64,000 bases of DNA, taken from positions 1 through 64,000 of the forward strand of contig CALLWB010000002.1 of assembly GCA_938016265.1 (NCBI GenBank), read 5' to 3'. The DNA comes from an uncultured Saprospiraceae bacterium. Its GTDB lineage: Bacteria > Bacteroidota > Bacteroidia > Chitinophagales > Saprospiraceae. Below, piece by piece: positions 1 through 64,000 of the stretch (the stretch's first letter is position 1; the number at the start of each line of letters is the position of its first letter). The notes beneath the pieces are model-generated. The model was given only the letters and a program-made list of their open reading frames with translations, did no database searches and was not told where the DNA came from. The translations under genes and the position numbers were made by a program.

Positions 1-1
1 C

Positions 2-637
2 GAGCGGGAAATCCATATTGGAAATGCAGCCGCTGTCGAATCCTCTATTTTCCCTGAAGTGTTTGATTATGTTGCGCTAGGGCACATTCACAAACCACAA
101 AGACTAGATAAAAACGAATATATCCGATATTCTGGTTCTCCGATTGCGCTTAGTTTTTCGGAGCGGGATAACGATAAAATTGTTATCCTATTGGAATTGG
201 AGAATGGTGAATTAAAGACACCTAAAGTCTTACCAGTACCAAAATTCAGGGAATTGAAAAAAATAGCTGGCGACCTAGCATCTGTAAAGGAAAAACTAGC
301 TGAATACGATCCTAAGTTCCCAATGACGTCTTTCCTAGAAATTGAAATTCTGGAAAAGGATTTTAGCTCTGCAGTGCTTACTCAAGTGGAGGAATTGGTA
401 GCATCTTATTCGACCACCAACCAATTCAAAATATTAAAAGATCGGACGCATTTTGAAGTGGGCTCCAAAGACACCTCTCAATTGTTTAATGAAGGACAGC
501 ATATCGAAGATCTGACAACGGTAGAGGTGTTTGAGCGACGCCTTGGCCTGGAGCAAATAGATGAGCAAACGAAGGAAGATTTACTAGGAGCATTTAGAGA
601 GTTAATTGAGTTAGTGGATCAAGAAGAAGGGAAATGA
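2..637 (+). CDS. sbcD: Exonuclease SbcD, C-terminal part (5' end outside window)
   Basis: Partial gene: the reading frame is open from base 2, so the start and the N-terminal metallophosphatase motifs lie upstream of the window. What remains begins a few residues before the metal-binding motif GHIHKPQ, followed by the SGSPIALSFSE stretch typical of Mre11/SbcD nucleases and then the C-terminal capping and SbcC-binding region. SbcD is the nuclease subunit of the SbcCD complex, which trims DNA hairpins and protein-blocked double-strand ends. The gene overlaps the next one, sbcC, by 4 bases (ATGA), the usual translationally coupled arrangement. A GTG at base 59 is internal and should not be taken as a start. 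Identification is firm because of the motif plus the sbcC neighbour. Confidence 0.93.
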   Translation, partial: EREIHIGNAAAVESSIFPEVFDYVALGHIHKPQRLDKNEYIRYSGSPIALSFSERDNDKIVILLELENGELKTPKVLPVPKFRELKKIAGDLASVKEKLAEYDPKFPMTSFLEIEILEKDFSSAVLTQVEELVASYSTTNQFKILKDRTHFEVGSKDTSQLFNEGQHIEDLTTVEVFERRLGLEQIDEQTKEDLLGAFRELIELVDQEEGK

Positions 638-3600
638 AAATTAGAAAAATCGCATTCAAAAATATTAATAATCTAAAGGGAGAACACGAGATACTGTTTG
701 ACGCGCTCCCCTTGTCTACTGCTGGGATATTTGCGATCACTGGGCCGACTGGTTCTGGAAAATCGACGATTCTTGATGTGATTACGCTGGCCTTGTTTAA
801 TAGAATTCCGCGGTTTTCGAAGGCAATTTCTAAGGGAGAAATTGAAGGCCAGGGCTCAATCCTAACACATTATACCAGAGAAGCCAAAGCAGAAATCGTT
901 TATGAGGTCAAGGGCATTGTTTATACCTCTAGTTGGAGCATTGCCGTCAACAGAAACAACAAACTGAACGATTATGAGATGTACCTTAAAAAAGGACTCC
1001 GGCTTGAAGATCTCAAACGTAGGGAGGTGCCTGCTAGAAATGAAGAAATCATAGGACTAAAATACGATCAGTTTATTAAGTCAATTTTGCTCTCTCAAGG
1101 AGAATTTTCCCGCTTCCTCAAAGCGGACAAAAATGAGCGGGGACAATTGCTCGAAGACATCACAGGAACTTCCATTTACAGAAAAATAGGCCTCAAAGCA
1201 GACGAACAATACAAGCAGCTAAAAACAGAAGTCGCCAATGAAAGCAGGTTACTTGAGGAAGTAAAAACACTGACGACTGAAGGCCGTGATCAATACAAGC
1301 ATTCGATTAAGATTAATACCGAAAAAAAATCAGCACTCGACAAGGAGCTGGTGAAGTTGAATGAACAAAAAACCATCAAATTTCAGCTTACGGAGGTCCG
1401 AAAATCAAAAAATGAAAAGACTGCTCAACTAGAAAGCCTGACACTTGATATCAAACAGTTTGCTAAACAGCTGAAAAAACTGGAAACCCACCAAAAGATT
1501 AGCCCGATACAAGGAGATCTGGCACTTTATAGCAAAGCGGAAGAAGAAACGAGTAGCAGGAAACGGACGATCGAAGAACTAAAAACCGATCATAAAAAGG
1601 CAAATGACACCTATACCGTCATCCTCCAAAACATGTCCAATTTGGTCGGGCAACAAGTAAATGAATCTACCTTCATGAACTTGATGAGTACCTTCGAACG
1701 GCAGATCATCGAACTAGACAATCAAGTAAAAAATGTCCGCGCAAAAGGCAAGGAAGATCGGGAAAGAATCAATACTAAACTACCCAAACTGGCCATTTCG
1801 ATCAGTGTAAAAGCAGCCCCTTTCCAAGCCATTCAGGAGCTGAAAGAAAGAGATAATACACTTAGCAGCCAGATTAAAGAAGCAGCGATTCGCCCCACCG
1901 ATGATCTTCAAAAAATAAATGCCCAACTCATCAAGGACAAAGAGGAAGTCCAACTATTGGACAAAATCGCACACGCCTACGAGCACCTCACCCTTGAAAA
2001 ACAGCAGCTTCAAACAGCGACCGCTCAACTAAAAGAATATAAAGCCACCCAGGAAACCTACATGCCGCTCCTTGAAAAAACACAACAGCTATTAGCTAGT
2101 CAGGAAACTAGTCTTGCGGCCCTGGAAAAACAAAAAGAATTGGAGCTTCAGGTGGCTAGTATGGAGTCTCATCGACCGCATTTAGTAGATGGAAAGCCTT
2201 GTCCCTTGTGCGGTGCGACGGAGCATCCTTTTGCGGAGGAAGGGATGGTGCCAGCTGCCACAGAAACAGTCTCAAAAATCAAAGTCCTTCAACAACAAAA
2301 AGCCGCTGAACAGAAAAAAGCAGAGACCTTGGTGGCTAATGTCAATCAAGGGGTCGCTACCATCAAACTGACTGAAAATCGAGTAAAAGAACTAACTACG
2401 CAGGCAGAAAAAGCGACAGAAATAACGAAGCAGATGGTGGCTACCTATCAAGGAAAATGGGATATCCAACCTAGTAAAATAAATAACAGTTTAGAACAAT
2501 TCTCCTTACAAAACGACCGCGTCAGCAAAGCGCTGGCAGCCTTAGCGGAAACGCAATTGATCCACGAATTGCAAAAAGACTACCAACAACTCAGCAGTAC
2601 TTTCGATCAATTCAAAGCGCTAAATGAGGAAAGAAAAAAGAAATATACTGGCACAGATGTAAGTACCGATTGCAACCAAATCCAAAATGAATTTAATACC
2701 TGCAAAGAGTCCCTTCGAGTGCTCCAAACCAAGCTGAAGGCAGAAGAAAAGGCATTAGCTGCAGCAAAAAAAACGATCAATGATCTGAATATCAAATTAA
2801 AACCTCAAATTGTAGCCTTAGGTTTTGCCCACTTACATGAGGTATCGGAAGCCTTGCTTAGTCAAAAAGAGGCAACCTCCATTCAGACTAAAAAAGATAA
2901 TCTGGATCACCAAAAGACAGCACTTCAGACAACAATCAAATCGCTTTCGACCAAATTGGAAGAGCTAAGAAGTTTGGATGCTAACCCAGGTCTGGAATTG
3001 ACACCACTCCTACTTCAGATCAAAGAAAAAGAGCAGGCCAGAGAGCAATTTCTCCTTGAAATTGGTGATCATCAGCGTATTTTGGCGCGAGATGAAGAAG
3101 ATCAAAAGAGGATAGCAAAACGTAAGGCGAAGATTGAAAAACTAACAAAAAAATTAGATCTCTGGGCGCTGTTATGGAAAATGATCGGGGATGCTTCTGG
3201 AAATAAATTTGCCAATTTTGCGCAGGGACTGACCCTTCAAAATCTGTTGGTGCATGCCAATCGGCGGTTGAAAAACTTGTCGGATCGCTATTTGTTGGAC
3301 ATGCCGACCAAGGACGGATCGCTCAATGTGATTGACCAATATCAGGGGAATATTCAACGGGCGGTGACTACCCTATCTGGTGGCGAGTCGTTTGTGATTA
3401 GTTTGGCGTTGGCGCTCAGTTTGTCGGACATGGCTTCTAAGAATGTGGCGTTGGAAAGTCTGTTTATTGATGAGGGATTTGGGACATTGGATCCGGAGAC
3501 CCTGGATATTGCTATGAATACATTGGAAAAATTGCAGTCGGAAAGTCAGAAGACGGTGGCGGTGATTTCGCATGTGGAGGCGTTGAAGGAGCGGATTCAT

Positions 3601-3657
3601 GTACAGATACGTTTGGAGAAAAATGCGCAGGGATATGGAGTTGTGCGGGTGGAGTAA
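634..3657 (+). CDS. sbcC: Exonuclease subunit SbcC (Rad50-like ATPase)
   Basis: A 1,007-residue SMC-like ATPase that partners SbcD. It has the expected order of parts: an N-terminal half of the ATPase head with Walker A GPTGSGKST at residues 37-45, a Q-loop (LLSQGEFSRFLKA), a long lysine- and glutamate-rich coiled coil, a zinc hook C523-P-L-C526 at the apex, the returning coiled coil, and a C-terminal head half with the ABC signature LSGGES and Walker B LFIDEGFGTLD. Length is normal for the family. The start overlaps the sbcD stop by 4 bases. The pair acts in the cytoplasm in DNA repair and removal of hairpin or palindromic DNA. Nothing looks broken. Confidence 0.97.
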   Translation: MKIRKIAFKNINNLKGEHEILFDALPLSTAGIFAITGPTGSGKSTILDVITLALFNRIPRFSKAISKGEIEGQGSILTHYTREAKAEIVYEVKGIVYTSSWSIAVNRNNKLNDYEMYLKKGLRLEDLKRREVPARNEEIIGLKYDQFIKSILLSQGEFSRFLKADKNERGQLLEDITGTSIYRKIGLKADEQYKQLKTEVANESRLLEEVKTLTTEGRDQYKHSIKINTEKKSALDKELVKLNEQKTIKFQLTEVRKSKNEKTAQLESLTLDIKQFAKQLKKLETHQKISPIQGDLALYSKAEEETSSRKRTIEELKTDHKKANDTYTVILQNMSNLVGQQVNESTFMNLMSTFERQIIELDNQVKNVRAKGKEDRERINTKLPKLAISISVKAAPFQAIQELKERDNTLSSQIKEAAIRPTDDLQKINAQLIKDKEEVQLLDKIAHAYEHLTLEKQQLQTATAQLKEYKATQETYMPLLEKTQQLLASQETSLAALEKQKELELQVASMESHRPHLVDGKPCPLCGATEHPFAEEGMVPAATETVSKIKVLQQQKAAEQKKAETLVANVNQGVATIKLTENRVKELTTQAEKATEITKQMVATYQGKWDIQPSKINNSLEQFSLQNDRVSKALAALAETQLIHELQKDYQQLSSTFDQFKALNEERKKKYTGTDVSTDCNQIQNEFNTCKESLRVLQTKLKAEEKALAAAKKTINDLNIKLKPQIVALGFAHLHEVSEALLSQKEATSIQTKKDNLDHQKTALQTTIKSLSTKLEELRSLDANPGLELTPLLLQIKEKEQAREQFLLEIGDHQRILARDEEDQKRIAKRKAKIEKLTKKLDLWALLWKMIGDASGNKFANFAQGLTLQNLLVHANRRLKNLSDRYLLDMPTKDGSLNVIDQYQGNIQRAVTTLSGGESFVISLALALSLSDMASKNVALESLFIDEGFGTLDPETLDIAMNTLEKLQSESQKTVAVISHVEALKERIHVQIRLEKNAQGYGVVRVE

Positions 3658-3786
3658 TTACTATATGAAGGGTATTGTCTTATTATTATGGTGATAATTA
3701 AAACGCACAACTAGCAATAGAAAAATTTTGCAAAAGGATATATAGATTTTACTTTTAGGAATAAATTTCTCCCCCTACTCCTCCCC

Positions 3787-3817
3787 TTGCAATTCACCAA
3801 ACAAATTCTTAATTTTG
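3787..3817 (+). promoter_or_regulatory. Bacteroidota-type promoter for the ankyrin gene
   Basis: TTG at 3787-3789, a 20-base spacer and TAATTTTG at 3810-3817, an exact match to the known Bacteroidota pattern (-33 TTG, -7 TAnnTTTG). The predicted transcript would start near 3824, giving a leader of only about 13 bases before the ATG at 3837. Confidence 0.65.
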
Positions 3818-3836
3818 GAGTTCGTCCTATACATCC

Positions 3837-5489
3837 ATGAGCAAGAAAAAAAACCTTTTCAAAAGACTATTCTTCTCTTCCAATCAGGAAGACGAACTCC
3901 AGTTGGAGGAACTACTCACGTGTATCGTCATCAATGACATCGAAGGACTCAAAAAACTCCTAGACAAAGGAGTGCCCCTCAACAATCGGGACGGGTTGGA
4001 CCGACTACCACTGCACCTCGCCATCCAAAAAGACCGAATCGAAATTATCAAAATACTAGCATTCAGAGGGGCGGATGTCCAATTGTGCAACGACCAAAAA
4101 GAATCCCCACTCCTGCTTTCCCTAAAGTATGGCAACCTGGACAGCGCAAGAGAACTCCTCCGACTAGGAGCAGACATCTACGCCAAAAACCTACAGAATA
4201 AAACCATCGAAGATCTAGCCAAAGAAACCAACAACCAACCGTTTCTTCAGATCATCGAAGAATACAAAATGCATCGGTACGACCAGAAAAAAATCAAAAA
4301 TCAAAACGACTCCCTCAAGTTTGCAGTCGCAGACAAAGAATACACCGACCTCCTAGACAAAGCCGCCAAAAGAGAAACAGAAATCGAACTGCACCAATTG
4401 TCCTCCAAACAAAAGGCCATTCAGGAAAAAATCAGTAAAGAAAAAGAAGACCGACTCAAAAAAATAGAAGCAGATTACGAGAAAAGAATCAAAGCATCTA
4501 GAGAACTCGCCCAACAAAAAATAATCGGTACAGACGATAGTCCAAATCTCAAAAATCCGATCGATCCTCTCAAAGAACTTTCAATTATTAAATTGAAAAA
4601 GAAATTGGGCATTTCTAAGAAAACACACGAAGAAGCTTTAGTATACTGTATTCTTAAAAATCTGGATCAGGAAGTAAAAGTATTGCTAAGCGCAGAATTG
4701 TCCCTCGAAAAAGTAGACAACAATAGTCTTTGCACTCCAGTCGCCGCCGCTGTCGAAAAAGGCAATGTGGACTTGCTGACCTCCTTGTTGCAGCACGGCG
4801 CACAACCGAATAGTGTTTTCAAAGGAAATTCGATCCTGTATACCGCAGTCGATAAAGAGAAAATTGCTTTGGTAAAAACCTTGCTTGACCATGGAGCCAA
4901 TCCCAATTTGGTCATTGATAAATTTAGTTGCCTGGAATTGGCCATCTCCAAAAATAATGAGCAAATCTGCCGACTGTTGCTTGAAAATGGCGCAGCGGTC
5001 AATTATCATTATGACCAAAGTTCTCCAATTGTAGCACTCATTAAATCAAGTCACTGCAACTTATTACCCTTGCTCGTTGAGTACCAGGTAAATCTAAATT
5101 GTACAAAAACAGGAAGAACCCCGATCAATTGGTGTATGGTCTATAAAAAACCAGCCATTTTCAAAAAACTGATCGCTCAAGGAGCTGATATCAACCAAGG
5201 AAGATCAGAAGGCGACGCCCTCATCTCTCAAGCCATCCGAATCGGAAAAACAGATTTCGTCAAACTAATACTAGCAGCAAATGCCGATATTAACATCATA
5301 GATAAATTCGGAAAAACGCCTCTACAATTAGCAGTAACAGACAACGAAGTAAAAATGGTAAAGCTCCTGATAGACGCCGGAGCAGACATACAACAAAAAG
5401 ACGAAAACGGGAAAACACCTTTGGATATAGCTAGAACATCCCGAAAAAGAGAAGACATCATTCGCTTGTTAGAACAAGCAGGAGAATAA
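3837..5489 (+). CDS. Ankyrin-repeat protein with central charged coiled coil
   Basis: 550 residues without a signal peptide, so probably cytoplasmic. Ankyrin repeats are visible in two blocks: roughly residues 30-130 (pattern D-x-x-P-L-H-L-A-I and LLRLGADIYAKN) and residues 270-545 (for example LLDHGANPN, LLENGAAVN, LIDAGADIQQKDENGKTPL). Between them, at about 145-225, lies a highly charged Lys/Glu-rich helical segment that is likely a coiled coil. Ankyrin repeats mediate protein binding; the partner cannot be read from the sequence. The gene stands alone, with its own promoter 20 bases upstream and 190 bases before the next gene. No catalytic domain is seen. Confidence 0.88.
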   Translation: MSKKKNLFKRLFFSSNQEDELQLEELLTCIVINDIEGLKKLLDKGVPLNNRDGLDRLPLHLAIQKDRIEIIKILAFRGADVQLCNDQKESPLLLSLKYGNLDSARELLRLGADIYAKNLQNKTIEDLAKETNNQPFLQIIEEYKMHRYDQKKIKNQNDSLKFAVADKEYTDLLDKAAKRETEIELHQLSSKQKAIQEKISKEKEDRLKKIEADYEKRIKASRELAQQKIIGTDDSPNLKNPIDPLKELSIIKLKKKLGISKKTHEEALVYCILKNLDQEVKVLLSAELSLEKVDNNSLCTPVAAAVEKGNVDLLTSLLQHGAQPNSVFKGNSILYTAVDKEKIALVKTLLDHGANPNLVIDKFSCLELAISKNNEQICRLLLENGAAVNYHYDQSSPIVALIKSSHCNLLPLLVEYQVNLNCTKTGRTPINWCMVYKKPAIFKKLIAQGADINQGRSEGDALISQAIRIGKTDFVKLILAANADINIIDKFGKTPLQLAVTDNEVKMVKLLIDAGADIQQKDENGKTPLDIARTSRKREDIIRLLEQAGE

Positions 5490-5680
5490 TTGAATACATT
5501 TTTCCGATAACGACAATTCCTATAAAACAGTTTCAGAAAAGAATTCAGTTTGGACTACCTTTTATTATAAAAAATACTATATTATAGACTCAACAACAAA
5601 ATTCCATTAAAAAGGTTAGCAATTGAAGCTATTTAGTTAGTAACTATACGCACTTTATTTTTTAAAAAAAACATTTAACA

Positions 5681-6187
5681 ATGAACAGTAAACTAATATT
5701 ACTTGCAATTTTTGCATGCTTGGTAATTTTTTCCTGCAAAGAAAAAAATGCAGACCCTTTACCAGATACGGTTTCTGGTTCGTATACATTATCCTCAGTT
5801 GTTTCAAATAAAGGATTAGACCCTGAACAGGATGGTACTTTCGGAGATACTGAATTGTTTGACAACCTACCATGCCTATCCGAGATTGTTATTGATGAAA
5901 CGAATGAAGTTACATTCAGGAAGCTCGATTTATTTCAAAGTGTCACCAAAGATCAGGGAGGGGCAGTTATTTCGTATGGGGAGTTGATGTGTGTTAGTTT
6001 TTCTACCATTTACGCGTCCACGTTAACAAATAATAGCCTAACACTCACCGCTCAAACAGGAACAAAAGTTTTAAATGTGATTAGTAATTCTGAACTTGAA
6101 TATATTACAACCGAAGATTTTCCTGTAGAAGAAAATGGGATAGTAGAACAAGTACAAGTGCAGTTAACTTTAAAGTACACCAAGTAG
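5681..6187 (+). CDS. Hypothetical lipoprotein
   Basis: 168 residues. The N-terminus has a short positive region, a hydrophobic stretch and a lipobox (LVIFSC) with the lipidated cysteine at residue 19, so the mature protein should be anchored in the envelope. The segment VSGSYTLSSVVSNKG followed by a mostly beta-strand body resembles small Bacteroidota lipoproteins with a lipocalin-like or calycin-like fold, but I do not recognise a specific family. It carries two cysteines beyond the lipobox, near residues 66 and 106. It is flanked by non-coding gaps on both sides and seems to be a single-gene unit. Confidence 0.75.
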   Translation: MNSKLILLAIFACLVIFSCKEKNADPLPDTVSGSYTLSSVVSNKGLDPEQDGTFGDTELFDNLPCLSEIVIDETNEVTFRKLDLFQSVTKDQGGAVISYGELMCVSFSTIYASTLTNNSLTLTAQTGTKVLNVISNSELEYITTEDFPVEENGIVEQVQVQLTLKYTK

Positions 6188-6374
6188 AAGTATAACGTTA
6201 CCCTTTCACCCATCAGTTAGAGGGGTTGACTCTTCAACATAAACTTCGTATATGGGGAGTAAAAACTAGGGGGGGACTTAGTACAATTTGTGAGAATAAA
6301 TGGAATATTTAGTTACTAAGTATCTAAGTCGTAAAGGCAATAGCGATCAATAACTTAAGGTCTTGACAACCAAA

Positions 6375-6671
6375 TCACGCAGCAATCAACTGAAAATTCT
6401 TCAACTCCCAACGATCAGCGGGCATAAAAAACAACAAATTGAAGGTCACTTCATGATTACCAAACTTAAAAACATAGGTTTTGTCAGCAAACAAATTGCC
6501 AATTTCCCGTCTGTTCATTTCCTCAATTCCCAGGAAACTTCCAAGAGACTTCGAAAATTTGTTTAGAATAGCAGCCACCTGATCAATGATTTTTTGAGGA
6601 GATCGAGCCGTATTTAGGTTTGGATTGGTTAGTTCCGCAGCGAGTGATAAATAGATATCTTGAGTTTTCAT
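6375..6671 (-). CDS. Small hypothetical protein
   Basis: 98 residues, ATG start at 6671 and TGA stop at 6375-6377. No signal peptide. The composition is that of a real soluble protein: an amphipathic helical N-terminal half (KIIDQVAAILNKFSKSLG) and a strand-rich second half (KTYVFKFGNHEVTFNLLFF) ending in RWELKNFQLIAA. A reading frame on the other strand over the same bases (6363-6566) has a less protein-like composition and I prefer the minus strand. It is divergent from the HmuY-like gene, with 281 bases between the two starts. Family not recognised. Confidence 0.6.
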   Translation of the reverse strand: MKTQDIYLSLAAELTNPNLNTARSPQKIIDQVAAILNKFSKSLGSFLGIEEMNRREIGNLFADKTYVFKFGNHEVTFNLLFFMPADRWELKNFQLIAA

Positions 6672-6858
6672 AATTTTTGGGGGTTACAGATACATTTTGA
6701 TTAAAAGTTCTACTACTATATATCATGAGCATCTTGTTTGTTACCCTTAAAACGATATTAATTTGTGAAATGTTATCCCCGAAAGAAAAAAAGCCGTCAT
6801 TTTAATGTCAGATTAACTAAAATCGTCTTTATTTAACGTTTATTTCACAATAAAACCT

Positions 6859-6888
6859 TTGAAGATACCTTTAGTAGATATACATTTG
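6859..6888 (+). promoter_or_regulatory. Bacteroidota-type promoter for the HmuY-like gene
   Basis: TTG at 6859-6861, a 19-base spacer and TACATTTG at 6881-6888, an exact fit to the -33/-7 pattern. The transcript would start near 6895, leaving a leader of about 58 bases. A purine-rich GGGAGGAG lies at 6930-6937, 15 bases before the ATG at 6953; that is a little far for a classical ribosome binding site. Confidence 0.65.
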
Positions 6889-6952
6889 TTGTGCGTTTTA
6901 ACACCTTTTTAACAAGCTGCTCCAAAATTGGGAGGAGAATTTGAACATACAT

Positions 6953-8239
6953 ATGAAATATTTATTGGCACTTTGCGGGAGTTTGATAATTACACTAAGT
7001 TTTGGACAAAATTATGTGACGCTTGATCAAGATTTGCTGTATGCAAAACATGTTTATTATAGTTTCGATCAGGGCGTCACCGCCTCTGACACCGGGAAAA
7101 CATGGGATATTGGTTTCGCAGTGCATGATCAACAATTTGGAGGTATTTTCATTAACGAATATGCAGAAAGAGACAAAAGACCTCATGTCTTTCTACTCGC
7201 CCAAAACAAAACGTTCAACGATATTATCGATGTGAGTACTACCGTTTTTGATACCCTTAGAAATCCCGATCTAAACTGGAATGAAGGCGCTCTCAACGCT
7301 ATCAAGGACCCAAGCAATCCCTTGGATTATGGTTGGGGAGTACAGGCAGCCAACCAAAGCATTTATGGAGATAAAGTCGTCGTTGTTTCCTACCCAGATA
7401 CCACTTATAGAAAACTGACGATCGATTCGCTTGATCTTCAGGGAAATTATCACTTTAAATACGCCAATCTAGATGGTTCTGGTCTCAGAACAGAAACCTT
7501 CAACACCACCAACTTTCCTGGCAAAACAATGGCCCATTTTTCCTTAAAAGATAAAGGTTTTAAAAACCTGGAACCCAATAACTGGGATCTCTTTCTCACC
7601 CGATACAATACATTGGCGAACATCAATGGTGGAGGTTTTCTAAATTATACCGTCACCGGTTTTCTTTCCGGCCTCAATGTCGAAGTAGCAGAAGCAGACG
7701 GTGTCGATCCATACACTATAAATGCCTATGATTATTGTGGAACCTTCCAACCGGAAATTGATATTATCGGGTTCAACTGGAAAGCATTTAATCTAGATGA
7801 TTTTCTTTGGGAATTGGACGAAGATCGAGTGTTTTTTGTCAAGCTGCCAAACAATGATATCTGGAAATTTTATATTATTGACTTCGAAGGGGCATTCACT
7901 GGAAAAATGGTGTTCGAACAAACCTTCATTGGCAATATTTGTTATACGGTTTCCAATCAAAATGTCCCAAAAGACAGTAATTTTAATGGGGTAATTCTTC
8001 ACCCTAATCCTTCCGATGGTCAACTCTCCATCGCTTTCGATTTGCTGGAGTCAAGAAACCAAATAGAACTATCGGTGACCAACCTCCTAGGTCAAACCGT
8101 CTTTAATACTACAATAAATGGGAATGTTGGCCTAAACGCCATCCATCTCCCTCACTTAGATTTGACGGCTGGCAATTATGAGGTACAACTGCGCTCTGAC
8201 AAGGATTTGGTTACTAGAAAATGGATTATTGCCGAGTAA
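6953..8239 (+). CDS. HmuY-like secreted protein with T9SS sorting domain
   Basis: 428 residues from the ATG at 6953; a TTG 12 bases upstream is in frame but the signal peptide begins cleanly at this ATG (MKYLLALCGSLIITLSFGQ). The mature region has the HmuY-family pattern: an early YYSF strand, DTGKTWDIGFAV, and later NWDLFLTRYNT. HmuY-type proteins bind haem at the cell surface and pass it to a TonB-dependent receptor, and exactly such a receptor follows. The last 80 or so residues form a type A T9SS sorting domain (HPNPSDGQLSIAF, LLGQTVFN, LTAGNYEVQL), so it should be exported by type IX secretion rather than stay a lipoprotein like classical HmuY. The family call rests on motifs read by eye; haem binding is inferred. 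Confidence 0.75.
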   Translation: MKYLLALCGSLIITLSFGQNYVTLDQDLLYAKHVYYSFDQGVTASDTGKTWDIGFAVHDQQFGGIFINEYAERDKRPHVFLLAQNKTFNDIIDVSTTVFDTLRNPDLNWNEGALNAIKDPSNPLDYGWGVQAANQSIYGDKVVVVSYPDTTYRKLTIDSLDLQGNYHFKYANLDGSGLRTETFNTTNFPGKTMAHFSLKDKGFKNLEPNNWDLFLTRYNTLANINGGGFLNYTVTGFLSGLNVEVAEADGVDPYTINAYDYCGTFQPEIDIIGFNWKAFNLDDFLWELDEDRVFFVKLPNNDIWKFYIIDFEGAFTGKMVFEQTFIGNICYTVSNQNVPKDSNFNGVILHPNPSDGQLSIAFDLLESRNQIELSVTNLLGQTVFNTTINGNVGLNAIHLPHLDLTAGNYEVQLRSDKDLVTRKWIIAE

Positions 8240-8592
8240 GTTGTAGAGAGACTTATTATGGGTTTGCCATGATTTTGAGTAGGAGTAGAAGGACATAAGC
8301 GCTCTTGGACTATTTACCAATAAAATCAACCGACTAAGGGGGAATGATGGTTCGTCCCTATGCCATTTGTTTTGGATCCGACACTTATTAACTTAATAAC
8401 TGATATACGAGAAACACCTTATCAGGATTTGCGTTGGTAAAACAGCTAGCTAAGCCCTATTCCCTTTACCCTCTACCATCAGTTTCGTAGAGCAAAACAA
8501 GTCCCTCTACCAAATCAATTCAAAATTTGACTTTAATATGATAATCCCACCACCTTTTATTACAATATTTGTGGCAAAATAGCAAGGGCTAG
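8240..8592 (+). other. Intergenic gap, no gene seen
   Basis: 353 bases between the HmuY-like gene and the receptor. No convincing ORF, hairpin terminator or RNA gene. A TTTG-containing element resembling a -7 box (AATATTTG at 8564-8571) sits 21 bases before the receptor start, but no TTG lies at the right distance, so the receptor may have a weak promoter of its own or be read from the upstream gene. Confidence 0.5.
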
Positions 8593-10647
8593 ATGAATCG
8601 CGGAATTTTTGTTTTACTGCTTACATTTTTGATCAAACTTACTCCAGCAAACGGTCAGGATACACTTTCGTTGCCAAACATTGATAGTATCTTCACCACT
8701 ATAGATCTTGATGCCTATATCGTAACAGGCCAGTACGCTCCAACCGACAGCAAAAACTCTGTATTCCCTGTTCAAACCATTTCCAAAAAAAGCATAGAAA
8801 ATCGAGGAGTCACTGACTTGCAAGAATTGCTCTCCCAAGAACTAAACATCAATATTCAACAGGATGAATTTCTAGGCGGAGGCATGAGTCTGCAAGGCAC
8901 TGACGGCGAAAACATTAAGATCCTGATCGATGGTGTCCCTGTCATCGGTCGCCAAAATGGTATGGTTGATCTTCGACAAATCAACCTAACTAATGTCGAC
9001 CGTATCGAGGTGATCGAAGGCCCCGTGTCCGCTTTGTACGGGAACAATGCGCTAGGCGGAGTAATCAATATCATCACCAAAAAATCTCAAATCCACAAAT
9101 TTGAAATAGAAGCAAACAGCCTGGCAGAAACAGTAGGCAGAATCAATGTGGACGGTCGATTAGGAGCTCGTTTTGGCAAACTGTATGTACAGCTGCATGG
9201 TGCGCGAAATTACTTCGATGGTTATTCTACCGACTCCACCCGTTCCGTCTTCTGGAATCCAAAAGAACAATACAATGCAGGTGGTTTGCTAAGACAAGAT
9301 TTCAAAAATGATCAAACACTCCAATATACTTTTCAATATTTTAATGAAAAACTGGACGATCTTGGCAATCTGAGAAGGCCTCAATTCAATCCCTATGCAT
9401 TTGACGACTTTTATTACACCAGACGGATTGACAACTCCCTGTTTTTCAAGGGGAACGTATTCAAGAATTATTATTTGGATGTGAATGCTGGCTATAACTA
9501 TTACGTTAGAAAAAAAGCGTCCTTCCAGTATTTCTTTGATACCAACGAAAACGAACCTATTCAATTGTTAAACGACACCACCTCCTTTAGCTCGATCACT
9601 AACAGAACGACAATCGCCAGTCAATACAAGGGAAAATTCAATTTTATGGCTGGAGTAGACCTCAATTATACCACAGGAGAAGGCCAGCGAATAAATGATA
9701 CCACAGAAACCAAATCCAACTTTGCCAGAATTGGTGACTATGGACTGTTTGCAAGTGTTCAGTACACTCCATTCAAAAAACTAACAATACAACCAGCGGT
9801 CAGAGCGACTTATAATACAGACTACAAAGCCCCAATCACCCCTTCGCTAAATGTAAAATTCGAAATTACGGATCATTTGCTGCTCCGAGGTAGTTATGCC
9901 AGAGGATTCCGAGCCCCTTCCTTAAAAGAATTGTACTTGGAATTTATTGATTTCAATCATTTTATCATTGGGAATCAAGATCTTAAAGCAGAACGATCCA
10001 ACAACTATCAACTCCACCTCGAATACAAAAACAAGTTCAAAGACAAACAAAAACTAAAGCTTAGCTGGGCAGGATATTTCAACCAGTTTCAAAATAAAAT
10101 TGATCTGATTGAAATTGAACAAAACAGATTTCAGTATAGCAATTTCAACGATACCATTACTGTAGGTACGAATATTAGGATGAAATATACCGTAGGTGAC
10201 TTTAGTTTGGGTATGGGCTTCGCGCTAAATGGGGTCAGCAATGACCTTCCAGATATTGAAGAACAACTGCCTACTTTTTCTTTCGGATTCTCTACCAACC
10301 AGGTCCTAACTTATAATTGGAAAAAACACCATCTTAGTTTCTCTCTTATCCGCAAAGACAACGCAAAAAGAACATGGTACTACCAATCTATCGTAGACGG
10401 AAAATTAACCGCCGAACAAGGATTTATTGAAGGATATGGGTTGATGGATATCACTGTAGCGAAGCAGTTTTGGAACAATCGGATTCGACTCACGACAGGC
10501 GTCCATAATATTATGAATATCCAGCAAACTCAATCTCAGGGCCCTGTTGGTATACACAGTTCTGAAGATGGGATATCTGATATTGGCTGGGGGCGTAGTT
10601 TCTTCTTGCGTCTCGGCATCCGCTTCTATGTAAAAGAAAAATCCTAA
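8593..10647 (+). CDS. TonB-dependent outer-membrane receptor
   Basis: 684 residues with a signal peptide ending near residue 21 (ANGQ). A TonB-box-like segment (YIVTGQY) is followed by a plug domain (about residues 55-165: DLQELLSQELNINIQQ, LIDGVPVIG, DRIEVIEGPVSALYGNNALG, GVINIITKK) and a beta-barrel with typical features such as LLRGSYARGFRAPSLKELY and LKAERSNNYQLHLEYK. There is no N-terminal carboxypeptidase-regulatory domain, so it is a simple siderophore/haem/vitamin-type receptor and not a SusC-type one. Its position after an HmuY-like gene points to haem or iron uptake; the substrate is not proven by the sequence. Length is normal. Confidence 0.9.
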   Translation: MNRGIFVLLLTFLIKLTPANGQDTLSLPNIDSIFTTIDLDAYIVTGQYAPTDSKNSVFPVQTISKKSIENRGVTDLQELLSQELNINIQQDEFLGGGMSLQGTDGENIKILIDGVPVIGRQNGMVDLRQINLTNVDRIEVIEGPVSALYGNNALGGVINIITKKSQIHKFEIEANSLAETVGRINVDGRLGARFGKLYVQLHGARNYFDGYSTDSTRSVFWNPKEQYNAGGLLRQDFKNDQTLQYTFQYFNEKLDDLGNLRRPQFNPYAFDDFYYTRRIDNSLFFKGNVFKNYYLDVNAGYNYYVRKKASFQYFFDTNENEPIQLLNDTTSFSSITNRTTIASQYKGKFNFMAGVDLNYTTGEGQRINDTTETKSNFARIGDYGLFASVQYTPFKKLTIQPAVRATYNTDYKAPITPSLNVKFEITDHLLLRGSYARGFRAPSLKELYLEFIDFNHFIIGNQDLKAERSNNYQLHLEYKNKFKDKQKLKLSWAGYFNQFQNKIDLIEIEQNRFQYSNFNDTITVGTNIRMKYTVGDFSLGMGFALNGVSNDLPDIEEQLPTFSFGFSTNQVLTYNWKKHHLSFSLIRKDNAKRTWYYQSIVDGKLTAEQGFIEGYGLMDITVAKQFWNNRIRLTTGVHNIMNIQQTQSQGPVGIHSSEDGISDIGWGRSFFLRLGIRFYVKEKS

Positions 10648-10794
10648 GAAAATAATCCCACCAGGATCGTACAAAGGCAATTCCTAATTCAAAACAGATT
10701 AAATTATTATCGAACTATTCGATATATCAGGAAGCTCAAATTGCTTTTTTAATTCCAGTTTTACTTATTTTGGCAGCTTATTCAAATTAACTCC

Positions 10795-11754
10795 ATGAAA
10801 ACACCCTATTTATTCTGCCTCATTGCCCTGCTTGTTCTGGCAAGCTGCAAAAGTGATGCCCCACCAAAAACCAACACTCCGCAAGTAACGCCTGTTGCGC
10901 CACAACAAGCAAAAGAAACCTATGAGCGTCTTTTAAAAACACAAAATTTCCCTACACTGGACATTGCCCTAAAAACACCAGAAAAGGTTCGGATTCTAAA
11001 CCTCAGCAACACGGGAATGAGCACTATACCAGAAAAAATTCTCGGTTTGTCCAATCTTGAATTCCTTACCCTTAAAGGGAATAACATTAAAACAATCCCG
11101 GAATTTATAAGCCAACTTAAAAAGCTGAAATATATTAGTTTGGATGGGAATAACCTGACAGCTTTTCCAGAAAATCTACTACAGGCAAAAAGTCTGGAGA
11201 CGATTAGTCTCGACAATAATAAGCTAAGTAACTTACCTGCTAATTTGCCTTCTTTGCAGCAGCTCAACACCATCTATCTGGGCAGAAACAACTTCACAGA
11301 GTTTCCTGAAGTATTGACAAAGTGCAAAAAACTAAAGTTCGTTAACCTTAGTAGCAATAGTGTCGCCCAAATACCAGGAAGCCTTGGGCAAATGAACAAC
11401 CTTGAAGTTTTATTTCTTTGGAATAATCAGCTAAACAGCTTCCCTTCCCAACTGACTAACCTTATCAATTTGAAACAATTAGATGTTTCAAACAACAAGA
11501 TTTCGTCTCTCCCTTCGAGCATAAAAAAACTCACAAAGCTGACGCACTTCAGTGTAAATCAAAACCAGCTAAGCGTGCTACCTACTGAAATTGGAAGTTT
11601 GACGTCCTTGCAAAAACTGAACATCGCTCAAAATCAGCTGAAGGCCCTTCCTGAAGGACTATTTCAGTTGCCAGCGCTGACGGTATTAGAAAGTGATGGC
11701 AATCAACTTCCAGCAACTACAACAGACAAACTTAAAATTAAATTTCCAAAATAG
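10795..11754 (+). CDS. Leucine-rich-repeat lipoprotein
   Basis: 319 residues. Signal peptide with lipobox LVLASC, lipidated cysteine at residue 19. From about residue 65 to the end it is built of some ten leucine-rich repeats of about 23 residues with the pattern L-x-x-L-x-x-L-x-L-x-x-N-x-L-x-x-(L/F/I)-P, for example LSNLEFLTLKGNN and LKQLDVSNNKISSLPSSI. Such proteins bind other proteins at the cell surface or in the periplasm; the partner is unknown. A promoter-like pair lies upstream (TTG at 10741-10743, TTATTTTG at 10765-10772, 21-base spacer, one mismatch in the -7 box). The next gene starts 7 bases after its stop and is probably cotranscribed. Confidence 0.88.
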   Translation: MKTPYLFCLIALLVLASCKSDAPPKTNTPQVTPVAPQQAKETYERLLKTQNFPTLDIALKTPEKVRILNLSNTGMSTIPEKILGLSNLEFLTLKGNNIKTIPEFISQLKKLKYISLDGNNLTAFPENLLQAKSLETISLDNNKLSNLPANLPSLQQLNTIYLGRNNFTEFPEVLTKCKKLKFVNLSSNSVAQIPGSLGQMNNLEVLFLWNNQLNSFPSQLTNLINLKQLDVSNNKISSLPSSIKKLTKLTHFSVNQNQLSVLPTEIGSLTSLQKLNIAQNQLKALPEGLFQLPALTVLESDGNQLPATTTDKLKIKFPK

Positions 11755-11761
11755 AACGAGC

Positions 11762-12223
11762 ATGTCAAACGACAAAATAATTGAAAAGGGGATACTTCTT
11801 CATGCGCCAATAGACCAAGTTTGGAAAGCATGGACAACAGAAGACGGACTAAAATCCTTTTTTGCTCCAGACTGTAAATTAGAATTGGCTCCTTGCGGCA
11901 AATTCGAACTTTATTTTATGATGGATAATCCTGAAGGATCGAGGGGATCGGAAACATGCATCGTTCTGTCCTTTATCAAAAATGATTTATTCTCCTTTAC
12001 TTGGAATGCCCCACCACAATTCCCAGAAGTCCGCAAGGGTCCAAAAACAATGGTCGTCCTCAACTTTCATGAATTGGCAAATGGTTCTTCCCACCTTAAA
12101 CTTCGCCACGTCGGCTGGCACGATGGAGAAGAATGGGATGCTGTGTATCAATACTTTGACAAGGCATGGACGCATGTCTTAAACTCGTTGAAGAAGACAT
12201 TCGATACCCTCACGATCCCGTAG
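11762..12223 (+). CDS. SRPBCC (AHSA1/START-like) domain protein
   Basis: 153 residues from the ATG at 11762; an in-frame start further upstream would run back into the preceding gene and adds no family-like sequence. The N-terminus (ILLHAPIDQVWKAWTTEDGLKSFF) and the middle (FTWNAPPQFPEVRK, LRHVGWHDGEEWDAVYQYFDKAW) are typical of the AHSA1/activator-of-Hsp90-like branch of the SRPBCC fold, which has a deep hydrophobic ligand pocket. Cytoplasmic, ligand unknown. It follows the leucine-rich-repeat gene by 7 bases. Confidence 0.88.
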   Translation: MSNDKIIEKGILLHAPIDQVWKAWTTEDGLKSFFAPDCKLELAPCGKFELYFMMDNPEGSRGSETCIVLSFIKNDLFSFTWNAPPQFPEVRKGPKTMVVLNFHELANGSSHLKLRHVGWHDGEEWDAVYQYFDKAWTHVLNSLKKTFDTLTIP

Positions 12224-12818
12224 GTCCTGAATAATCTCGAAGAGTATTGGATGTGGTGCGACTTTCGGCAATTCAAAAAGGGAAGGAACCGTGTCAGCCG
12301 AAATTGACCGACAATTCTAAAAGTGATAGAACCGAGACGGCGCTAAATCCAGTGCGATAAACCGATCAACACAAAGCGATCCAGACAGCTCGATCCATTC
12401 AATCCCAAATCTTAAAAATCCCCCTTTTTTTCCGACAATTATATTTGATAATTTAACACTTTTTTTTGTCGCTTCTTATCGCTACCCAAATTAAAACACT
12501 GCACCTTAATCTTGCCATTTTGCTTCCTTAAAAATAGACAAAACTCACCTATTTATAAATGAAGTATGTTAAAAAAACAAACACATGCACATTGTTTTTA
12601 ATACATAAAGCACCGTTCAGCCAAAAATGTGACTTTGGAAAAATTTAATTTAGGCCCAATTTTAATGCATAAAAATCTGCATTTCAACAAATTAACCATG
12701 AGCCACATTAACATGTGGTAAGTATCCAACGTACAAGTACCTATATTTACATTACAATAATAATTGCAATTTGAACACACAGTTCTTTGATGCAAAATGA
12801 AGCTGAAATCTGGAAACT
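12224..12818 (+). other. Intergenic region upstream of the giant-protein operon
   Basis: 595 bases with no believable gene; a 65-codon minus-strand frame at 12598-12795 has an unlikely, Cys-rich composition. A/T-rich throughout the second half. A perfect TATATTTG (-7-like) occurs at 12440-12447 and a one-mismatch TATATTTA near 12744, but neither has a TTG at the right distance, so I mark the region only as the probable site of the operon promoter and long leader. Confidence 0.45.
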
Positions 12819-14549
12819 ATGAAACATAAAAAAGTAATTCCAATCCTTATTCTGTTTTGGTTTATAATAGGTCCTTCAAACCTTCATGCTCAAAATCTAG
12901 AATCTGTAGTAGATAGTATCAAAAACTTCAAAGCTAAGTCCATTAAAATCCATGGTGGTATTAGGCTTGCAAATACCTATTATGCTGCTAGTGGTATCAA
13001 TCCACGGAGAGATCTTTTCCAGTGGCTTATGCATGCCAACTTAAACATATCAGTCGGTGGGTTTTCCATTCCATTTTCTGCTACTTTTTCAGAAGGCAAC
13101 AAGGAGTTCAATCTTCCTTCTTTCCTTTTTGCTGGTTTAAGTCCGACTTACAAATGGGCGACCGTGCATGTAGGAGATCGAGTCATGAATTTTTCAAAAT
13201 ATTCACTAAGCAATCACAACTTTTTCGGAGGAGGTGTAGAACTCAATCCCGGAAATTTCAGGTTTGGCGCTATGTACGGCAGACTCAAGCGGGCCGTTGC
13301 AGAAGACCTGGTCAATCTACAGGCCATCGACCCTTCTTATAGGAGAATGGGTACCGGCTTCAACACCGGTTTTGATGATGGGAATAACAAGTTGATGTTA
13401 AGCGTTTTCAAGGCATGGGATGACGAAACTTCCATACCTATCGTTCCACAAGAAACGGAAGTACTACCTGCAGACAACGCCATCATAAGTCTGACCGGCC
13501 GCAAAGCAATTGGCAAATCCTTGTCCTTTTCCGGCGAATTTGCCCGAAGTGCTTATAATCGGGATATGCGCAGCGCTCCAGTACCAAACAATGAAAAAAC
13601 AGCATTCAATCAGGTATTCGGTTTGTTCAAACCTACCACCTCTGCAGTTTATGCAAACGCTTACAACCTAAAAGGAAACTATAGAATCAAAAAAACCAAC
13701 TTCGGATTAGCTTATGAGCGAATTGATCCCGGATACATCACGATGGGGTCCTTGTATTTCGACAATGATATCGAACGATATACCGCGAATATGATGACCC
13801 GATTATATAAAGATAAAGTTTCCCTTTCGGTAAATGGCGGAATTGAAAGAAACGATCTGGATGGAGAAGAACTAACAACAAATCTTCGGGGTATCGGATC
13901 AGTAAATTTAGGATACAGACACAACGACCGGCTGAATTTCAGTCTGTCTTATTCCAATTTTAGGAATACCACAAAATTGAAGTCCTTCAACGATCCATTT
14001 AATGTAGTAGATTCCATTTTTCTTGCTCAAGTCAGTCAAAACATAAATTTTATTACAACCTACCAACTTACTCCAGGCAATGAATCAAAAACGTCTAGCA
14101 TTACAGGAATATTCTCCTACCAAAATGCAAGTAGTATAGAAAATGATATAGTTACTAATGATCCTACTCAATTTTATAATAGCAATCTAATTTATACTTA
14201 CGGGGTAAATGACATTGGACTTTCCACCACGGCTGCCTTTAGCCTTACTGCAGGAAAAGTACAGTCCATAAGCAATCTCGCGCTTTCCCCTACCCTTGCA
14301 GTTCAAAAAACATTCCTGGAAGAGAAAAATCTAAGAACTTCTCTTTCGGTCTCTTATAGTAAAGTATATGCCAATAGCAATCCAGTTTCTCAGGTTTTTA
14401 ATACGGGCTTAGGGATCACCTATTCCTTTTTAAAAGGACATAACGTAGGCTGGCAAAACTCCTTCACCTGGAGATCTGCTAATAGCGGAAGCGGTGTAAC
14501 CAACTTTAATGAATTTACTGGTGTACTGCAATACAGCTACCAGTTTTAA
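12819..14549 (+). CDS. Outer-membrane beta-barrel protein, first gene of giant-protein operon
   Basis: 576 residues with a signal peptide (cleavage near LHAQ, residue 25). The rest alternates polar and hydrophobic residues in strands of 8-12 with a final Y-S-Y-Q-F ending in an aromatic residue, as expected of an outer-membrane barrel (LNISVGGFSIPFSATFS, FRFGAMYGRLKRAV, KVSLSVNGGIERND, GVLQYSYQF). There is no TonB plug and it does not look like the PorP/SprF family. It is the first of four closely spaced genes (31, 24 and 24 bases between the chosen starts and the previous stops), followed by three very large secreted proteins, which suggests that it anchors or helps export one of them. That role is an inference. 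Confidence 0.75.
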   Translation: MKHKKVIPILILFWFIIGPSNLHAQNLESVVDSIKNFKAKSIKIHGGIRLANTYYAASGINPRRDLFQWLMHANLNISVGGFSIPFSATFSEGNKEFNLPSFLFAGLSPTYKWATVHVGDRVMNFSKYSLSNHNFFGGGVELNPGNFRFGAMYGRLKRAVAEDLVNLQAIDPSYRRMGTGFNTGFDDGNNKLMLSVFKAWDDETSIPIVPQETEVLPADNAIISLTGRKAIGKSLSFSGEFARSAYNRDMRSAPVPNNEKTAFNQVFGLFKPTTSAVYANAYNLKGNYRIKKTNFGLAYERIDPGYITMGSLYFDNDIERYTANMMTRLYKDKVSLSVNGGIERNDLDGEELTTNLRGIGSVNLGYRHNDRLNFSLSYSNFRNTTKLKSFNDPFNVVDSIFLAQVSQNINFITTYQLTPGNESKTSSITGIFSYQNASSIENDIVTNDPTQFYNSNLIYTYGVNDIGLSTTAAFSLTAGKVQSISNLALSPTLAVQKTFLEEKNLRTSLSVSYSKVYANSNPVSQVFNTGLGITYSFLKGHNVGWQNSFTWRSANSGSGVTNFNEFTGVLQYSYQF

Positions 14550-14580
14550 CCCCAAATTTTCAGAAATTAAATCAAAGGAT

Positions 14581-17500
14581 ATGAGACGTCAAATTGCAAT
14601 TCTGATAACGATAATACTGATGACAGTAGTACAGCTTTGCGCCCAGGGCCCTGTTACCGCTGCTCTGCAAACAACTCCGCCCTTCACGCCATTTCTTCAG
14701 GATTATACAAATGTGGGAGCCAATAAGCTGTTTCTTACACTTATCATGAATGACAACGATGAGCAGTTTTACCAAGCTCGGCTAAAGGTTAAAATTACTG
14801 GAAATGGAATCACTCTGGAGACCAGCCCGCTTTTCATCCCCAATCCGCTAACGCTAAACTATCTGATTCCCCAGCAAATGACCGGAGCCGACTTAGCACA
14901 ATACTTCAATCCAAACAACTTGACTTTTCAAGGAATAACCAGGCAGCAATATCTGGAGAATAGTGCTTTACCGGAAGGCAATTACACTATTTGTATTCAA
15001 GCCTATGACTACGATCGATTTTCCGAAGAAGCCATTTCCAATGAAGCCTGCTCAAACATTTTTATCATAGAACACGTTCCTCCAGTTGTCCTTACACCAA
15101 TTGGGGAGATAGAACCCAACACGCCTCAAAATATGGCAATCGAATGGCAATCTCGCCATATCGGTGCATTCCCAGTTCAATATACCTTGGAGTTATATGA
15201 ATTCCACCAGGATTATGGACTGACATTCGACCAAACTATTGATGCCACCTCCTATGTTTTTCAGACTACCACAATGGGCATTACCAACTATCAATATAAG
15301 CCTACCGACCCGCCTCTAAAACCGGATCAGAAATACATCATTCGGGTACAGGCAAAAGACATTAGCAATCAAAATTATTTTAGAAATAACGGCTACAGCC
15401 AGATCGAACTATTCACTTATGGGGCTGGTTGTCAAATACCAACAAGTTTTGATACCACCTCAGTAGGCGTTGATCAAATCAACCTGGCATGGGTCGCAGC
15501 ACAAGCAGGCTACGCAAAGTACAATGTACGCTACCGTGACGAAGGATTTGCAAATAGCAATTGGTACACCGACGAGATATTACTAAACAACGACCATACT
15601 ATCAGCGACTTAGTACCTGGGTCCACCTACGAGATACAAATCAAAAACTCTTGCTCTGGAGGCTCAAGTACATGGTCACCACCACTTAGTGTTACTACCA
15701 GAGAATCTACTTTTGACGAAGAAGATTTTGAATGTGGGGCCAGTGTAGATGCACCAATTGTAGCGTCTGAACCTGTTCTATTACTAGCAGGCGAAGGTGA
15801 TATCTTAACCGTTGGAGGTTTCAGAATGCAGGTCACAGAAATAACAGATGGCTCGGACGGCGTTTTTTCTGGTACTGGAAAACTTTCTATACCCTGGCTT
15901 GGCAAAGTAGTCAATGTAGAATTTGAAGATATTGGAGTAAACAGCGCACAGGAAGTATTTGATGGCGAAGTAGTAGCAATCAGCGATGGATTAGAAGCGC
16001 TTGCAGGACTTGACACTACTTATACTGTAGCAGTAGGTACTGGTTTCTGTCCTCCTGCGGCAACTGTCCCTCCAGCCGGTAATCCACCACCAAACTACCC
16101 ACCTCCGCCACCACCACCACCACCACCACCACCAGTAAACGGCAATGGATTCAACAATCCGTCAGCACCGCATACTCCACAGTTGGAGGAATTGGAACAT
16201 CCGGATTTCATAAACGGATATGCTTATAATGGGAATATTTCTGATTTAGGAGTTACCAATGAATTCCGACCAGAAAGAACGGCCTACCAGCAAACATTAA
16301 TGCAAGGTATTGGACTGACCCAACTCATCAAAAGTGAAAATCGTTTTGCAAATATAAAAAATGGGATTCCTGTAGGATTCCAGAACGAAGTCAATCTACC
16401 AATTGGAGTGGCCAGAGATACCAGCAACCAATTACTTGCCCTAGATGGTATGGTCTTTACAGCTTCAGGAGCAAAAGTCGATGTTTATTTCGTAGCAGAC
16501 ATAAAAAGTACCGGAGAAAAATTGGTATTCAGTGCAAGAGATGTAGAATTTTCAAGAGGCGGTTTTACTGGAAATCCAAGACTAGAACTAAACTCCAATG
16601 TAAGCGTGGTATTAAACGCAAATATGAGATTGACCATCATGGGTGATGAAAGTAAAACGTTCGTTGCCTTTGATTGTAAAGGGGTCACCTCCATGGGAAT
16701 TGATGCGGAAATTGAGTTTTGTAGAGGTAAGCTAATTCCTTGGAATGATTCCACTTACGCTCCAATAAAAGATGTAACAGAAAATGTAACCGCCCGCTTC
16801 GAAGCCACCATGCCCGAATGGGGAGAGTTCACTGCAGCCGTCGACATTGATCCGTTTGTCGTCAGAGACCTGGACAGTGTGGTATGGAGAGTAAAAACAG
16901 CCATATTCGATTTCAGCACCAGTGAGACCCCAGATATGGTCACCTTCCCGGAAAACTATGAGCACCCTAATTTTACAGACGGTTCTACCGCTGGATGGAA
17001 AGGATTCTACATACAAGAAGCAAGCGTTAGCTTTCCTTCATTTTCCAAAGACACGACCAAGCAAAAACCAATCACCCTAAAAGCCACTGACCTCATCATC
17101 GATGAAGTCGGATTTACCTCTGCACTGGCAGCCTACAACTTAATTCAAGTAGACACAGGAACAGTAGGAAGTTGGGCCTTCGGATTAGATACACTAGAGA
17201 TAGTGATCAAAGCAAACCAGTTTCAAAGCGTACAGTTCAATGGACAGGTGCGGCTACCTGTATTTAGAGAAGATAGAAACCTCAGTTATGCCGCCTTTAT
17301 ACAACCCGGAAGTCGATATGATTTTGAAGTCGCCTTACTGGATACACTGGAGATCGCACTCTGGCGAGCAGAAGCGCAGTTTTATCCAAACTCAAGTATA
17401 GGTATGGCTTACGAAGATGGTGAAATCTCAGGAAGAGCCACCCTAAACGGATGGGCACAAATAAATGCCAAGGTCGGATCAACAGACACGCTCAAGATTC

Positions 17501-20500
17501 CCCGAGTGAACTTCCAAAACTTTAAAGTTACTACAAATAAAAAGGCAATTGAAGCCATTGGGACATGGTCCTACACAAACATGGCTGCACCAGCAGATAC
17601 CACCAAGAGAGGCAAGGAAAGACTAGCCAACTTCCCACTAACAATAAATTCAATAACTATCGGCCAACACCCTGAAGAATTAGATTGGTACGGTCTAAAA
17701 ATAGATGCTGATCTCCATTTGATGCCAGATACTACTGGTGGGTTTTCAGCAGGTGGAGCAATTGCAATTTATGGCTCAATAGACGAAAACAACAAACCCA
17801 AATTTGAAAAAGTAGAAGTCTCGAGACTAGAGGTACACGCCTCAGGTGCCGGATACAAGCTAGACGGAGGTCTTGTGTTTTTTGAAGACGACCCCGTATA
17901 TGGTACCGGAATAAAAGGTGCCCTACAAGTAGAGTTTAAACCAGGACTCAAAGTTGCCGCGGTAGCCCAATTTGGAGTTATGAAAAATAACGGCAATCCC
18001 TATCGATATTTCTACGCAGACGCCCTTATGAAATCAGAAACAGGGGTCGCCATTGGAACTACAGGTACTGCCTTGTTTGGTTTTGGAGGTGGTATCTATT
18101 ACCACATGCGCCAAATGGGCTTCAGAAGCGAATTGCCAGAAGGAGTGTCTCCCGTTCCACCGGATACGGATCCGATGATGGAATTAGGGATGTCACTTTC
18201 AGGCGTACGTTATTTACCTACCCCAGATAAAATACTAGGGATAAAAGCAACAGTCATTGCAGGAACAGTCCGGCCGGAAGCATTCAATGGAGACCTTACA
18301 TTTGAAATCGCTTTTGACCTGGATGATTTCAGTATAGAATATATTGGATTCCAGGGGAATGGTTATTTCATGACACCACCGCCTGTGCCACCTTCAACCG
18401 AACGCGGTGACCCGACCGTAAGAGCTAATGTCGCCATGAGTTATGATTTTAATAATGAAGTACTACATGCCATTTTGCAAGTATACGTATATATGCATGG
18501 TGGTGCATTAAAAGGTTCTTATGAAAATAATCTGGTAGGATCTGCTATTATTCATTTTGCAGGAAAAGATGACTGGTATATCCATATTGGCCACCCACCT
18601 ACAGACGGAGATGAATTTTACACCGAACGCGATTTGGCCGGAAATCAAGTACAAAAACAACCGATCTCTCTAAGTGCCCAAATCCCTGGATTAGATGTGC
18701 CACTTGGGACTTTAAAAGGGTATCTCTGTATGGGGTCTTCGCTGCCTGACCTTCCACCTTTACCTGCAACGGTAACAAACATTTTAGACATGGGAGATCG
18801 AGAGCGTAATGAATCACTTGCAAGCAGTGGTGGTGGATTTATGTTTGGCGCAGCAATGGAAGCCAATACCGGACGTCAGGAATTTGCAATATTCTATGGT
18901 GAATTTGCTATGGGAGTTGGAGTAGACATCATGCTGAAAAACTTTGGCCAAGATGCTTATTGCCTCGGAAGAACTGGCCCTGTCGGTATTGACGGTTGGT
19001 ACGCCATGGGACAAATGTGGGCATATGTTGGAATGGATATCGGAATTCATGTGGACATATTTGGATACAGTGGAGATTATAGTATTATTGAAGCTTACCT
19101 AGCTGCAGCCTTGCAGGCAGAACTTCCAAATCCAGTATGGGCAAGAGGTGTCGTCGGAGGAAGATATTCAATCCTTGGTGGTCTGATAAAAGGAAAATGC
19201 CAATTCGAAGTAGAACTCGGAGAACGATGCGAACTCGTCGGTGGTGATGTATTGGCAGGTGTCAAAATTATTTCAGCAGTTAGTCCTGAAGATCAAGCAG
19301 CTCCAGTCGACGTTTTCAACACCCCGCAAGCAGCATTTAATATGCCTATTAACGAAATTTTCTCTATGAAAGATCGTGATGGGAACAAAGTAGAATTCCG
19401 TGCTTCACTGGACAAATTCGAAATTAGAGACAATGGAGTTCCTGTTATCGGTAGCTTAAAATGGAATGCGACCAATGATGTTGTTGCCTTCGAATCTTTT
19501 GAAATATTACCTGGTAAGAGAGAACTTGATGTATACGTCCGAGTGACCTTCGAAAAGAAAGAAATTGGAAAAAGCTGGGTTCCTTTGATGCACCAAGGCA
19601 GTCGCGCTGAAGAAATACACGAATCTAAGTTTACCACTGGAGAAGCACCTGATTTCATTCCGCATGACAATGTTGCATTTAGTTATCCGATCATCAGCCA
19701 GTTCAACTATCTCAAAGATGAATACACGGGTCGATCCTATATGCAGCTGAAGAGAGGACAACAGTATTTGTTTGAAAATAATCCTGACTTTGCAAGAAAA
19801 GTTCAGTACTCCACAGTTGGTGAAAATGGATCTATCCTTACTGAGAATGCCAGCTTGATCTATGATACAGCTAAAAGAGAAGTGACTTATGACATGTACA
19901 GCGGATTACAAAACAATACCATTTACAAAACTTCATTTATCAATATTCCTGTAGGACCAAACGGCCCTATTGACAGAAATGTAAGACAAGATTCTTTGGA
20001 AATTGATGGCGTAGGTGGAGAAATTACCATCCAGCAAAAACAACTGGACGGAACCATCAAAACACTTGTCGAAAAAGAATTTTTCGAGATGCATTTCAAA
20101 ACCAGCCAACACAACACCTTCGTACAAAAAATTGAGGCATTGGATGTAAGTGCCCCTTGGAGTTTCCCTGTAGAAACGGCAGTATTTGAAGTCGGTGTAA
20201 ATATGGAAAACAGCGAGACCTTTGACAAATTCGAAATCGCAGGATACAATGATGTAGCGCCTCTTATTACCTACTCGGCAGACTTGAACACCAACTGGTT
20301 TGAAAATACAGTAAAACCGATTACTTATGAAAATTTCCCGAACGCTGCATACAATATAAATATAAGCTGGAGAGAGGATGCAGAACTTTATGGGGTCCCT
20401 CCTTCAAGAGCAATAAAATTCCGTCAAACCGTCATGGATAAAATCCTGACCACAGATGAAGTTTCAATCAATAGCCCATTCGCACTACCTAATTTCAGCG

Positions 20501-20733
20501 AATTAGTGTATGCGGTACCGATTTACGTTTCTGGCGATCACAAGGATTTCCGTCAACAGGCATACAATCTTGCAGTAAATAACAACAATCTGCCTCAATA
20601 CATGCAAGACTTGATAGACGTTGCGCAACATCCTGCAATTTATCCAGGCAACTATCCGATGATCATGGAATATCGACTTCCTGGAAAAAATGTCATAACC
20701 AGTACTCGAAATGTGATAATGATTAAAAATTAA
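14581..20733 (+). CDS. Giant fibronectin type III / unknown beta-rich surface protein
   Basis: 2,050 residues from the ATG at 14581, where a clean signal peptide begins (MRRQIAILITIILM...LCAQ); the frame is open 24 codons further upstream but that would overlap the barrel gene. Residues about 30-170 form an unknown strand-rich N-terminal domain; two fibronectin type III-like domains follow at about 175-290 and 290-385. A hinge of 12 consecutive prolines (residues 507-518) separates this part from a C-terminal region of about 1,500 residues, beta-rich, in which I recognise no family. There is no T9SS sorting domain at the end (…RNVIMIKN). It probably stays in the periplasm or is held at the outer membrane by a partner from the operon. 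Confidence 0.8.
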   Translation: MRRQIAILITIILMTVVQLCAQGPVTAALQTTPPFTPFLQDYTNVGANKLFLTLIMNDNDEQFYQARLKVKITGNGITLETSPLFIPNPLTLNYLIPQQMTGADLAQYFNPNNLTFQGITRQQYLENSALPEGNYTICIQAYDYDRFSEEAISNEACSNIFIIEHVPPVVLTPIGEIEPNTPQNMAIEWQSRHIGAFPVQYTLELYEFHQDYGLTFDQTIDATSYVFQTTTMGITNYQYKPTDPPLKPDQKYIIRVQAKDISNQNYFRNNGYSQIELFTYGAGCQIPTSFDTTSVGVDQINLAWVAAQAGYAKYNVRYRDEGFANSNWYTDEILLNNDHTISDLVPGSTYEIQIKNSCSGGSSTWSPPLSVTTRESTFDEEDFECGASVDAPIVASEPVLLLAGEGDILTVGGFRMQVTEITDGSDGVFSGTGKLSIPWLGKVVNVEFEDIGVNSAQEVFDGEVVAISDGLEALAGLDTTYTVAVGTGFCPPAATVPPAGNPPPNYPPPPPPPPPPPPVNGNGFNNPSAPHTPQLEELEHPDFINGYAYNGNISDLGVTNEFRPERTAYQQTLMQGIGLTQLIKSENRFANIKNGIPVGFQNEVNLPIGVARDTSNQLLALDGMVFTASGAKVDVYFVADIKSTGEKLVFSARDVEFSRGGFTGNPRLELNSNVSVVLNANMRLTIMGDESKTFVAFDCKGVTSMGIDAEIEFCRGKLIPWNDSTYAPIKDVTENVTARFEATMPEWGEFTAAVDIDPFVVRDLDSVVWRVKTAIFDFSTSETPDMVTFPENYEHPNFTDGSTAGWKGFYIQEASVSFPSFSKDTTKQKPITLKATDLIIDEVGFTSALAAYNLIQVDTGTVGSWAFGLDTLEIVIKANQFQSVQFNGQVRLPVFREDRNLSYAAFIQPGSRYDFEVALLDTLEIALWRAEAQFYPNSSIGMAYEDGEISGRATLNGWAQINAKVGSTDTLKIPRVNFQNFKVTTNKKAIEAIGTWSYTNMAAPADTTKRGKERLANFPLTINSITIGQHPEELDWYGLKIDADLHLMPDTTGGFSAGGAIAIYGSIDENNKPKFEKVEVSRLEVHASGAGYKLDGGLVFFEDDPVYGTGIKGALQVEFKPGLKVAAVAQFGVMKNNGNPYRYFYADALMKSETGVAIGTTGTALFGFGGGIYYHMRQMGFRSELPEGVSPVPPDTDPMMELGMSLSGVRYLPTPDKILGIKATVIAGTVRPEAFNGDLTFEIAFDLDDFSIEYIGFQGNGYFMTPPPVPPSTERGDPTVRANVAMSYDFNNEVLHAILQVYVYMHGGALKGSYENNLVGSAIIHFAGKDDWYIHIGHPPTDGDEFYTERDLAGNQVQKQPISLSAQIPGLDVPLGTLKGYLCMGSSLPDLPPLPATVTNILDMGDRERNESLASSGGGFMFGAAMEANTGRQEFAIFYGEFAMGVGVDIMLKNFGQDAYCLGRTGPVGIDGWYAMGQMWAYVGMDIGIHVDIFGYSGDYSIIEAYLAAALQAELPNPVWARGVVGGRYSILGGLIKGKCQFEVELGERCELVGGDVLAGVKIISAVSPEDQAAPVDVFNTPQAAFNMPINEIFSMKDRDGNKVEFRASLDKFEIRDNGVPVIGSLKWNATNDVVAFESFEILPGKRELDVYVRVTFEKKEIGKSWVPLMHQGSRAEEIHESKFTTGEAPDFIPHDNVAFSYPIISQFNYLKDEYTGRSYMQLKRGQQYLFENNPDFARKVQYSTVGENGSILTENASLIYDTAKREVTYDMYSGLQNNTIYKTSFINIPVGPNGPIDRNVRQDSLEIDGVGGEITIQQKQLDGTIKTLVEKEFFEMHFKTSQHNTFVQKIEALDVSAPWSFPVETAVFEVGVNMENSETFDKFEIAGYNDVAPLITYSADLNTNWFENTVKPITYENFPNAAYNINISWREDAELYGVPPSRAIKFRQTVMDKILTTDEVSINSPFALPNFSELVYAVPIYVSGDHKDFRQQAYNLAVNNNNLPQYMQDLIDVAQHPAIYPGNYPMIMEYRLPGKNVITSTRNVIMIKN
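16108..16134 (+). repeat. CCA trinucleotide microsatellite (proline hinge)
   Basis: Nine CCA codons in tandem inside the giant Fn3 gene, preceded by CCA-CCT-CCG, together giving 12 prolines in a row. Slippage here would alter hinge length in whole codons and keep the frame. Confidence 0.9.
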
Positions 20734-20757
20734 ATGAACCACGCTAATAATAAGAAA

Positions 20758-22887
20758 ATGAAAAATCTTAGCATCATCCTTCTTTTGTTTGTCTCTTCAG
20801 CGCTTTTTGCTCAAGGCCAGAAAGATGCCATTAAAGCACTAGCAAAAACAGATGGCACCTCTATTCTACTTCGTTGGGCACCAACTACCTCTGACGCATG
20901 GGAACATAGTAATGAAGTCGGATATCAAGTCCAACGATTTACGATTTATAGAAATGGAGAGTTATTGCCTCCTGCAGTAAGAAGAGAGCCATTTTTGCTC
21001 ACACCAACTCCAATAAAACCGGCAACCGAAGCAGTTTGGAAGGAACTAATGGCCAGAGACAACTTCGCTCCTATTGCTGCTCAGGCAATATTTGGTAAAA
21101 CATTTTCGTCCTCTACGGCAACCAACGATGACTTACTGAAAATTGTCGATCAGGTTAGAGAACGAGAAAACAGACATGGGTTCGCCCTCTTCAGCGCAGA
21201 TCAATCCTACGAAACTGCAATAGCTTGCGGCCTGGCATTCAAGGACACCAGAGCAAAAGCTAACGAAAAATATGTCTACCGTGTTTTCCCGGCTACTCCT
21301 GGACAAACTCCAATAGATACAGGCTATACCTCAATTGCAGTCTCCGAAGTAGTTGAGCTCCCAAAACCGTTTGGGCTGAAAGCAGAATTTGCAGACAAAA
21401 AAGTTCGCCTTACCTGGAATGACGAATACCTTGCTAGAACCTATTCCGCTTATTATGTAGAACGATCCGATGACAATGGACAAACCTTCAAAATGGTCAG
21501 CGATTTGCCTGTGATCAATCCTGAACCTGCAAAAAAAGGAGCAGGTGGTGATTTCGCGTTTTATTTGGACGAGCTGGAAGAAAACAATAAGGTATATCAC
21601 TTTAGATTAAAAGGTAAGACCCCTTTCGGGGAATTTGGCCCACCTTCCGATCCAGTAATTGGTGCAGGAAGACCAGCAGCATTAGGAGTGCATCCTCATG
21701 TAAAAAGTGCCACCTTGATGCCTCAAAACCAATTCTTAATTGAGTGGGAATTCCCAGAAGAATTTGTATCAAAAGTAAAAGAATTTAAAATACAACGCGC
21801 AGATAAAGCAGAAGGACCATTTACAGATATTTCTACTGCTCCTGCAACGGCAACCAGTTATACGCATACCAATCCTAAGTCGACCAATTATTATCGAGTG
21901 GTTGCTGTAGATGAAACTGGCAATTTAGCTGGTTCGTATCCTAGATTAGCCCAGTTTGATGACGATACTCCACCTGCACTTCCCACCAACATTCGGGGAC
22001 AAATAGATTCTACAGGAAAAATGACCATTACCTGGACACCAGGTGAAGAAGAAGACCTCCTTGGATATCGGGTCTTTTTGGCAAACAATCCAGATGCTGA
22101 ATATACCCAAATCACCCGCGATCCGGTGTTTGCAAAAGGGTTTGTCGATTCAGTGAGTATGAACACCTTAAGTAAAAACGTACATATCAAAGTAATGGCA
22201 GTCGATTTTAGGTATAATAAATCAAAATTTTCAGCGCCAATAGTAGTCGTTCGTCCAGACAATATACCGCCAACCGCTCCGGTATTCTCCGACCTTCAAG
22301 CGACAAAGGAAGGGATCACATTTAGCTGGATACCAAGTAGTAGTATTGATGTAGTTTCCTACGAATTGCAGAAGGCAGCAAGAGATACCGAGGACTGGTC
22401 TACCTTCAAAACATACTCCGCTGATTCGATCAACGCATTCACCCCCAAAATAATCGTTTCAGACAAGGAAGCAGACAGAGGTGTCTACTATCAATACCGA
22501 TTAGTAGTTACCGACCTAGCAGGACTGACTACAATTACCCAACCTATTATAGCGGTGCGCACCGATACCGGTATCCGCAAACCAATTTCTAAGTTTGAAG
22601 CTGAAGCCGACCGAGCTAAAAAAGCAGTACGCCTCACCTGGGAAGGAGAAAACAATGAAAATCTAACCCGGTTTTTAATTTACCGGTCCATTGGAAAAAA
22701 TGGTACAATGAAAGAATATGAAGGCATCGCTCCAGAAGCAGCAAAAATCAAACATCGAAAACTAACTCTTTTTGAGTTTAGTGATAATCTCGTAAAAATG
22801 AACACCAGCTATACCTATCGAGTGCAGGCCATTTACAACAATGGAGCTAGATCAATTCTAAGCCAGCCATTAACTGTCAATTATTAA
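20758..22887 (+). CDS. Secreted multi-fibronectin type III protein
   Basis: 709 residues from the ATG at 20758, where the signal peptide starts in the usual form (MKNLSIILLLF...LFAQ). An in-frame ATG at 20734, directly touching the previous stop, is an alternative that only lengthens the N-terminus by 8 residues. The body consists of about five to six fibronectin type III-like domains (examples: VRLTWNDEYLARTYSAYYVE, MTITWTPGEEEDLLGYRVFL, ITFSWIPSSSIDVVSYELQ, VRLTWEGENNENLTRFLIY). No sorting domain at the C-terminus. Third gene of the operon, 24 bases after the giant Fn3 gene and 24 before the SprB-repeat gene. Likely a structural partner of its two giant neighbours; exact role unknown. Confidence 0.82.
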   Translation: MKNLSIILLLFVSSALFAQGQKDAIKALAKTDGTSILLRWAPTTSDAWEHSNEVGYQVQRFTIYRNGELLPPAVRREPFLLTPTPIKPATEAVWKELMARDNFAPIAAQAIFGKTFSSSTATNDDLLKIVDQVRERENRHGFALFSADQSYETAIACGLAFKDTRAKANEKYVYRVFPATPGQTPIDTGYTSIAVSEVVELPKPFGLKAEFADKKVRLTWNDEYLARTYSAYYVERSDDNGQTFKMVSDLPVINPEPAKKGAGGDFAFYLDELEENNKVYHFRLKGKTPFGEFGPPSDPVIGAGRPAALGVHPHVKSATLMPQNQFLIEWEFPEEFVSKVKEFKIQRADKAEGPFTDISTAPATATSYTHTNPKSTNYYRVVAVDETGNLAGSYPRLAQFDDDTPPALPTNIRGQIDSTGKMTITWTPGEEEDLLGYRVFLANNPDAEYTQITRDPVFAKGFVDSVSMNTLSKNVHIKVMAVDFRYNKSKFSAPIVVVRPDNIPPTAPVFSDLQATKEGITFSWIPSSSIDVVSYELQKAARDTEDWSTFKTYSADSINAFTPKIIVSDKEADRGVYYQYRLVVTDLAGLTTITQPIIAVRTDTGIRKPISKFEAEADRAKKAVRLTWEGENNENLTRFLIYRSIGKNGTMKEYEGIAPEAAKIKHRKLTLFEFSDNLVKMNTSYTYRVQAIYNNGARSILSQPLTVNY

Positions 22888-22911
22888 GAACAATCCAAAA
22901 TCACAATTATT

Positions 22912-25900
22912 ATGCGATTCTTAAAATATATCATAATCTTCTGCTTAACAGGTACCTTAACCCCGGCAATTGGCCAGGACTACACTATCGATCTGTACCT
23001 GATTGAAGAGTGCGCCTACCAAGCAGATGAAGGCAACGGTTCAGAGCAAGTCTGGAATACAAGATGGGCATGGAGTGCAAATGAGTCCTGGTCTAGTTGG
23101 GATTGTACGAAAAGAACCATGGGTATTGGCTGTACCAATTGGTACCATCTAAATAATGGATTAGGCTTTTATTTCAGTACACGCAGTTATACTGGATCAT
23201 CAATTTCGCCAACAAGTGCCTATCTATATCTCGATTCACAAGGGTTTGAAAATGATTGGTGGGGAAGTTGCGATTATAATGGTGGAGATGATCATTTTGA
23301 TAACAACAGGAATTCTAACAACGCTATCTCTTCCACAAATATATTCAATAGTATTACATCTTTAAATTTCACAAATGTTATCAATGCAAATACTGGTTAT
23401 CACTTTAACAGAGAATATACAAACCTTTCTAGATATCGATTTACCTATAAAGTCAAATACAACGTCGCTGCACCACCCTACCTAAATGAAGTTGGAAGTG
23501 TAACCAATGCAAAGTGCGCAGGGGAAGGTATTGAATTGACAACGGAAAAACCTAGCAATCGTTGGAGCGGCCTTCGGTATAAATGGCAGTTACAAACAGA
23601 GTCTGCTCCATTTTCAAATATCTGGTCAGATCAAGGTAGCCCTAACTACAGTTATTCCAGTGACAATAACGAAGTGGTTTCAGCCCCTAGTGATGCCATT
23701 GTTCCAACAGGCAGACGTTTTCGCTATACAGTAAGATATGAAAAACATTCTGGAGTAAAAGTATTCCGATCACCGGAAATGTCTAGCGCTCCTTTCATCA
23801 AAGCAGCCCCCGCTGCATCAGATATCAGCTTCTCCAACACTAATATTACTTGCCAAGGAACACCTGGTCAAATTGTAGCAACAGCTACTGGAGGCGGTGG
23901 CAGTTATAGCTATTTTTGCAGATTTAATGGCACTGGAAACAATCAGTCGGTAACTATTAATTCTTCTGGGAGTGCCAATACATTTCCAGCAGCAAATGAG
24001 GGATGGTATACAATTACAACAACGACCAATGGAAATGAAGGATGCATCTATTCTGAACAAACCTATATCTCTGAAAACGTCCTGACCAAAACCGGCGAAT
24101 CCTTTACAGACGTTTCTTGCTTAAATGCCAATGATGCAAAAATAACTATTAGCTTTAGCGGAGGACTTGGCAATTATGATGTCGAATATACAAGTGATGG
24201 AGCAAATACATGGACAAATTCCCAAACAACGGCTGTAGGAGGAAATTACACTGTTTCTAATTTAGCCTCAGGTGCTACGCATCAAGTAAGAGTAATAGCT
24301 TCGGACGGTTGTATTATCAAATCAAGTACTTATACACCAACAAACCCAAGTGCAGTTACGGCTTCTATAACTGGATCTACTAATCCATCTTGCTATTTCG
24401 GTTCGGATGGGACCATTAGTTTAGACATATCTGGAGGAACACCACCCTATCAGATCTCCACCTATCAATGTGTTCCATCGATTGTTAGTAATTTGACTGT
24501 AGTCGGACAAGATGTTACCGGCCTTTCTGCTGGTTGCTATGAGCTTGTTGTTATGGATGCAAATGGATGTGAAAACAGTTCTTACCTTGAAGTAAGCCTC
24601 TTCAATCCTCTTCAATTTACAATGGATACAACCAACACAAAAACAAACCCATCATGCGGGGGTAATGGAGATGGAACAATAACGATCAATTACAGTGGTG
24701 GAACACCTCCTTATACTTATAAACTTAACAATACTATCGTCGGGAATGGATCAAACCTGAGTTATACCTATACAGGTTTGTTTGCTGGCTCCTATCAAGC
24801 AGAGGCTATTGATAGTAAGGGGTGTCAAATTATTGCGTTTTTTAGTTTATCTGATCCAAGCAACCTAATTTTATTTGTTGATAATGTCCTACCTGTTAGT
24901 TGCTTTGATATACCTACAGGAATGGAAGATGGGGCAATACAACTATCTGGTTTTGGAGGAACCCTCCCATATGAGTACTCGTTTGACGGAGGACAAACCT
25001 GGACAACATCATCTGACACTACAAACCTCAAGGATGACGGATACCAATGCATAGTAAGAGATGCTAACGGATGTACGGAGAACCAAACAGTTTATGTAGA
25101 CAGAAATGAACAAATTCTAGCCGTACTTAACGGAGTAGAAAGTCCAGGGTGTTATGGATATTTAGGGTTCGTCAGAATTCAACGGTTTGGTCGATCATCA
25201 GACTTTTCAAATCCTATTGAATATTACGACCAATGGCTGGTAAGCTCTGCCGGAGACACCATAGTTGCTGATTTTGCAGGGAATACAGATGTTTATTATT
25301 ACAGTCTTTTGCCAGATACTTATACCTTTACCATGATGGATACAGTGAATGGTTGTTTAGAAACAACATTCATTCCTCCTTTTACAATTACAGAACCAGA
25401 TTCGTTGTATTTAGAATTGGTTTCCAGCGCAGATAATCTCTGTAACAATGGCGCTACAGGAGAAATCGTGGTAGAAATAAAGGGAGGACAAAAACCACAT
25501 ACCGTTGCCGCTACAATTTCACAATCCGGCAATCCTTACTTCGACCCGATTACCACTGATAGTATAGTATATACGTTTAGCAATTTAGCGGCCGGCACCT
25601 ATGATGTAATTGTAGGAAATGATGAATCTATGGGTGCAAAAACAGCTAATTCTGCACCTACAGATTTTTACCTTTACAATTGTACAGATACCTTGACCGT
25701 AGTTATTGGAGAGCCTCAAGTCCTCGATGTCATCACGACCAATACAACTCCAAATGGTGTGGTAGGATGCGACCCGCCAGACGGGCAATTGACATCTGTA
25801 GTTACAGGAGGTACTTCTCCATATCGGTATTTACTGTTTGATAATAATATAGGATATATAGATACTATTCTAACAAATATTTTTGATAGTATACCGGCAG

Positions 25901-28900
25901 GTACCTACTATGTAGATGTGTTGGATGTAAATGATTGTCTCTTTTACGCTCCAACCTCCACAACGCTTGCCCCACGACCGCAAACGCTTCAGGCTCAGAT
26001 AGCCTATCAAACCGAAATTACCTGCCCTGGAGGTGATAATGATACTACAGTTGTCTCTGTCATACAAGGTAGTGAGCCAGATTCAGGACCTTACGAGTAC
26101 TCCACCGATGGCTTTAGCTTTTCTTCGCAAGACACATTTATAAATTTAGGTGCTGGAACCTTTGATTTTTTCGTGCGGGATACTTTTGGATGTATTGCTA
26201 CGATAAATCATGTTATTTCAGAACCATTTGCAGACGAATTAAGTGTATATATTGGCGCTCCACCTTCCTGCACCGACAACACCACCTACATTACGGTAGA
26301 TGGTATTGCCTTATCTAGTGCATTTCCTCATGCGATGTATTGGGTGTTGCCCGAAGGAGATTCCCTTTTACCAGGCTCTGAGTTCGAACTTGATTTTTAT
26401 GGGAATTCTTTCCATAGCGTTGAAATTCCCTTAAACCAATATCAGTTATTTTATATAGAGGATGGGAATGGCTGTCGTGTTTTTCTAGACACTATTGTAA
26501 GAACAACTACTCCGATAGTTCCTAACTTCGACATAACAAATGTCTCGTGTTTTGGCGAAGGAGACGGCGCCCTAACAGTAAATGCTTCTGGTGGAACTGC
26601 ACCGTATAGCTATTCCTTTGATGGTAATGCACCTAGTGTTCAAAATTCGTTAACCAATTTGAGTCCTGGACCAATTGTAGTAGATATCATTGATAGTGGT
26701 GGCTGCTCCTACAAAGAAACTATTTATATTGATGGAAGTACTTTTTTAGATCTTACACTAGCTTCTACGGTTGATGCGCTTTGCGGAACAGGAGGAGAAA
26801 TCCATGTCAACTCAGGTTATACCGACGGCCATGAATTTTCTTTAGACAGCATAACATGGCAATATGATACGACGTTCCTAAATGTAATCGCTGGAACTTA
26901 TGATGTTTTTGCTCGTGATACTGCCACCCTTTGTACAGAAACTATTTCAGTTACTATAAATGGAACAGGGAATGTAGCCTCCAACCCAACAGCTACAAAC
27001 AATTCCTGTAATGGAGAAAGTAATGGATCTGCCTCCGCTTTCCCTGCTTCAGGAACACCTCCATATACTTATCTATGGAGCAATGGAGCAACAGACAGAG
27101 ACATCAGCAATTTAGCAGAAGGTACCTATACCTATACAATTACTGACAATGCGGGATGTTCTGGCACAGGAAGTGTCACCTTAACCGACCCAACAATTTT
27201 AATAGCTACAGCTTCCGAGTCTATGGCCGCGGATTGTGGTGCTGCCACTGGAGATGCCTTTGTATCTATATCGGGAGGTACAGGAAATTATTCTATCATT
27301 TGGGATAACACCCCTGCACTTAATCAACAAACGGCTTCTGGTATTGCACCGGGAGTACATACTGTTTTAGTCACTGATGACAACGGATGTACTGCGACCT
27401 CTTCTACTACGATTACCAGTTCAGCAGGAATTAGTTTGTCCTTGGTCAATGCAGTAAACGATGCTTGTGGTAAGTCGATAGGTAGTGTAGAAGTTGCTCC
27501 TACTGGAGCGGCTGTATTCGAGTATTTCTGGGATCATGATTTAGCCCTGGATTCTCCAATCGCAACTGGCTTGCCAGCTGGCACCTATCAAGTTTTCGTT
27601 ACTGACGTGAATAATTGTACCGCTTCTTACGAACAGATTGTACTAGACGATCCAGGACCAAATTTAGGTTTCCCGATCCGAAACAACAGTATTTGTACAG
27701 ATGATAATGGAAGCATTATTTTAAATATCACAAGTGGAACACCTCCATATACCTACAATTGGGCACACACTGCCGACAATGTATCAACAGTAACAGGTCT
27801 GTCGGCCGGAAATTACATGTGTACCATTACAGACGCTAGAGGGTGTACCACAAACTATGATGATGGGATTGGATTTACTCCTGGGCCAATGGCTTCGATT
27901 GCCACCTCGACCAACACCACTTGTGGTCAAAATGACGGTAGTATTTCAGTCGCAGCAGCTATGGGCACTTCTCCCTATACATATGCATGGAGTCATTCCA
28001 CGACAGTGGCCTCCCCTACTGCAAATAATCTGGCCGCAGGAAACTATACTATAACTGTTTCGGATGCAAACGGATGTCCTTCAACTGTCGGGATAACCCT
28101 GACCAATTCGAATGGGCTAAATGCTTCGATCGGAACAGTCGTCAATAGTAATTGTGGGAACAACGATGGAAGTATTCAAGTCAATGCTTCTAATGGAATA
28201 CCACCATATACTTACAATTGGAGTCACGACAATATGATCACCACCGCATTGGCAAATGGCCTTTCGGCAAATGCTTATACCATAACAGTTACCGATGCGG
28301 CAGGTTGCGAAAATGTGCTTAACCAAACGATAACAGATACTCCAGCACCAACGTTATCCTTAACCAATGCAACAGATTCAGACTGTACTGAAGGCAACGG
28401 AAGTATTTCCTTAGCAGTAACAAGCGGAACGGCTCCATTTAATTATAATTGGTCACCTGCTGCTGCAAACAGTGCTTTGATTAGCAATCTAAATTCAGGT
28501 ACATATTTGGTGACGGTGACCGATGTAAATGGATGTACCGATACCTTTAGCCAAACGATACAATTTAATGCAAGTCCTGTTGCTTCAATTGGTTCTTCAA
28601 CAGGAACAACTTGTGGGCAAAATGATGGTAGCATAACTGTCTCTGTATCTGGTGGTGCAATGCCGCTTACCTATACATGGAGTCATTCCACGACAGTGGC
28701 AACAGCAACCGCTAACAACCTACTTGCAGGAGCTTACACTATAACAGTAACGGACAATAAAGGCTGTTCTTCGACTACAGGAACCACCCTATCGGATAGC
28801 AACCCACTGACCGCTGCTTTCATAAATACAGTCAATCCAACCTGCGGAGGTGCAAACGGAAGTTTGGAGGTAAGTCCTATGAATGGAACGGCACCTTACG

Positions 28901-31900
28901 TCTATAGTTGGAGCCATGACAATTTGCTATCTATACCAATTGCAAATGGACTGGGAAGTGGCTCTTATACCGTTACCGTAACTGACAATACTGGTGTTTG
29001 TACTACTATTTTAACTACGACTATTAACTCTGCAACAGGTCCTGCAGCTTCTACTCAAAATGTACAGAATTCCATTTGTGCAGAAGGGAATGGATCAATT
29101 TCAATAACAGTGGCAGGTGGAGCAATTCCTATTTCGTACTCCTGGAGTCACAATAATGGATTGAATAGTCCAACAGCAAACAACTTGATGTCTGGTAGTT
29201 ATACGGTAACTGCGACAGACAATAACGGATGCACCAGTATTGTTACTGAATCTGTTTCGTTGGAAGCAGCGCCGGCTATTTCTATTTCTTCTTCAACAAA
29301 TACAGCTTGTAATACTAATACAGGGACAATTTCCACCATTTCAAGTGGAGGAACAGCACCTTTCACTTATAATTGGAGTTCAGGAGACTCAGGACCAATG
29401 GCGACAGGATTAGATGTTGGTAACTATACTGTTACGATTACCGACGCAAATGGATGTACAGATACGGCCTCTGGAAATGTAAACGAATTTCCTTCTCCTA
29501 TGGCTAATATCAATATGGTTATAAACACCTCTTGTGGGCAATCTATTGGTTCAATTCAGGCGTCTGGTTTAGGAGGACTTCCTCCATACACTTTCTTATG
29601 GAGTAATTCTGCTACGACAGCAAGTATTAGCAATTTGCCTTCTGCCAGCTATACCTTAACGGTAACAGATGCTAATGGTTGCGAGGGTGTTCAAGTTGCA
29701 ACAATAAGTGATGCCGGAGGGCCTGTCATTTCTTTGATGACTTCTGCCAATGCTAATTGTGGACAGAGTACAGGATCAGCAACGGTAACTGTAAGTAGTG
29801 GCACTCCACCTTACAATTTTGACTGGCAGGACAATCTAACCAATACCGTCTCGACTACGAATACAGCAACTGGCCTGGCTCCAGGATCCTATAATGTGAA
29901 TGTTTCAGATGCTAACACCTGTCAAACAAATCTAACCGTTGTGATTGGAGATAATCCAGGACCAACAGTAAGCCAGGGTACAGTAATCGGAACCTCTTGT
30001 AATGGTGGCGCAGATGGTAGTGCAACTGCAACCGTAACTGGAGGAAATATTCCCTATCAATATTCATGGAGTAATAGTCAAACTACAGCAACCGCAACCG
30101 GACTGTCAGTAGGATCCTATAGCGTAACTGTGACGGATAATTTAGGATGTACAGAAACTCTGGGTGTTTCCATTTCAGAACCAGCAATGTTGAATGCTTC
30201 TGCTGGAGCAACTGTTGACCCGTCTTGTGCTGGGAGTAATGACGGTAGTGCAACGGTAAATGCAACTGGAGGAACAGGTGGACTTAGTTTTGAATGGAAT
30301 GATGCAAATGGACAATTAGGCGCTACAGCAATTAATCTACCCGCAGGAAATTATGTTGTATCAGTAACTGATAGTAATGGATGTTTGGCAACAGTAGGCT
30401 ACACGCTTACCGATCCAACAGCAATCAGTTTATCTACTTCTTCTGTCCAACCTACTTGTTTTGGTTCTATTGGTAGTGCAACTGCTAATGCAAGTGGAGG
30501 AACCGGAGCACTGAGTTATTTATGGAATGATACTAATAATCAGACAACTGCAACAGCAACAGGTCTGGCTGCAGGAACTTACATCGTGAGTGTTACCGAT
30601 ATGAATGGCTGTGTTACTACAGCTTCTGAGACACTGAGTTCTTCAAGTATGGTGATGCTTTCACAAGGATCTATAACCGAGGAGAGTTGTGGTGGAGGAG
30701 CAGATGGTGCAGCTACTGTGCTAGTTGCAGGAGGCTCCACACCTTACAATTACCTTTGGGATGATATGAATAACCAAACCACTGCAACCGCTTCTGGACT
30801 TACAGCAGGAAATTATATGGTATCCGTATCGGATTCGAATGGATGTTCTAGTACACTTGCTTTTGTTGTGAATGTTGCGCCTTCTATAACACTCAGTTCT
30901 GGAGGAACTCAGAATCCGGCTTGTGCAGGAGATAACACTGGGTCGGCAACTGTCGTTGCAGCAGGAGGAAGTGGAGTTTTCTTATATCTTTGGAATGATC
31001 CTAATGGCCAAACAAGTAATACTGCTACTGGCTTAGCAGCAGGTACGTACACCGTTACAGTAACAGATAATGTTGGTTGTAGTGAGACAACAAGTTTCAA
31101 CCTAACGGATCCGATGGCTTTAACTGGAAGTGCATCTATAGTTATGCAGCCAAACTGTCAAGGATCGCTGGATGGTATTGTAATGGTTGCCGCTTCTGGT
31201 GGTATTGGAACTTATACCTACTTGTGGAATGACGCTGCTAGTCAGAATACGGCTTCTGCAAATGGTCTCGCGGCTGGCAATTATACGGTCACGGTGTCTG
31301 ATGCGAATGGATGTTCCATTACGGCCTCGGTTATGTTGACTGCACCGCAATCTATTGTATTAACTCAGGGAACCGTTTCAGATGTTCTTTGTAATGGCAC
31401 CCAAACGGGAAGTGCTGCGGTAATTGCAGCGAATGGTGCAGGCGGGTATACCTATTTATGGGATGATCCTTCCTTCCAAATGACCGCAACCGCTACTAGT
31501 TTGGCGGTTGGAACGTATACTGTTTTAGTAACCGATATTAATGGCTGTACAGCGACTTTAGACTTCACCATAAATGAACCTGGTAGTTTATCGGTAAGCA
31601 ATTCTACTTCTACAAATATTTCTTGTAATGGAGATAATGACGGATCGATTTCCCTTACTACAAGTGGTGGAACATTGCCTTATACGTATTCCTGGAATAC
31701 CGGGGCTACTGCTTCTAGCATATCTAATCTCTCTGCTGGAAACTATAGCGTAAGTATTTTGGATGCGAATGGATGCAACATTAACGAAAGTTATACCTTA
31801 ACAGAACCTGATTTACTTGGTATCTCTGCTTCAAGCATAATAAATCCTGCTTGTGCGGGAGATAACAACGGTTCGATAACTGTTATAGCAAGTGGCGGAA

Positions 31901-33045
31901 CAACTCCTTATAATTTCAACTGGAGTGATGGGCAAACTGCTGCAACGGCAAGTAATCTTAGTCCTGGTAGTTATACCGTAACGCTTACAGATGCGAGCAA
32001 TTGCACGACCGTTCTTAGTGAGACACTTACTGGGAATACGGCAATCGCTATCACACTAGATATGTCAGGTGGTACCAGTTGCAATGGTGGCGCTGATGGA
32101 TTTGCAGTAGTGGAAGCTACCGGAGGAACTGGCGTTTATGACTTTGACTGGTCGAATGGGGCTACTGGCGAAAACGTAGTTGGCCTGGCAAGCGGCAATT
32201 ACATCGTAACCGTAACAGATAGTAATGGATGTACTTCTACCTTAGGTGTTGGAATATCAAGTGGTGGCGTCTTATCAGCAAATCTAGGAGACAATTTTGT
32301 CACTTTGTGTGAGGGAGAGTCCTTGTATCTGAATGCTGGTTTACCGAGTCTGAATTATACCTGGTCTTCTAGTACAGGATTTACTAGCTCAAGCAATGAA
32401 GTCATTCTTACAGAAGAAGCGATTTATTGGTTGGAGGTGGACAATGGGTCGGGTTGTATTGCCAGAGACACGGTTAATCTTTCGGTATCTTCAATAGCGC
32501 TGGATGCGTTGTTTATCATGCAATCGGAGGCGGTTGTTGGTGATACGATTTTTGCATCGGAAGTTTCCTGGCCGATCCCTGATTCGATTACCTGGAGTTA
32601 TAAAGTTGATAGTGTTGTCATTTATGAGACTATTGAAAACCAGCAATGGTTTATATTCCCGTACACGGGGTATTATGAAATAAGCTTAATAGCATACCGT
32701 GGCAACTGTATGAGCTCAATTACAAAAGACATTACGATTTATGCTGATCCTGGTGATTTGCAAGGCCCAGCGACTAATCCAGGATATACTGAAATATTGA
32801 ACTACACGCTATTCCCGAATCCGAATTCTGGACAATTTTCTGTGCGAATAGAGTTGTCTGATCCTCAGGATGTACAGTTGCGGATTTATGAGGTGGGTGG
32901 TGATCCGGTTACTACGTGGCAAGGAGATGGACAGACGATTTATCAGCCGGAGTTCAATCTGACGTTGCAGCCGGGGGCTTATGTTTGTGTGTTGCATACG
33001 TTGACGGAGCGGAAGACCTTTAATTTTATTGTGGCGAATCCGTAG
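22912..33045 (+). CDS. Giant SprB-repeat surface protein with T9SS type A sorting domain
   Basis: 3,377 residues. Signal peptide (cleavage near AIGQ, residue 22), a unique N-terminal region to about residue 390 rich in Trp, Asn and Ser, then about 34 SprB-type repeats counted by eye: 11 divergent ones (to about residue 1,358) and 23 regular ones of about 75 residues (about 1,359-3,112). Each regular repeat reads C-x-G-x-x-x-G-S-(a)-GG-(t)-PY-x-Y-x-W-(s/n), then a-x-x-L-x-a-G-x-Y-x-V-x-V-T-D-x-N-G-C. Two further Ig/PKD-like segments and a type A sorting domain (LFPNPNSGQFSVRIEL...LQPGAYVCVL) finish the protein, so it is exported by type IX secretion. SprB itself is a mobile gliding adhesin of Flavobacterium; unlike it, this protein has a type A signal and no SprF gene next to it. 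Probably a long adhesin or filament; role inferred. Confidence 0.92.
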   Translation: MRFLKYIIIFCLTGTLTPAIGQDYTIDLYLIEECAYQADEGNGSEQVWNTRWAWSANESWSSWDCTKRTMGIGCTNWYHLNNGLGFYFSTRSYTGSSISPTSAYLYLDSQGFENDWWGSCDYNGGDDHFDNNRNSNNAISSTNIFNSITSLNFTNVINANTGYHFNREYTNLSRYRFTYKVKYNVAAPPYLNEVGSVTNAKCAGEGIELTTEKPSNRWSGLRYKWQLQTESAPFSNIWSDQGSPNYSYSSDNNEVVSAPSDAIVPTGRRFRYTVRYEKHSGVKVFRSPEMSSAPFIKAAPAASDISFSNTNITCQGTPGQIVATATGGGGSYSYFCRFNGTGNNQSVTINSSGSANTFPAANEGWYTITTTTNGNEGCIYSEQTYISENVLTKTGESFTDVSCLNANDAKITISFSGGLGNYDVEYTSDGANTWTNSQTTAVGGNYTVSNLASGATHQVRVIASDGCIIKSSTYTPTNPSAVTASITGSTNPSCYFGSDGTISLDISGGTPPYQISTYQCVPSIVSNLTVVGQDVTGLSAGCYELVVMDANGCENSSYLEVSLFNPLQFTMDTTNTKTNPSCGGNGDGTITINYSGGTPPYTYKLNNTIVGNGSNLSYTYTGLFAGSYQAEAIDSKGCQIIAFFSLSDPSNLILFVDNVLPVSCFDIPTGMEDGAIQLSGFGGTLPYEYSFDGGQTWTTSSDTTNLKDDGYQCIVRDANGCTENQTVYVDRNEQILAVLNGVESPGCYGYLGFVRIQRFGRSSDFSNPIEYYDQWLVSSAGDTIVADFAGNTDVYYYSLLPDTYTFTMMDTVNGCLETTFIPPFTITEPDSLYLELVSSADNLCNNGATGEIVVEIKGGQKPHTVAATISQSGNPYFDPITTDSIVYTFSNLAAGTYDVIVGNDESMGAKTANSAPTDFYLYNCTDTLTVVIGEPQVLDVITTNTTPNGVVGCDPPDGQLTSVVTGGTSPYRYLLFDNNIGYIDTILTNIFDSIPAGTYYVDVLDVNDCLFYAPTSTTLAPRPQTLQAQIAYQTEITCPGGDNDTTVVSVIQGSEPDSGPYEYSTDGFSFSSQDTFINLGAGTFDFFVRDTFGCIATINHVISEPFADELSVYIGAPPSCTDNTTYITVDGIALSSAFPHAMYWVLPEGDSLLPGSEFELDFYGNSFHSVEIPLNQYQLFYIEDGNGCRVFLDTIVRTTTPIVPNFDITNVSCFGEGDGALTVNASGGTAPYSYSFDGNAPSVQNSLTNLSPGPIVVDIIDSGGCSYKETIYIDGSTFLDLTLASTVDALCGTGGEIHVNSGYTDGHEFSLDSITWQYDTTFLNVIAGTYDVFARDTATLCTETISVTINGTGNVASNPTATNNSCNGESNGSASAFPASGTPPYTYLWSNGATDRDISNLAEGTYTYTITDNAGCSGTGSVTLTDPTILIATASESMAADCGAATGDAFVSISGGTGNYSIIWDNTPALNQQTASGIAPGVHTVLVTDDNGCTATSSTTITSSAGISLSLVNAVNDACGKSIGSVEVAPTGAAVFEYFWDHDLALDSPIATGLPAGTYQVFVTDVNNCTASYEQIVLDDPGPNLGFPIRNNSICTDDNGSIILNITSGTPPYTYNWAHTADNVSTVTGLSAGNYMCTITDARGCTTNYDDGIGFTPGPMASIATSTNTTCGQNDGSISVAAAMGTSPYTYAWSHSTTVASPTANNLAAGNYTITVSDANGCPSTVGITLTNSNGLNASIGTVVNSNCGNNDGSIQVNASNGIPPYTYNWSHDNMITTALANGLSANAYTITVTDAAGCENVLNQTITDTPAPTLSLTNATDSDCTEGNGSISLAVTSGTAPFNYNWSPAAANSALISNLNSGTYLVTVTDVNGCTDTFSQTIQFNASPVASIGSSTGTTCGQNDGSITVSVSGGAMPLTYTWSHSTTVATATANNLLAGAYTITVTDNKGCSSTTGTTLSDSNPLTAAFINTVNPTCGGANGSLEVSPMNGTAPYVYSWSHDNLLSIPIANGLGSGSYTVTVTDNTGVCTTILTTTINSATGPAASTQNVQNSICAEGNGSISITVAGGAIPISYSWSHNNGLNSPTANNLMSGSYTVTATDNNGCTSIVTESVSLEAAPAISISSSTNTACNTNTGTISTISSGGTAPFTYNWSSGDSGPMATGLDVGNYTVTITDANGCTDTASGNVNEFPSPMANINMVINTSCGQSIGSIQASGLGGLPPYTFLWSNSATTASISNLPSASYTLTVTDANGCEGVQVATISDAGGPVISLMTSANANCGQSTGSATVTVSSGTPPYNFDWQDNLTNTVSTTNTATGLAPGSYNVNVSDANTCQTNLTVVIGDNPGPTVSQGTVIGTSCNGGADGSATATVTGGNIPYQYSWSNSQTTATATGLSVGSYSVTVTDNLGCTETLGVSISEPAMLNASAGATVDPSCAGSNDGSATVNATGGTGGLSFEWNDANGQLGATAINLPAGNYVVSVTDSNGCLATVGYTLTDPTAISLSTSSVQPTCFGSIGSATANASGGTGALSYLWNDTNNQTTATATGLAAGTYIVSVTDMNGCVTTASETLSSSSMVMLSQGSITEESCGGGADGAATVLVAGGSTPYNYLWDDMNNQTTATASGLTAGNYMVSVSDSNGCSSTLAFVVNVAPSITLSSGGTQNPACAGDNTGSATVVAAGGSGVFLYLWNDPNGQTSNTATGLAAGTYTVTVTDNVGCSETTSFNLTDPMALTGSASIVMQPNCQGSLDGIVMVAASGGIGTYTYLWNDAASQNTASANGLAAGNYTVTVSDANGCSITASVMLTAPQSIVLTQGTVSDVLCNGTQTGSAAVIAANGAGGYTYLWDDPSFQMTATATSLAVGTYTVLVTDINGCTATLDFTINEPGSLSVSNSTSTNISCNGDNDGSISLTTSGGTLPYTYSWNTGATASSISNLSAGNYSVSILDANGCNINESYTLTEPDLLGISASSIINPACAGDNNGSITVIASGGTTPYNFNWSDGQTAATASNLSPGSYTVTLTDASNCTTVLSETLTGNTAIAITLDMSGGTSCNGGADGFAVVEATGGTGVYDFDWSNGATGENVVGLASGNYIVTVTDSNGCTSTLGVGISSGGVLSANLGDNFVTLCEGESLYLNAGLPSLNYTWSSSTGFTSSSNEVILTEEAIYWLEVDNGSGCIARDTVNLSVSSIALDALFIMQSEAVVGDTIFASEVSWPIPDSITWSYKVDSVVIYETIENQQWFIFPYTGYYEISLIAYRGNCMSSITKDITIYADPGDLQGPATNPGYTEILNYTLFPNPNSGQFSVRIELSDPQDVQLRIYEVGGDPVTTWQGDGQTIYQPEFNLTLQPGAYVCVLHTLTERKTFNFIVANP
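26988..32247 (+). repeat. Array of 23 regular SprB-type coding repeats
   Basis: Tandem coding repeats of roughly 225-235 bases, each opening with a codon run for a single Cys and closing with Asn/Asp-Gly-Cys. Within it, repeats 13 to 22 (counting from the first divergent repeat) follow a three-unit cycle with a period of 690 bases: the segment at about 27909-28006 and the one at about 28599-28696 share long near-identical runs, including a 20-base identical core (TGGAGTCATTCCACGACAGT). Repeats 26-31 form another sub-group with W-(N/D)-D-x-x-x-Q. Confidence 0.85.
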
Positions 33046-33108
33046 GAGTTATGGAGGATATTAAGTTATTAAGTTTTGATAATTGTTAGATTAATTTTAT
33101 AGAAGGAG

Positions 33109-33141
33109 TGGTAAGTTGAGTAATCAGCTTACCATTTTTTT
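33109..33141 (+). terminator. Rho-independent terminator of the giant-protein operon
   Basis: Stem TGGTAAGTTGA / TCAGCTTACCA (11 pairs, one U-G) with loop GTAA, followed by seven T, 64 bases after the stop codon of the SprB-repeat gene. Confidence 0.85.
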
Positions 33142-33324
33142 GTTTGTGATTATCCAGCAATTTGGCTAATACTTGCCTTCTGAAGCGGCAGTCGATTATT
33201 TAGCATTACTATCCCTAAAGACTAGGGTATTGAAAATCGGCTTGTCCACTACTTGTAGGAAATGAGGTGAGTTGGCAGATTAGATAGGGGCTAAAATGTA
33301 GGTAGCCACTATCTTTGGAGGCTG

Positions 33325-34188
33325 TTATTTATTCTTGTGTTTGGAGATGGCGTTTAGTCGATCGAGTTCTTGTTGGGTGAGGCTTTCCATTCCGTTTTTT
33401 TGGATTTTTGCTAGTAGTTTGTCTAGTTCTTGCTCTACGGTGGATTCTACTTTTTGTTGTTTTGCTTTTTTCTTGTTGGAGCGTTGTTTTTTGAAAGTGT
33501 CTTTTTGGCTTTGGAAGTAATTGTCCATGAGTAGGAATTGGGGATATTTCGCTATCAGGAGTAGGAAGATACTGGTTGGTACTAGTAAGACTAGCAGGAT
33601 TAGAGGATTGAGTTCCAGATAATCTGGCCAGTAAAACAGGGTAATCAGTAGGCCAGTAATTGCCCCTCCCAAGTGGGCTTCGTGACCAATGTTTCCCAAT
33701 TGAGATTTGATACCATAAATAGATAGCAGAACGAATAGTAATCCAAAAATCCAAGCAGTAAAACCAAAAGGAATAAACAGTAATTCGATTTTGCTGAAAG
33801 GCGCGAGAATTATTGCTGAAAAGACAATTCCGCTTACCGCTCCTGAAGCTCCAATCGCACTATAGTCACCGTGCATCCGATGAAAAAAAAGCGCCAACAG
33901 ATTGCCACCTAACAGACTACCAAAATAAATGACCAGGTATCCGACAAAACCAATCGTCTGTTCAATAGTTGGACTGAAGGAATACAAGGCGATCATATTA
34001 AATATCAAATGTATCCAATTCGCATGCAAGAATCCCGAACTTAATAGTCGATCAAATTCCCGCTGCACCAGAATACCATCTACCTCAAACTTGTAGCGGT
34101 CAAAGAAAGCAGGGTCTTTAAATCCCTGATAGGAAGCCGCCACATTCAGACCGACAAGCAGTAAACCAAGAATTGATGTTTCTTCCAT
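33325..34188 (-). CDS. Rhomboid family intramembrane serine protease
   Basis: 287 residues with six predicted membrane segments. The rhomboid landmarks are all there: HANWIHLIFNM at residues 55-65, the catalytic serine S115 in GASGAVSG, and the catalytic histidine H172 in HEAHLGGAITG. The C-terminal tail is cytoplasmic, lysine-rich and ends in the short helical motif LDKLLAKIQKNGMESLTQQE that is common on Bacteroidota rhomboids. It cleaves membrane proteins within the lipid bilayer; the substrate is unknown. Single gene, convergent with the giant-protein operon and divergent from the peptide locus (358 bases to the peptide start). Confidence 0.95.
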   Translation of the reverse strand: MEETSILGLLLVGLNVAASYQGFKDPAFFDRYKFEVDGILVQREFDRLLSSGFLHANWIHLIFNMIALYSFSPTIEQTIGFVGYLVIYFGSLLGGNLLALFFHRMHGDYSAIGASGAVSGIVFSAIILAPFSKIELLFIPFGFTAWIFGLLFVLLSIYGIKSQLGNIGHEAHLGGAITGLLITLFYWPDYLELNPLILLVLLVPTSIFLLLIAKYPQFLLMDNYFQSQKDTFKKQRSNKKKAKQQKVESTVEQELDKLLAKIQKNGMESLTQQELDRLNAISKHKNK

Positions 34189-34302
34189 AGGGTAAATTTA
34201 AGAAATAAGATCAAATTAAGAGGAGGGAAAGTGCCAATTGTATTATAAGTAATATTACTTACTCAAACACCTAACAGTCAGCAACTAAAAAAGGCATCCT
34301 TC

Positions 34303-34522
34303 AGCTTGTAAGGTTTCTTGGCTTTTTAACTAAAAAATGAATAGTAAAGTGTTGTATGCACAATGCTATTTATCTATCTTATAAAGTTGATTTTTATTTA
34401 CCTAAATATCTGATATTCAGTTTAAGCTTGTAAGATTTCTTGATTTTTTTAACTAAAATCAATTGATAAGATGTTGTGTGCACATTGCTTTTTGTCTACC
34501 TTTAGAGTGATATTTATATATT
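34303..34522 (+). repeat. Imperfect direct repeat carrying a duplicated promoter
   Basis: Two copies of a roughly 98-base segment, 34303-34400 and 34425-34522, offset by 122 bases and separated by 24 bases. By eye about three quarters of the bases agree. Shared landmarks: AGCTTGTAAG at the left end, a T-run followed by AACTAAAA, and a TTG...TGCACA...TGCT block. Each copy holds a promoter-like pair with the same 20-base spacing. The second copy ends 23 bases before the peptide ATG. Confidence 0.75.
34474..34504 (+). promoter_or_regulatory. Promoter of the serine-rich peptide gene
   Basis: TTG at 34474-34476, 20-base spacer, TACCTTTA at 34497-34504 (one mismatch to TAnnTTTG). The spacer contains the perfect 8-base palindrome TGTGCACA (34477-34484 region), a possible operator. 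The equivalent pair in the upstream repeat copy is TTG at 34352-34354 and TATCTTAT at 34375-34382, a weaker match. Predicted leader about 35 bases. Confidence 0.6.
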
Positions 34523-34545
34523 AATAAAAATAAAAACATATTGTT

Positions 34546-34704
34546 ATGATTAATTTAACAACTATCATCCAGAATCTTTCTGAAGAAAAAATCACTAAAA
34601 TTGTTGCAGCTGGAAGTACTTCATCTGAGTCTTCAGTATCTTCAGTATCTTCAGAGTCTTCATTGTCAAGTGAGAGTACTTCTGACGAAGATCCAATGGT
34701 ATAA
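34546..34704 (+). CDS. Serine-rich secreted peptide precursor (double-glycine-type leader)
   Basis: A 52-codon ORF with ATG at 34546 and TAA at 34702-34704. Residues 1-23 look like a leader for C39-type exporters: L11-S12-E-E-K-I-T-K-I-V-A-A-G23 fits the known L-S-x-x-(E)-(L)-x-x-I-x-G-G pattern, with A-A or A-G at the cleavage site in place of G-G. Residues 24-52 hold 15 Ser, 2 Thr and 6 acidic residues, with six tandem S-S-x tripeptides at residues 26-43, and no Cys, Lys, Arg or aromatic residue. A kinase with a peptide-recognition domain and a C39 exporter follow directly, which strongly supports this being their substrate. The absence of Cys rules out lanthionine rings. Phosphorylation of the serines is a hypothesis. 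Too short to be called by many gene finders. Confidence 0.82.
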   Translation: MINLTTIIQNLSEEKITKIVAAGSTSSESSVSSVSSESSLSSESTSDEDPMV

Positions 34705-34734
34705 TTAGTAAGAACTAAAGTTTATATCATTATT

Positions 34735-34768
34735 GTAAGGAGGAATTTTTTTCCTCCTTACTTATTTT
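34735..34768 (+). terminator. Hairpin terminator/attenuator after the peptide gene
   Basis: Perfect 11-base inverted repeat GTAAGGAGGAA (34735-34745) / TTCCTCCTTAC (34751-34761) with a five-T loop, followed by TTATTTT. It sits between peptide and kinase genes and should make the peptide transcript more abundant than the downstream enzyme and transport genes. Confidence 0.8.
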
Positions 34769-34833
34769 AGATAAATGATAAATCCTAGCCAAAACGAATC
34801 TGTTCTTTTCCGCCCAAAATCCCGCTGTAATAA

Positions 34834-36087
34834 ATGAGTGATGATCTCAGATATATCCTGTCTCCACAATATTCTATCCCGTCTGTAGAACAAGTTTTAA
34901 ACTCTTATTCAAATTTTAAAGATTTACCTGAAGAGTTAGAACAATTAAAAAACAACGAAGTCTTCTTTTTACGAAATGTAAAAGGGACTCAATTTTTAAT
35001 TAATCCAACGATAAAAATCTTTTTAGATGCTTTTCTTGAGCCAACCACCTTGTCTGCCGTAGTTAATTCATTTGCGAATCAAGCAAAAACAAGCCCAGAT
35101 CAAATCTTGCATGTCATGGAAACCTTTTTCCAAAGGTTGGTGAGTAGGAAAATTCTAGTAAAGGAAGAAGATGCTAATGCTCTTAAAAGTATTGTTAAGA
35201 AAGAAACTTTTACTAAGTCAAAATATCAAGTTGGCGATCAAATAGATAATTACAAAATAATCAATGAAATTTCGATTCGGAAATCAACTCAGCTATACCT
35301 TGGCCAACAGAACGAATCAGGAGATTTTGTAGTTGTAAAACTGCTTATCTTACCACAAGAATTAAAGGCTAGTTCAAAGAAAAAAAGTCTTCAAAAATTC
35401 CAACAAGAATTTAGTTTAATGAGTGAATTGCCTCCGCACCCAAATGTTTGTAGGCTGATAGATTATAATAAGGAGAGAAACTATGCAATTTTAGAGTATA
35501 TTGAAGGGAAGAGTTTAAAGAGAACGATTGAGGCTGGAACAGCTGATTTTACTAAAAGATTAAAGATTATTGATCAAGTATTGACCGCACTAGCCTTTGT
35601 ACAAGAACAAAATATAGTGCACGGTGATATTCATCTTAGCAATTTTCTGGTTACAGATAGTTTTCACGTAAAGTTAATTGACTTTGGTTTGTCGAATCAT
35701 AGTTCTCCTGATGAAAATGAAGTCATTAGAAATGGAGGCGTTTATGAGTGTATTCCACCAGAAAGAGCAAAAGAACAGGGAGGGTTTGGATTCTTAAAAA
35801 AAACATCAGACTTTCGATCAGAGGTTTTTCAGTGTGGGGTGCTTCTGTTTTACATCTTGTATAAAAAGTATCCTTTTTATGGATTTACCTGGAAAAAACT
35901 AGCGCAGTCTATTATCCACGACCAATTAGATTTTCCACAAAAGACCAATGAAAATGATCCAATTCCCACCTTCATACTAGAACTTTTAAATAAATCCTTA
36001 CAAAAGGATCCTATGGACAGATTTGAAAATGTTGGTAAAATGTTGTTATATTTCAAGGAAAATTCAGCCATCGAAATTCCAGATTAG
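34834..36087 (+). CDS. Protein kinase with N-terminal PqqD-like (RRE) domain
   Basis: 417 residues, no signal peptide or membrane segment. Residues about 35-110 (FFLRNVKGTQFLINPT...LVSRKILV) have the strand-helix pattern of PqqD-type RiPP recognition elements, which bind leader peptides. Residues about 135-410 are a eukaryotic-like protein kinase: ATP-anchoring lysine K169 in VVVKLL, helix-C glutamate probably E192, catalytic loop H263-G-D265-I-H-L-S-N270, and D283-F-G. The glycine-rich loop is degenerate (NEISIRKSTQLYL), yet all catalytic residues are kept. The catalytic loop H-G-D resembles kinases of class III/IV lanthipeptide synthetases, but the lyase and cyclase parts of those enzymes are missing. 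The obvious substrate is the serine-rich peptide just upstream. RRE assignment is by eye. Confidence 0.82.
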   Translation: MSDDLRYILSPQYSIPSVEQVLNSYSNFKDLPEELEQLKNNEVFFLRNVKGTQFLINPTIKIFLDAFLEPTTLSAVVNSFANQAKTSPDQILHVMETFFQRLVSRKILVKEEDANALKSIVKKETFTKSKYQVGDQIDNYKIINEISIRKSTQLYLGQQNESGDFVVVKLLILPQELKASSKKKSLQKFQQEFSLMSELPPHPNVCRLIDYNKERNYAILEYIEGKSLKRTIEAGTADFTKRLKIIDQVLTALAFVQEQNIVHGDIHLSNFLVTDSFHVKLIDFGLSNHSSPDENEVIRNGGVYECIPPERAKEQGGFGFLKKTSDFRSEVFQCGVLLFYILYKKYPFYGFTWKKLAQSIIHDQLDFPQKTNENDPIPTFILELLNKSLQKDPMDRFENVGKMLLYFKENSAIEIPD

Positions 36088-36092
36088 GAAGT

Positions 36093-38522
36093 ATGTCCAA
36101 ACTACTAGACAGACAATTGAGGAAAAATGACTGCGGAATAAGCGCAGTAAAAACAGTATGCAACATTCTGAATGTGGATATTGATCGACGTGCTATAGAA
36201 GACGATATCTATATTGCAGAAGAAGGATCCTCCTTGGGTAGTTTAAACAAGTTTTTTAATAATTATGGATTTGAAACCGCTTATAAGCTAATTGACTTAA
36301 ATACCATCAATGGTAATCAAGCGGATTTAAACGAAATGTTCCCATGTATTGTTCCTGTTAAAGGAAAAAAAGGACTTCACTATATCGTCATAAATAGCTT
36401 GAAGAAATACAAGTTTAAAGTCTTTGATCCAGGTAAAAAAAGACCTTACGAACTATCTGTTGAAGAATTAAAGTCGAAAGTAGTTTTTAACAGCTCTGCT
36501 GTGGACTTCATCGATGTAAAAGATTCGCTCAAGTTTCAAGTAGATAAGTACCTTACGGAATATAAGATTTCGCTTCCTACAAAACCAAATGAAGGCCAAC
36601 TAGTCGAACTCTTTAACAAGCTAGCCTATTTTTCCTACATTGATGAAAAGTTTGGGTTTAAGGATAAAACGGCAGGTCAGAACTTCTTGAAAGATTTGAT
36701 TTTTCATCAGGAGCTAAAGCATATCCCTAAACATTTTGAGGAGGTTGTTTTTGAAAAGAATAAACTAAAATTTAAGGCGCCGGTTTTTTTATCCATAAAA
36801 AAGACGGAAGAAACAAAAGAAGTCAAAGGTAGCTCCTCTGAAAACGTGTATTGGACGCTATTTAAAACAATTGGATCGATCAAGTCTATTTGGTTTATTT
36901 TTCTGTTTACAACCATTCTGGCGTCCATGATTTCCTATGTAGCGGTTTTTATCAATCAAATTTTGATCGATCATATCTTGCCTACCTATCAGCTCAATAT
37001 GCTGAGAGCGTTTGCATTTGGAGTAGGAATTTTTTACTTGGTGGAAATGGCATTCATGATCTATAGAAAATTTGTTTCTATCCATCTTTCCATTGCTTTC
37101 GATAGATATTTCATGAAGGTTTTTGACGATAAACTGACTAACTTTTCCATTCGTTTTCTTCAAAGTTATCGGCGTGGAGATTTGACCGAAAGGTTACGGG
37201 ATAGTTTGAAATTGAAGTCTTTTTTTACTAGGCATTTTACCAGTGTCATTGTTGATGTGATAATAGCATTAACATCTATGTTTTTCCTGTTTATGATCAA
37301 CTGGAAACTGAGTCTGCTTGTACTTGTTGTCTTAGTTTTGTTTACCGGATTGTTTTACATTTTTACACCAATTATTGCAGATCTTGAACGACAACGGTAT
37401 TCCAAAAAGGCTGATTTCATGTCGAAATTTATCGAAAAGATCGAAGGCATTCAGACGATAAAAGCGATGGGGTTGGAACAGCATTCCAGCAACCAAATTC
37501 TTTCTAGTATTGATGATTTAATTTTGGTGCAAACCAAGTCAAAATACGTTGGGCTTATCAATTCTGTTTTGACAAAACTCATCACGACGTTTGCCGCACT
37601 TTCTATTCTTATTCTAACTGCCAGAGAAATGATTGTTTTCAATTCAATTACCTTAGGAATGATCATTACCTTCTTAGCATTATCTAACAAAATTTTTAGA
37701 GCATTTGGTAAACTCCTAGAGAAGAATCTAGTTATACAGGAACATAAAGTTATACTAAAACGATTTCTTTCCTTTGAGGAAAATTCGCTTAACCCAAATG
37801 AGGAAATAAGAGAAGCAACAGTCCGAGCGAACAATCAAAATGAGATAAGAAAATTTGAATTTAAGGACTTAAACTTAGAAGACGTTTCTTTTTCCTACAA
37901 TGATGAGAAGAACATTGTAAAAGACGTGAATCTAAAGATTTCTAGAAATGATAAAGTACTCATTCAAGGCAAGAATGGATCCGGCAAGTCTACGCTTTGC
38001 AAAATATTAGGCCTGCTCTATAAACCGACTAGTGGGGAAATTCTATTAAATGATATTCACACCAGTCTTTATAACCAAAAGAAACTAAGAGAGAAGATTG
38101 TCTTTGTTTCTGGAGAGGATATTCTGTTTAATGAAACCTTAATGTTTAATATCTCCTTTGGTAAACAAATCGACATGGAGACTTTTATTCGCTATTGCAA
38201 ACAACTAGAACTTTACGATTTTATTGTCAAGCGGCCAGGGGGATTTGATTTTATGATTTACGAGAATGGTAAAAATCTATCCACTGGACAACGAAAGAAA
38301 GTATTACTTTTAAGGGCTTTAATGACCAAGTCACACCTCCTTATTTTGGATGAAATCTTCAATGGAATGGATAAAGGGTCAAAGGCAAAAGCAGAATCAC
38401 TAATCAATTCAATAAAGGATAGAACCTTCCTCATTATTTCACATATGGACGCAGAGGGCATAATGTTTAACAAAAAATTCGAAATAAAAAATGGCTTATT
38501 ACTCGATAAACAGACCAAGTAG
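36093..38522 (+). CDS. C39 peptidase-containing ABC exporter
   Basis: 809 residues with three parts. Residues 1-125: C39 peptidase with Q8, C14 (NDCGISAVK), H96 (LHYIVI) and D112 (FDPGKK), i.e. complete catalytic set. Residues about 260-540: exporter membrane domain with about six helices. Residues about 590-805: ATPase with Walker A GKNGSGKST, signature LSTGQRKKVLLLRAL and Walker B LLILDEIF. An insert of about 130 residues between the peptidase and membrane domains (125-255) is longer than in typical bacteriocin exporters. Proteins of this kind cut the leader after a double-glycine-type site and export the core peptide. It starts 5 bases after the kinase stop and overlaps the next gene by 32 bases. 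Confidence 0.95.
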   Translation: MSKLLDRQLRKNDCGISAVKTVCNILNVDIDRRAIEDDIYIAEEGSSLGSLNKFFNNYGFETAYKLIDLNTINGNQADLNEMFPCIVPVKGKKGLHYIVINSLKKYKFKVFDPGKKRPYELSVEELKSKVVFNSSAVDFIDVKDSLKFQVDKYLTEYKISLPTKPNEGQLVELFNKLAYFSYIDEKFGFKDKTAGQNFLKDLIFHQELKHIPKHFEEVVFEKNKLKFKAPVFLSIKKTEETKEVKGSSSENVYWTLFKTIGSIKSIWFIFLFTTILASMISYVAVFINQILIDHILPTYQLNMLRAFAFGVGIFYLVEMAFMIYRKFVSIHLSIAFDRYFMKVFDDKLTNFSIRFLQSYRRGDLTERLRDSLKLKSFFTRHFTSVIVDVIIALTSMFFLFMINWKLSLLVLVVLVLFTGLFYIFTPIIADLERQRYSKKADFMSKFIEKIEGIQTIKAMGLEQHSSNQILSSIDDLILVQTKSKYVGLINSVLTKLITTFAALSILILTAREMIVFNSITLGMIITFLALSNKIFRAFGKLLEKNLVIQEHKVILKRFLSFEENSLNPNEEIREATVRANNQNEIRKFEFKDLNLEDVSFSYNDEKNIVKDVNLKISRNDKVLIQGKNGSGKSTLCKILGLLYKPTSGEILLNDIHTSLYNQKKLREKIVFVSGEDILFNETLMFNISFGKQIDMETFIRYCKQLELYDFIVKRPGGFDFMIYENGKNLSTGQRKKVLLLRALMTKSHLLILDEIFNGMDKGSKAKAESLINSIKDRTFLIISHMDAEGIMFNKKFEIKNGLLLDKQTK

Positions 38523-39744
38523 TCATAAGTTAATTAAAACTTTATTTCTCATTTTTTTTATGGCTACTATTTTGGTATTTTTTCTACTATTTACCTTAAA
38601 AGTAAATATTACCGCTGAAGCATCTAGTGGCGAAATAGTTGCTGGTAATACACCTGTCAAGTATTTAGCTCCTATGGAGTGTCAAATCGAAAAAGTACTT
38701 GTAAAAGAGGGAACACAAGTCAAAATAGGAGACACCTTGGTTATCCTGAGCAACAGAAAGTTGGACGAAGACATTCAAAATACAGAAAGTAGCCTGAATG
38801 CCGTAACCACCAATTTGAATTTTTACAAGCGTCAACTAAACAACCTCCAACAAAAAATCAGTAAAGAAAAACAAGCTCAAGGTTTTGTCGACGAACAATT
38901 CAAAACAAAAGACTCTGGACAACAACTAGAATTGGAAAACATCCAAAACCAATTTCGCGTCCTTCAGGATAAATTTGAAGTGAGCAAAAAAAATCTCGCA
39001 CAAAACGCTGAATTACTCGAGAAAGGGGGAATCAGTAAACGAGAATACGAAAACCAGTACCAAGCATATTTGGATGAAGTTAACAAGATCAATCAGGCTA
39101 AGAATGAGCTTAATACGCGCCTTTCAGCGAAAAACGAAGCGAAATCAACCATGGAGCTAAAAATTAATGATCGGAATATCAATGTCCTCAACCTCGAATC
39201 TGAATTTATCAATCAACAAAATGTCCTTCAAAAGGAATTGCTCCAAAAAGAACAGTTAAAGGCAACACTGCAAACTCTTAGAGAACAAAAGAATCAGCTA
39301 GTCATCATTGCTGACAAACTAGGTTATGTAGTCGATTTGTTTAACTCAAACAATGAAGTTAATTTTCTACAGAAAAATACTAAAATACTATACCTATCGC
39401 CAAATACAGGACAACAGTTTTATGCAAAATTAGCGATTAAGGAAAGTGAAATAAGAAACATTAAACCCGGCCTGCCTGTCCACATAAAGCTCAAGGCATA
39501 CAATCATTATCAATTTGGTATTATAAAAGGGGAGATACAACATGTGGACAAGAAGTATCCAAACAACAAATCTGAACCCGATAATAGTAAGGATCAATTT
39601 TATGTCATCGCAACGATCCCAGAGCAAGAAGCACAGAAGATAAAACTTAAAAACGGGTTTAAAATTAGTGGCGAAATCATCTTAGAGGAAGTCACTTTAT
39701 CAAAATTTATCCTAAATTCCCTTTTTCGTAAAATAAACAACTAA
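38491..39744 (+). CDS. HlyD-family periplasmic adaptor
   Basis: 417 residues. One N-terminal membrane anchor (about residues 14-36), a lipoyl/barrel-sandwich half (YLAPMECQIEKVLVKEGTQV), a long Gln/Lys-rich coiled-coil hairpin (about 90-280) and a second barrel half with the C-terminal beta-barrel. This is the membrane-fusion protein that links an inner-membrane exporter to an outer-membrane channel in type I secretion. It starts inside the exporter gene (32-base overlap), which points to translational coupling; a downstream ATG at 38560 would cut the membrane anchor and is unlikely. Confidence 0.92.
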   Translation: MAYYSINRPSSHKLIKTLFLIFFMATILVFFLLFTLKVNITAEASSGEIVAGNTPVKYLAPMECQIEKVLVKEGTQVKIGDTLVILSNRKLDEDIQNTESSLNAVTTNLNFYKRQLNNLQQKISKEKQAQGFVDEQFKTKDSGQQLELENIQNQFRVLQDKFEVSKKNLAQNAELLEKGGISKREYENQYQAYLDEVNKINQAKNELNTRLSAKNEAKSTMELKINDRNINVLNLESEFINQQNVLQKELLQKEQLKATLQTLREQKNQLVIIADKLGYVVDLFNSNNEVNFLQKNTKILYLSPNTGQQFYAKLAIKESEIRNIKPGLPVHIKLKAYNHYQFGIIKGEIQHVDKKYPNNKSEPDNSKDQFYVIATIPEQEAQKIKLKNGFKISGEIILEEVTLSKFILNSLFRKINN

Positions 39745-39746
39745 AC

Positions 39747-41117
39747 GTGATAAAAAAAGCTAACAGGCATATCTCAATTTCTAGAATCCACCAAGCGGTG
39801 CCTGGTGTTCAGTATGTTTTATGCTGTTTGCTCTTTTTGTTTAGTCAGCTAGGTTCTTCCCAACAAGTCCTTTCCTTGTCGCAGGCGGTTCAACTTGGCT
39901 TGAATAATAACTTTGACATCAAGCTCTCCAAGTTAGAATTGCAATCTGTCCAAAATCAAGTAAATATCAAAGTACCGGAAGGCATACCAAGTATCAGATT
40001 AAAACTAGACCAGATCAATCGAGCCAGTTTTGACGGTTCTCCTACATCCTTTGTAGATGGTAACTACACAAAGAATGAAATCAGTGGCGGCATCGATCTC
40101 GATTGGGTCTTATTTCACGGCTACAAAGTAAGAATCAATAGAACAAGACTGACTGAATTGGAAAACCAGGGTAATGGGAATCTTCAAATCGTTATAGAAA
40201 ATTCTGTATCTGCAATTGTGCTGGCTTATTACAAAGCATTAATCGAAAAAGAAAAATTAGAGTTCAGGAATGAAGTTGCCTCCTTTTCCATAGAAAAGTA
40301 TGAGAATGCCAGACTTAAGTACAACTATGGTGAAATAAGTAAATTTGATCTCTTCAACTTTCAAGACGCACAGTTGAGAGATTCTGTTAGCTTGATGATT
40401 CAGGCAAATAACTACAAAGAGGCTACGACCTTACTAAAGACCTTGATCGGAATTGATAAATTTGAAGAAATTGTCCTCTCTGACAATTTAGAGTTTGCAC
40501 TCAACAGTTATGACTACGCTGTACTAAAACGCAAAATGGTCTTCTCTAATCAAGAAATTAGAAATCAGCTCGTTAATATCAGACTTCAAGAAAGCATCAC
40601 CCAATTGGCCAAAGCAGAGCTAATGCCAAGGGTCTCCTTGAGAAGTGGGATAAGCGAAGAATTGAGCAGCTCCAAATTTTCTGGTGATGAAAGAAGAGAA
40701 GCTGGTGCCGTATTTGATTCCTATCTTAATTTCTCCCTTAGCTACCAGTTGTTTAACAAGCGTGACATGAACCTGAAAATTCAGAAAGAACAAATGAACA
40801 GGCACTACCTGTGGCATCAAAAGGAAACCCTGATCTCTCTATTAGAGGAAAGACTTAAAGTCAACTTTGACAAATACAACACCTACACTACGATCATTCA
40901 GATGGGAGAAAGAGTTGAAGCTAATCTCGAAAAAAATCTTGATATCGCAGCTTCTCGGTTCGAATCCGGTATTTCCTCCTTCCTAGAACTTAGAGACGTT
41001 CAAGTGAGACTTATTGAATCTAAATTAGACCTACTTGAAGCCGTTTTTGAGTTGAAAGTCGCCGAAACTGAAATTATTAGATTGACAGGGGGGATTTTGA
41101 AAACCTATGAAAAATAA
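39747..41117 (+). CDS. TolC-family outer-membrane efflux channel
   Basis: 456 residues. The reading frame begins with GTG at 39747, two bases after the stop of the adaptor gene; another GTG at 39798 in front of VQYVLCCLLFLF would give a more compact signal peptide and is a fair alternative. After the signal peptide (ends near GSSQ) comes the TolC pattern LSLSQAVQLGLNNNFDIKLSKLEL, long alpha-helical segments, and the second half repeat NLEKNLDIAASRFESGISSFLELRDVQ. It completes a C39-ABC / HlyD / TolC export route from the cytoplasm to the outside for the serine-rich peptide. Confidence 0.92.
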   Translation: MIKKANRHISISRIHQAVPGVQYVLCCLLFLFSQLGSSQQVLSLSQAVQLGLNNNFDIKLSKLELQSVQNQVNIKVPEGIPSIRLKLDQINRASFDGSPTSFVDGNYTKNEISGGIDLDWVLFHGYKVRINRTRLTELENQGNGNLQIVIENSVSAIVLAYYKALIEKEKLEFRNEVASFSIEKYENARLKYNYGEISKFDLFNFQDAQLRDSVSLMIQANNYKEATTLLKTLIGIDKFEEIVLSDNLEFALNSYDYAVLKRKMVFSNQEIRNQLVNIRLQESITQLAKAELMPRVSLRSGISEELSSSKFSGDERREAGAVFDSYLNFSLSYQLFNKRDMNLKIQKEQMNRHYLWHQKETLISLLEERLKVNFDKYNTYTTIIQMGERVEANLEKNLDIAASRFESGISSFLELRDVQVRLIESKLDLLEAVFELKVAETEIIRLTGGILKTYEK

Positions 41118-41216
41118 GTTAGATCAGATGCAGAGAAGCTACTAGAATTAAGGTCTCAATTTTATCTAGGACTGTAGTAACTCAATACTGGAACTAATTT
41201 TGCTGCTTACTTGCTG

Positions 41217-41810
41217 ATGAAAACGACTTTCCTTATTTGCTTTTTTCTATTGGTGGTATCTGTTGGCATGGATGCACAGGTAATACGCAATCCTTCTTTT
41301 GAAGGAAACAAAGGTGCGTCTACTATTCCACCAGAATGGGAGCGAACCATAGTAGGCAGCACACCTGATATCCAACCAGGATACTGGGGCGTGACAGCGC
41401 TGCCTGCCGATGGTAAGACGTACATCAGCCTGATTACAAGGGGGCATGATTACGTTACCCCAAACACCAGAGAGTCCGTTCAACAAAAATTAACGCTACC
41501 GCTCAAAAAAGAAGTAGCTTACCAATATTCCATTGACCTGGCTCGGTCTGCTAGCTTTTATTCTTCCAATGATCGATTTGAAAACCCTGTTTTTCTAAGA
41601 GTTTATGGACATAACGGAAATTTGGAGGAAAGAGAATTATTATGGGAATCAAAACCAATAAAACACGAATCCTGGAAACAGTATCCTTTCATAGCACAAC
41701 CTGAAAAAAATTCCTATCAATATATTTATTTAGAAGTATTCAGTCCCAATGCACCTTCTAAGTCCGGGAATTTGTTGTTGGACAATTTTTACTTTTATCC
41801 AACGACGTAG
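41217..41810 (+). CDS. Small secreted protein of galactose-binding-like type
   Basis: 197 residues from the ATG at 41217; the frame is open from a TTG six bases earlier. Signal peptide MKTTFLICFFLLVVSVGMDAQ. The mature part begins VIRNPSFEGNKGASTIPPEWER and ends LLLDNFYFYPTT, a layout (named start N-x-S-F-E, jelly-roll strands, final D-N-F/V strand) common to secreted carbohydrate- or calcium-binding jelly-roll domains. No sorting domain. It follows the TolC gene by 99 bases in the same direction, so it may be read through from the peptide locus or be independent; no clear promoter was seen. Function unknown. Confidence 0.75.
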   Translation: MKTTFLICFFLLVVSVGMDAQVIRNPSFEGNKGASTIPPEWERTIVGSTPDIQPGYWGVTALPADGKTYISLITRGHDYVTPNTRESVQQKLTLPLKKEVAYQYSIDLARSASFYSSNDRFENPVFLRVYGHNGNLEERELLWESKPIKHESWKQYPFIAQPEKNSYQYIYLEVFSPNAPSKSGNLLLDNFYFYPTT

Positions 41811-42206
41811 TAATTTGAAAAATGGGTAAATGGCTGAATATTTAACGCAGTGGCGCTGAAGTGCGGAGATTTTTATCGTCCTTGATATTTGTTTTAAATG
41901 CAAAGGTGCAATGGCGCAAAGCCTTTATTGATTGTCATGAATCGAAAATTCAAACATAAAAATATTCACACATTCAAGCATTCTTGCATTCCAACATTGT
42001 TAATATTTTCTTATTCTTCGATATTTTTTGGACGTTCGTCTATAATTTTCATACCTTGTCCATTCATTAGCTTGCGTAAACAAATTGTTACCAAGTACAT
42101 TTCAATAACAATTTCCCCTCTCTCACTTCATATTCAGATTTCATCAATGAATTGGAACTAAATTCACTGAAATTCGTTGTATCAACCAACGCAAAACACG
42201 CTTTGA
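41811..42206 (+). other. Intergenic gap with low-complexity CATTCA motif
   Basis: 396 bases without a credible gene. At 41948-41998 the motif (A)CATTC(A/C)A recurs several times in a row; the open frame across it (41898-42161) encodes an unlikely peptide and is rejected. No terminator or RNA gene seen. Confidence 0.45.
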
Positions 42207-44705
42207 ATGAGAAGTATCCTACTTATTTTTTTGTTGCTATTTATCCAGATAGGTCTGTATTCGCAAGAGTCTTCACCCAAAAAGCAATTGGATGCAGTCC
42301 GAGTATCAGAAGCACCAAAAATTGATGGAAATCTGGATGACCCTGCTTGGATCAGTGCTCCAATTGCGACTGACTTTATACAGTCGACCCCCACCCCAGG
42401 CAATCCGGCCTCCGAAAAAACGGAGGTAAAAATATTGTACGATGATGTGGCTATATACATTGGCGCCTATATGCATGATGTGGCTGGCGATAGCATATTC
42501 AAATCATTATCCAATCGAGATGAACTTAACAATTCATCCTGGTTCGGAATTGTTATTGATTCCTATCAAGACGGAGTCAATGGTGTTGGTTTTATTACGA
42601 CGCCTTATGGTGTTTACATCGACACAAAATATAGTGGTAATGGAGAAGATTTTAACTGGAATGCAGTATGGAAAACAGAAGCCCGAATCGTAGAAGATGG
42701 TTGGATTGTAGAGATGAAAATCCCGTTTTCAGCACTCCGATTTCCCAAGCAGGAAGAACAAACATGGACCGTCAATTTTGGAAGACGGATACAACGAAAA
42801 GGGGAACAGCTTTGGTGGAGCCCACTCAATCCCGAAATCAGCGGATTTTTTAATCAAGCTGGAGAATTGAATGGTATTAAAAATATAGAATCGCCCTTTA
42901 GATTATTCCTATTTCCTTATGTTTCTGGTGTGTTGGAACATTTCCCATATGATGACCCTGACCTCAAAAACACGACCAATAACTTTAATTTAGGAATGGA
43001 TATTAAGTACGGGATCAATGATGCCTTTACACTAGACATGACGCTAGTCCCCGATTTTGGTCAGGCACAATCGGACAATCAAGTATTGAACCTTTCCCCT
43101 TTTGAAGTACAGTTTGATGAAAATCGGCAGTTTTTCACAGAAGGGACTGAGTTGTTTAGCAAGGCGGGACTTTTTTATTCTAGGCGAGTTGGTGGTAGTC
43201 CGGTGAGAAGGAATGTGGTATCGGACGAGCTCAAAGACCATGAAACGATCAAGTCCAATCCAAGAGATACGCGATTATTAAATTCGACTAAAGTCTCTGG
43301 AAGAACCAAAGGCGGAATGGGGATTGGCGTGTTTAATGCCATTAGTGCTCCGACTCACGCTGTTGTCCAGGATTCAATTTCTGATACAGAACGGAGGGTG
43401 CTCACCGATCCACTAACCAATTATAATGTGTTTGTGCTAGATCAAAGCTTACCGAACAATTCATTTTTGTCTTTGGTGAATACCAATGTTTGGAGAGATG
43501 GCAATTTGCCGGAAGCTTACGAGGCAAATGTATCTGCAGTTGTTTATGATTTTAATACTAAAGGCAACAAATTTGGAGGTTTGGTTGGAGGCGCATTAAG
43601 TCAAAAATACACAGATGGTTTTAATTCACCTGATCTAGGATATGCTCACGTCATGCGTGCAGGAAAACAAAGTGGAAATTTCCAATACAATGCCTGGCAT
43701 GAGATCAAATCGAAAACATACGACATCAATGATCTAGGCTTTCAAAGAAGGAACAATATACAAAACTATGGAGGAGGAGTTCGTTATAATTTTTACAAAG
43801 GATTTGGAAAAAAAGTACGCGCTCAATACAATGGATTGCGATTTAACTACAATCGCTTGATGTCACCAAACCTTCATGAGCAGTTGGAAATAATTGGATA
43901 TTCCAATATCGCTTACAACAATTTTTGGCAACAAGAGGTTTGGTTTTTCTCTTCTCCGGATGCTACTTTTGATCATTATGAAGCTAGAACTGAAGGACAA
44001 TATTATCGCTTTCCAAAGGTTTTGGTCGTTGGCGGTTGGATCAACTCTGATAGTCGAAAACGATTTACGACCAACTTTGAATACGATATCGGATTCACCA
44101 GTGAGAAAAATAGAGTCGGGTATAACTTTGGTGTTCGTCCCAAATATCAATTATCAGAACGATTGACAGTTGGTTTAGAAATGCGGTATTCAAGATACAA
44201 CAATGAAAAAGGGTATGTCAATAAGTTGGACAACGATGATATCATATTTGGACGACGAACAGTGAATGTGCAGTCGAATGTACTGACGGCAAATTATATA
44301 TTTAACAGAAACATGGCGATCAATTTGCGTATGCGCCACTATTGGAGCAGTGCTCGCTATTTTCAGTATTACCAGCTACTGGAAGACGGTAATTTGACAG
44401 AGCGGCCTGATTATTCAGGATTGAATGAAGATAACGAGCCGGAGCACGATGCCAACTACAATGCCTTTAACATTGATCTTGCCTATACCTGGCAGTTTTT
44501 GCCTGGTAGTGAATTGAGTCTGGTTTGGAAAAATGCGATATTAGACTATGACAATACGATCGTAAAGGGATATTTTCCTAATCTCGGAAATACAGTAACG
44601 TCAGATCAAACAAACAATATCTCCTTGAAAATTCTGTTTTTTGTGGATGCATTATACTTCAAGAAAAATGAAGAAAGAAAGGCGACAAGACAAATGACAA
44701 ACTAA
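42207..44705 (+). CDS. DUF5916 family outer-membrane protein with CBM9-like domain
   Basis: 832 residues with a signal peptide (ends near LYSQ). The N-terminal domain (about residues 30-225) has the pattern of CBM9-like domains that precede DUF5916: VRVSEAPKIDGNLDDPAW, VKILYDDVAIYIGAYMHD, WIVEMKIPFSALRFP. The rest (about 230-832) is the DUF5916 region, with the typical stretch LTLVPDFGQAQSDNQVLNL, FDENRQFFTEGTELF, then alternating strands that look like a large beta-barrel. Members are widespread in Bacteroidota envelopes and of unknown role, perhaps handling peptides or glycans. It is a single gene. Confidence 0.9.
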   Translation: MRSILLIFLLLFIQIGLYSQESSPKKQLDAVRVSEAPKIDGNLDDPAWISAPIATDFIQSTPTPGNPASEKTEVKILYDDVAIYIGAYMHDVAGDSIFKSLSNRDELNNSSWFGIVIDSYQDGVNGVGFITTPYGVYIDTKYSGNGEDFNWNAVWKTEARIVEDGWIVEMKIPFSALRFPKQEEQTWTVNFGRRIQRKGEQLWWSPLNPEISGFFNQAGELNGIKNIESPFRLFLFPYVSGVLEHFPYDDPDLKNTTNNFNLGMDIKYGINDAFTLDMTLVPDFGQAQSDNQVLNLSPFEVQFDENRQFFTEGTELFSKAGLFYSRRVGGSPVRRNVVSDELKDHETIKSNPRDTRLLNSTKVSGRTKGGMGIGVFNAISAPTHAVVQDSISDTERRVLTDPLTNYNVFVLDQSLPNNSFLSLVNTNVWRDGNLPEAYEANVSAVVYDFNTKGNKFGGLVGGALSQKYTDGFNSPDLGYAHVMRAGKQSGNFQYNAWHEIKSKTYDINDLGFQRRNNIQNYGGGVRYNFYKGFGKKVRAQYNGLRFNYNRLMSPNLHEQLEIIGYSNIAYNNFWQQEVWFFSSPDATFDHYEARTEGQYYRFPKVLVVGGWINSDSRKRFTTNFEYDIGFTSEKNRVGYNFGVRPKYQLSERLTVGLEMRYSRYNNEKGYVNKLDNDDIIFGRRTVNVQSNVLTANYIFNRNMAINLRMRHYWSSARYFQYYQLLEDGNLTERPDYSGLNEDNEPEHDANYNAFNIDLAYTWQFLPGSELSLVWKNAILDYDNTIVKGYFPNLGNTVTSDQTNNISLKILFFVDALYFKKNEERKATRQMTN

Positions 44706-44709
44706 CTTA

Positions 44710-44746
44710 AATAAAAAAAGTTTGCCCAAAATAATTTGGGCAAACT
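44710..44746 (-). terminator. Intrinsic terminator reading on the minus strand
   Basis: Perfect 12-base inverted repeat AGTTTGCCCAAA (44719-44730) / TTTGGGCAAACT (44735-44746) with loop ATAA. On the minus strand the stem is followed by seven T (AAAAAAA at 44713-44719 on the plus strand), so it fits transcripts coming from the gene at 45096-46457. On the plus strand no T-run follows, though the stem could still protect the 3' end of the DUF5916 transcript. Confidence 0.75.
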
Positions 44747-45095
44747 AACTCTTCCTGTATCAATAAGGCAAAGGACAGAGTTATACAACATAGCATTAAG
44801 TCTTAGAACTTTAAATGATTAAGGGCTTGGGTAGAAATAATCATCAAAGTAATAAACTGTCCTCTTACCTAGAATTCGTTTGGGTAGATTTCGTGGTTTC
44901 AGAACAATACAAATTTAAGATAGATTACCAGATAAAATAAATCAAATATTTAGACAAAATCCTATTTATTTCCTATCGATTATAATTTCAAACTACAAAT
45001 TTTGCATCAAAAAGTCAAAAAAACAAGGATTTACTAAAAAACCAACACTTTAAAAAATCCTAACTAATTTACAAAAAACATATTCATTGTCAGCT
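44747..45095 (-). other. A/T-rich intergenic gap
   Basis: 349 bases between a terminator and the stop of the next minus-strand gene. Very A/T-rich, with no ORF, repeat or RNA gene that I can support; probably the 3' untranslated region of the minus-strand gene. Confidence 0.4.
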
Positions 45096-46457
45096 CTACT
45101 TTGTGACAAGATGAAATAGAGAAAAGTGACTATCAGCCAGTGATGCATTTAACTTTTTCGATTTTAATGTGTCTGAGAATACTCGAACAACTGCAAGCGC
45201 GGAGTGATTTGCAAAAGGTCTATGTGAATTCTTCTCCATAAGTCGCTTTATTCTATTGAGTAAAGACTCAAAAAGTGTCATGTTTTCTAACTCCAAATGT
45301 ATTTTGATTTCCAACAATCTCGACCAAAGAGCAATACAATGATTGTCAGAATAAGCTAGGTTATTAAGAAAATCAATCGACTCATCATATTCCGTATTAA
45401 TAAAATGGAGTAATCCATTTAAAAAATCTATATAAAATCGAGTTTCTTTATTGAAATAAGAAGCATTTCTAGCGGAAGATATTTTTTCATACTCTTCGAA
45501 TTCTCCATTAAGTATCAAAAAAAGAAGAAAATAGAAATACCCGACACTTTCATAAAATTTAAATTGTTCAAACAAATTGAATGCTTCCCTACCCCATTCC
45601 ATCAATTGTTTCAAGGGAAAGCCATAGTGAATTCCCATTAGTACTTTCAGCGAAATTGCTGTTCGCAAAAAAAGCTGACATCGCTTGTCTTCCTTTGCAT
45701 GAAAACGGAAAATCTCTTCTGCTTCTGCTATGTTTTTTTGTAACTTCTTCAGCTCAAAAAAGTTGAATCTTGCTTCACTGATCTTTAGTACTCCAGCTAT
45801 TGCAGGACTATCTGCCTCCTCCATCATTTTTTGAATAATAGCAGCGCTGGGAATGTGTTCTCCCATTTCTTCGCGTACATTCAAATCGTCCATACAAAGA
45901 CTCGACAACAGAATATAAAAATTGGTCATTTCAATTCTGTACAAGGCTTCCAACTTCTTTCTTTTTTTAGGCAGTAGTATTTTTAATCCTTGATAATCCT
46001 CCCCTTTTTGTATTCTCAGATGTTGGCTGATCTCAAGATAAATCAGGCGCAAATCCTCTATTACATTTATTCCTGCTACGGATTTTTTGTCCAGGACTTT
46101 GCTATAATACTTAAACAAATCGTGGTGCTTTTCTTGATAGGCAATTTCAAGCAGCATACGATTTCGTTGTCGGCTGTCGTTTGCTAGGTAGTTTTTTATT
46201 TTTAGATCTTCAATTTCCTTCCTTGAAAAGTAGATAAATCGATTTAGGGCGACCTCTTGTTTATCTTTTGCTAAGTGTCGGAAATTTATCCTGACTTCGT
46301 CCAATTGATATTGAAAGGTTTCCAAACTATGAGCGTCCAAGCATAACTTAAGATAGGAATGACGTTTATCTTGAGAGGAAGCACATAAAAAATGCAATTG
46401 CCTCCGCTCTGATTTTGACAGACTTGTCATCAGCTCAAAAAGTCGTTTTCCTTTCAT
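45096..46457 (-). CDS. Hypothetical helical (TPR-like) cytoplasmic protein
   Basis: 453 residues from the ATG at 46457 (MKGKRLFELMTSLSKSERRQ); the frame is open 20 codons further upstream but those extra residues look like translated leader. Almost entirely alpha-helical, no signal peptide or membrane segment, with helical pairs reminiscent of TPR arrays. The N-terminus has the layout L-x-x-L-(S/D)-K-x-x-x-x-x-x-x-F-L also seen in the protein at 58919-60355, and both share a similar length and helix pattern, so they may belong to one family. Function unknown. It diverges from the blaI-type gene, with three palindromes in between. Confidence 0.75.
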   Translation of the reverse strand: MKGKRLFELMTSLSKSERRQLHFLCASSQDKRHSYLKLCLDAHSLETFQYQLDEVRINFRHLAKDKQEVALNRFIYFSRKEIEDLKIKNYLANDSRQRNRMLLEIAYQEKHHDLFKYYSKVLDKKSVAGINVIEDLRLIYLEISQHLRIQKGEDYQGLKILLPKKRKKLEALYRIEMTNFYILLSSLCMDDLNVREEMGEHIPSAAIIQKMMEEADSPAIAGVLKISEARFNFFELKKLQKNIAEAEEIFRFHAKEDKRCQLFLRTAISLKVLMGIHYGFPLKQLMEWGREAFNLFEQFKFYESVGYFYFLLFLILNGEFEEYEKISSARNASYFNKETRFYIDFLNGLLHFINTEYDESIDFLNNLAYSDNHCIALWSRLLEIKIHLELENMTLFESLLNRIKRLMEKNSHRPFANHSALAVVRVFSDTLKSKKLNASLADSHFSLFHLVTK

Positions 46458-46536
46458 ACGAATCCAAATTACAACTTTTTTTTCGTAGACTAATTTTGCT
46501 TTGTAAAACCATAACAAAAAGTTAAAATTTAATCAA

Positions 46537-46611
46537 ACTACGAACATTTTCGTAGTAAAATTTGGAATTACGAAAGAATTCGTAGATATTCGTATTACGA
46601 AACGTTTCGTA
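46537..46611 (+). promoter_or_regulatory. Three palindromic operators upstream of the BlaI-type repressor
   Basis: Three copies of TACGAA-N4-TTCGTA: 46539-46554 (arms extended to ACTACGAA/TTCGTAGT, 46537-46556), 46569-46584 and 46596-46611, the last being a perfect 16-base palindrome. Centres are 30 and 27 bases apart, so the sites lie on nearly the same face of the helix. A further TTCGTA half-site lies at 46589-46594. They end 31 bases before the repressor ATG and sit between two divergent genes, as expected for an autoregulated dimeric repressor. The sequence differs from the classical BlaI/MecI operator core TACA-N2-TGTA. Confidence 0.8.
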
Positions 46612-46642
46612 GTACAGATTTACAATGTCTTAAAGACTTCAA

Positions 46643-47032
46643 ATGAAAAAGAAGAAAAATAATACTCCAACAGACTCCGAGCTTGAAATACTTCATGTAC
46701 TCTGGGAAAATGGCCCCAGCACCGTTCGGTTTGTCAATGACCATTTAAATAAAAAGAAGGAAGTTGGCTATACGACTACGCTGAAATTTATGCAGATCAT
46801 GACCGACAAATTGTTGGTACGCAGAAATACAGAAAGCCGCACCCATATCTATGAAGCCCTTGTCTCTGAATCAGATACTCAAAGCAAACTACTTACCGGA
46901 TTTTTGGAATCCACATTCGGTGGTTCTGCGATGAAACTGGTCATGCAAGCACTGGGTAGTCATAAAGCGTCCAAACAGGAGCTGGACGAGCTAAAAGAAT
47001 TAATTAATAATATCGAAAAAAATCAAAAATGA
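46643..47032 (+). CDS. BlaI/MecI/CopY family transcriptional repressor
   Basis: 129 residues, a winged-helix DNA-binding protein of the BlaI/MecI family: TDSELEILHVLWENGPSTV at the start, the recognition-helix region GYTTTLKFMQIMTDKLLVRR, and the dimerising C-terminal helices (SKLLTGFLESTFGGSAMKLV). In the known systems the repressor holds down its own operon until a BlaR1-type membrane protease triggers its cleavage. Here a BlaR1-type gene follows with a 4-base overlap (ATGA) and three palindromes lie upstream. No beta-lactamase is nearby, so antibiotic resistance should not be assumed. Confidence 0.93.
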   Translation: MKKKKNNTPTDSELEILHVLWENGPSTVRFVNDHLNKKKEVGYTTTLKFMQIMTDKLLVRRNTESRTHIYEALVSESDTQSKLLTGFLESTFGGSAMKLVMQALGSHKASKQELDELKELINNIEKNQK

Positions 47033-49209
47033 CAACAATTCAGATCCTATTTGACCAGTTCATTTATGCATTGGGCTGGACAGTTGTACACTCCCTTTGG
47101 CAGGCTACTTTGCTCGCCATGGTACTAGGTGTTGTTCTCTTTTTACTAGGAAAAAAGTCCGCCAATTTGCGATATGCGATTGCCAATGGTTCTCTGGTTT
47201 TGCTATTGTTTATTGCGATAGGGACCTTCTCCATTCATCTTGGCAATCACGGTACGGCAGAGTCTGCATTTTTTAATGGCTATATCAACCTTTCGGTAAA
47301 TGGTACGTCTTTTACAATGAGTAGTTCAGGGTACAGTTCTTACAATTCTCTTGTTTCCTGGATCAATACAAACATCACCACGGTGGTCTCCATATGGCTA
47401 ATTGGGTTGTTTTTGTTTGCTGTGAAACTGATCGGTAGTTGGTTGTTCCTTCAACGACTCAGATATACTAACAATGTACAGGCGCCCAAGGAGTGGCAAG
47501 AGCGATTATCCAATCTTCAGGAGCGGATAAGTATGCAGCGGTACGTTGACCTCCTGGAGTCTTCTATTGCAACAGTGCCTATGGCCATTGGGTTTTTGAA
47601 GCCTATTATATTGTTGCCGTTGGGCACGATCAATTCACTGCCACCAGAACAGGTGGAGTCTATTTTGGCGCATGAGTTGGCGCATATCAAACGCCATGAC
47701 TATTTGCTGAATATCTTTCAATCATTGGTGGAGATGTTGTTTTATTACCATCCGGCGATCTGGTGGATTTCTGCTCAAATACGCAAGGAGCGCGAGCATT
47801 GCTGCGATGATATTGCCTTGACCAGTTGCGAAAACCCTGTTATATATGCAAAGGCATTAACCAATATTCAAGAATTCCAATACAACAATCACGCCTTTGC
47901 AATGACCTTTGGAAAAAATCGTTTTGAACTGCTAAACCGGGTAAAACGAATTCTTAATCAATCAACAAATCAATCTACCATGATAGAAAAACTAACCGTC
48001 GGTCTGCTTATCGTAGGCGTCTCACTATTTATTACGCTTTCGGCGAATGCTTCCTTCGATGATACCGAACCAAGATTTGAATCCAGCAAATTAGGCGAAT
48101 TCAATTATACAAACGAAGGACCAAACTCCCCTTCTATCGTTTGTGCCCCCCTGATCAAGGTTGATTCTCTGGAACCGACTACCAGACCATTAAATCAATC
48201 TTCTATTAGTATCAATACCGAAAACTTGAAACTTAAGGTAAAGGATGGAGAAATAACCAGCTTGAAAATTGATGGGGAAACAATAGATCCTGAGGACTAT
48301 GACAAGTACAAAGACCAAATAAATATTCAAATACCAAAGGCCCCCGTACCGCCAGTAGCTCCTGCGGCTATAGCTCCAGTACCTCCTGCACCGCCTGCAC
48401 CAAATTCTTTCCGATCAAACTCTTCCACTACCACCACTACAATTACTATTGATGATGAATTGGAAAGCCTGGCGACGTTAAGAGCCTTAGAGGCATTAAA
48501 GAACTTAGATGGTTTAGAAAAACTAAAAGGACTGGAGGCTTTGAAAGGTCTGGAAGCACTGAAAGGTTTGGAGGAATTGGAAGGGTTAGACGAATTAGAA
48601 AACCTAGAACATCTAGAATACATTTTTGAAGATATAGGAGAGAATATTGGTCAATCGATCGGTCAATACATCGGTAGTATTTTTGAAGATATTGATTTCG
48701 ACGACCTTGAAGTAAATGGGAAAAAAGGAGACGCAGCAGAACGAGAATTGCGTATCGCCATAAGGGAACTAGAAAACGACCGCAGAAATTCCCGCGATGA
48801 CGAACTAGCAATGAAGCACAAGCAAATTGAAAGACATCACAAACAAATAGAAAAGCACCATAAGGAGTTAGAAAGATTCCGACTAGAATCACAAAGTGAA
48901 ATAAAACAAGAACTCAAACGCTTCGAAAAAGAACGAGTACAACGTGAAGTGGAAATGGAAAACATGCAATCGAATGCTGAAAATGCACGAATTAAACATG
49001 ACGAATTCACCAAAATATTGGAAGACGAATTAGTCAAGGATAAATTGATAAAATCTACCAATAAATACAAATTTGAATTGACGCCTCAATACCTGAAAGT
49101 AAACAAAAAAAGTGTGCCAAGAGCCAAACATAAAAAATACATCAACTTGTACAAAAAAACTACAGGTGCGCCCTTGTCTGGCAAACTTAAAATCACCGTA
49201 AACAAATAA
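47029..49209 (+). CDS. BlaR1-type M56 family membrane metallopeptidase with coiled-coil tail
   Basis: 726 residues. The N-terminal part has four or so membrane segments and the M56 zinc-protease motif H-E-L-A-H-I-K-R-H-D with downstream YYHPAIWWISAQIRKERE and CCDDIAL, as in BlaR1/MecR1. The extracytoplasmic part is not a penicillin-binding domain. Instead it has a short unique region, a Pro/Ala-rich linker (about residues 440-463), a leucine-periodic stretch with repeats of the type L-E-(A/G/E)-L-K-G (about 478-530), and a Lys/Glu/His-rich coiled coil (about 580-660). It presumably senses an envelope signal and cleaves the repressor encoded just before it. The signal is unknown. Confidence 0.9.
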   Translation: MTTIQILFDQFIYALGWTVVHSLWQATLLAMVLGVVLFLLGKKSANLRYAIANGSLVLLLFIAIGTFSIHLGNHGTAESAFFNGYINLSVNGTSFTMSSSGYSSYNSLVSWINTNITTVVSIWLIGLFLFAVKLIGSWLFLQRLRYTNNVQAPKEWQERLSNLQERISMQRYVDLLESSIATVPMAIGFLKPIILLPLGTINSLPPEQVESILAHELAHIKRHDYLLNIFQSLVEMLFYYHPAIWWISAQIRKEREHCCDDIALTSCENPVIYAKALTNIQEFQYNNHAFAMTFGKNRFELLNRVKRILNQSTNQSTMIEKLTVGLLIVGVSLFITLSANASFDDTEPRFESSKLGEFNYTNEGPNSPSIVCAPLIKVDSLEPTTRPLNQSSISINTENLKLKVKDGEITSLKIDGETIDPEDYDKYKDQINIQIPKAPVPPVAPAAIAPVPPAPPAPNSFRSNSSTTTTTITIDDELESLATLRALEALKNLDGLEKLKGLEALKGLEALKGLEELEGLDELENLEHLEYIFEDIGENIGQSIGQYIGSIFEDIDFDDLEVNGKKGDAAERELRIAIRELENDRRNSRDDELAMKHKQIERHHKQIEKHHKELERFRLESQSEIKQELKRFEKERVQREVEMENMQSNAENARIKHDEFTKILEDELVKDKLIKSTNKYKFELTPQYLKVNKKSVPRAKHKKYINLYKKTTGAPLSGKLKITVNK

Positions 49210-49255
49210 TTATTTAATTCTTAGTAGAATTTAAAATCCTGGTGAGAGAGGATTG

Positions 49256-49288
49256 GGGATAAGAAAAAAGATTCTTATCCCTTTTTTT
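49256..49288 (+). terminator. Rho-independent terminator after blaI/blaR1-type operon
   Basis: Perfect 10-base stem GGGATAAGAA / TTCTTATCCC, loop AAAAGA, then seven T, 46 bases after the stop of the M56 gene. Confidence 0.9.
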
Positions 49289-49712
49289 GTATGGGTACTA
49301 CTAAGATTTTCTGAACAATCCTGCCACTTAGTATTTTATTGCATTTCCTTCGAATGGTGTAAACTTTAGAATCGTTGGTTACCCTTAAGTAATTGTTTTC
49401 GGTTTCTTTTTCTATGTTAGCACTCCTAGACTTTTTTTGGGATAATCTCAAAAAAAGGTAATTGTCTAGTTAATTGAAATTAGCTTATTTTGGATATAAG
49501 TTGACCTGCAAATAGAAAGCGACATAGCTTCCTTTTAATAAATAATAATCTTATTTATTAAAAATTGCTAGGCCTGCAAAATTCATACGCACTATCAAAT
49601 AAATTGCCATAATGGAATTAGAGTTCCTTAGGAACACCTAATGTCTAACGGGTTTGGTATGCTACAATTGCAACCACCATTAAATCATTTTTTTTAACAC
49701 AAATTAATTATT
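49289..49712 (+). other. Intergenic gap with two inverted repeats
   Basis: 424 bases without a gene. An A/T hairpin CTTTTTTTG (49431-49439) / CAAAAAAAG (49449-49457) and a small palindrome GTTCCTTAGGAAC (49623-49635), the latter 78 bases before the next ATG, are the only structures seen. Their role, if any, is unknown. Confidence 0.45.
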
Positions 49713-50105
49713 ATGAAATCATTTATTAAAAACTTTGCCTTCTTACCTGCACTATTGGTATTGATCGGAATCTTTATGTTTACCTCCTGCCAAAAAGAGG
49801 AAGTACTAGAGGTAACCCCTGAACCACCGATGGTACAGCACAATCTTAAAATTGGTCCTGTAGATGGTGGTGGAGGTGGCCCAATTGGCCCAGTTGAACC
49901 GACTTGCTTTCAAGCACTTGCTGGTATAGATTGGGGTTGTGATGGGACACTTAATGCTTATACTATTACCACCATTGCCGGTAGTTTCGAACTGTGCAAG
50001 GACATAGTTCAGGCAGAGCTGGATAGACTTAATGAAATTTACTGGCCGCACAGCTGTGGAATGGTCGCTGAAAATTCGTGTAGGGAGATTCCTTGTTTGT
50101 TTTAA
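49713..50105 (+). CDS. Small cysteine-containing lipoprotein
   Basis: 130 residues. Signal peptide with lipobox MFTSC, lipidated Cys at residue 26. A linker rich in Glu/Pro leads to a short glycine run (DGGGGGPIGP, about residues 51-60), then a compact domain with six cysteines (PTCFQALAGIDWGCDG, FELCKD, HSCGM, NSCREIPC) that could form three disulfides after export. No family recognised. Its own terminator follows. It stands between the BlaI/BlaR1-type operon and the secreted peptidases. Confidence 0.75.
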   Translation: MKSFIKNFAFLPALLVLIGIFMFTSCQKEEVLEVTPEPPMVQHNLKIGPVDGGGGGPIGPVEPTCFQALAGIDWGCDGTLNAYTITTIAGSFELCKDIVQAELDRLNEIYWPHSCGMVAENSCREIPCLF

Positions 50106-50161
50106 AAGGAAACGCAGTATGTAAACATAGGTTGACTTATAAATCAACTATTAGAGATAAA

Positions 50162-50197
50162 GCCCGAATAAGCGATGTGCTATTCGGGCGCTCTTTT
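50162..50197 (+). terminator. Rho-independent terminator after the small lipoprotein gene
   Basis: Stem GCCCGAATA (50162-50170) / TATTCGGGC (50181-50189), then GCTCTTTTT. Confidence 0.85.
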
Positions 50198-50322
50198 TGA
50201 CGTTATTGAAGAAACTACATTTCTCTAGTCCCCTCCCATTTTTTGAAATCAACCTCTCTAAAATTTTAGTTACTTTTTAGGTGTTTACCTACATTTATTT
50301 TTCCATTTGCTACTGCCTAATA

Positions 50323-53300
50323 CTATCTCGGGACACTAGAAAACTGACCGTTATTTCGTTCCCATAATATTCGATCGACGCCGCTCACTTCTCCACTTAG
50401 ATTGAAGTCCGCCGGATGGTAAATTATGGAAGATCCATTATTTTGACTCCAGTAGATTTTATCCAAACCATTGATCTCATAACTGGTCGTTGCTGCTTGT
50501 ACTGGATTGGCCGCGATCAACCCCCATAAATAGCCACTGAAAAACATTTTCTGCCCTGTTCCCGCACCAGCAGAATAAGAATCTCCCATCCTAAAATCAT
50601 AACTCAAGCTATCACTGACCACAGGAATCTTTTCCGGGGTCATCACTCCAACATGGTTTCTATGTTCTACTACAACATAGACAGAATCTGGCGATTGCAA
50701 CGGCCATACGCAATCTTGAGGAAAAACCACCTGCCCATATTCCAATACCAACCCTAAATGCTGAGTAATCGTTGTACTTCGTTCCTTCTCCGTTCGATAA
50801 GAAACCAGCACCCAATCTACCGGCATAAAGCCCCAGGTTTGGACAATCTGGTCATAGTCAAATTGTGCAAATAGCTCTTCTTGCAAAGGTTCATAATTCC
50901 AATGCTCCGCAGTGAACGGAGCTGGATGCGGATTATTTTGTTGGCCTGGCAATAATTGTAAATTGTATAAGTTAGTCCTCATTGGACCACCACTTGGCCG
51001 ATAAGCTCCTTCAAGTAAAACGGATATATTTGAATAAATTGGCTTACTAGGCGCTACAAACGTCACCACCAAACTATCACATCCGCCAGTTGTTTGATGG
51101 ACATCCACAAACGTCCCTGCTCCAGACCAGCCACAGGTGGTTGTAAACAAGGAGTCCACCGTTGTCTGGCAAATCACATTAATCGAATCCGTAATTGTAC
51201 ATCCAGCATCCTCAAAGACGGTTACTTCGTAAGAAGTATTTGGTGTTGCGTATATTGGGTTTGTGGTTTCACCAGTATTCCATTGATAGACATAATTCCC
51301 CGAGCCTCCGGTTACATTTGCATAGAGATCCTGACCATAAACGACCATATTTACCTCCAGGGGATTGGCCTCTTCCAGAACTATCAAACTATCAGCAGTT
51401 ACCTGATTTCCATTGAAGTCAGAAACGGTCACGGAGTAGTTGCCTGCAGGTATATTGTATCTATTCGAAGAGGAGGCACCATCATTCCAAGCATAAGTAT
51501 ACAAGGAAGTGGTGTCGGAAACGGTCAACTCTATACTTCCTGTTTGTTGGCAAGTGATGTGCTGAATTTCTGCTTGTACATAAAACGCCTCATTTACTAA
51601 ATAATAAGCCGTATCCCCAGCAACAGCAATCGTATCACCATCTGCTTGAATCATTAAAATATTATCCAATTGAATTTTAAAATAATTTCCTGGATCGCCG
51701 CCATCCAATACGTCATGTTCTACGATAATTCCAAAAATCTCTCTTCCTCCTTCTAAAGCTGCCGTCTGATTGTCCAGGATAATGTTCTCATGATTGGTTC
51801 CTACAAATGCCAATTCGGTCGTTTGTCCATTCTGATAAACGATTGATAAGGCATCTTGATTGGCAGTCAACAATTGATCAATTCCTAATGGGTATTGTTT
51901 TTCATGTATCAATGAAGGTGTTTCATAAGTCATGTCAAATGCTAGTCCGTAGAAAGCGATCGGATTGCCTGTACTATTGGTTAGTGAAACTCCTAACTCA
52001 ATAGCTGCTCCTTCCCCATTTGGCAAAGAGGTAGTATTCTTAATATATGGTTTCAAGATTAATGAGCTTGGAGTATTTGGCAATTTATTGAGTGTTGGAT
52101 TGCCGTGTTCTTTTTTATAATTGGTGAATATCAGCTGCTTGTCATCCTGATCGATTATCCCATTTCCATCCGTGTCTGCATGCTTATAGTTTACTCCATT
52201 TTCAAAGTTACCTTGCCAGATTGTTGCTGCTTGTCCTAACCAATTTCCACTAGCACCGTTTCTAATTATTCCAATATTATCATAGGCCAATCCAATGTTC
52301 AATAAATCGAAATTGTTGACTACTCCATCAGCGTTAGTGTCTCCCGGCCAGACACAGTTATTGTCTAGGACAAGATCAAATGATTTGGTAGCGGTTGCTC
52401 CGCAAAAATCGGTAACCTTCAAGGAATAAACGCCTGCTTGAGTTAAATAGATGGTTTCCAGACTATCCAGCACAACATTTGCAGCATTTTTCCATTCATA
52501 CGCTGCAAAATTGGAATAGTTGGTGGCGACTACCGTTCCAGTGCCGCATAATCCTATATCTGTTGGTAATTCAAGGTCTGCTGCACTGGGGAAAATGTTT
52601 ATTGATTGGGAATAGGCTTGTTCGCAGCCACTGGCAGATTGATAAAGGGTAACCTGATAACTTCCAGGTTTATTAAACGTATAATTTTGATTAAAACCAG
52701 AAAATAATTCTACTTGATCAGGGCTGTTTTTATTATAAATTTCCCATTCAAAAATACCACCTAAAGGTGACGTATTTTGCAGGAGCGTATTGTTGCCGGA
52801 ACAGATGATGGGTGGATACGAAAATCCTAGAAAATTATCTCTTTTATAGACATCTATCGTATCTGCAAACTGGGTAGTCATCCATATTTCACCATTTGTT
52901 CTTCCCAGGATCGCCTCCAACGCATTGGAATGAATAGGCGAATTTACAGTAGTAAAACCCTCCCACGCAAACGTATAATCCACAAACGCCAATCCGTTGA
53001 AAGTGGCTAACCAAAGCTGGCCTTTGTCGTCTGTTGCCAAATCGGTGATCAAATTGCTAGGAAGATCAGAATTCTGTTCAAAATAATGTATCCATCCCCC
53101 CTGATTATAAAGGGTCAACCCATCAAATCCGCTGAAAGAAAACCATATTTTTCCATCATCCGTTTCTACTATTTTTCGGCACTCGGAGGTGTCAGAAATA
53201 TTCGCATTCGCCTTGTCAAAAACAGTCCATCCAGTAACAGTATTTTGAGCGACTTCTGCGTATGCACCTACCCAAAGATCGCCATTTGAGGTTTCCAAAA

Positions 53301-56040
53301 TTGCTCGAGCTTCATTGACAGGAAGCGGAATAGTATTCCAAACATTATTTTTGAAGGTAGTCAAGCTGTTCGTTAAGGTGCCTATAAAGAGAGTTCCGTC
53401 GGTGGATTTATGGAGGCTGGTGATTTCGTTTTCTGGGAGGATGGTGTTGTTTGAATCATAGATAACGGACCATGCATTGTTATGGTAGTGGTGCAATCCC
53501 AGGTTGGAACCTACCCACACCTCATTGTTGTCGCCTGCAATCATACAATTGACAAAAAGCCCGGACACTGGCGGAGCAATTGACTGCCAGGAGGTGCCAT
53601 TGTATACACTAAACTCATCTGAACCTGCTGCCCAAACCTCTCCGTTGGTGGTTTCTACCATAAATGGCGTTAAGATTTGCAGATCATTTTCTAGGGCTAG
53701 CCATTCGTTATTGCAATTATTTATTGGGCCGTTTTGATTATTGACGACTATGTTTTTGCAGGTGGTTTCTGTGGCACAGGGGCTAGTGACGGTCAAGCAA
53801 ACTTCATAGATATCTGAAGCGCTGTAGGTAAGGCCGAAATCTTTCCCACTAGCAATTGTAGTATTTCCAAAATCCCAGATATAAGTAGAAAAAGGATCTA
53901 TATTCGTAGCAGAAAACTGAAGATCAAGTCCATTTTTTGAATAGGTAAAATCGGAGAAAAAAACCGTATCGCTTATGAAAACTCCTTGTGTAAAAGTACT
54001 CGTACAAGCACTGTTTGAAGCCTCTAAAGTCACTTCCAACGCTACATTTCTACCACCATATTTCAATAGAAAATCGGTATTGTTGTGTAGTGGAAAATCA
54101 TTTGTATACCATTGGTAATTGGTCGCATTTTGCGAAGTATTTGTTAAACTTATCCATTCTCCTGTACATCCATTAACATCTCCAGTGAAAGAAGCTTGAA
54201 CATCGCATAGACCAATAGAAAACACTCCATTTGAAACATCAACAATCCCAATGTTTGCAGAATTACTGCATCGTACCAGGCATTGATTCGAACTCAATGA
54301 GGGCACTACCCAATCATAACTTCCATCATTGGGTGTCTTGTTAATAATTGTCGCCCAAGTATCACCTCCATCAACGGAATACTCCAAAGTAACATTAGGA
54401 TAGTTGTTGGCTGTATTAGAAGATTGCCAATTGATTGGGGTGGTTTGGCCTTCTGTGAGGGATTCGCCGCCATTCGGCGTAAGCAACGTTATACTTTCAA
54501 TAAGATTGCAATTGGTACTTACACCAACTGTTACCCAAGCATTACAAACGGCAAGTATCTCTGGAGAAGGCCCGCCTTGAGAAGGGAACAGCGAAATAAC
54601 GGCCTGAACCGTAGCATTTCTGGAGTCAATCAATTGAGAGTATGGGGTAAGGTAATCTCTCACCGCATGAAAACATATTTTAGCCGCTTTTTTAATCCCA
54701 ATTTCGCTAGCGACCAGGTAAAACCAACGGTTTTGAATGCCACTGTTTAAGTGCACTCCTCCATGATCGGAATTGCCTGTATACAAATTGGAATAGTGAT
54801 CAATCGTGGGAAAATCTAGGCGTCGGATCCCATCTGCAGTATTCGTAACATCCGCTCCAAACACCCAATCTGCCTGTGCTCCTAGGACTTCATGCTCAAT
54901 CGCCAAACTAAAAATATCTGCAAATGATTCGCTCAATGCGCCTGACTCTCCAAAATAACTAAAGTTGGCAGTCGCATCAATAAATCCATGCGTTACTTCA
55001 TGACAAACAATGTCCAATGCGGTGTAAGGATTGCCGTTTGCATTTTTTCCGTAGCTGGCGAAACTACCATTCCAGGCAGCATTTTCCCAATTATTGCCAA
55101 AGTTGACGACATTAAGTAGTTCGCCGCCATTCCCATCAAAACTATTCCAACCAAACTCATTTGAAAAATAGTCGTACCAATTTGCTGTTGCCCAATGCGC
55201 ATCAATCGCCGCAGGGTTGGCGGACCAATACGTAGAGCCATTTGTCACGTCTGCTAGCTGAGTAAGACCGTACTCCATGGTCAGGATATTTCTGTTGGTG
55301 TCCAGGAGTTGATAGCGCTGCAAATTGGCATCGTACAGGCAATCGAATGTTTGGTTACCGTTATAACTGGTTTGGCCAACACAAGTGGTGTTGGCATGAT
55401 GCAATTCATCCATTTTTCGTATCACTGTGCCAGCGTGCGCATCCACATAAACCGCCAACTTCTGAAAAGGAGTAAGACTAAGTATGGAAAACTTATAAGC
55501 CAGGCGAAAATCGTCATTCTCTTTGAATGCAGACGGAGAAAAAACAAGTAACTCCCCTACTGGATAATAGCTCGCGGTAGCGTCGTTTTTCAAGGACTTC
55601 AGAATGGACTCGTAGGAAGTAGATTGCCAGGCGTATTGTGCTGCACCAATGGAGTTTAGTGCAATTTGTAGCGTGGTATTTTCGGAAAGTTGCGGGGTGG
55701 TATTTATGGAAATATTTTCAACGACTAGCCCGTTGTGCGCATTGATTTTGCCTTCTTTTTCGTGTAGGAAACTGATGGCTCCTTCAATGGGAACATTATT
55801 GATATACTGTTGTATTTTATGGTGTTTTAAGTCCCCAGTTTGGGTGGACTTTTTAAGTTCTAACTGGTGGTTGGAAGTGGTAGAAAGTTGTTGTTTTTTT
55901 CTAAGAAGAAAATCGTTGACTGAAATTCGTTCTTCAGGAGTAAAGGACTGCCAGTTGGATTTTGTTTGTTGTGCATGGTGCTGTGCATTTACATTCATCA
56001 TAAGAATAAATGCAAACAGGATAGTTAGTGTTTGTTTCAT
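50323..56040 (-). CDS. Secreted M4 (thermolysin-like) metallopeptidase with long multidomain tail
   Basis: 1,905 residues from the ATG at 56040, where a clean signal peptide starts (MKQTLTILFAFILMMNVNAQ); the open frame extends 57 codons further but with no signal-like sequence. Order: FTP/PepSY-type propeptide (about 25-200); M4 domain with zinc motif HEVTH near residue 345, GALSESFADIFS carrying the third ligand, and HGGVHLNSGIQNRW; a Ser/Thr-rich beta domain; PKD-like domain; a propeller of two-component-regulator type repeats (for example GDLWVGAYAE, GKIWFSFSG, GQLWLATFNG); PKD/Ig-like part; a dockerin-like pair of calcium loops (DTNADGVVNNFD and DTDGNGIIDQDD); one SprB-like repeat; and an unusual C-terminus ending NNGQFSSVPR in place of a normal T9SS sorting domain. 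It should degrade proteins outside the cell. Confidence 0.9.
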   Translation of the reverse strand: MKQTLTILFAFILMMNVNAQHHAQQTKSNWQSFTPEERISVNDFLLRKKQQLSTTSNHQLELKKSTQTGDLKHHKIQQYINNVPIEGAISFLHEKEGKINAHNGLVVENISINTTPQLSENTTLQIALNSIGAAQYAWQSTSYESILKSLKNDATASYYPVGELLVFSPSAFKENDDFRLAYKFSILSLTPFQKLAVYVDAHAGTVIRKMDELHHANTTCVGQTSYNGNQTFDCLYDANLQRYQLLDTNRNILTMEYGLTQLADVTNGSTYWSANPAAIDAHWATANWYDYFSNEFGWNSFDGNGGELLNVVNFGNNWENAAWNGSFASYGKNANGNPYTALDIVCHEVTHGFIDATANFSYFGESGALSESFADIFSLAIEHEVLGAQADWVFGADVTNTADGIRRLDFPTIDHYSNLYTGNSDHGGVHLNSGIQNRWFYLVASEIGIKKAAKICFHAVRDYLTPYSQLIDSRNATVQAVISLFPSQGGPSPEILAVCNAWVTVGVSTNCNLIESITLLTPNGGESLTEGQTTPINWQSSNTANNYPNVTLEYSVDGGDTWATIINKTPNDGSYDWVVPSLSSNQCLVRCSNSANIGIVDVSNGVFSIGLCDVQASFTGDVNGCTGEWISLTNTSQNATNYQWYTNDFPLHNNTDFLLKYGGRNVALEVTLEASNSACTSTFTQGVFISDTVFFSDFTYSKNGLDLQFSATNIDPFSTYIWDFGNTTIASGKDFGLTYSASDIYEVCLTVTSPCATETTCKNIVVNNQNGPINNCNNEWLALENDLQILTPFMVETTNGEVWAAGSDEFSVYNGTSWQSIAPPVSGLFVNCMIAGDNNEVWVGSNLGLHHYHNNAWSVIYDSNNTILPENEITSLHKSTDGTLFIGTLTNSLTTFKNNVWNTIPLPVNEARAILETSNGDLWVGAYAEVAQNTVTGWTVFDKANANISDTSECRKIVETDDGKIWFSFSGFDGLTLYNQGGWIHYFEQNSDLPSNLITDLATDDKGQLWLATFNGLAFVDYTFAWEGFTTVNSPIHSNALEAILGRTNGEIWMTTQFADTIDVYKRDNFLGFSYPPIICSGNNTLLQNTSPLGGIFEWEIYNKNSPDQVELFSGFNQNYTFNKPGSYQVTLYQSASGCEQAYSQSINIFPSAADLELPTDIGLCGTGTVVATNYSNFAAYEWKNAANVVLDSLETIYLTQAGVYSLKVTDFCGATATKSFDLVLDNNCVWPGDTNADGVVNNFDLLNIGLAYDNIGIIRNGASGNWLGQAATIWQGNFENGVNYKHADTDGNGIIDQDDKQLIFTNYKKEHGNPTLNKLPNTPSSLILKPYIKNTTSLPNGEGAAIELGVSLTNSTGNPIAFYGLAFDMTYETPSLIHEKQYPLGIDQLLTANQDALSIVYQNGQTTELAFVGTNHENIILDNQTAALEGGREIFGIIVEHDVLDGGDPGNYFKIQLDNILMIQADGDTIAVAGDTAYYLVNEAFYVQAEIQHITCQQTGSIELTVSDTTSLYTYAWNDGASSSNRYNIPAGNYSVTVSDFNGNQVTADSLIVLEEANPLEVNMVVYGQDLYANVTGGSGNYVYQWNTGETTNPIYATPNTSYEVTVFEDAGCTITDSINVICQTTVDSLFTTTCGWSGAGTFVDVHQTTGGCDSLVVTFVAPSKPIYSNISVLLEGAYRPSGGPMRTNLYNLQLLPGQQNNPHPAPFTAEHWNYEPLQEELFAQFDYDQIVQTWGFMPVDWVLVSYRTEKERSTTITQHLGLVLEYGQVVFPQDCVWPLQSPDSVYVVVEHRNHVGVMTPEKIPVVSDSLSYDFRMGDSYSAGAGTGQKMFFSGYLWGLIAANPVQAATTSYEINGLDKIYWSQNNGSSIIYHPADFNLSGEVSGVDRILWERNNGQFSSVPR

Positions 56041-56236
56041 TGTTAGTAGGGTTTTCCTTGTAATTGTCCCTGCATGTTTCAGCACGAGACATAGATATCT
56101 TGTAATGTGTGTAGGGGAAAACTTGAAACTAAGTGGGAAAAGAGGACAACTCCTTTTTGTATCCGAGATTAAAATTAACATGTTACCGATTATTAAAAAA
56201 AAATTGACCAATTATTTTCCAACATTAAATTCTACT

Positions 56237-56283
56237 AATAAAAAGAGCTACCAGCGGCGAAGATGGACTCCGCCGCTTGGTAG
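56237..56283 (-). terminator. Terminator of the M43 peptidase gene
   Basis: On the minus strand, a strong G/C stem: CTACCA-A-GCGGCG pairs with CGCCGC-TGGTAG (one bulged base), 16 bases after the M43 stop codon, followed by CTCTTTTTATT. It separates the M43 gene from the M4 gene, so the two are probably transcribed separately. Confidence 0.85.
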
Positions 56284-56298
56284 TCTTTAAAATGAATA

Positions 56299-58545
56299 TT
56301 ACTTAAAAATTAACATTTGTTTGGTGACTCGCTCGCCTTCGGACACCAAGGAATAAAAATATAGTCCCGGAGGTAATTCACTTGCTTGAAATTCAAACTT
56401 ATGTGTCCCTTTTTGCTGTAGTTCTTCCTGAAAAGGACGGGCAACTATTTTTCCAGCAATATCAGTTATTGTTAGTGTTGCCGTAGCGTCTGCTTCTAGA
56501 GTGTATTCTATCGTAGTGGTATTTTGGAAAGGGTTTGGATAGTTTTTCAGTTGGATGGCTGGTTGTTCTATTTCTACCCTTTCCTTATTCATTCTTGCTC
56601 CACTATTAAGATGATTGAGGATATGAATATTATCAATCGCCATATCACTTCTAAAAGTCGTTCCAGTAGTCCCATGAAATCTAAGTTGAATAGTTCCATT
56701 ATAGTAATTGGAAAGATCAACAACTCCAATCTTCCAACTATTCCCTTGATTTCCACTTCGACTCCAGAGGGTAGTCCATGTAACTCCACCATCTACAGTA
56801 ATATCCAATGCTAATGTTCCCATCCCGGAACCGTACATATGGTAATGAAAAAGAAGACTTTTTGGTGTTGCATCCACATACAAACAAGGAGAATTCAAAT
56901 TGGCAATCTTGTTAGGTCTGTTAGGACCAGAAGCTTCAATGTAGGCATAGAAATTTCCATTCGAAGAACCTGAAGGGCCAGTTGCACTTGAAGGAGTTCC
57001 TCCAGAATTTCTTACCCAATCCGTATCCTCACCTGCACCTTGCGTCCACCATCCAAAGTCGGTCTCAAAACTTTCTGAGTAGGGATAATTCACCACTGTC
57101 GCCCAACACTCATCTGGCCCACCAATAACAATGTTATCGATTGCCATATCGCCCCTAAAACTATTTCCCGTTATTCCATTAAACCGAATTTGAATATCAC
57201 CAGAAAATTGAGCCAAACCAACCACTGCCTTTTTCCAAAAATTGATTTGAGGGCCGGATTCACTCCAAATTGTGGTCCATGTGCTTCCGTAGTTGGTGCT
57301 GACTTGCAAGTTTAAAGTCCCCATGTGTTCACCAAACATATGATAGTAGAAAATGATCTGCTTATTATCCATATCATCCATAGAAATGCAACGAGTCACT
57401 AAGTTGGCCGTTTTGTTAGGAGAATTGTTGCCAGAGGCCTCTATGTGTTTAAAATAATAGCCATGTTGTGCGGCAGAAGGTCCAGTACTTGAGGACGGTG
57501 TACTTTGCGATGTTTTAGTCCAATCCATATCATCAAAGGTATCTTCTTGCCATTCAAGAGACCACCAAGGGTATTCAAAACTTTCTTTGTGTGGAAAACT
57601 TATTATCCTATCAATGCAGGGAGTACAATTGGTTGGATTGTGGATATCCGTTCTGTCAAAATCATAGGCATTTTTCATTCTGTTGATTTGGCCTGGAGTG
57701 AAGGCATTGAGGCAACCAAAAGCGTAGGACATAATATTATTTGTCAACGGAGAATACGACGCTCCGCATGCATCTGTCCCACTGCCATTATAAGTACAGT
57801 TGGCCGTAAATCCATCATTAGCATCTGCTGGAGTATCGCATAGCAGATCGCCGTTTGTTGTGCAATTGAAACAAGAACTTGTTGAATTTCTGGTAACATT
57901 CTCGCTCCCCTGATGGGTGTGAAACAAATCAAACCAATGTCCTACTTCATGCGCAAATATTCCATTTGTGGAAGCATGCCCATTCCACATAATAATCCAA
58001 TCTTTACCAGAGGTTTGTTTCATGCTAGGGAATGATGACCAACTAGTATTAGAAGGAGAGACATTCGGGACATAAAAAACATTAAGGACTCCTGGGATTT
58101 TATTGGCATTGGCCATTAGATATTCTCTAGAGTTTCCATTATAGGAAAGCACAATGTTGTTATTAAAAAAATTATTGTTGTTGATAAAATTCGTTGGCCC
58201 ACATTTATAAAAATTAAAGCCTGCTGAAGCATATAGATTATTGGCATCGGTGATGTCTGTCATTACACTTGCTTCGGAAACTCCGCCGGTGCCATTTGTT
58301 CTGCGTACGATGTGGACTTGAATAGGCACGTCCCTTGTAAATTTAAGGTTGCTGGTGTTTGATGTTGGTCTGCTTTTGTCCCTTTCTACAATGGCTTGTA
58401 ATTCGGCGGGGGTGACTGACATTGGGCAATTTGTTGGTAGTAGATCGAGGGTATTATTCGTGGTTGTTTTTTGAGTAAATGCTTGCCCTGAAAACAATAA
58501 GGAAAGAATGAATACTACAAGTAGTGTTTTTAAGTTTTTCATCAT
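56299..58545 (-). CDS. Secreted M43 (pappalysin-type) metallopeptidase with MAM-like domains and T9SS signal
   Basis: 748 residues; two adjacent ATG codons (58545 and 58542) are equally good starts for the signal peptide ending near FTQ. The peptidase domain (about residues 65-310) has the zinc motif HEVGHWFDLFH and the Met-turn NIMSYAFGC, with disulfide-type Cys around CFNCTTNGDLLCDTP. In the zinc motif the usual Gly before the third His pair is Asp (HExxHxxDxxH). Two MAM-like jelly-roll domains follow (about 320-480 and 490-655), each with the pattern SFE...W...TGPS...EASG...DMAIDNI. The last 80 residues are a type A sorting domain (NYPNPFQNTTTIEY, LPPGLYFYSLVSEG). Exported by T9SS; substrate unknown. 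Confidence 0.93.
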   Translation of the reverse strand: MMKNLKTLLVVFILSLLFSGQAFTQKTTTNNTLDLLPTNCPMSVTPAELQAIVERDKSRPTSNTSNLKFTRDVPIQVHIVRRTNGTGGVSEASVMTDITDANNLYASAGFNFYKCGPTNFINNNNFFNNNIVLSYNGNSREYLMANANKIPGVLNVFYVPNVSPSNTSWSSFPSMKQTSGKDWIIMWNGHASTNGIFAHEVGHWFDLFHTHQGSENVTRNSTSSCFNCTTNGDLLCDTPADANDGFTANCTYNGSGTDACGASYSPLTNNIMSYAFGCLNAFTPGQINRMKNAYDFDRTDIHNPTNCTPCIDRIISFPHKESFEYPWWSLEWQEDTFDDMDWTKTSQSTPSSSTGPSAAQHGYYFKHIEASGNNSPNKTANLVTRCISMDDMDNKQIIFYYHMFGEHMGTLNLQVSTNYGSTWTTIWSESGPQINFWKKAVVGLAQFSGDIQIRFNGITGNSFRGDMAIDNIVIGGPDECWATVVNYPYSESFETDFGWWTQGAGEDTDWVRNSGGTPSSATGPSGSSNGNFYAYIEASGPNRPNKIANLNSPCLYVDATPKSLLFHYHMYGSGMGTLALDITVDGGVTWTTLWSRSGNQGNSWKIGVVDLSNYYNGTIQLRFHGTTGTTFRSDMAIDNIHILNHLNSGARMNKERVEIEQPAIQLKNYPNPFQNTTTIEYTLEADATATLTITDIAGKIVARPFQEELQQKGTHKFEFQASELPPGLYFYSLVSEGERVTKQMLIFK

Positions 58546-58918
58546 TAATTTTTATGGTTAATTGCCTACTTTATTCTGGCTTTTCGGCAGATGCCAATCC
58601 ATTTTTTCAAGTTTGGATGACTTGTTCACTAAATTATGTTCTGGTTATTGCAATACCTTTTAGGTTTGTTTGCATAGAAGGCAAACAAAAGTGAAAACAC
58701 ATTTTGCAAGTAGGGGAAAGGGGAAAGTTTTACAAGGTCAAATACAGAATGAAATTACTTCCATATTTCTAATCCAAAGGTAAAATCTCAGACAGTCATA
58801 AAAAATACCATTTTTGTCAATTTTTATTTTTATATTCAAGTAATTTCACGCCAAAAGTTTACATTAACCTCTATTTTACAGACTTTTACTATAATTCCAA
58901 CTACTCCATTTTATTTAA
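58546..58918 (+). other. Divergent intergenic region
   Basis: 373 bases between the starts of two divergent genes. A/T-rich, no ORF or hairpin of note. Promoters for both directions must lie here but I see no full match to the Bacteroidota pattern. Confidence 0.4.
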
Positions 58919-60355
58919 ATGACTTTAAAATATTCAAAAAAATTAACTGGCCTCTTATCCACTTTAGACAAAAAGGGACTCCAATCGTTTGAACGCTTTC
59001 TAAAAAGCCCGTTTCACAATACCGATGAATCATGCACCGAATTGCTTAGCATGCTAACCAACCCAACCACCAACAAACCACAAGTATCCGCGACCAAATT
59101 CAGCAAAGCGCAATACAAACTGATTTCCCTTTTTGAAGAATTTATTGCGCATTCCACCATCAAAAGAAAAGACGAATTTCAGGTTTTCAAAAAAACGCAG
59201 CTCCTTAAATTTATCAATGCGCACTTCGACAAGGACCTGAGGATTTCCCAAAAAGTAATAGAAAAATCTAGTCTCTTAGCCAACAATGAATTGGATAAAT
59301 ACCAGCTGAATTATGCTTATTATGAATACCTCACCCTGGATGGTGCGTCCTGGAAAGTTAGACATCAATTACTTTCCGAAATGGTGCAGCAGGTCAATGC
59401 CTTTTCGCTAGCCGATCAATTGGCCTTGTACAATACCAATCTGTCGATGTTGAAACTGTATTCTAAAAATTTGAAGGCGCAACAACTGCTAGCACAATTG
59501 AAGGACGAACTTGAAAACCGACTTGCAGATATCCAGGCACCGTTTTTTTCGGCGGATCAGTTTCTAGACGTACGGGCAGAATTGCTCCTGGCAAAAATTC
59601 TATTGTACGAGCGGCCGGTTGACCTGGCAGAAATAGAAGCCTTGTTGCAAGAAAACAGAAACACAATTGCCTACCGTCATTTGCGAGTGCTACTACCCAA
59701 TTTGCAAAACTTCTACATTCGAAAAATTAGAACGGGGCAAGTAGAGTACTACCAAAATTTAGAATTTAACATCAAATGGCAATTGGAAATGGAAGTCCAG
59801 CATCAATCACTGGTGGTACCTCAGTTGCTTAGAAATCTTATTATTATTACCGGAAAACACCTTGGGAAACTGACGGACGGCAGAACTTACGTAGACACTT
59901 TTATTCCTTATGTCATCAAAAAAAACAGGAAAAGCATAAAAAACTACTGCTTAGGTCTACTCTATTTTTATCAAGCCGAACAAAACCCCCAAAATAAAGA
60001 CCATGCACTTGACCTGGCATTCGATCACTTCACAGAAGTTTACCAGGAAAACTCAGAACACAAATACGATATCCGAAGTTTTTTTCTGCGGATTCAGTTC
60101 CTGCGAGCTGATGATCCGCACTTCAGTCTAAAGATCAAAAACTTCAAGGAGTTAATCCGCAGAGCCAGAGATTTGTCTGACTCCCGCCTTGCCGGTTTTT
60201 TAAATTTCGCTACCTTCCTAAACTACATTTACCGTAAAATGACCGACCCCAATTATCGAAAAACCAAAGCTCAAATCCACTACCAACTTCAAAAAAAACA
60301 CCCGGTCAGTAACAAGGAGTGGCTCTTGAAAAAACTGGAGGAATTGAAGGAGTAG
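58919..60355 (+). CDS. Hypothetical helical (TPR-like) cytoplasmic protein
   Basis: 478 residues, almost all alpha-helix, no signal peptide. N-terminus LTGLLSTLDKKGLQSFERFL-K-SP, then repeated helical pairs. The overall plan, length and N-terminal pattern resemble the protein at 45096-46457, and I suspect a shared family that is common in Saprospiria-like genomes, but the identity between the two is low by eye. It sits upstream of the DUF4421 gene (195 bases) and diverges from the M43 peptidase. Function unknown. Confidence 0.78.
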   Translation: MTLKYSKKLTGLLSTLDKKGLQSFERFLKSPFHNTDESCTELLSMLTNPTTNKPQVSATKFSKAQYKLISLFEEFIAHSTIKRKDEFQVFKKTQLLKFINAHFDKDLRISQKVIEKSSLLANNELDKYQLNYAYYEYLTLDGASWKVRHQLLSEMVQQVNAFSLADQLALYNTNLSMLKLYSKNLKAQQLLAQLKDELENRLADIQAPFFSADQFLDVRAELLLAKILLYERPVDLAEIEALLQENRNTIAYRHLRVLLPNLQNFYIRKIRTGQVEYYQNLEFNIKWQLEMEVQHQSLVVPQLLRNLIIITGKHLGKLTDGRTYVDTFIPYVIKKNRKSIKNYCLGLLYFYQAEQNPQNKDHALDLAFDHFTEVYQENSEHKYDIRSFFLRIQFLRADDPHFSLKIKNFKELIRRARDLSDSRLAGFLNFATFLNYIYRKMTDPNYRKTKAQIHYQLQKKHPVSNKEWLLKKLEELKE

Positions 60356-60550
60356 AAAGACATTTTTTGTAAAGAGTAGTGCAACCGGTTTTTAACCAGC
60401 TATTTTACCTAGAGGAAAACCTTTGTTGTATTTTGTTTCTCCACCGGAAGCCAGCCCAACCTGCTTCAGCAAAACGTATCCCTCTACTATCCTCAAAATT
60501 AGTCTTTCTACTTTCTACTTTTAATTACCTTTATGCCAATAATTGAATTT

Positions 60551-61594
60551 ATGAATCGCACTTTCCTTTATCAATTGTTTTTCCTCTGGAGCATGCTTCT
60601 TGCTGGAGTAGAAGTTGGCGCCCAAGATGGGGACAGTTACTACGTGCAAGAGTACGAGGAGAAAGTTTACTTTAGCCCTAAGTACTTATTCAAACATTCC
60701 ACCATTCGGCTTCGACCGGTAGGTAGAGTGCTAGAGTGGCAGTCGAAATTTCACCCGAACTCACCTAATAGTCTAGGATTCCAATTTCGATATAAAAGCA
60801 TCTCGTTTGGTGTTGGAATTCCCATACCCAAGTCCGCCGCAAAAACGGAAAAATTTGGGACGACAAAAAGTATTGACATCAACCTAAAAGTAGCACAGCC
60901 GAGAACCATCTTTGAGCTGTATCTCAAAAACTACAAGGGAATGGTTGATTTGAATTCGCCCAATTACCCAATGGATGAGCAGTTTGATAAAATTTATTAT
61001 CAACGTCCAGATCTGAATTTCTTTTACATCAAAGGCAATTTCATTTATGTCTTGCAATCCAAAAAATATTCCTATCGAGCAGCTTTTACCTTTCTGGAAC
61101 GGCAAAAACAAAGTGCTGGTGCCCCCTTATTGATTGGCAATGTATCCTTTGTGCGTCTGAAGGCAGATTCCGCTATTATTGCTACTCCGATTCGGGAGGC
61201 GTACCCACAATCCGCTGGATTGACACAACTGGATGTCCTCGATAGTGGTGTTGGTGCTGGCTATGGTTATACCTATGTATATGATCAATTTTTCGCCTCC
61301 GCCGCCTTATTTCTAGGTATCGACTATCAAAACAACCGTTACCTTATAGATAAGGATCTCAAGAAAAAGAACCAAGTGAATGCAGTCCCCCTGCTTGACC
61401 TTCGGGCGTCTCTGGGCTATCATTCAGACAAATATTTTGCAGGAATTGTTGCCACCTCAGATTACAATCTGATCCGATTTGAAGAAATAAAGGGAAGATT
61501 CAACTATTTTGTTGTTGCTTTGAGAATTGGCATAAGATTCGCAGCCCCAAAGGGGTTAGAGAAACTAGAGGAAAAAAGCCCATTTAAACTATGA
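60551..61594 (+). CDS. DUF4421 family outer-membrane protein
   Basis: 347 residues from the ATG at 60551, where the signal peptide begins (MNRTFLYQLFFLWSMLLAGVEVGAQ). An ATG at 60533 is in frame, but it lies within a promoter-like TACCTTTA (60526-60533), which favours the later start. The body has the DUF4421 pattern: short N-terminal segment, NSLGFQFRYKSISFGVGIPIP, paired strands with aromatic ends (ELYLKNYKGMV, FYIKGNFIYVL), GAGYGYTYVYDQFFASAAL and a final strand FNYFVVALRIGIRF. Probably an eight- to twelve-strand barrel in the outer membrane. Role unknown for the whole family. Confidence 0.85.
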   Translation: MNRTFLYQLFFLWSMLLAGVEVGAQDGDSYYVQEYEEKVYFSPKYLFKHSTIRLRPVGRVLEWQSKFHPNSPNSLGFQFRYKSISFGVGIPIPKSAAKTEKFGTTKSIDINLKVAQPRTIFELYLKNYKGMVDLNSPNYPMDEQFDKIYYQRPDLNFFYIKGNFIYVLQSKKYSYRAAFTFLERQKQSAGAPLLIGNVSFVRLKADSAIIATPIREAYPQSAGLTQLDVLDSGVGAGYGYTYVYDQFFASAALFLGIDYQNNRYLIDKDLKKKNQVNAVPLLDLRASLGYHSDKYFAGIVATSDYNLIRFEEIKGRFNYFVVALRIGIRFAAPKGLEKLEEKSPFKL

Positions 61595-61654
61595 ACTATT
61601 GGTGAAGAATTAGGATCCTACTTCATAAATTTTATACGTTTCATAATTAATATT

Positions 61655-61662
61655 TACCTTTG
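61655..61662 (+). promoter_or_regulatory. -7 promoter box of the kelch gene
   Basis: TACCTTTG, an exact TAnnTTTG match, 27 bases before the chosen ATG; no TTG at the -33 position. It overlaps an in-frame GTG at 61662, which therefore is unlikely to be the start. Confidence 0.5.
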
Positions 61663-61688
61663 TGGTAATCAAAATTTCCAATTCAGTG

Positions 61689-62645
61689 ATGAAAGTTAAT
61701 TCTACCTTTTTTCTTTTCATGCTAATTTGCACCCTCATGGTGTTTAGTTCTTGTAAGAAAACCCCAGAGCCACCTATTGTACTAGATGGTAATTGGGCTA
61801 CCATGGCACAACCTACGTTCTCTGCGCGGTATAATGCCAGCTGCTTTACCATCAATGATATTGCTTATGTTGGTATGGGAGAAGATAATACAGGAATGAA
61901 AACTGATTTTTATTCTTTTGATGGCACTACCTGGACACAGATTGCTGATTTTCCTGGTGGCGGCCGGATTGATAATGTGGCATTTACTGCAGCCGGTAAG
62001 GGATATATTGGGTTAGGTGTCAAAACAGAGGTTTCAGGGCAAGTCGTCTATGATGATCTATGGGAATATCGTCCTTCAACGAATAGTTGGACACAGAAAG
62101 CAAGTCATCCGGCCGGAGGTCTTTATGGGGCGGCAGCTTTTGGAGTAGATGGTGTTGGCTATATAGCTACTGGGCAAAACTCCAACGCTATGCGCTTAAA
62201 TGAAGTGTGGCAGTATACCCCTGTCAATGATCAATGGACGCAAAAAATTGACTTCCCCGGAGGAGAACGCGTGTTCGCACAAAGCACTAATATCATTGGC
62301 AAGGGCTTCTTAATAGGAGGATTAGGATACTCAGATATTTGGGAATATGATCCAATTCTTGACGTCTGGCTTAATCGTGCAAATTTTGAAGGCGCCGAAA
62401 GACGAGGAGCGGCGCTGTTTACAATAGGGAATAAAAGCTATTATGGTCTTGGTTTTGAAGATGGCGAGTATTTTACCGATTTATGGGAATTTGATTACCA
62501 TGCTAATATGTGGACAGAACAAAAAAGTTTTGAAGGAACAGAAAGATCGCAAATGCTAAGCTTTGGTATCAATGAAAAGGGCTACATTCTTATGGGAAGG
62601 GGCACTTTGGATACCTATTCTGACTTTTGGCAATTTACTCCATAA
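61689..62645 (+). CDS. Kelch-repeat lipoprotein
   Basis: 318 residues from the ATG at 61689. Signal peptide with lipobox (MVFSSC, Cys near residue 21). The body is a beta-propeller of about six kelch repeats, each with G-(Y/F)-x-(G/A)-x-G and a final W-x-(Y/F)-x-P/D-x-x-x-x-W-T-x-x-x-x-F-(P/E)-G, for example LWEYRPSTNSWTQKASHP and IWEYDPILDVWLNRANFEG. Kelch propellers bind proteins or glycans. It is anchored in the envelope; partner unknown. Similar lipoproteins are frequent in Bacteroidota. Confidence 0.9.
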   Translation: MKVNSTFFLFMLICTLMVFSSCKKTPEPPIVLDGNWATMAQPTFSARYNASCFTINDIAYVGMGEDNTGMKTDFYSFDGTTWTQIADFPGGGRIDNVAFTAAGKGYIGLGVKTEVSGQVVYDDLWEYRPSTNSWTQKASHPAGGLYGAAAFGVDGVGYIATGQNSNAMRLNEVWQYTPVNDQWTQKIDFPGGERVFAQSTNIIGKGFLIGGLGYSDIWEYDPILDVWLNRANFEGAERRGAALFTIGNKSYYGLGFEDGEYFTDLWEFDYHANMWTEQKSFEGTERSQMLSFGINEKGYILMGRGTLDTYSDFWQFTP

Positions 62646-62873
62646 TTTTTTGATTCTTTTCTGGCACAAATCACTCTTTATTGGAAATATTTTTTTATTG
62701 TTTCCTTCCTATTAAATTGGGGGTATTTAATATTTCCATTATTGATCTATTGCTAGTAACACATGCTTTAATAATCAATAAAATAAAACACAGTCCTTCT
62801 TTTTTCATATTCACCTTTCTCCTAGTTGTCACATTAACTACATTAACGGATTACAGTATTCGTTTCCTATTGT

Positions 62874-62881
62874 TATGTTTG
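62874..62881 (+). promoter_or_regulatory. -7 promoter box of the TonB-like gene
   Basis: TATGTTTG, an exact TAnnTTTG match; predicted start of transcription near 62888 and ATG at 62923. No clear TTG at -33. Confidence 0.45.
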
Positions 62882-62922
62882 CATTACTCATTCTATCTAA
62901 CCAACATAACCTGCCTACCCGT

Positions 62923-63396
62923 ATGAAAGTATTGTTTACTTCTATTGCTGCCTTGTGCTTCAACATTCTATGTATTGGACAAACGAATCTAGTTTGTTCT
63001 AACCACCAGATTTATACTGTCCAACATCAAATGCTACAAAAAAACTTGGGAGAAGACGTTCCAATCACCTATGTTGGGCCTAAATATAAAAAAGGATTGG
63101 TTGGCATCAAGGAACACCTCAGCCCTTTGTTTACAGAAAAAAAGATTGGAGAGTTTATCGTTCAGATTTACATCTCTTTTGTTGTGAATTGCCAAGGGAA
63201 AGCCAACAATTTTAAAATTATCAACGAGCTAAACAATTCCAATACAAAAGATTTTGCAACCTCCATAATCAAACAACTGGAAGCGCTCCCAAAAAACTGG
63301 GAACCAGCATCAAAATACAATGCAAAAATCGATAGTTATCAAGTCCTTGAACTAGTGATTGTACAAGGGAATATTCAAAATATTCAATACAAATAG
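62923..63396 (+). CDS. Secreted TonB C-terminal-domain-like protein
   Basis: 157 residues from the ATG at 62923 (signal peptide MKVLFTSIAALCFNILCIGQ); the open frame goes 16 codons further upstream across the promoter-like box. The region from about residue 75 on follows the TonB C-terminal pattern: F-I-V-Q-I-Y-I-S-F-V-V-N-C-Q-G-K-A, then K-I-I-N-E-L, a helix with QLEALPKNWEPA, and a last strand pair (YQVLELVIVQGN). Unlike real TonB it has no long Pro-rich linker and is cleaved rather than anchored, so it probably does not drive receptors itself. Convergent with the DUF983 gene, 7 bases apart. Confidence 0.75.
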   Translation: MKVLFTSIAALCFNILCIGQTNLVCSNHQIYTVQHQMLQKNLGEDVPITYVGPKYKKGLVGIKEHLSPLFTEKKIGEFIVQIYISFVVNCQGKANNFKIINELNNSNTKDFATSIIKQLEALPKNWEPASKYNAKIDSYQVLELVIVQGNIQNIQYK

Positions 63397-63403
63397 AGTA
63401 GGT

Positions 63404-63790
63404 TTAGTCGGAACTTCCTTGCAAGGCATGTTCGTCATATTTGATAAATATCGATGCCCAGATAGAGCGCGAAAGCCGGAATACATATGGTGAAATCAGA
63501 ATGACGACCACCGTAAAAAAAACACAGGAAGCTGTAATAGACCATTCAAACCCCCAAAAAGCCAAAACAAAACACCCAAGTGTAGTTGCAGAACTCAATG
63601 CATAAGCAACAAACATCGCACCCCAGTAAAAACCTACCTCAATAAAATATTCCGTTTTACAAACTGGACAATTATCCGGCATTTCAAAAAGATCACTGAC
63701 AGATTTCACAGGAATAAACATGTTTCCTTCCCGACATCTCGGACACTTCAAATTCAGCGTGCTGTTTAGTCTGCTTCGTTTTTTACTCAT
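63404..63790 (-). CDS. DUF983 family membrane protein
   Basis: 128 residues from the ATG at 63790. A zinc-ribbon-like N-terminus (LKCPRCREGNMF...DNCPVCKTEY) is followed by two membrane helices (GAMFVAYALSSATTLGCFVL and ASCVFFTVVVILIS) and PYVFRLSRSIWASIFIKYDE, the standard DUF983 layout. Function of the family is unknown. It starts 2 bases after the stop of the upstream NTF2-like gene and is probably cotranscribed with it. The longer open frame reaching back to 63922 runs through that gene in another frame and is not used. Confidence 0.92.
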   Translation of the reverse strand: MSKKRSRLNSTLNLKCPRCREGNMFIPVKSVSDLFEMPDNCPVCKTEYFIEVGFYWGAMFVAYALSSATTLGCFVLAFWGFEWSITASCVFFTVVVILISPYVFRLSRSIWASIFIKYDEHALQGSSD

Positions 63791-63792
63791 TA

Positions 63793-64000
63793 TTACGCGT
63801 TTCTTCTTTCGATGTATTTGTCCAACATAGCATTGGATTGGCCTTGAACTTTTCTCTCCATCATATCGGTCCACCCCATTAGCTTGCCTACAAATCCAAG
63901 TGCCATGGAACACCATTTCCAAAAATCAAAATTGTCATGATGCTTAACAATTAAACCATCTTTGAACTCAAAAGTTGCATCAATAACATTATGAACACTT
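63793..64000 (-). CDS. NTF2/SnoaL-like protein, C-terminal part (cut by window)
   Basis: Partial gene entering from the right edge; the frame is open from 63999 to the TAA at 63793-63795 (68 codons). The visible part contains ATFEFKDGLIVKHHDNFDFW, then KWCSMALGFVGKLMGW, the pattern of SnoaL-like/NTF2-like small cone-shaped proteins that often bind or isomerise small molecules. The start and the N-terminal half are outside the window. Not listed by length-based ORF calling because it is incomplete. Confidence 0.8.
   Translation of the reverse strand, partial: SVHNVIDATFEFKDGLIVKHHDNFDFWKWCSMALGFVGKLMGWTDMMERKVQGQSNAMLDKYIERRNA

What the first reader, a model, noticed from the sequence alone, without database searches (positions are those of the whole stretch)
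34303..41117. Possible undescribed RiPP-type system: serine-rich peptide, RRE-kinase and C39/HlyD/TolC export
A 52-residue precursor with a double-glycine-type leader is followed by a kinase with a PqqD-like leader-binding domain and by a full type I/C39 export route with tight gene spacing (5-base gap, 32-base overlap, 2-base gap). No cyclase, lyase, dehydratase, radical SAM or ATP-grasp enzyme is present, and the core has no Cys. The simplest reading is a secreted peptide whose only modification is multiple serine phosphorylation. Known: C39 exporters cut double-glycine leaders, PqqD domains bind leaders, LanKC/LanL kinases phosphorylate core serines. Inference: this is a stand-alone phosphopeptide pathway.
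Basis: partly seen in the sequence, partly recalled or inferred. Interest (0 to 1): 0.92.

Follow-up and report, generated by a model that had tools for sequence, protein, structure and literature searches.

The report
Secreted phosphopeptide pathway with leader-reading kinase
An environmental bacterium carries a small gene set that most likely makes a serine-rich peptide, adds phosphate groups to it with a kinase that first grips the peptide's leader, then trims and exports it; this would be a separately built way for bacteria to make secreted phosphopeptides.

Summary
In detail: precursor (34546-34704), kinase (34834-36087), C39-ABC exporter, HlyD and TolC lie in one run with exactly the stated gaps. 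The kinase N-terminus models as an RRE/PqqD-like domain (pLDDT 85) whose best PDB matches are mostly RiPP leader-binding proteins. Relatives that include this domain are rare: 6 of 396 genomes of the order. In 6 of 6 distinct loci a small ORF with a Gly-ending, double-glycine-like leader sits 52-139 bases upstream of the kinase; 1 of 29 plain kinases scored a weak hit. Between the two closest loci the leader is constrained and the core drifts but stays Ser-rich. Cores are Ser-rich in 4 of 6 loci, (K/R)T repeats in one, KSK/Gly in one. HopA1 lyase and LanC cyclase were not found in this genome. Best reading: a RiPP-like pathway whose main modification is multiple Ser/Thr phosphorylation before C39 cleavage and export. 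Phosphorylation itself is inferred. Stand-alone phosphopeptide RiPPs are in print (LPPs, PMC13381572), but with an HprK-type kinase, discrete RRE and signal-peptidase-like protease. Verdict: real, a new variant of a known kind; function of the product unknown.

The parts
34300..34502 (+). two copies (34300-34380, 34422-34502) of an 81-nt element 122 bases apart, each holding a TTGTRTGCACAWTGCT semi-palindrome: candidate regulator-binding or promoter region
   Evidence: 74% identical copies; pattern written from these two copies; no third match in the window at up to 2 mismatches, 0.18 expected by chance. Function inferred; no such 81-nt pair was reported upstream of the L003 precursor
34546..34704 (+). 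precursor peptide, 52 aa: leader M1-A22/G23 and Ser-rich (SSx)n core
   Evidence: homologue L003:7719-7877; no second copy in the genome at E<=1
34735..34761 (+). 11-bp stem-loop followed by a T-rich tail, between precursor and kinase: terminator- or attenuator-like, could raise the precursor:kinase ratio
   Evidence: searches (1 found, 0.2 expected; z -4.2), arms identical in L003; the exact pattern is not in L033, L034, L035 or L056
34834..36087 (+). RRE-kinase: residues about 1-120 PqqD/RRE-like domain, about 135-410 Hanks-type protein kinase with HGD catalytic loop
36093..38522 (+). C39 peptidase / ABC exporter: inferred to cleave the leader and export the core
   Evidence: putative C39 Cys, His and Asp conserved in 4 of 4 aligned exporters
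38491..39744 (+). HlyD-type periplasmic adaptor
39747..41117 (+). TolC-type outer-membrane channel

Best explanation
A RiPP-like secreted phosphopeptide pathway. The precursor's leader is held by the RRE domain fused to the kinase, which brings the disordered core to the Hanks-type catalytic site; the kinase phosphorylates many core Ser/Thr residues. The C39 domain of the ABC exporter then removes the leader at the Ala-Ala-Gly motif, and the C39-ABC/HlyD/TolC conduit releases the linear polyphosphopeptide outside the cell. Shown here: gene order, conserved catalytic residues of kinase and C39, RRE-like fold by prediction, recurrence and selection pattern. Inferred: leader binding, phosphorylation and its sites, cleavage, export and the role of the product.
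For: Conserved operon. RRE-like fold: 124-residue model with pLDDT 85; VIA Z 10.0 to TigE, 8.9 to TbiB1 with leader, 8.0 to TfuB1 with leader, 7.8 to a heterocyclase, 7.5 to PqqD and MccB. Lys169, Glu192, Asp265 (HGD), Asn270 and Asp283 invariant in 6 of 6 (roles from recalled kinase motifs). Leader-bearing small ORF upstream in 6 of 6 RRE-kinase loci, against 1 weak case in 29 distinct plain kinases kept from 50 loci. Leader omega 0.20, core 0.71, kinase 0.17, exporter 0.05 between window and L003. (SSx)6 run in the window core and (SSx)4 in L034: 0 of 20000 shuffles each. Exporter relatives at E<=1e-90 in 2 of 149 genomes, both of which carry the RRE-kinase; G195, a third such genome, has one at 1e-186. 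No HopA1 or LANC_like match in this genome, with one of 14 control genomes ringing in each search.
Against: No phosphorylation data. Pfam PqqD is below cut-off in the window protein; Foldseek gave no E<=0.001 for the N-domain; several of the VIA matches have Z under 8, which the tool warns may mean only a common arrangement, and proteins without a known RiPP link follow from Z about 6. The model has two helices between its first and second strands. The G1095 core has only 5 Ser/Thr in 49 residues and 3 Cys, its kinase has DFD for DFG, and no exporter lies beside it or scores E<=1e-40 in that genome. The glycine-rich loop looks degenerate and parts of the activation segment are poorly modelled. 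The control's scoring rule was written after seeing the precursors; by that score the G1095 case (0.33) is no better than the one control hit (0.34). The cleavage motif is not GG in three loci.
Confidence: 0.72

Rival explanations
1. Phosphorylation is only an intermediate: a lyase encoded elsewhere eliminates phosphate to give Dha/Dhb, as in class III-V lanthipeptides, so the final product is a dehydrated or cyclised peptide.
For: LanKC-type kinases phosphorylate Ser/Thr as the first step (PMC10604976, abstract start and passages); the kinase has a weak similarity to class III LanKC (E 1e-14); 3 of the 7 putative cores (L033 first ORF, L034, L056) contain Cys.
Against: No lyase or cyclase domain in the five proteins; no HopA1 and no LANC_like match in this genome; the window and L003 cores lack Cys; the nearest solved kinases are PknB/Stk1/PknA. 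The search for an OspF-type lyase was uninformative because its controls were silent.
Confidence: 0.1
2. The kinase fold transfers something other than phosphate (for example AMP or glutamate) or modifies other residues, such as Lys-rich cores.
For: Kinase folds with other chemistries are known (recalled); cores in L034, L035 and L056 are Lys/Arg-rich; degenerate glycine-rich loop.
Against: Five recalled phosphotransfer residues are invariant in 6 of 6; nearest structural neighbours are PknB/PknA/Stk1; the window and L003 cores have no Lys or Arg, so Ser/Thr are the only abundant acceptors.
Confidence: 0.09
3. The kinase is a regulator of the exporter or of the cell, and the small peptide is an unmodified bacteriocin or signal secreted by a C39 exporter.
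For: Kinase-domain relatives without the N-domain occur widely in the order (31 of the 35 matching genomes among 248 have no match reaching the N-domain); unmodified double-glycine peptides are common (recalled).
Against: The fused RRE-like fold, the position between precursor and exporter, and the L056 locus, where precursor and kinase are adjacent with no exporter beside them, tie the kinase to the peptide rather than to the exporter.
Confidence: 0.07
4. A defence or toxin system built on a serine/threonine kinase.
For: PADLOC kinase models match the kinase domain (best 3e-36).
Against: The 25 matches shown (of 33) cover the generic kinase domain only (residues about 120-410); the exporter matches PADLOC only through its ATPase part.
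Confidence: 0.02

Closest known systems
Linear Polyphosphorylated Peptides (LPPs) of Bacillota (PMC13381572; section 6 and twelve passages read)
   Same: Linear RiPP with conserved leader and variable core; an RRE, a kinase, a leader peptidase and an ABC exporter; phosphorylation as the primary modification; no macrolactam cyclase
   Different: LPP: HprK-like kinase, discrete RRE with a YxxP-type leader motif, archaeal-type signal peptidase, MsbA-like pump and an NTP transferase, several phosphates placed on a single Ser3. Here: Hanks-type kinase fused to an RRE-like domain, C39 exporter with HlyD/TolC, no NTP transferase among the five genes, many Ser/Thr acceptors
Class III/IV lanthipeptide synthetases (LanKC, LanL)
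   Same: Ser/Thr-kinase-like domain acting on a leader-bearing peptide
   Different: No lyase or cyclase domain here; class II-V lanthipeptide enzymes are reported to have no identifiable RRE (PMC10604976, passages), this kinase has one by prediction
Phosphorylated lantibiotics of oral streptococci (PMC13219514; start of abstract and one passage seen)
   Same: Secreted peptide with stable phosphorylation
   Different: Lantibiotics; the word kinase does not occur in that text
Paeninodin-type lasso peptides (HprK tailoring kinase; compared through PMC13381572 only)
   Same: Peptide phosphorylation in a RiPP cluster that has an RRE
   Different: Lasso cyclase and a different kinase family
CotH / CotB-CotG phosphorylation module of Bacillus subtilis spores (PMC7821199; abstract and section 2.1 read)
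   Same: One kinase polyphosphorylating likely disordered Ser/Lys/Arg-rich repeats of spore-coat proteins; similar core composition to L033, L034, L056
   Different: Coat proteins, not leader-bearing peptides with a C39 exporter; CotH is an atypical kinase (recalled)
Ser-rich biomineral phosphoproteins and peptides (phosphophoryn, caseins, silaffins; recalled)
   Same: SSx-type or KS-type low-complexity cores
   Different: Eukaryotic, made in the secretory pathway; no link to minerals shown here

Membership tests
RiPP biosynthetic locus | ribosomal precursor with conserved leader and variable core next to a putative modifying enzyme | tested here: met
RiPP biosynthetic locus | post-translational modification of the core demonstrated | not testable with these tools
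   needs mass spectrometry
RRE / PqqD superfamily | three strands and three helices of the peptide-binding winged-helix fold | tested here: met
   by predicted model only: E7-9, E44-48, E53-56, then H58-65, H73-83, H88-104, with two extra helices (18-24, 33-39) between the first and second strands; RRE proteins dominate the best matches, e.g. 86 residues aligned to the 88 of TbiB1
RRE / PqqD superfamily | curated Pfam PqqD cut-off | tested here: not met
   13.4 bits against 23.4 in the window protein; 4 of 6 members match at E up to 5, best 0.00096
RRE / PqqD superfamily | binds the cognate leader | not testable with these tools
   no complex prediction available
Hanks-type Ser/Thr kinase | catalytic Lys, Glu, catalytic-loop Asp and Asn, DFG Asp (recalled motifs) | tested here: met
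   invariant in 6 of 6; HGD in place of HRD; Pkinase 2e-30
C39 peptidase-containing exporter | C39 domain with Cys-His-Asp fused to ABC membrane and ATPase domains | tested here: met
Double-glycine leader peptide | hydrophobic -12, -7, -4 pattern and GG/GA/GS at -2/-1 (consensus recalled) | tested here: inconclusive
   window and L003 end in AAG, L034 in RAG, L033, L035 and L056 in GG; in the window -12/-7/-4 fit if AA takes -2/-1
Linear Polyphosphorylated Peptides (LPP) | HprK-like kinase, discrete RRE, SpI peptidase, MsbA-like transporter | tested here: not met
   the five genes are a Hanks-type kinase, a C39 exporter, HlyD, TolC and the precursor; the exporter's ABC part does resemble MsbA at a distance (177 bits, cut-off 602)
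Class III/IV/V lanthipeptide | lyase and cyclase, or HopA1-type lyase | tested here: not met
   no such domain in the five proteins; HopA1 and LANC_like not found in the genome; OspF search uninformative

The most novel reading that the evidence does not exclude
A new RiPP class of Bacteroidota, built on an RRE-fused Hanks-type kinase, that secretes phosphophoryn- or silaffin-like polyphosphopeptides ((pSpSx)n and Lys/Arg-phosphate polyampholytes) that act outside the cell as mineral- or metal-binding or matrix-forming peptides rather than as antibiotics.
Probability: 0.15. Interest if true: 0.92.

Novelty: new variant of a known kind. Interest (0 to 1): 0.72.

Why it matters
If true, bacteria have at least two separately assembled routes to stand-alone phosphopeptides (HprK-based LPPs in Bacillota and this Hanks-kinase route in Bacteroidota). 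The kinase would be a leader-guided, sequence-tolerant protein kinase that phosphorylates whole Ser/Thr tracts, a possible tool for making polyphosphopeptides, and a tractable system to ask what phosphopeptides do outside bacterial cells. The cores of the relatives give substrates to try at once.

Tried and rejected
Class V-like dehydration: HopA1 and LANC_like not found in this genome, each search ringing in 1 of 14 control genomes; the OspF (VRP3) search gave nothing but its controls were also silent, so it proves nothing. Relatives in viral contigs: 12 loci, whose reported matches all begin at residue 127 or later, so none covers the N-domain. Plasmids: no match at 1e-20. Searches of 395 phylum and 395 class genomes with the single protein found only the window's own genome at E<=1e-28 (the two samples overlap); the profile search of 395 phylum genomes gave 26 genomes with matches at 1e-38, and in the listing only the own genome's match begins before residue 107. 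These searches score only the best few candidates in each genome (often 4), so members may be missed. L064 was checked as a possible member and is a plain kinase with HRD. Defence reading: PADLOC matches are the generic kinase domain. Precursors match no NCBIfam model better than E 0.1. Paper searches for an RRE- or PqqD-fused kinase or a phosphopeptide RiPP; judged by titles and abstract starts, none of the papers listed reports an RRE-fused kinase (one search listed 15 of 251 papers; one search found none). The word kinase does not occur in the main texts of two RRE surveys, PMC7470986 and PMC12710340; in the Bacteroidales RiPP survey PMC10352776 the kinase passages shown concern histidine kinases. 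Only open-licence PMC papers were searched; no supplements were read. The locus in G1089 (L036, L055) was dropped from counts because it is the same contig as L003. L033 has a second GG-leader ORF (9414-9653) and a further small ORF (8997-9212); the locus was counted once.

Control repaired: the plain-kinase control (27 kinases, 1 hit) ignored that loci from minus-strand matches are not turned round and held some duplicates, a first recount, had the same orientation fault (26 kept, 1 hit). One search turns them and removes repeats: of 50 loci given, 29 were kept (11 dropped because no kinase ORF was recognised, 3 with the start outside the stretch, 7 duplicates), 19 of the 29 have some small ORF just upstream, and 1 scores (0.34); that ORF overlaps the kinase start by 4 bases and resembles a kinase N-terminus. 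At a core score of 0.4 or more: RRE-kinases 5 of 6, plain kinases 0 of 29.
Full report
What is there. The window holds, on the + strand, a 52-aa ORF (34546-34704), a 417-aa kinase (34834-36087), an 809-aa C39-ABC exporter (36093-38522), an HlyD adaptor (38491-39744) and a TolC channel (39747-41117), with gaps of 129 and 5 bases, an overlap of 32 and a gap of 2. Pfam gives Pkinase (2e-30), Peptidase_C39 (8e-16) with ABC_membrane and ABC_tran, HlyD_3 and OEP. Neighbours are a rhomboid-family gene upstream on the other strand, then downstream a 199-aa ORF without a Pfam match and a DUF5916/CBM9 gene; none looks like part of the pathway. The genome (7.44 Mb, 146 contigs) has one copy of the full kinase; its only other match at 1e-3 is a 74-residue stretch of another protein. 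The precursor has no second copy at E<=1.

The peptide is a real gene. A syntenic operon in a Saprospiraceae MAG (L003) carries MINLNSIIKDLSSEKITKIVAAG followed by a different Ser-rich core. Between the two, dN/dS is 0.20 for the leader, 0.71 for the core, 0.17 for the kinase, 0.05 for the exporter, 0.06 for HlyD and 0.10 for TolC (Nei-Gojobori, synonymous distances 0.65-1.97 and short peptides, so rough). The Ser codons are TCT, TCA and AGT. The window core has a run of six SSx triplets, reached by 0 of 20000 shuffles of its own letters; L034 has four (0 of 20000) and L003 four (185 of 20000). Part of this is a 9-base DNA repeat.

The kinase has a predicted leader-binding domain. Modelled alone with an alignment of six sequences, residues 1-124 give pLDDT 85. 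Among PDB chains re-aligned by VIA-align 2, rows 1 and 3-9 are RiPP proteins: TigE (Z 10.0, 3.1 A over 91), TbiB1 with leader (8.9, 2.6 A over 86; 8.7, 2.3 A over 82), TfuB1 with leader (8.0, 2.4 A over 84), heterocyclases (7.8, 7.7), NisB (7.7) and PqqD (7.5), followed by MccB and ThcOx; row 2 is a putative regulatory protein of Neisseria (9.1); GATOR1 and methyltransferase chains follow at about 6. That these RiPP proteins carry RREs is in part recalled. Foldseek alone ranks similar proteins first but with E no better than 0.03. A profile of the domain finds a PqqD-family protein and TfuB1 as third and fourth of nine PDB sequences, at E 0.31 and 0.40. Pfam PqqD is sub-threshold in the window protein and matches 4 of 6 members (best 0.00096). 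I take the fold as likely, and leader binding as inferred.

The kinase domain looks active. Lys169, Glu192, Asp265 (in HGD), Asn270 and Asp283 are invariant in six homologues (roles from recalled motifs); the closest solved structures are bacterial Stk1/PknB/PknA kinases. The glycine-rich loop looks degenerate, parts of the activation segment are modelled with low confidence, and L056 has DFD for DFG.

The pair recurs. A profile search of 396 genomes of the order found 34 genomes with a match at 1e-25; in 6 the match spans the N-domain (G000, G1089, G098, G009, G195, G1095). G1089 holds the contig of L003, so there are six distinct loci. In all six a small ORF with a hydrophobic leader ending in AAG, RAG or GG lies 52-139 bases upstream on the same strand (ORFs): window and L003 (17 and 21 Ser/Thr of 29), L034 (KKKKKNKKNKEKSAKSSESSISSISS..., 14 Ser/Thr and 11 Lys/Arg of 45), L035 (KHGKTKTRTKTKTKTRTRTRTR..., 10 and 13 of 29), L033 (WGKQKKSKSKSGGASSSSGGG..., 20 and 10 of 68) and L056 (KHHGGHGKSKGHGKSSGKSKGHGKSKGY..., 5 and 11 of 49). 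The start codons of the L035 and L056 precursors are uncertain. By the same rule 1 of 29 distinct plain kinases (kept from 50 loci) has a hit, weak and overlapping the kinase start; at a core score of 0.4 it is 5 of 6 against 0 of 29. The rule was written after I had seen the precursors, and a first version of the control was faulty (see Tried and rejected). The exporter follows the kinase in window, L003, L034 and L035; L033's contig ends after the kinase; L056 has no exporter beside it, and its genome has none related at 1e-40. Read by eye, TolC follows HlyD in window, L003 and L035 but not in L034.

How it most likely works. The leader docks on the RRE domain; the disordered core is phosphorylated at many Ser/Thr; the C39 domain, whose putative Cys, His and Asp are conserved in four exporters, cuts the leader; the type I conduit releases the core. 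A stem-loop between precursor and kinase, kept in L003 but not seen in the four distant loci, may let more precursor than kinase be made. Which of A22 or G23 is cut is open: the recalled consensus at -12/-7/-4 fits L11, I16 and I19 if AA occupies -2/-1. The changing cores, which share phosphate acceptors often mixed with Lys/Arg, suggest that the kinase is guided by the leader rather than by core sequence. The role of the product is unknown; an extracellular polyanion or polyampholyte that binds metal, mineral or matrix is my most novel reading, by likeness to CotB/CotG SKR repeats (PMC7821199, abstract and section 2.1) and, from memory, phosphophoryn and silaffins.

Comparison with what is known. 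The nearest published system is the LPP family (PMC13381572; section 6 and twelve passages read): a linear RiPP with an RRE and multiple phosphates, but with an HprK-like kinase, a discrete RRE, a signal-peptidase-like protease and an MsbA-like pump, and several phosphates on one Ser. These defining parts are not among the five genes here, so it works like an LPP system but is not one. Class II-V lanthipeptide enzymes are reported to lack an RRE, and class III enzymes have lyase and cyclase domains (PMC10604976, passages); here HopA1 and LANC_like were not found in the genome. Phosphorylated lantibiotics also exist (PMC13219514, one passage). The 2025 survey of RREs (PMC12710340) and RRE-Finder (PMC7470986) do not use the word kinase in their main texts; the survey reports RREs with 1,158 Pfam domains, so a kinase fusion may be in its unread tables. 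Eight paper searches listed no paper that, by title and abstract start, reports an RRE-fused kinase.

Verdict. Observation confirmed; interpretation largely right in anatomy and plausible in mechanism, with the key chemistry untested. I rate it a new variant of a known kind, with a fair case for a separate RiPP class once phosphorylation is shown.

Noticed in passing
22912-33045: A 3377-aa SprB-repeat protein (18 repeat stretches, SprB 1.5e-196) with a secretion-system C-terminal sorting domain lies upstream of the locus on the same strand.
   Followed up: no
34300-34502: Two 81-nt direct repeats with a TTGTRTGCACAWTGCT semi-palindrome upstream of the precursor; no third copy in the window. 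Possibly a paired operator.
   Followed up: partly
L033:8997-9653: Two further small ORFs upstream of the G098 kinase share a C-terminal ISD(A/P)ATF ending; the second has a GG leader and a TTTDTTTTDT tract: possibly extra substrates or a partner peptide.
   Followed up: no
L033:1722-6889: The G098 contig also carries, by reading, a separate C39-ABC gene (1722-3923) and an HlyD-type gene (4880-6889), about 3.5-8.6 kb upstream of the RRE-kinase; it was not among the matches at 1e-40 to the window exporter.
   Followed up: no
window:36477-36890: The exporter has about 138 residues between the C39 and membrane domains without a Pfam match, with an NK(L/V)xYF(S/T)Y..E.FGF motif in all four aligned relatives.
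   Followed up: no
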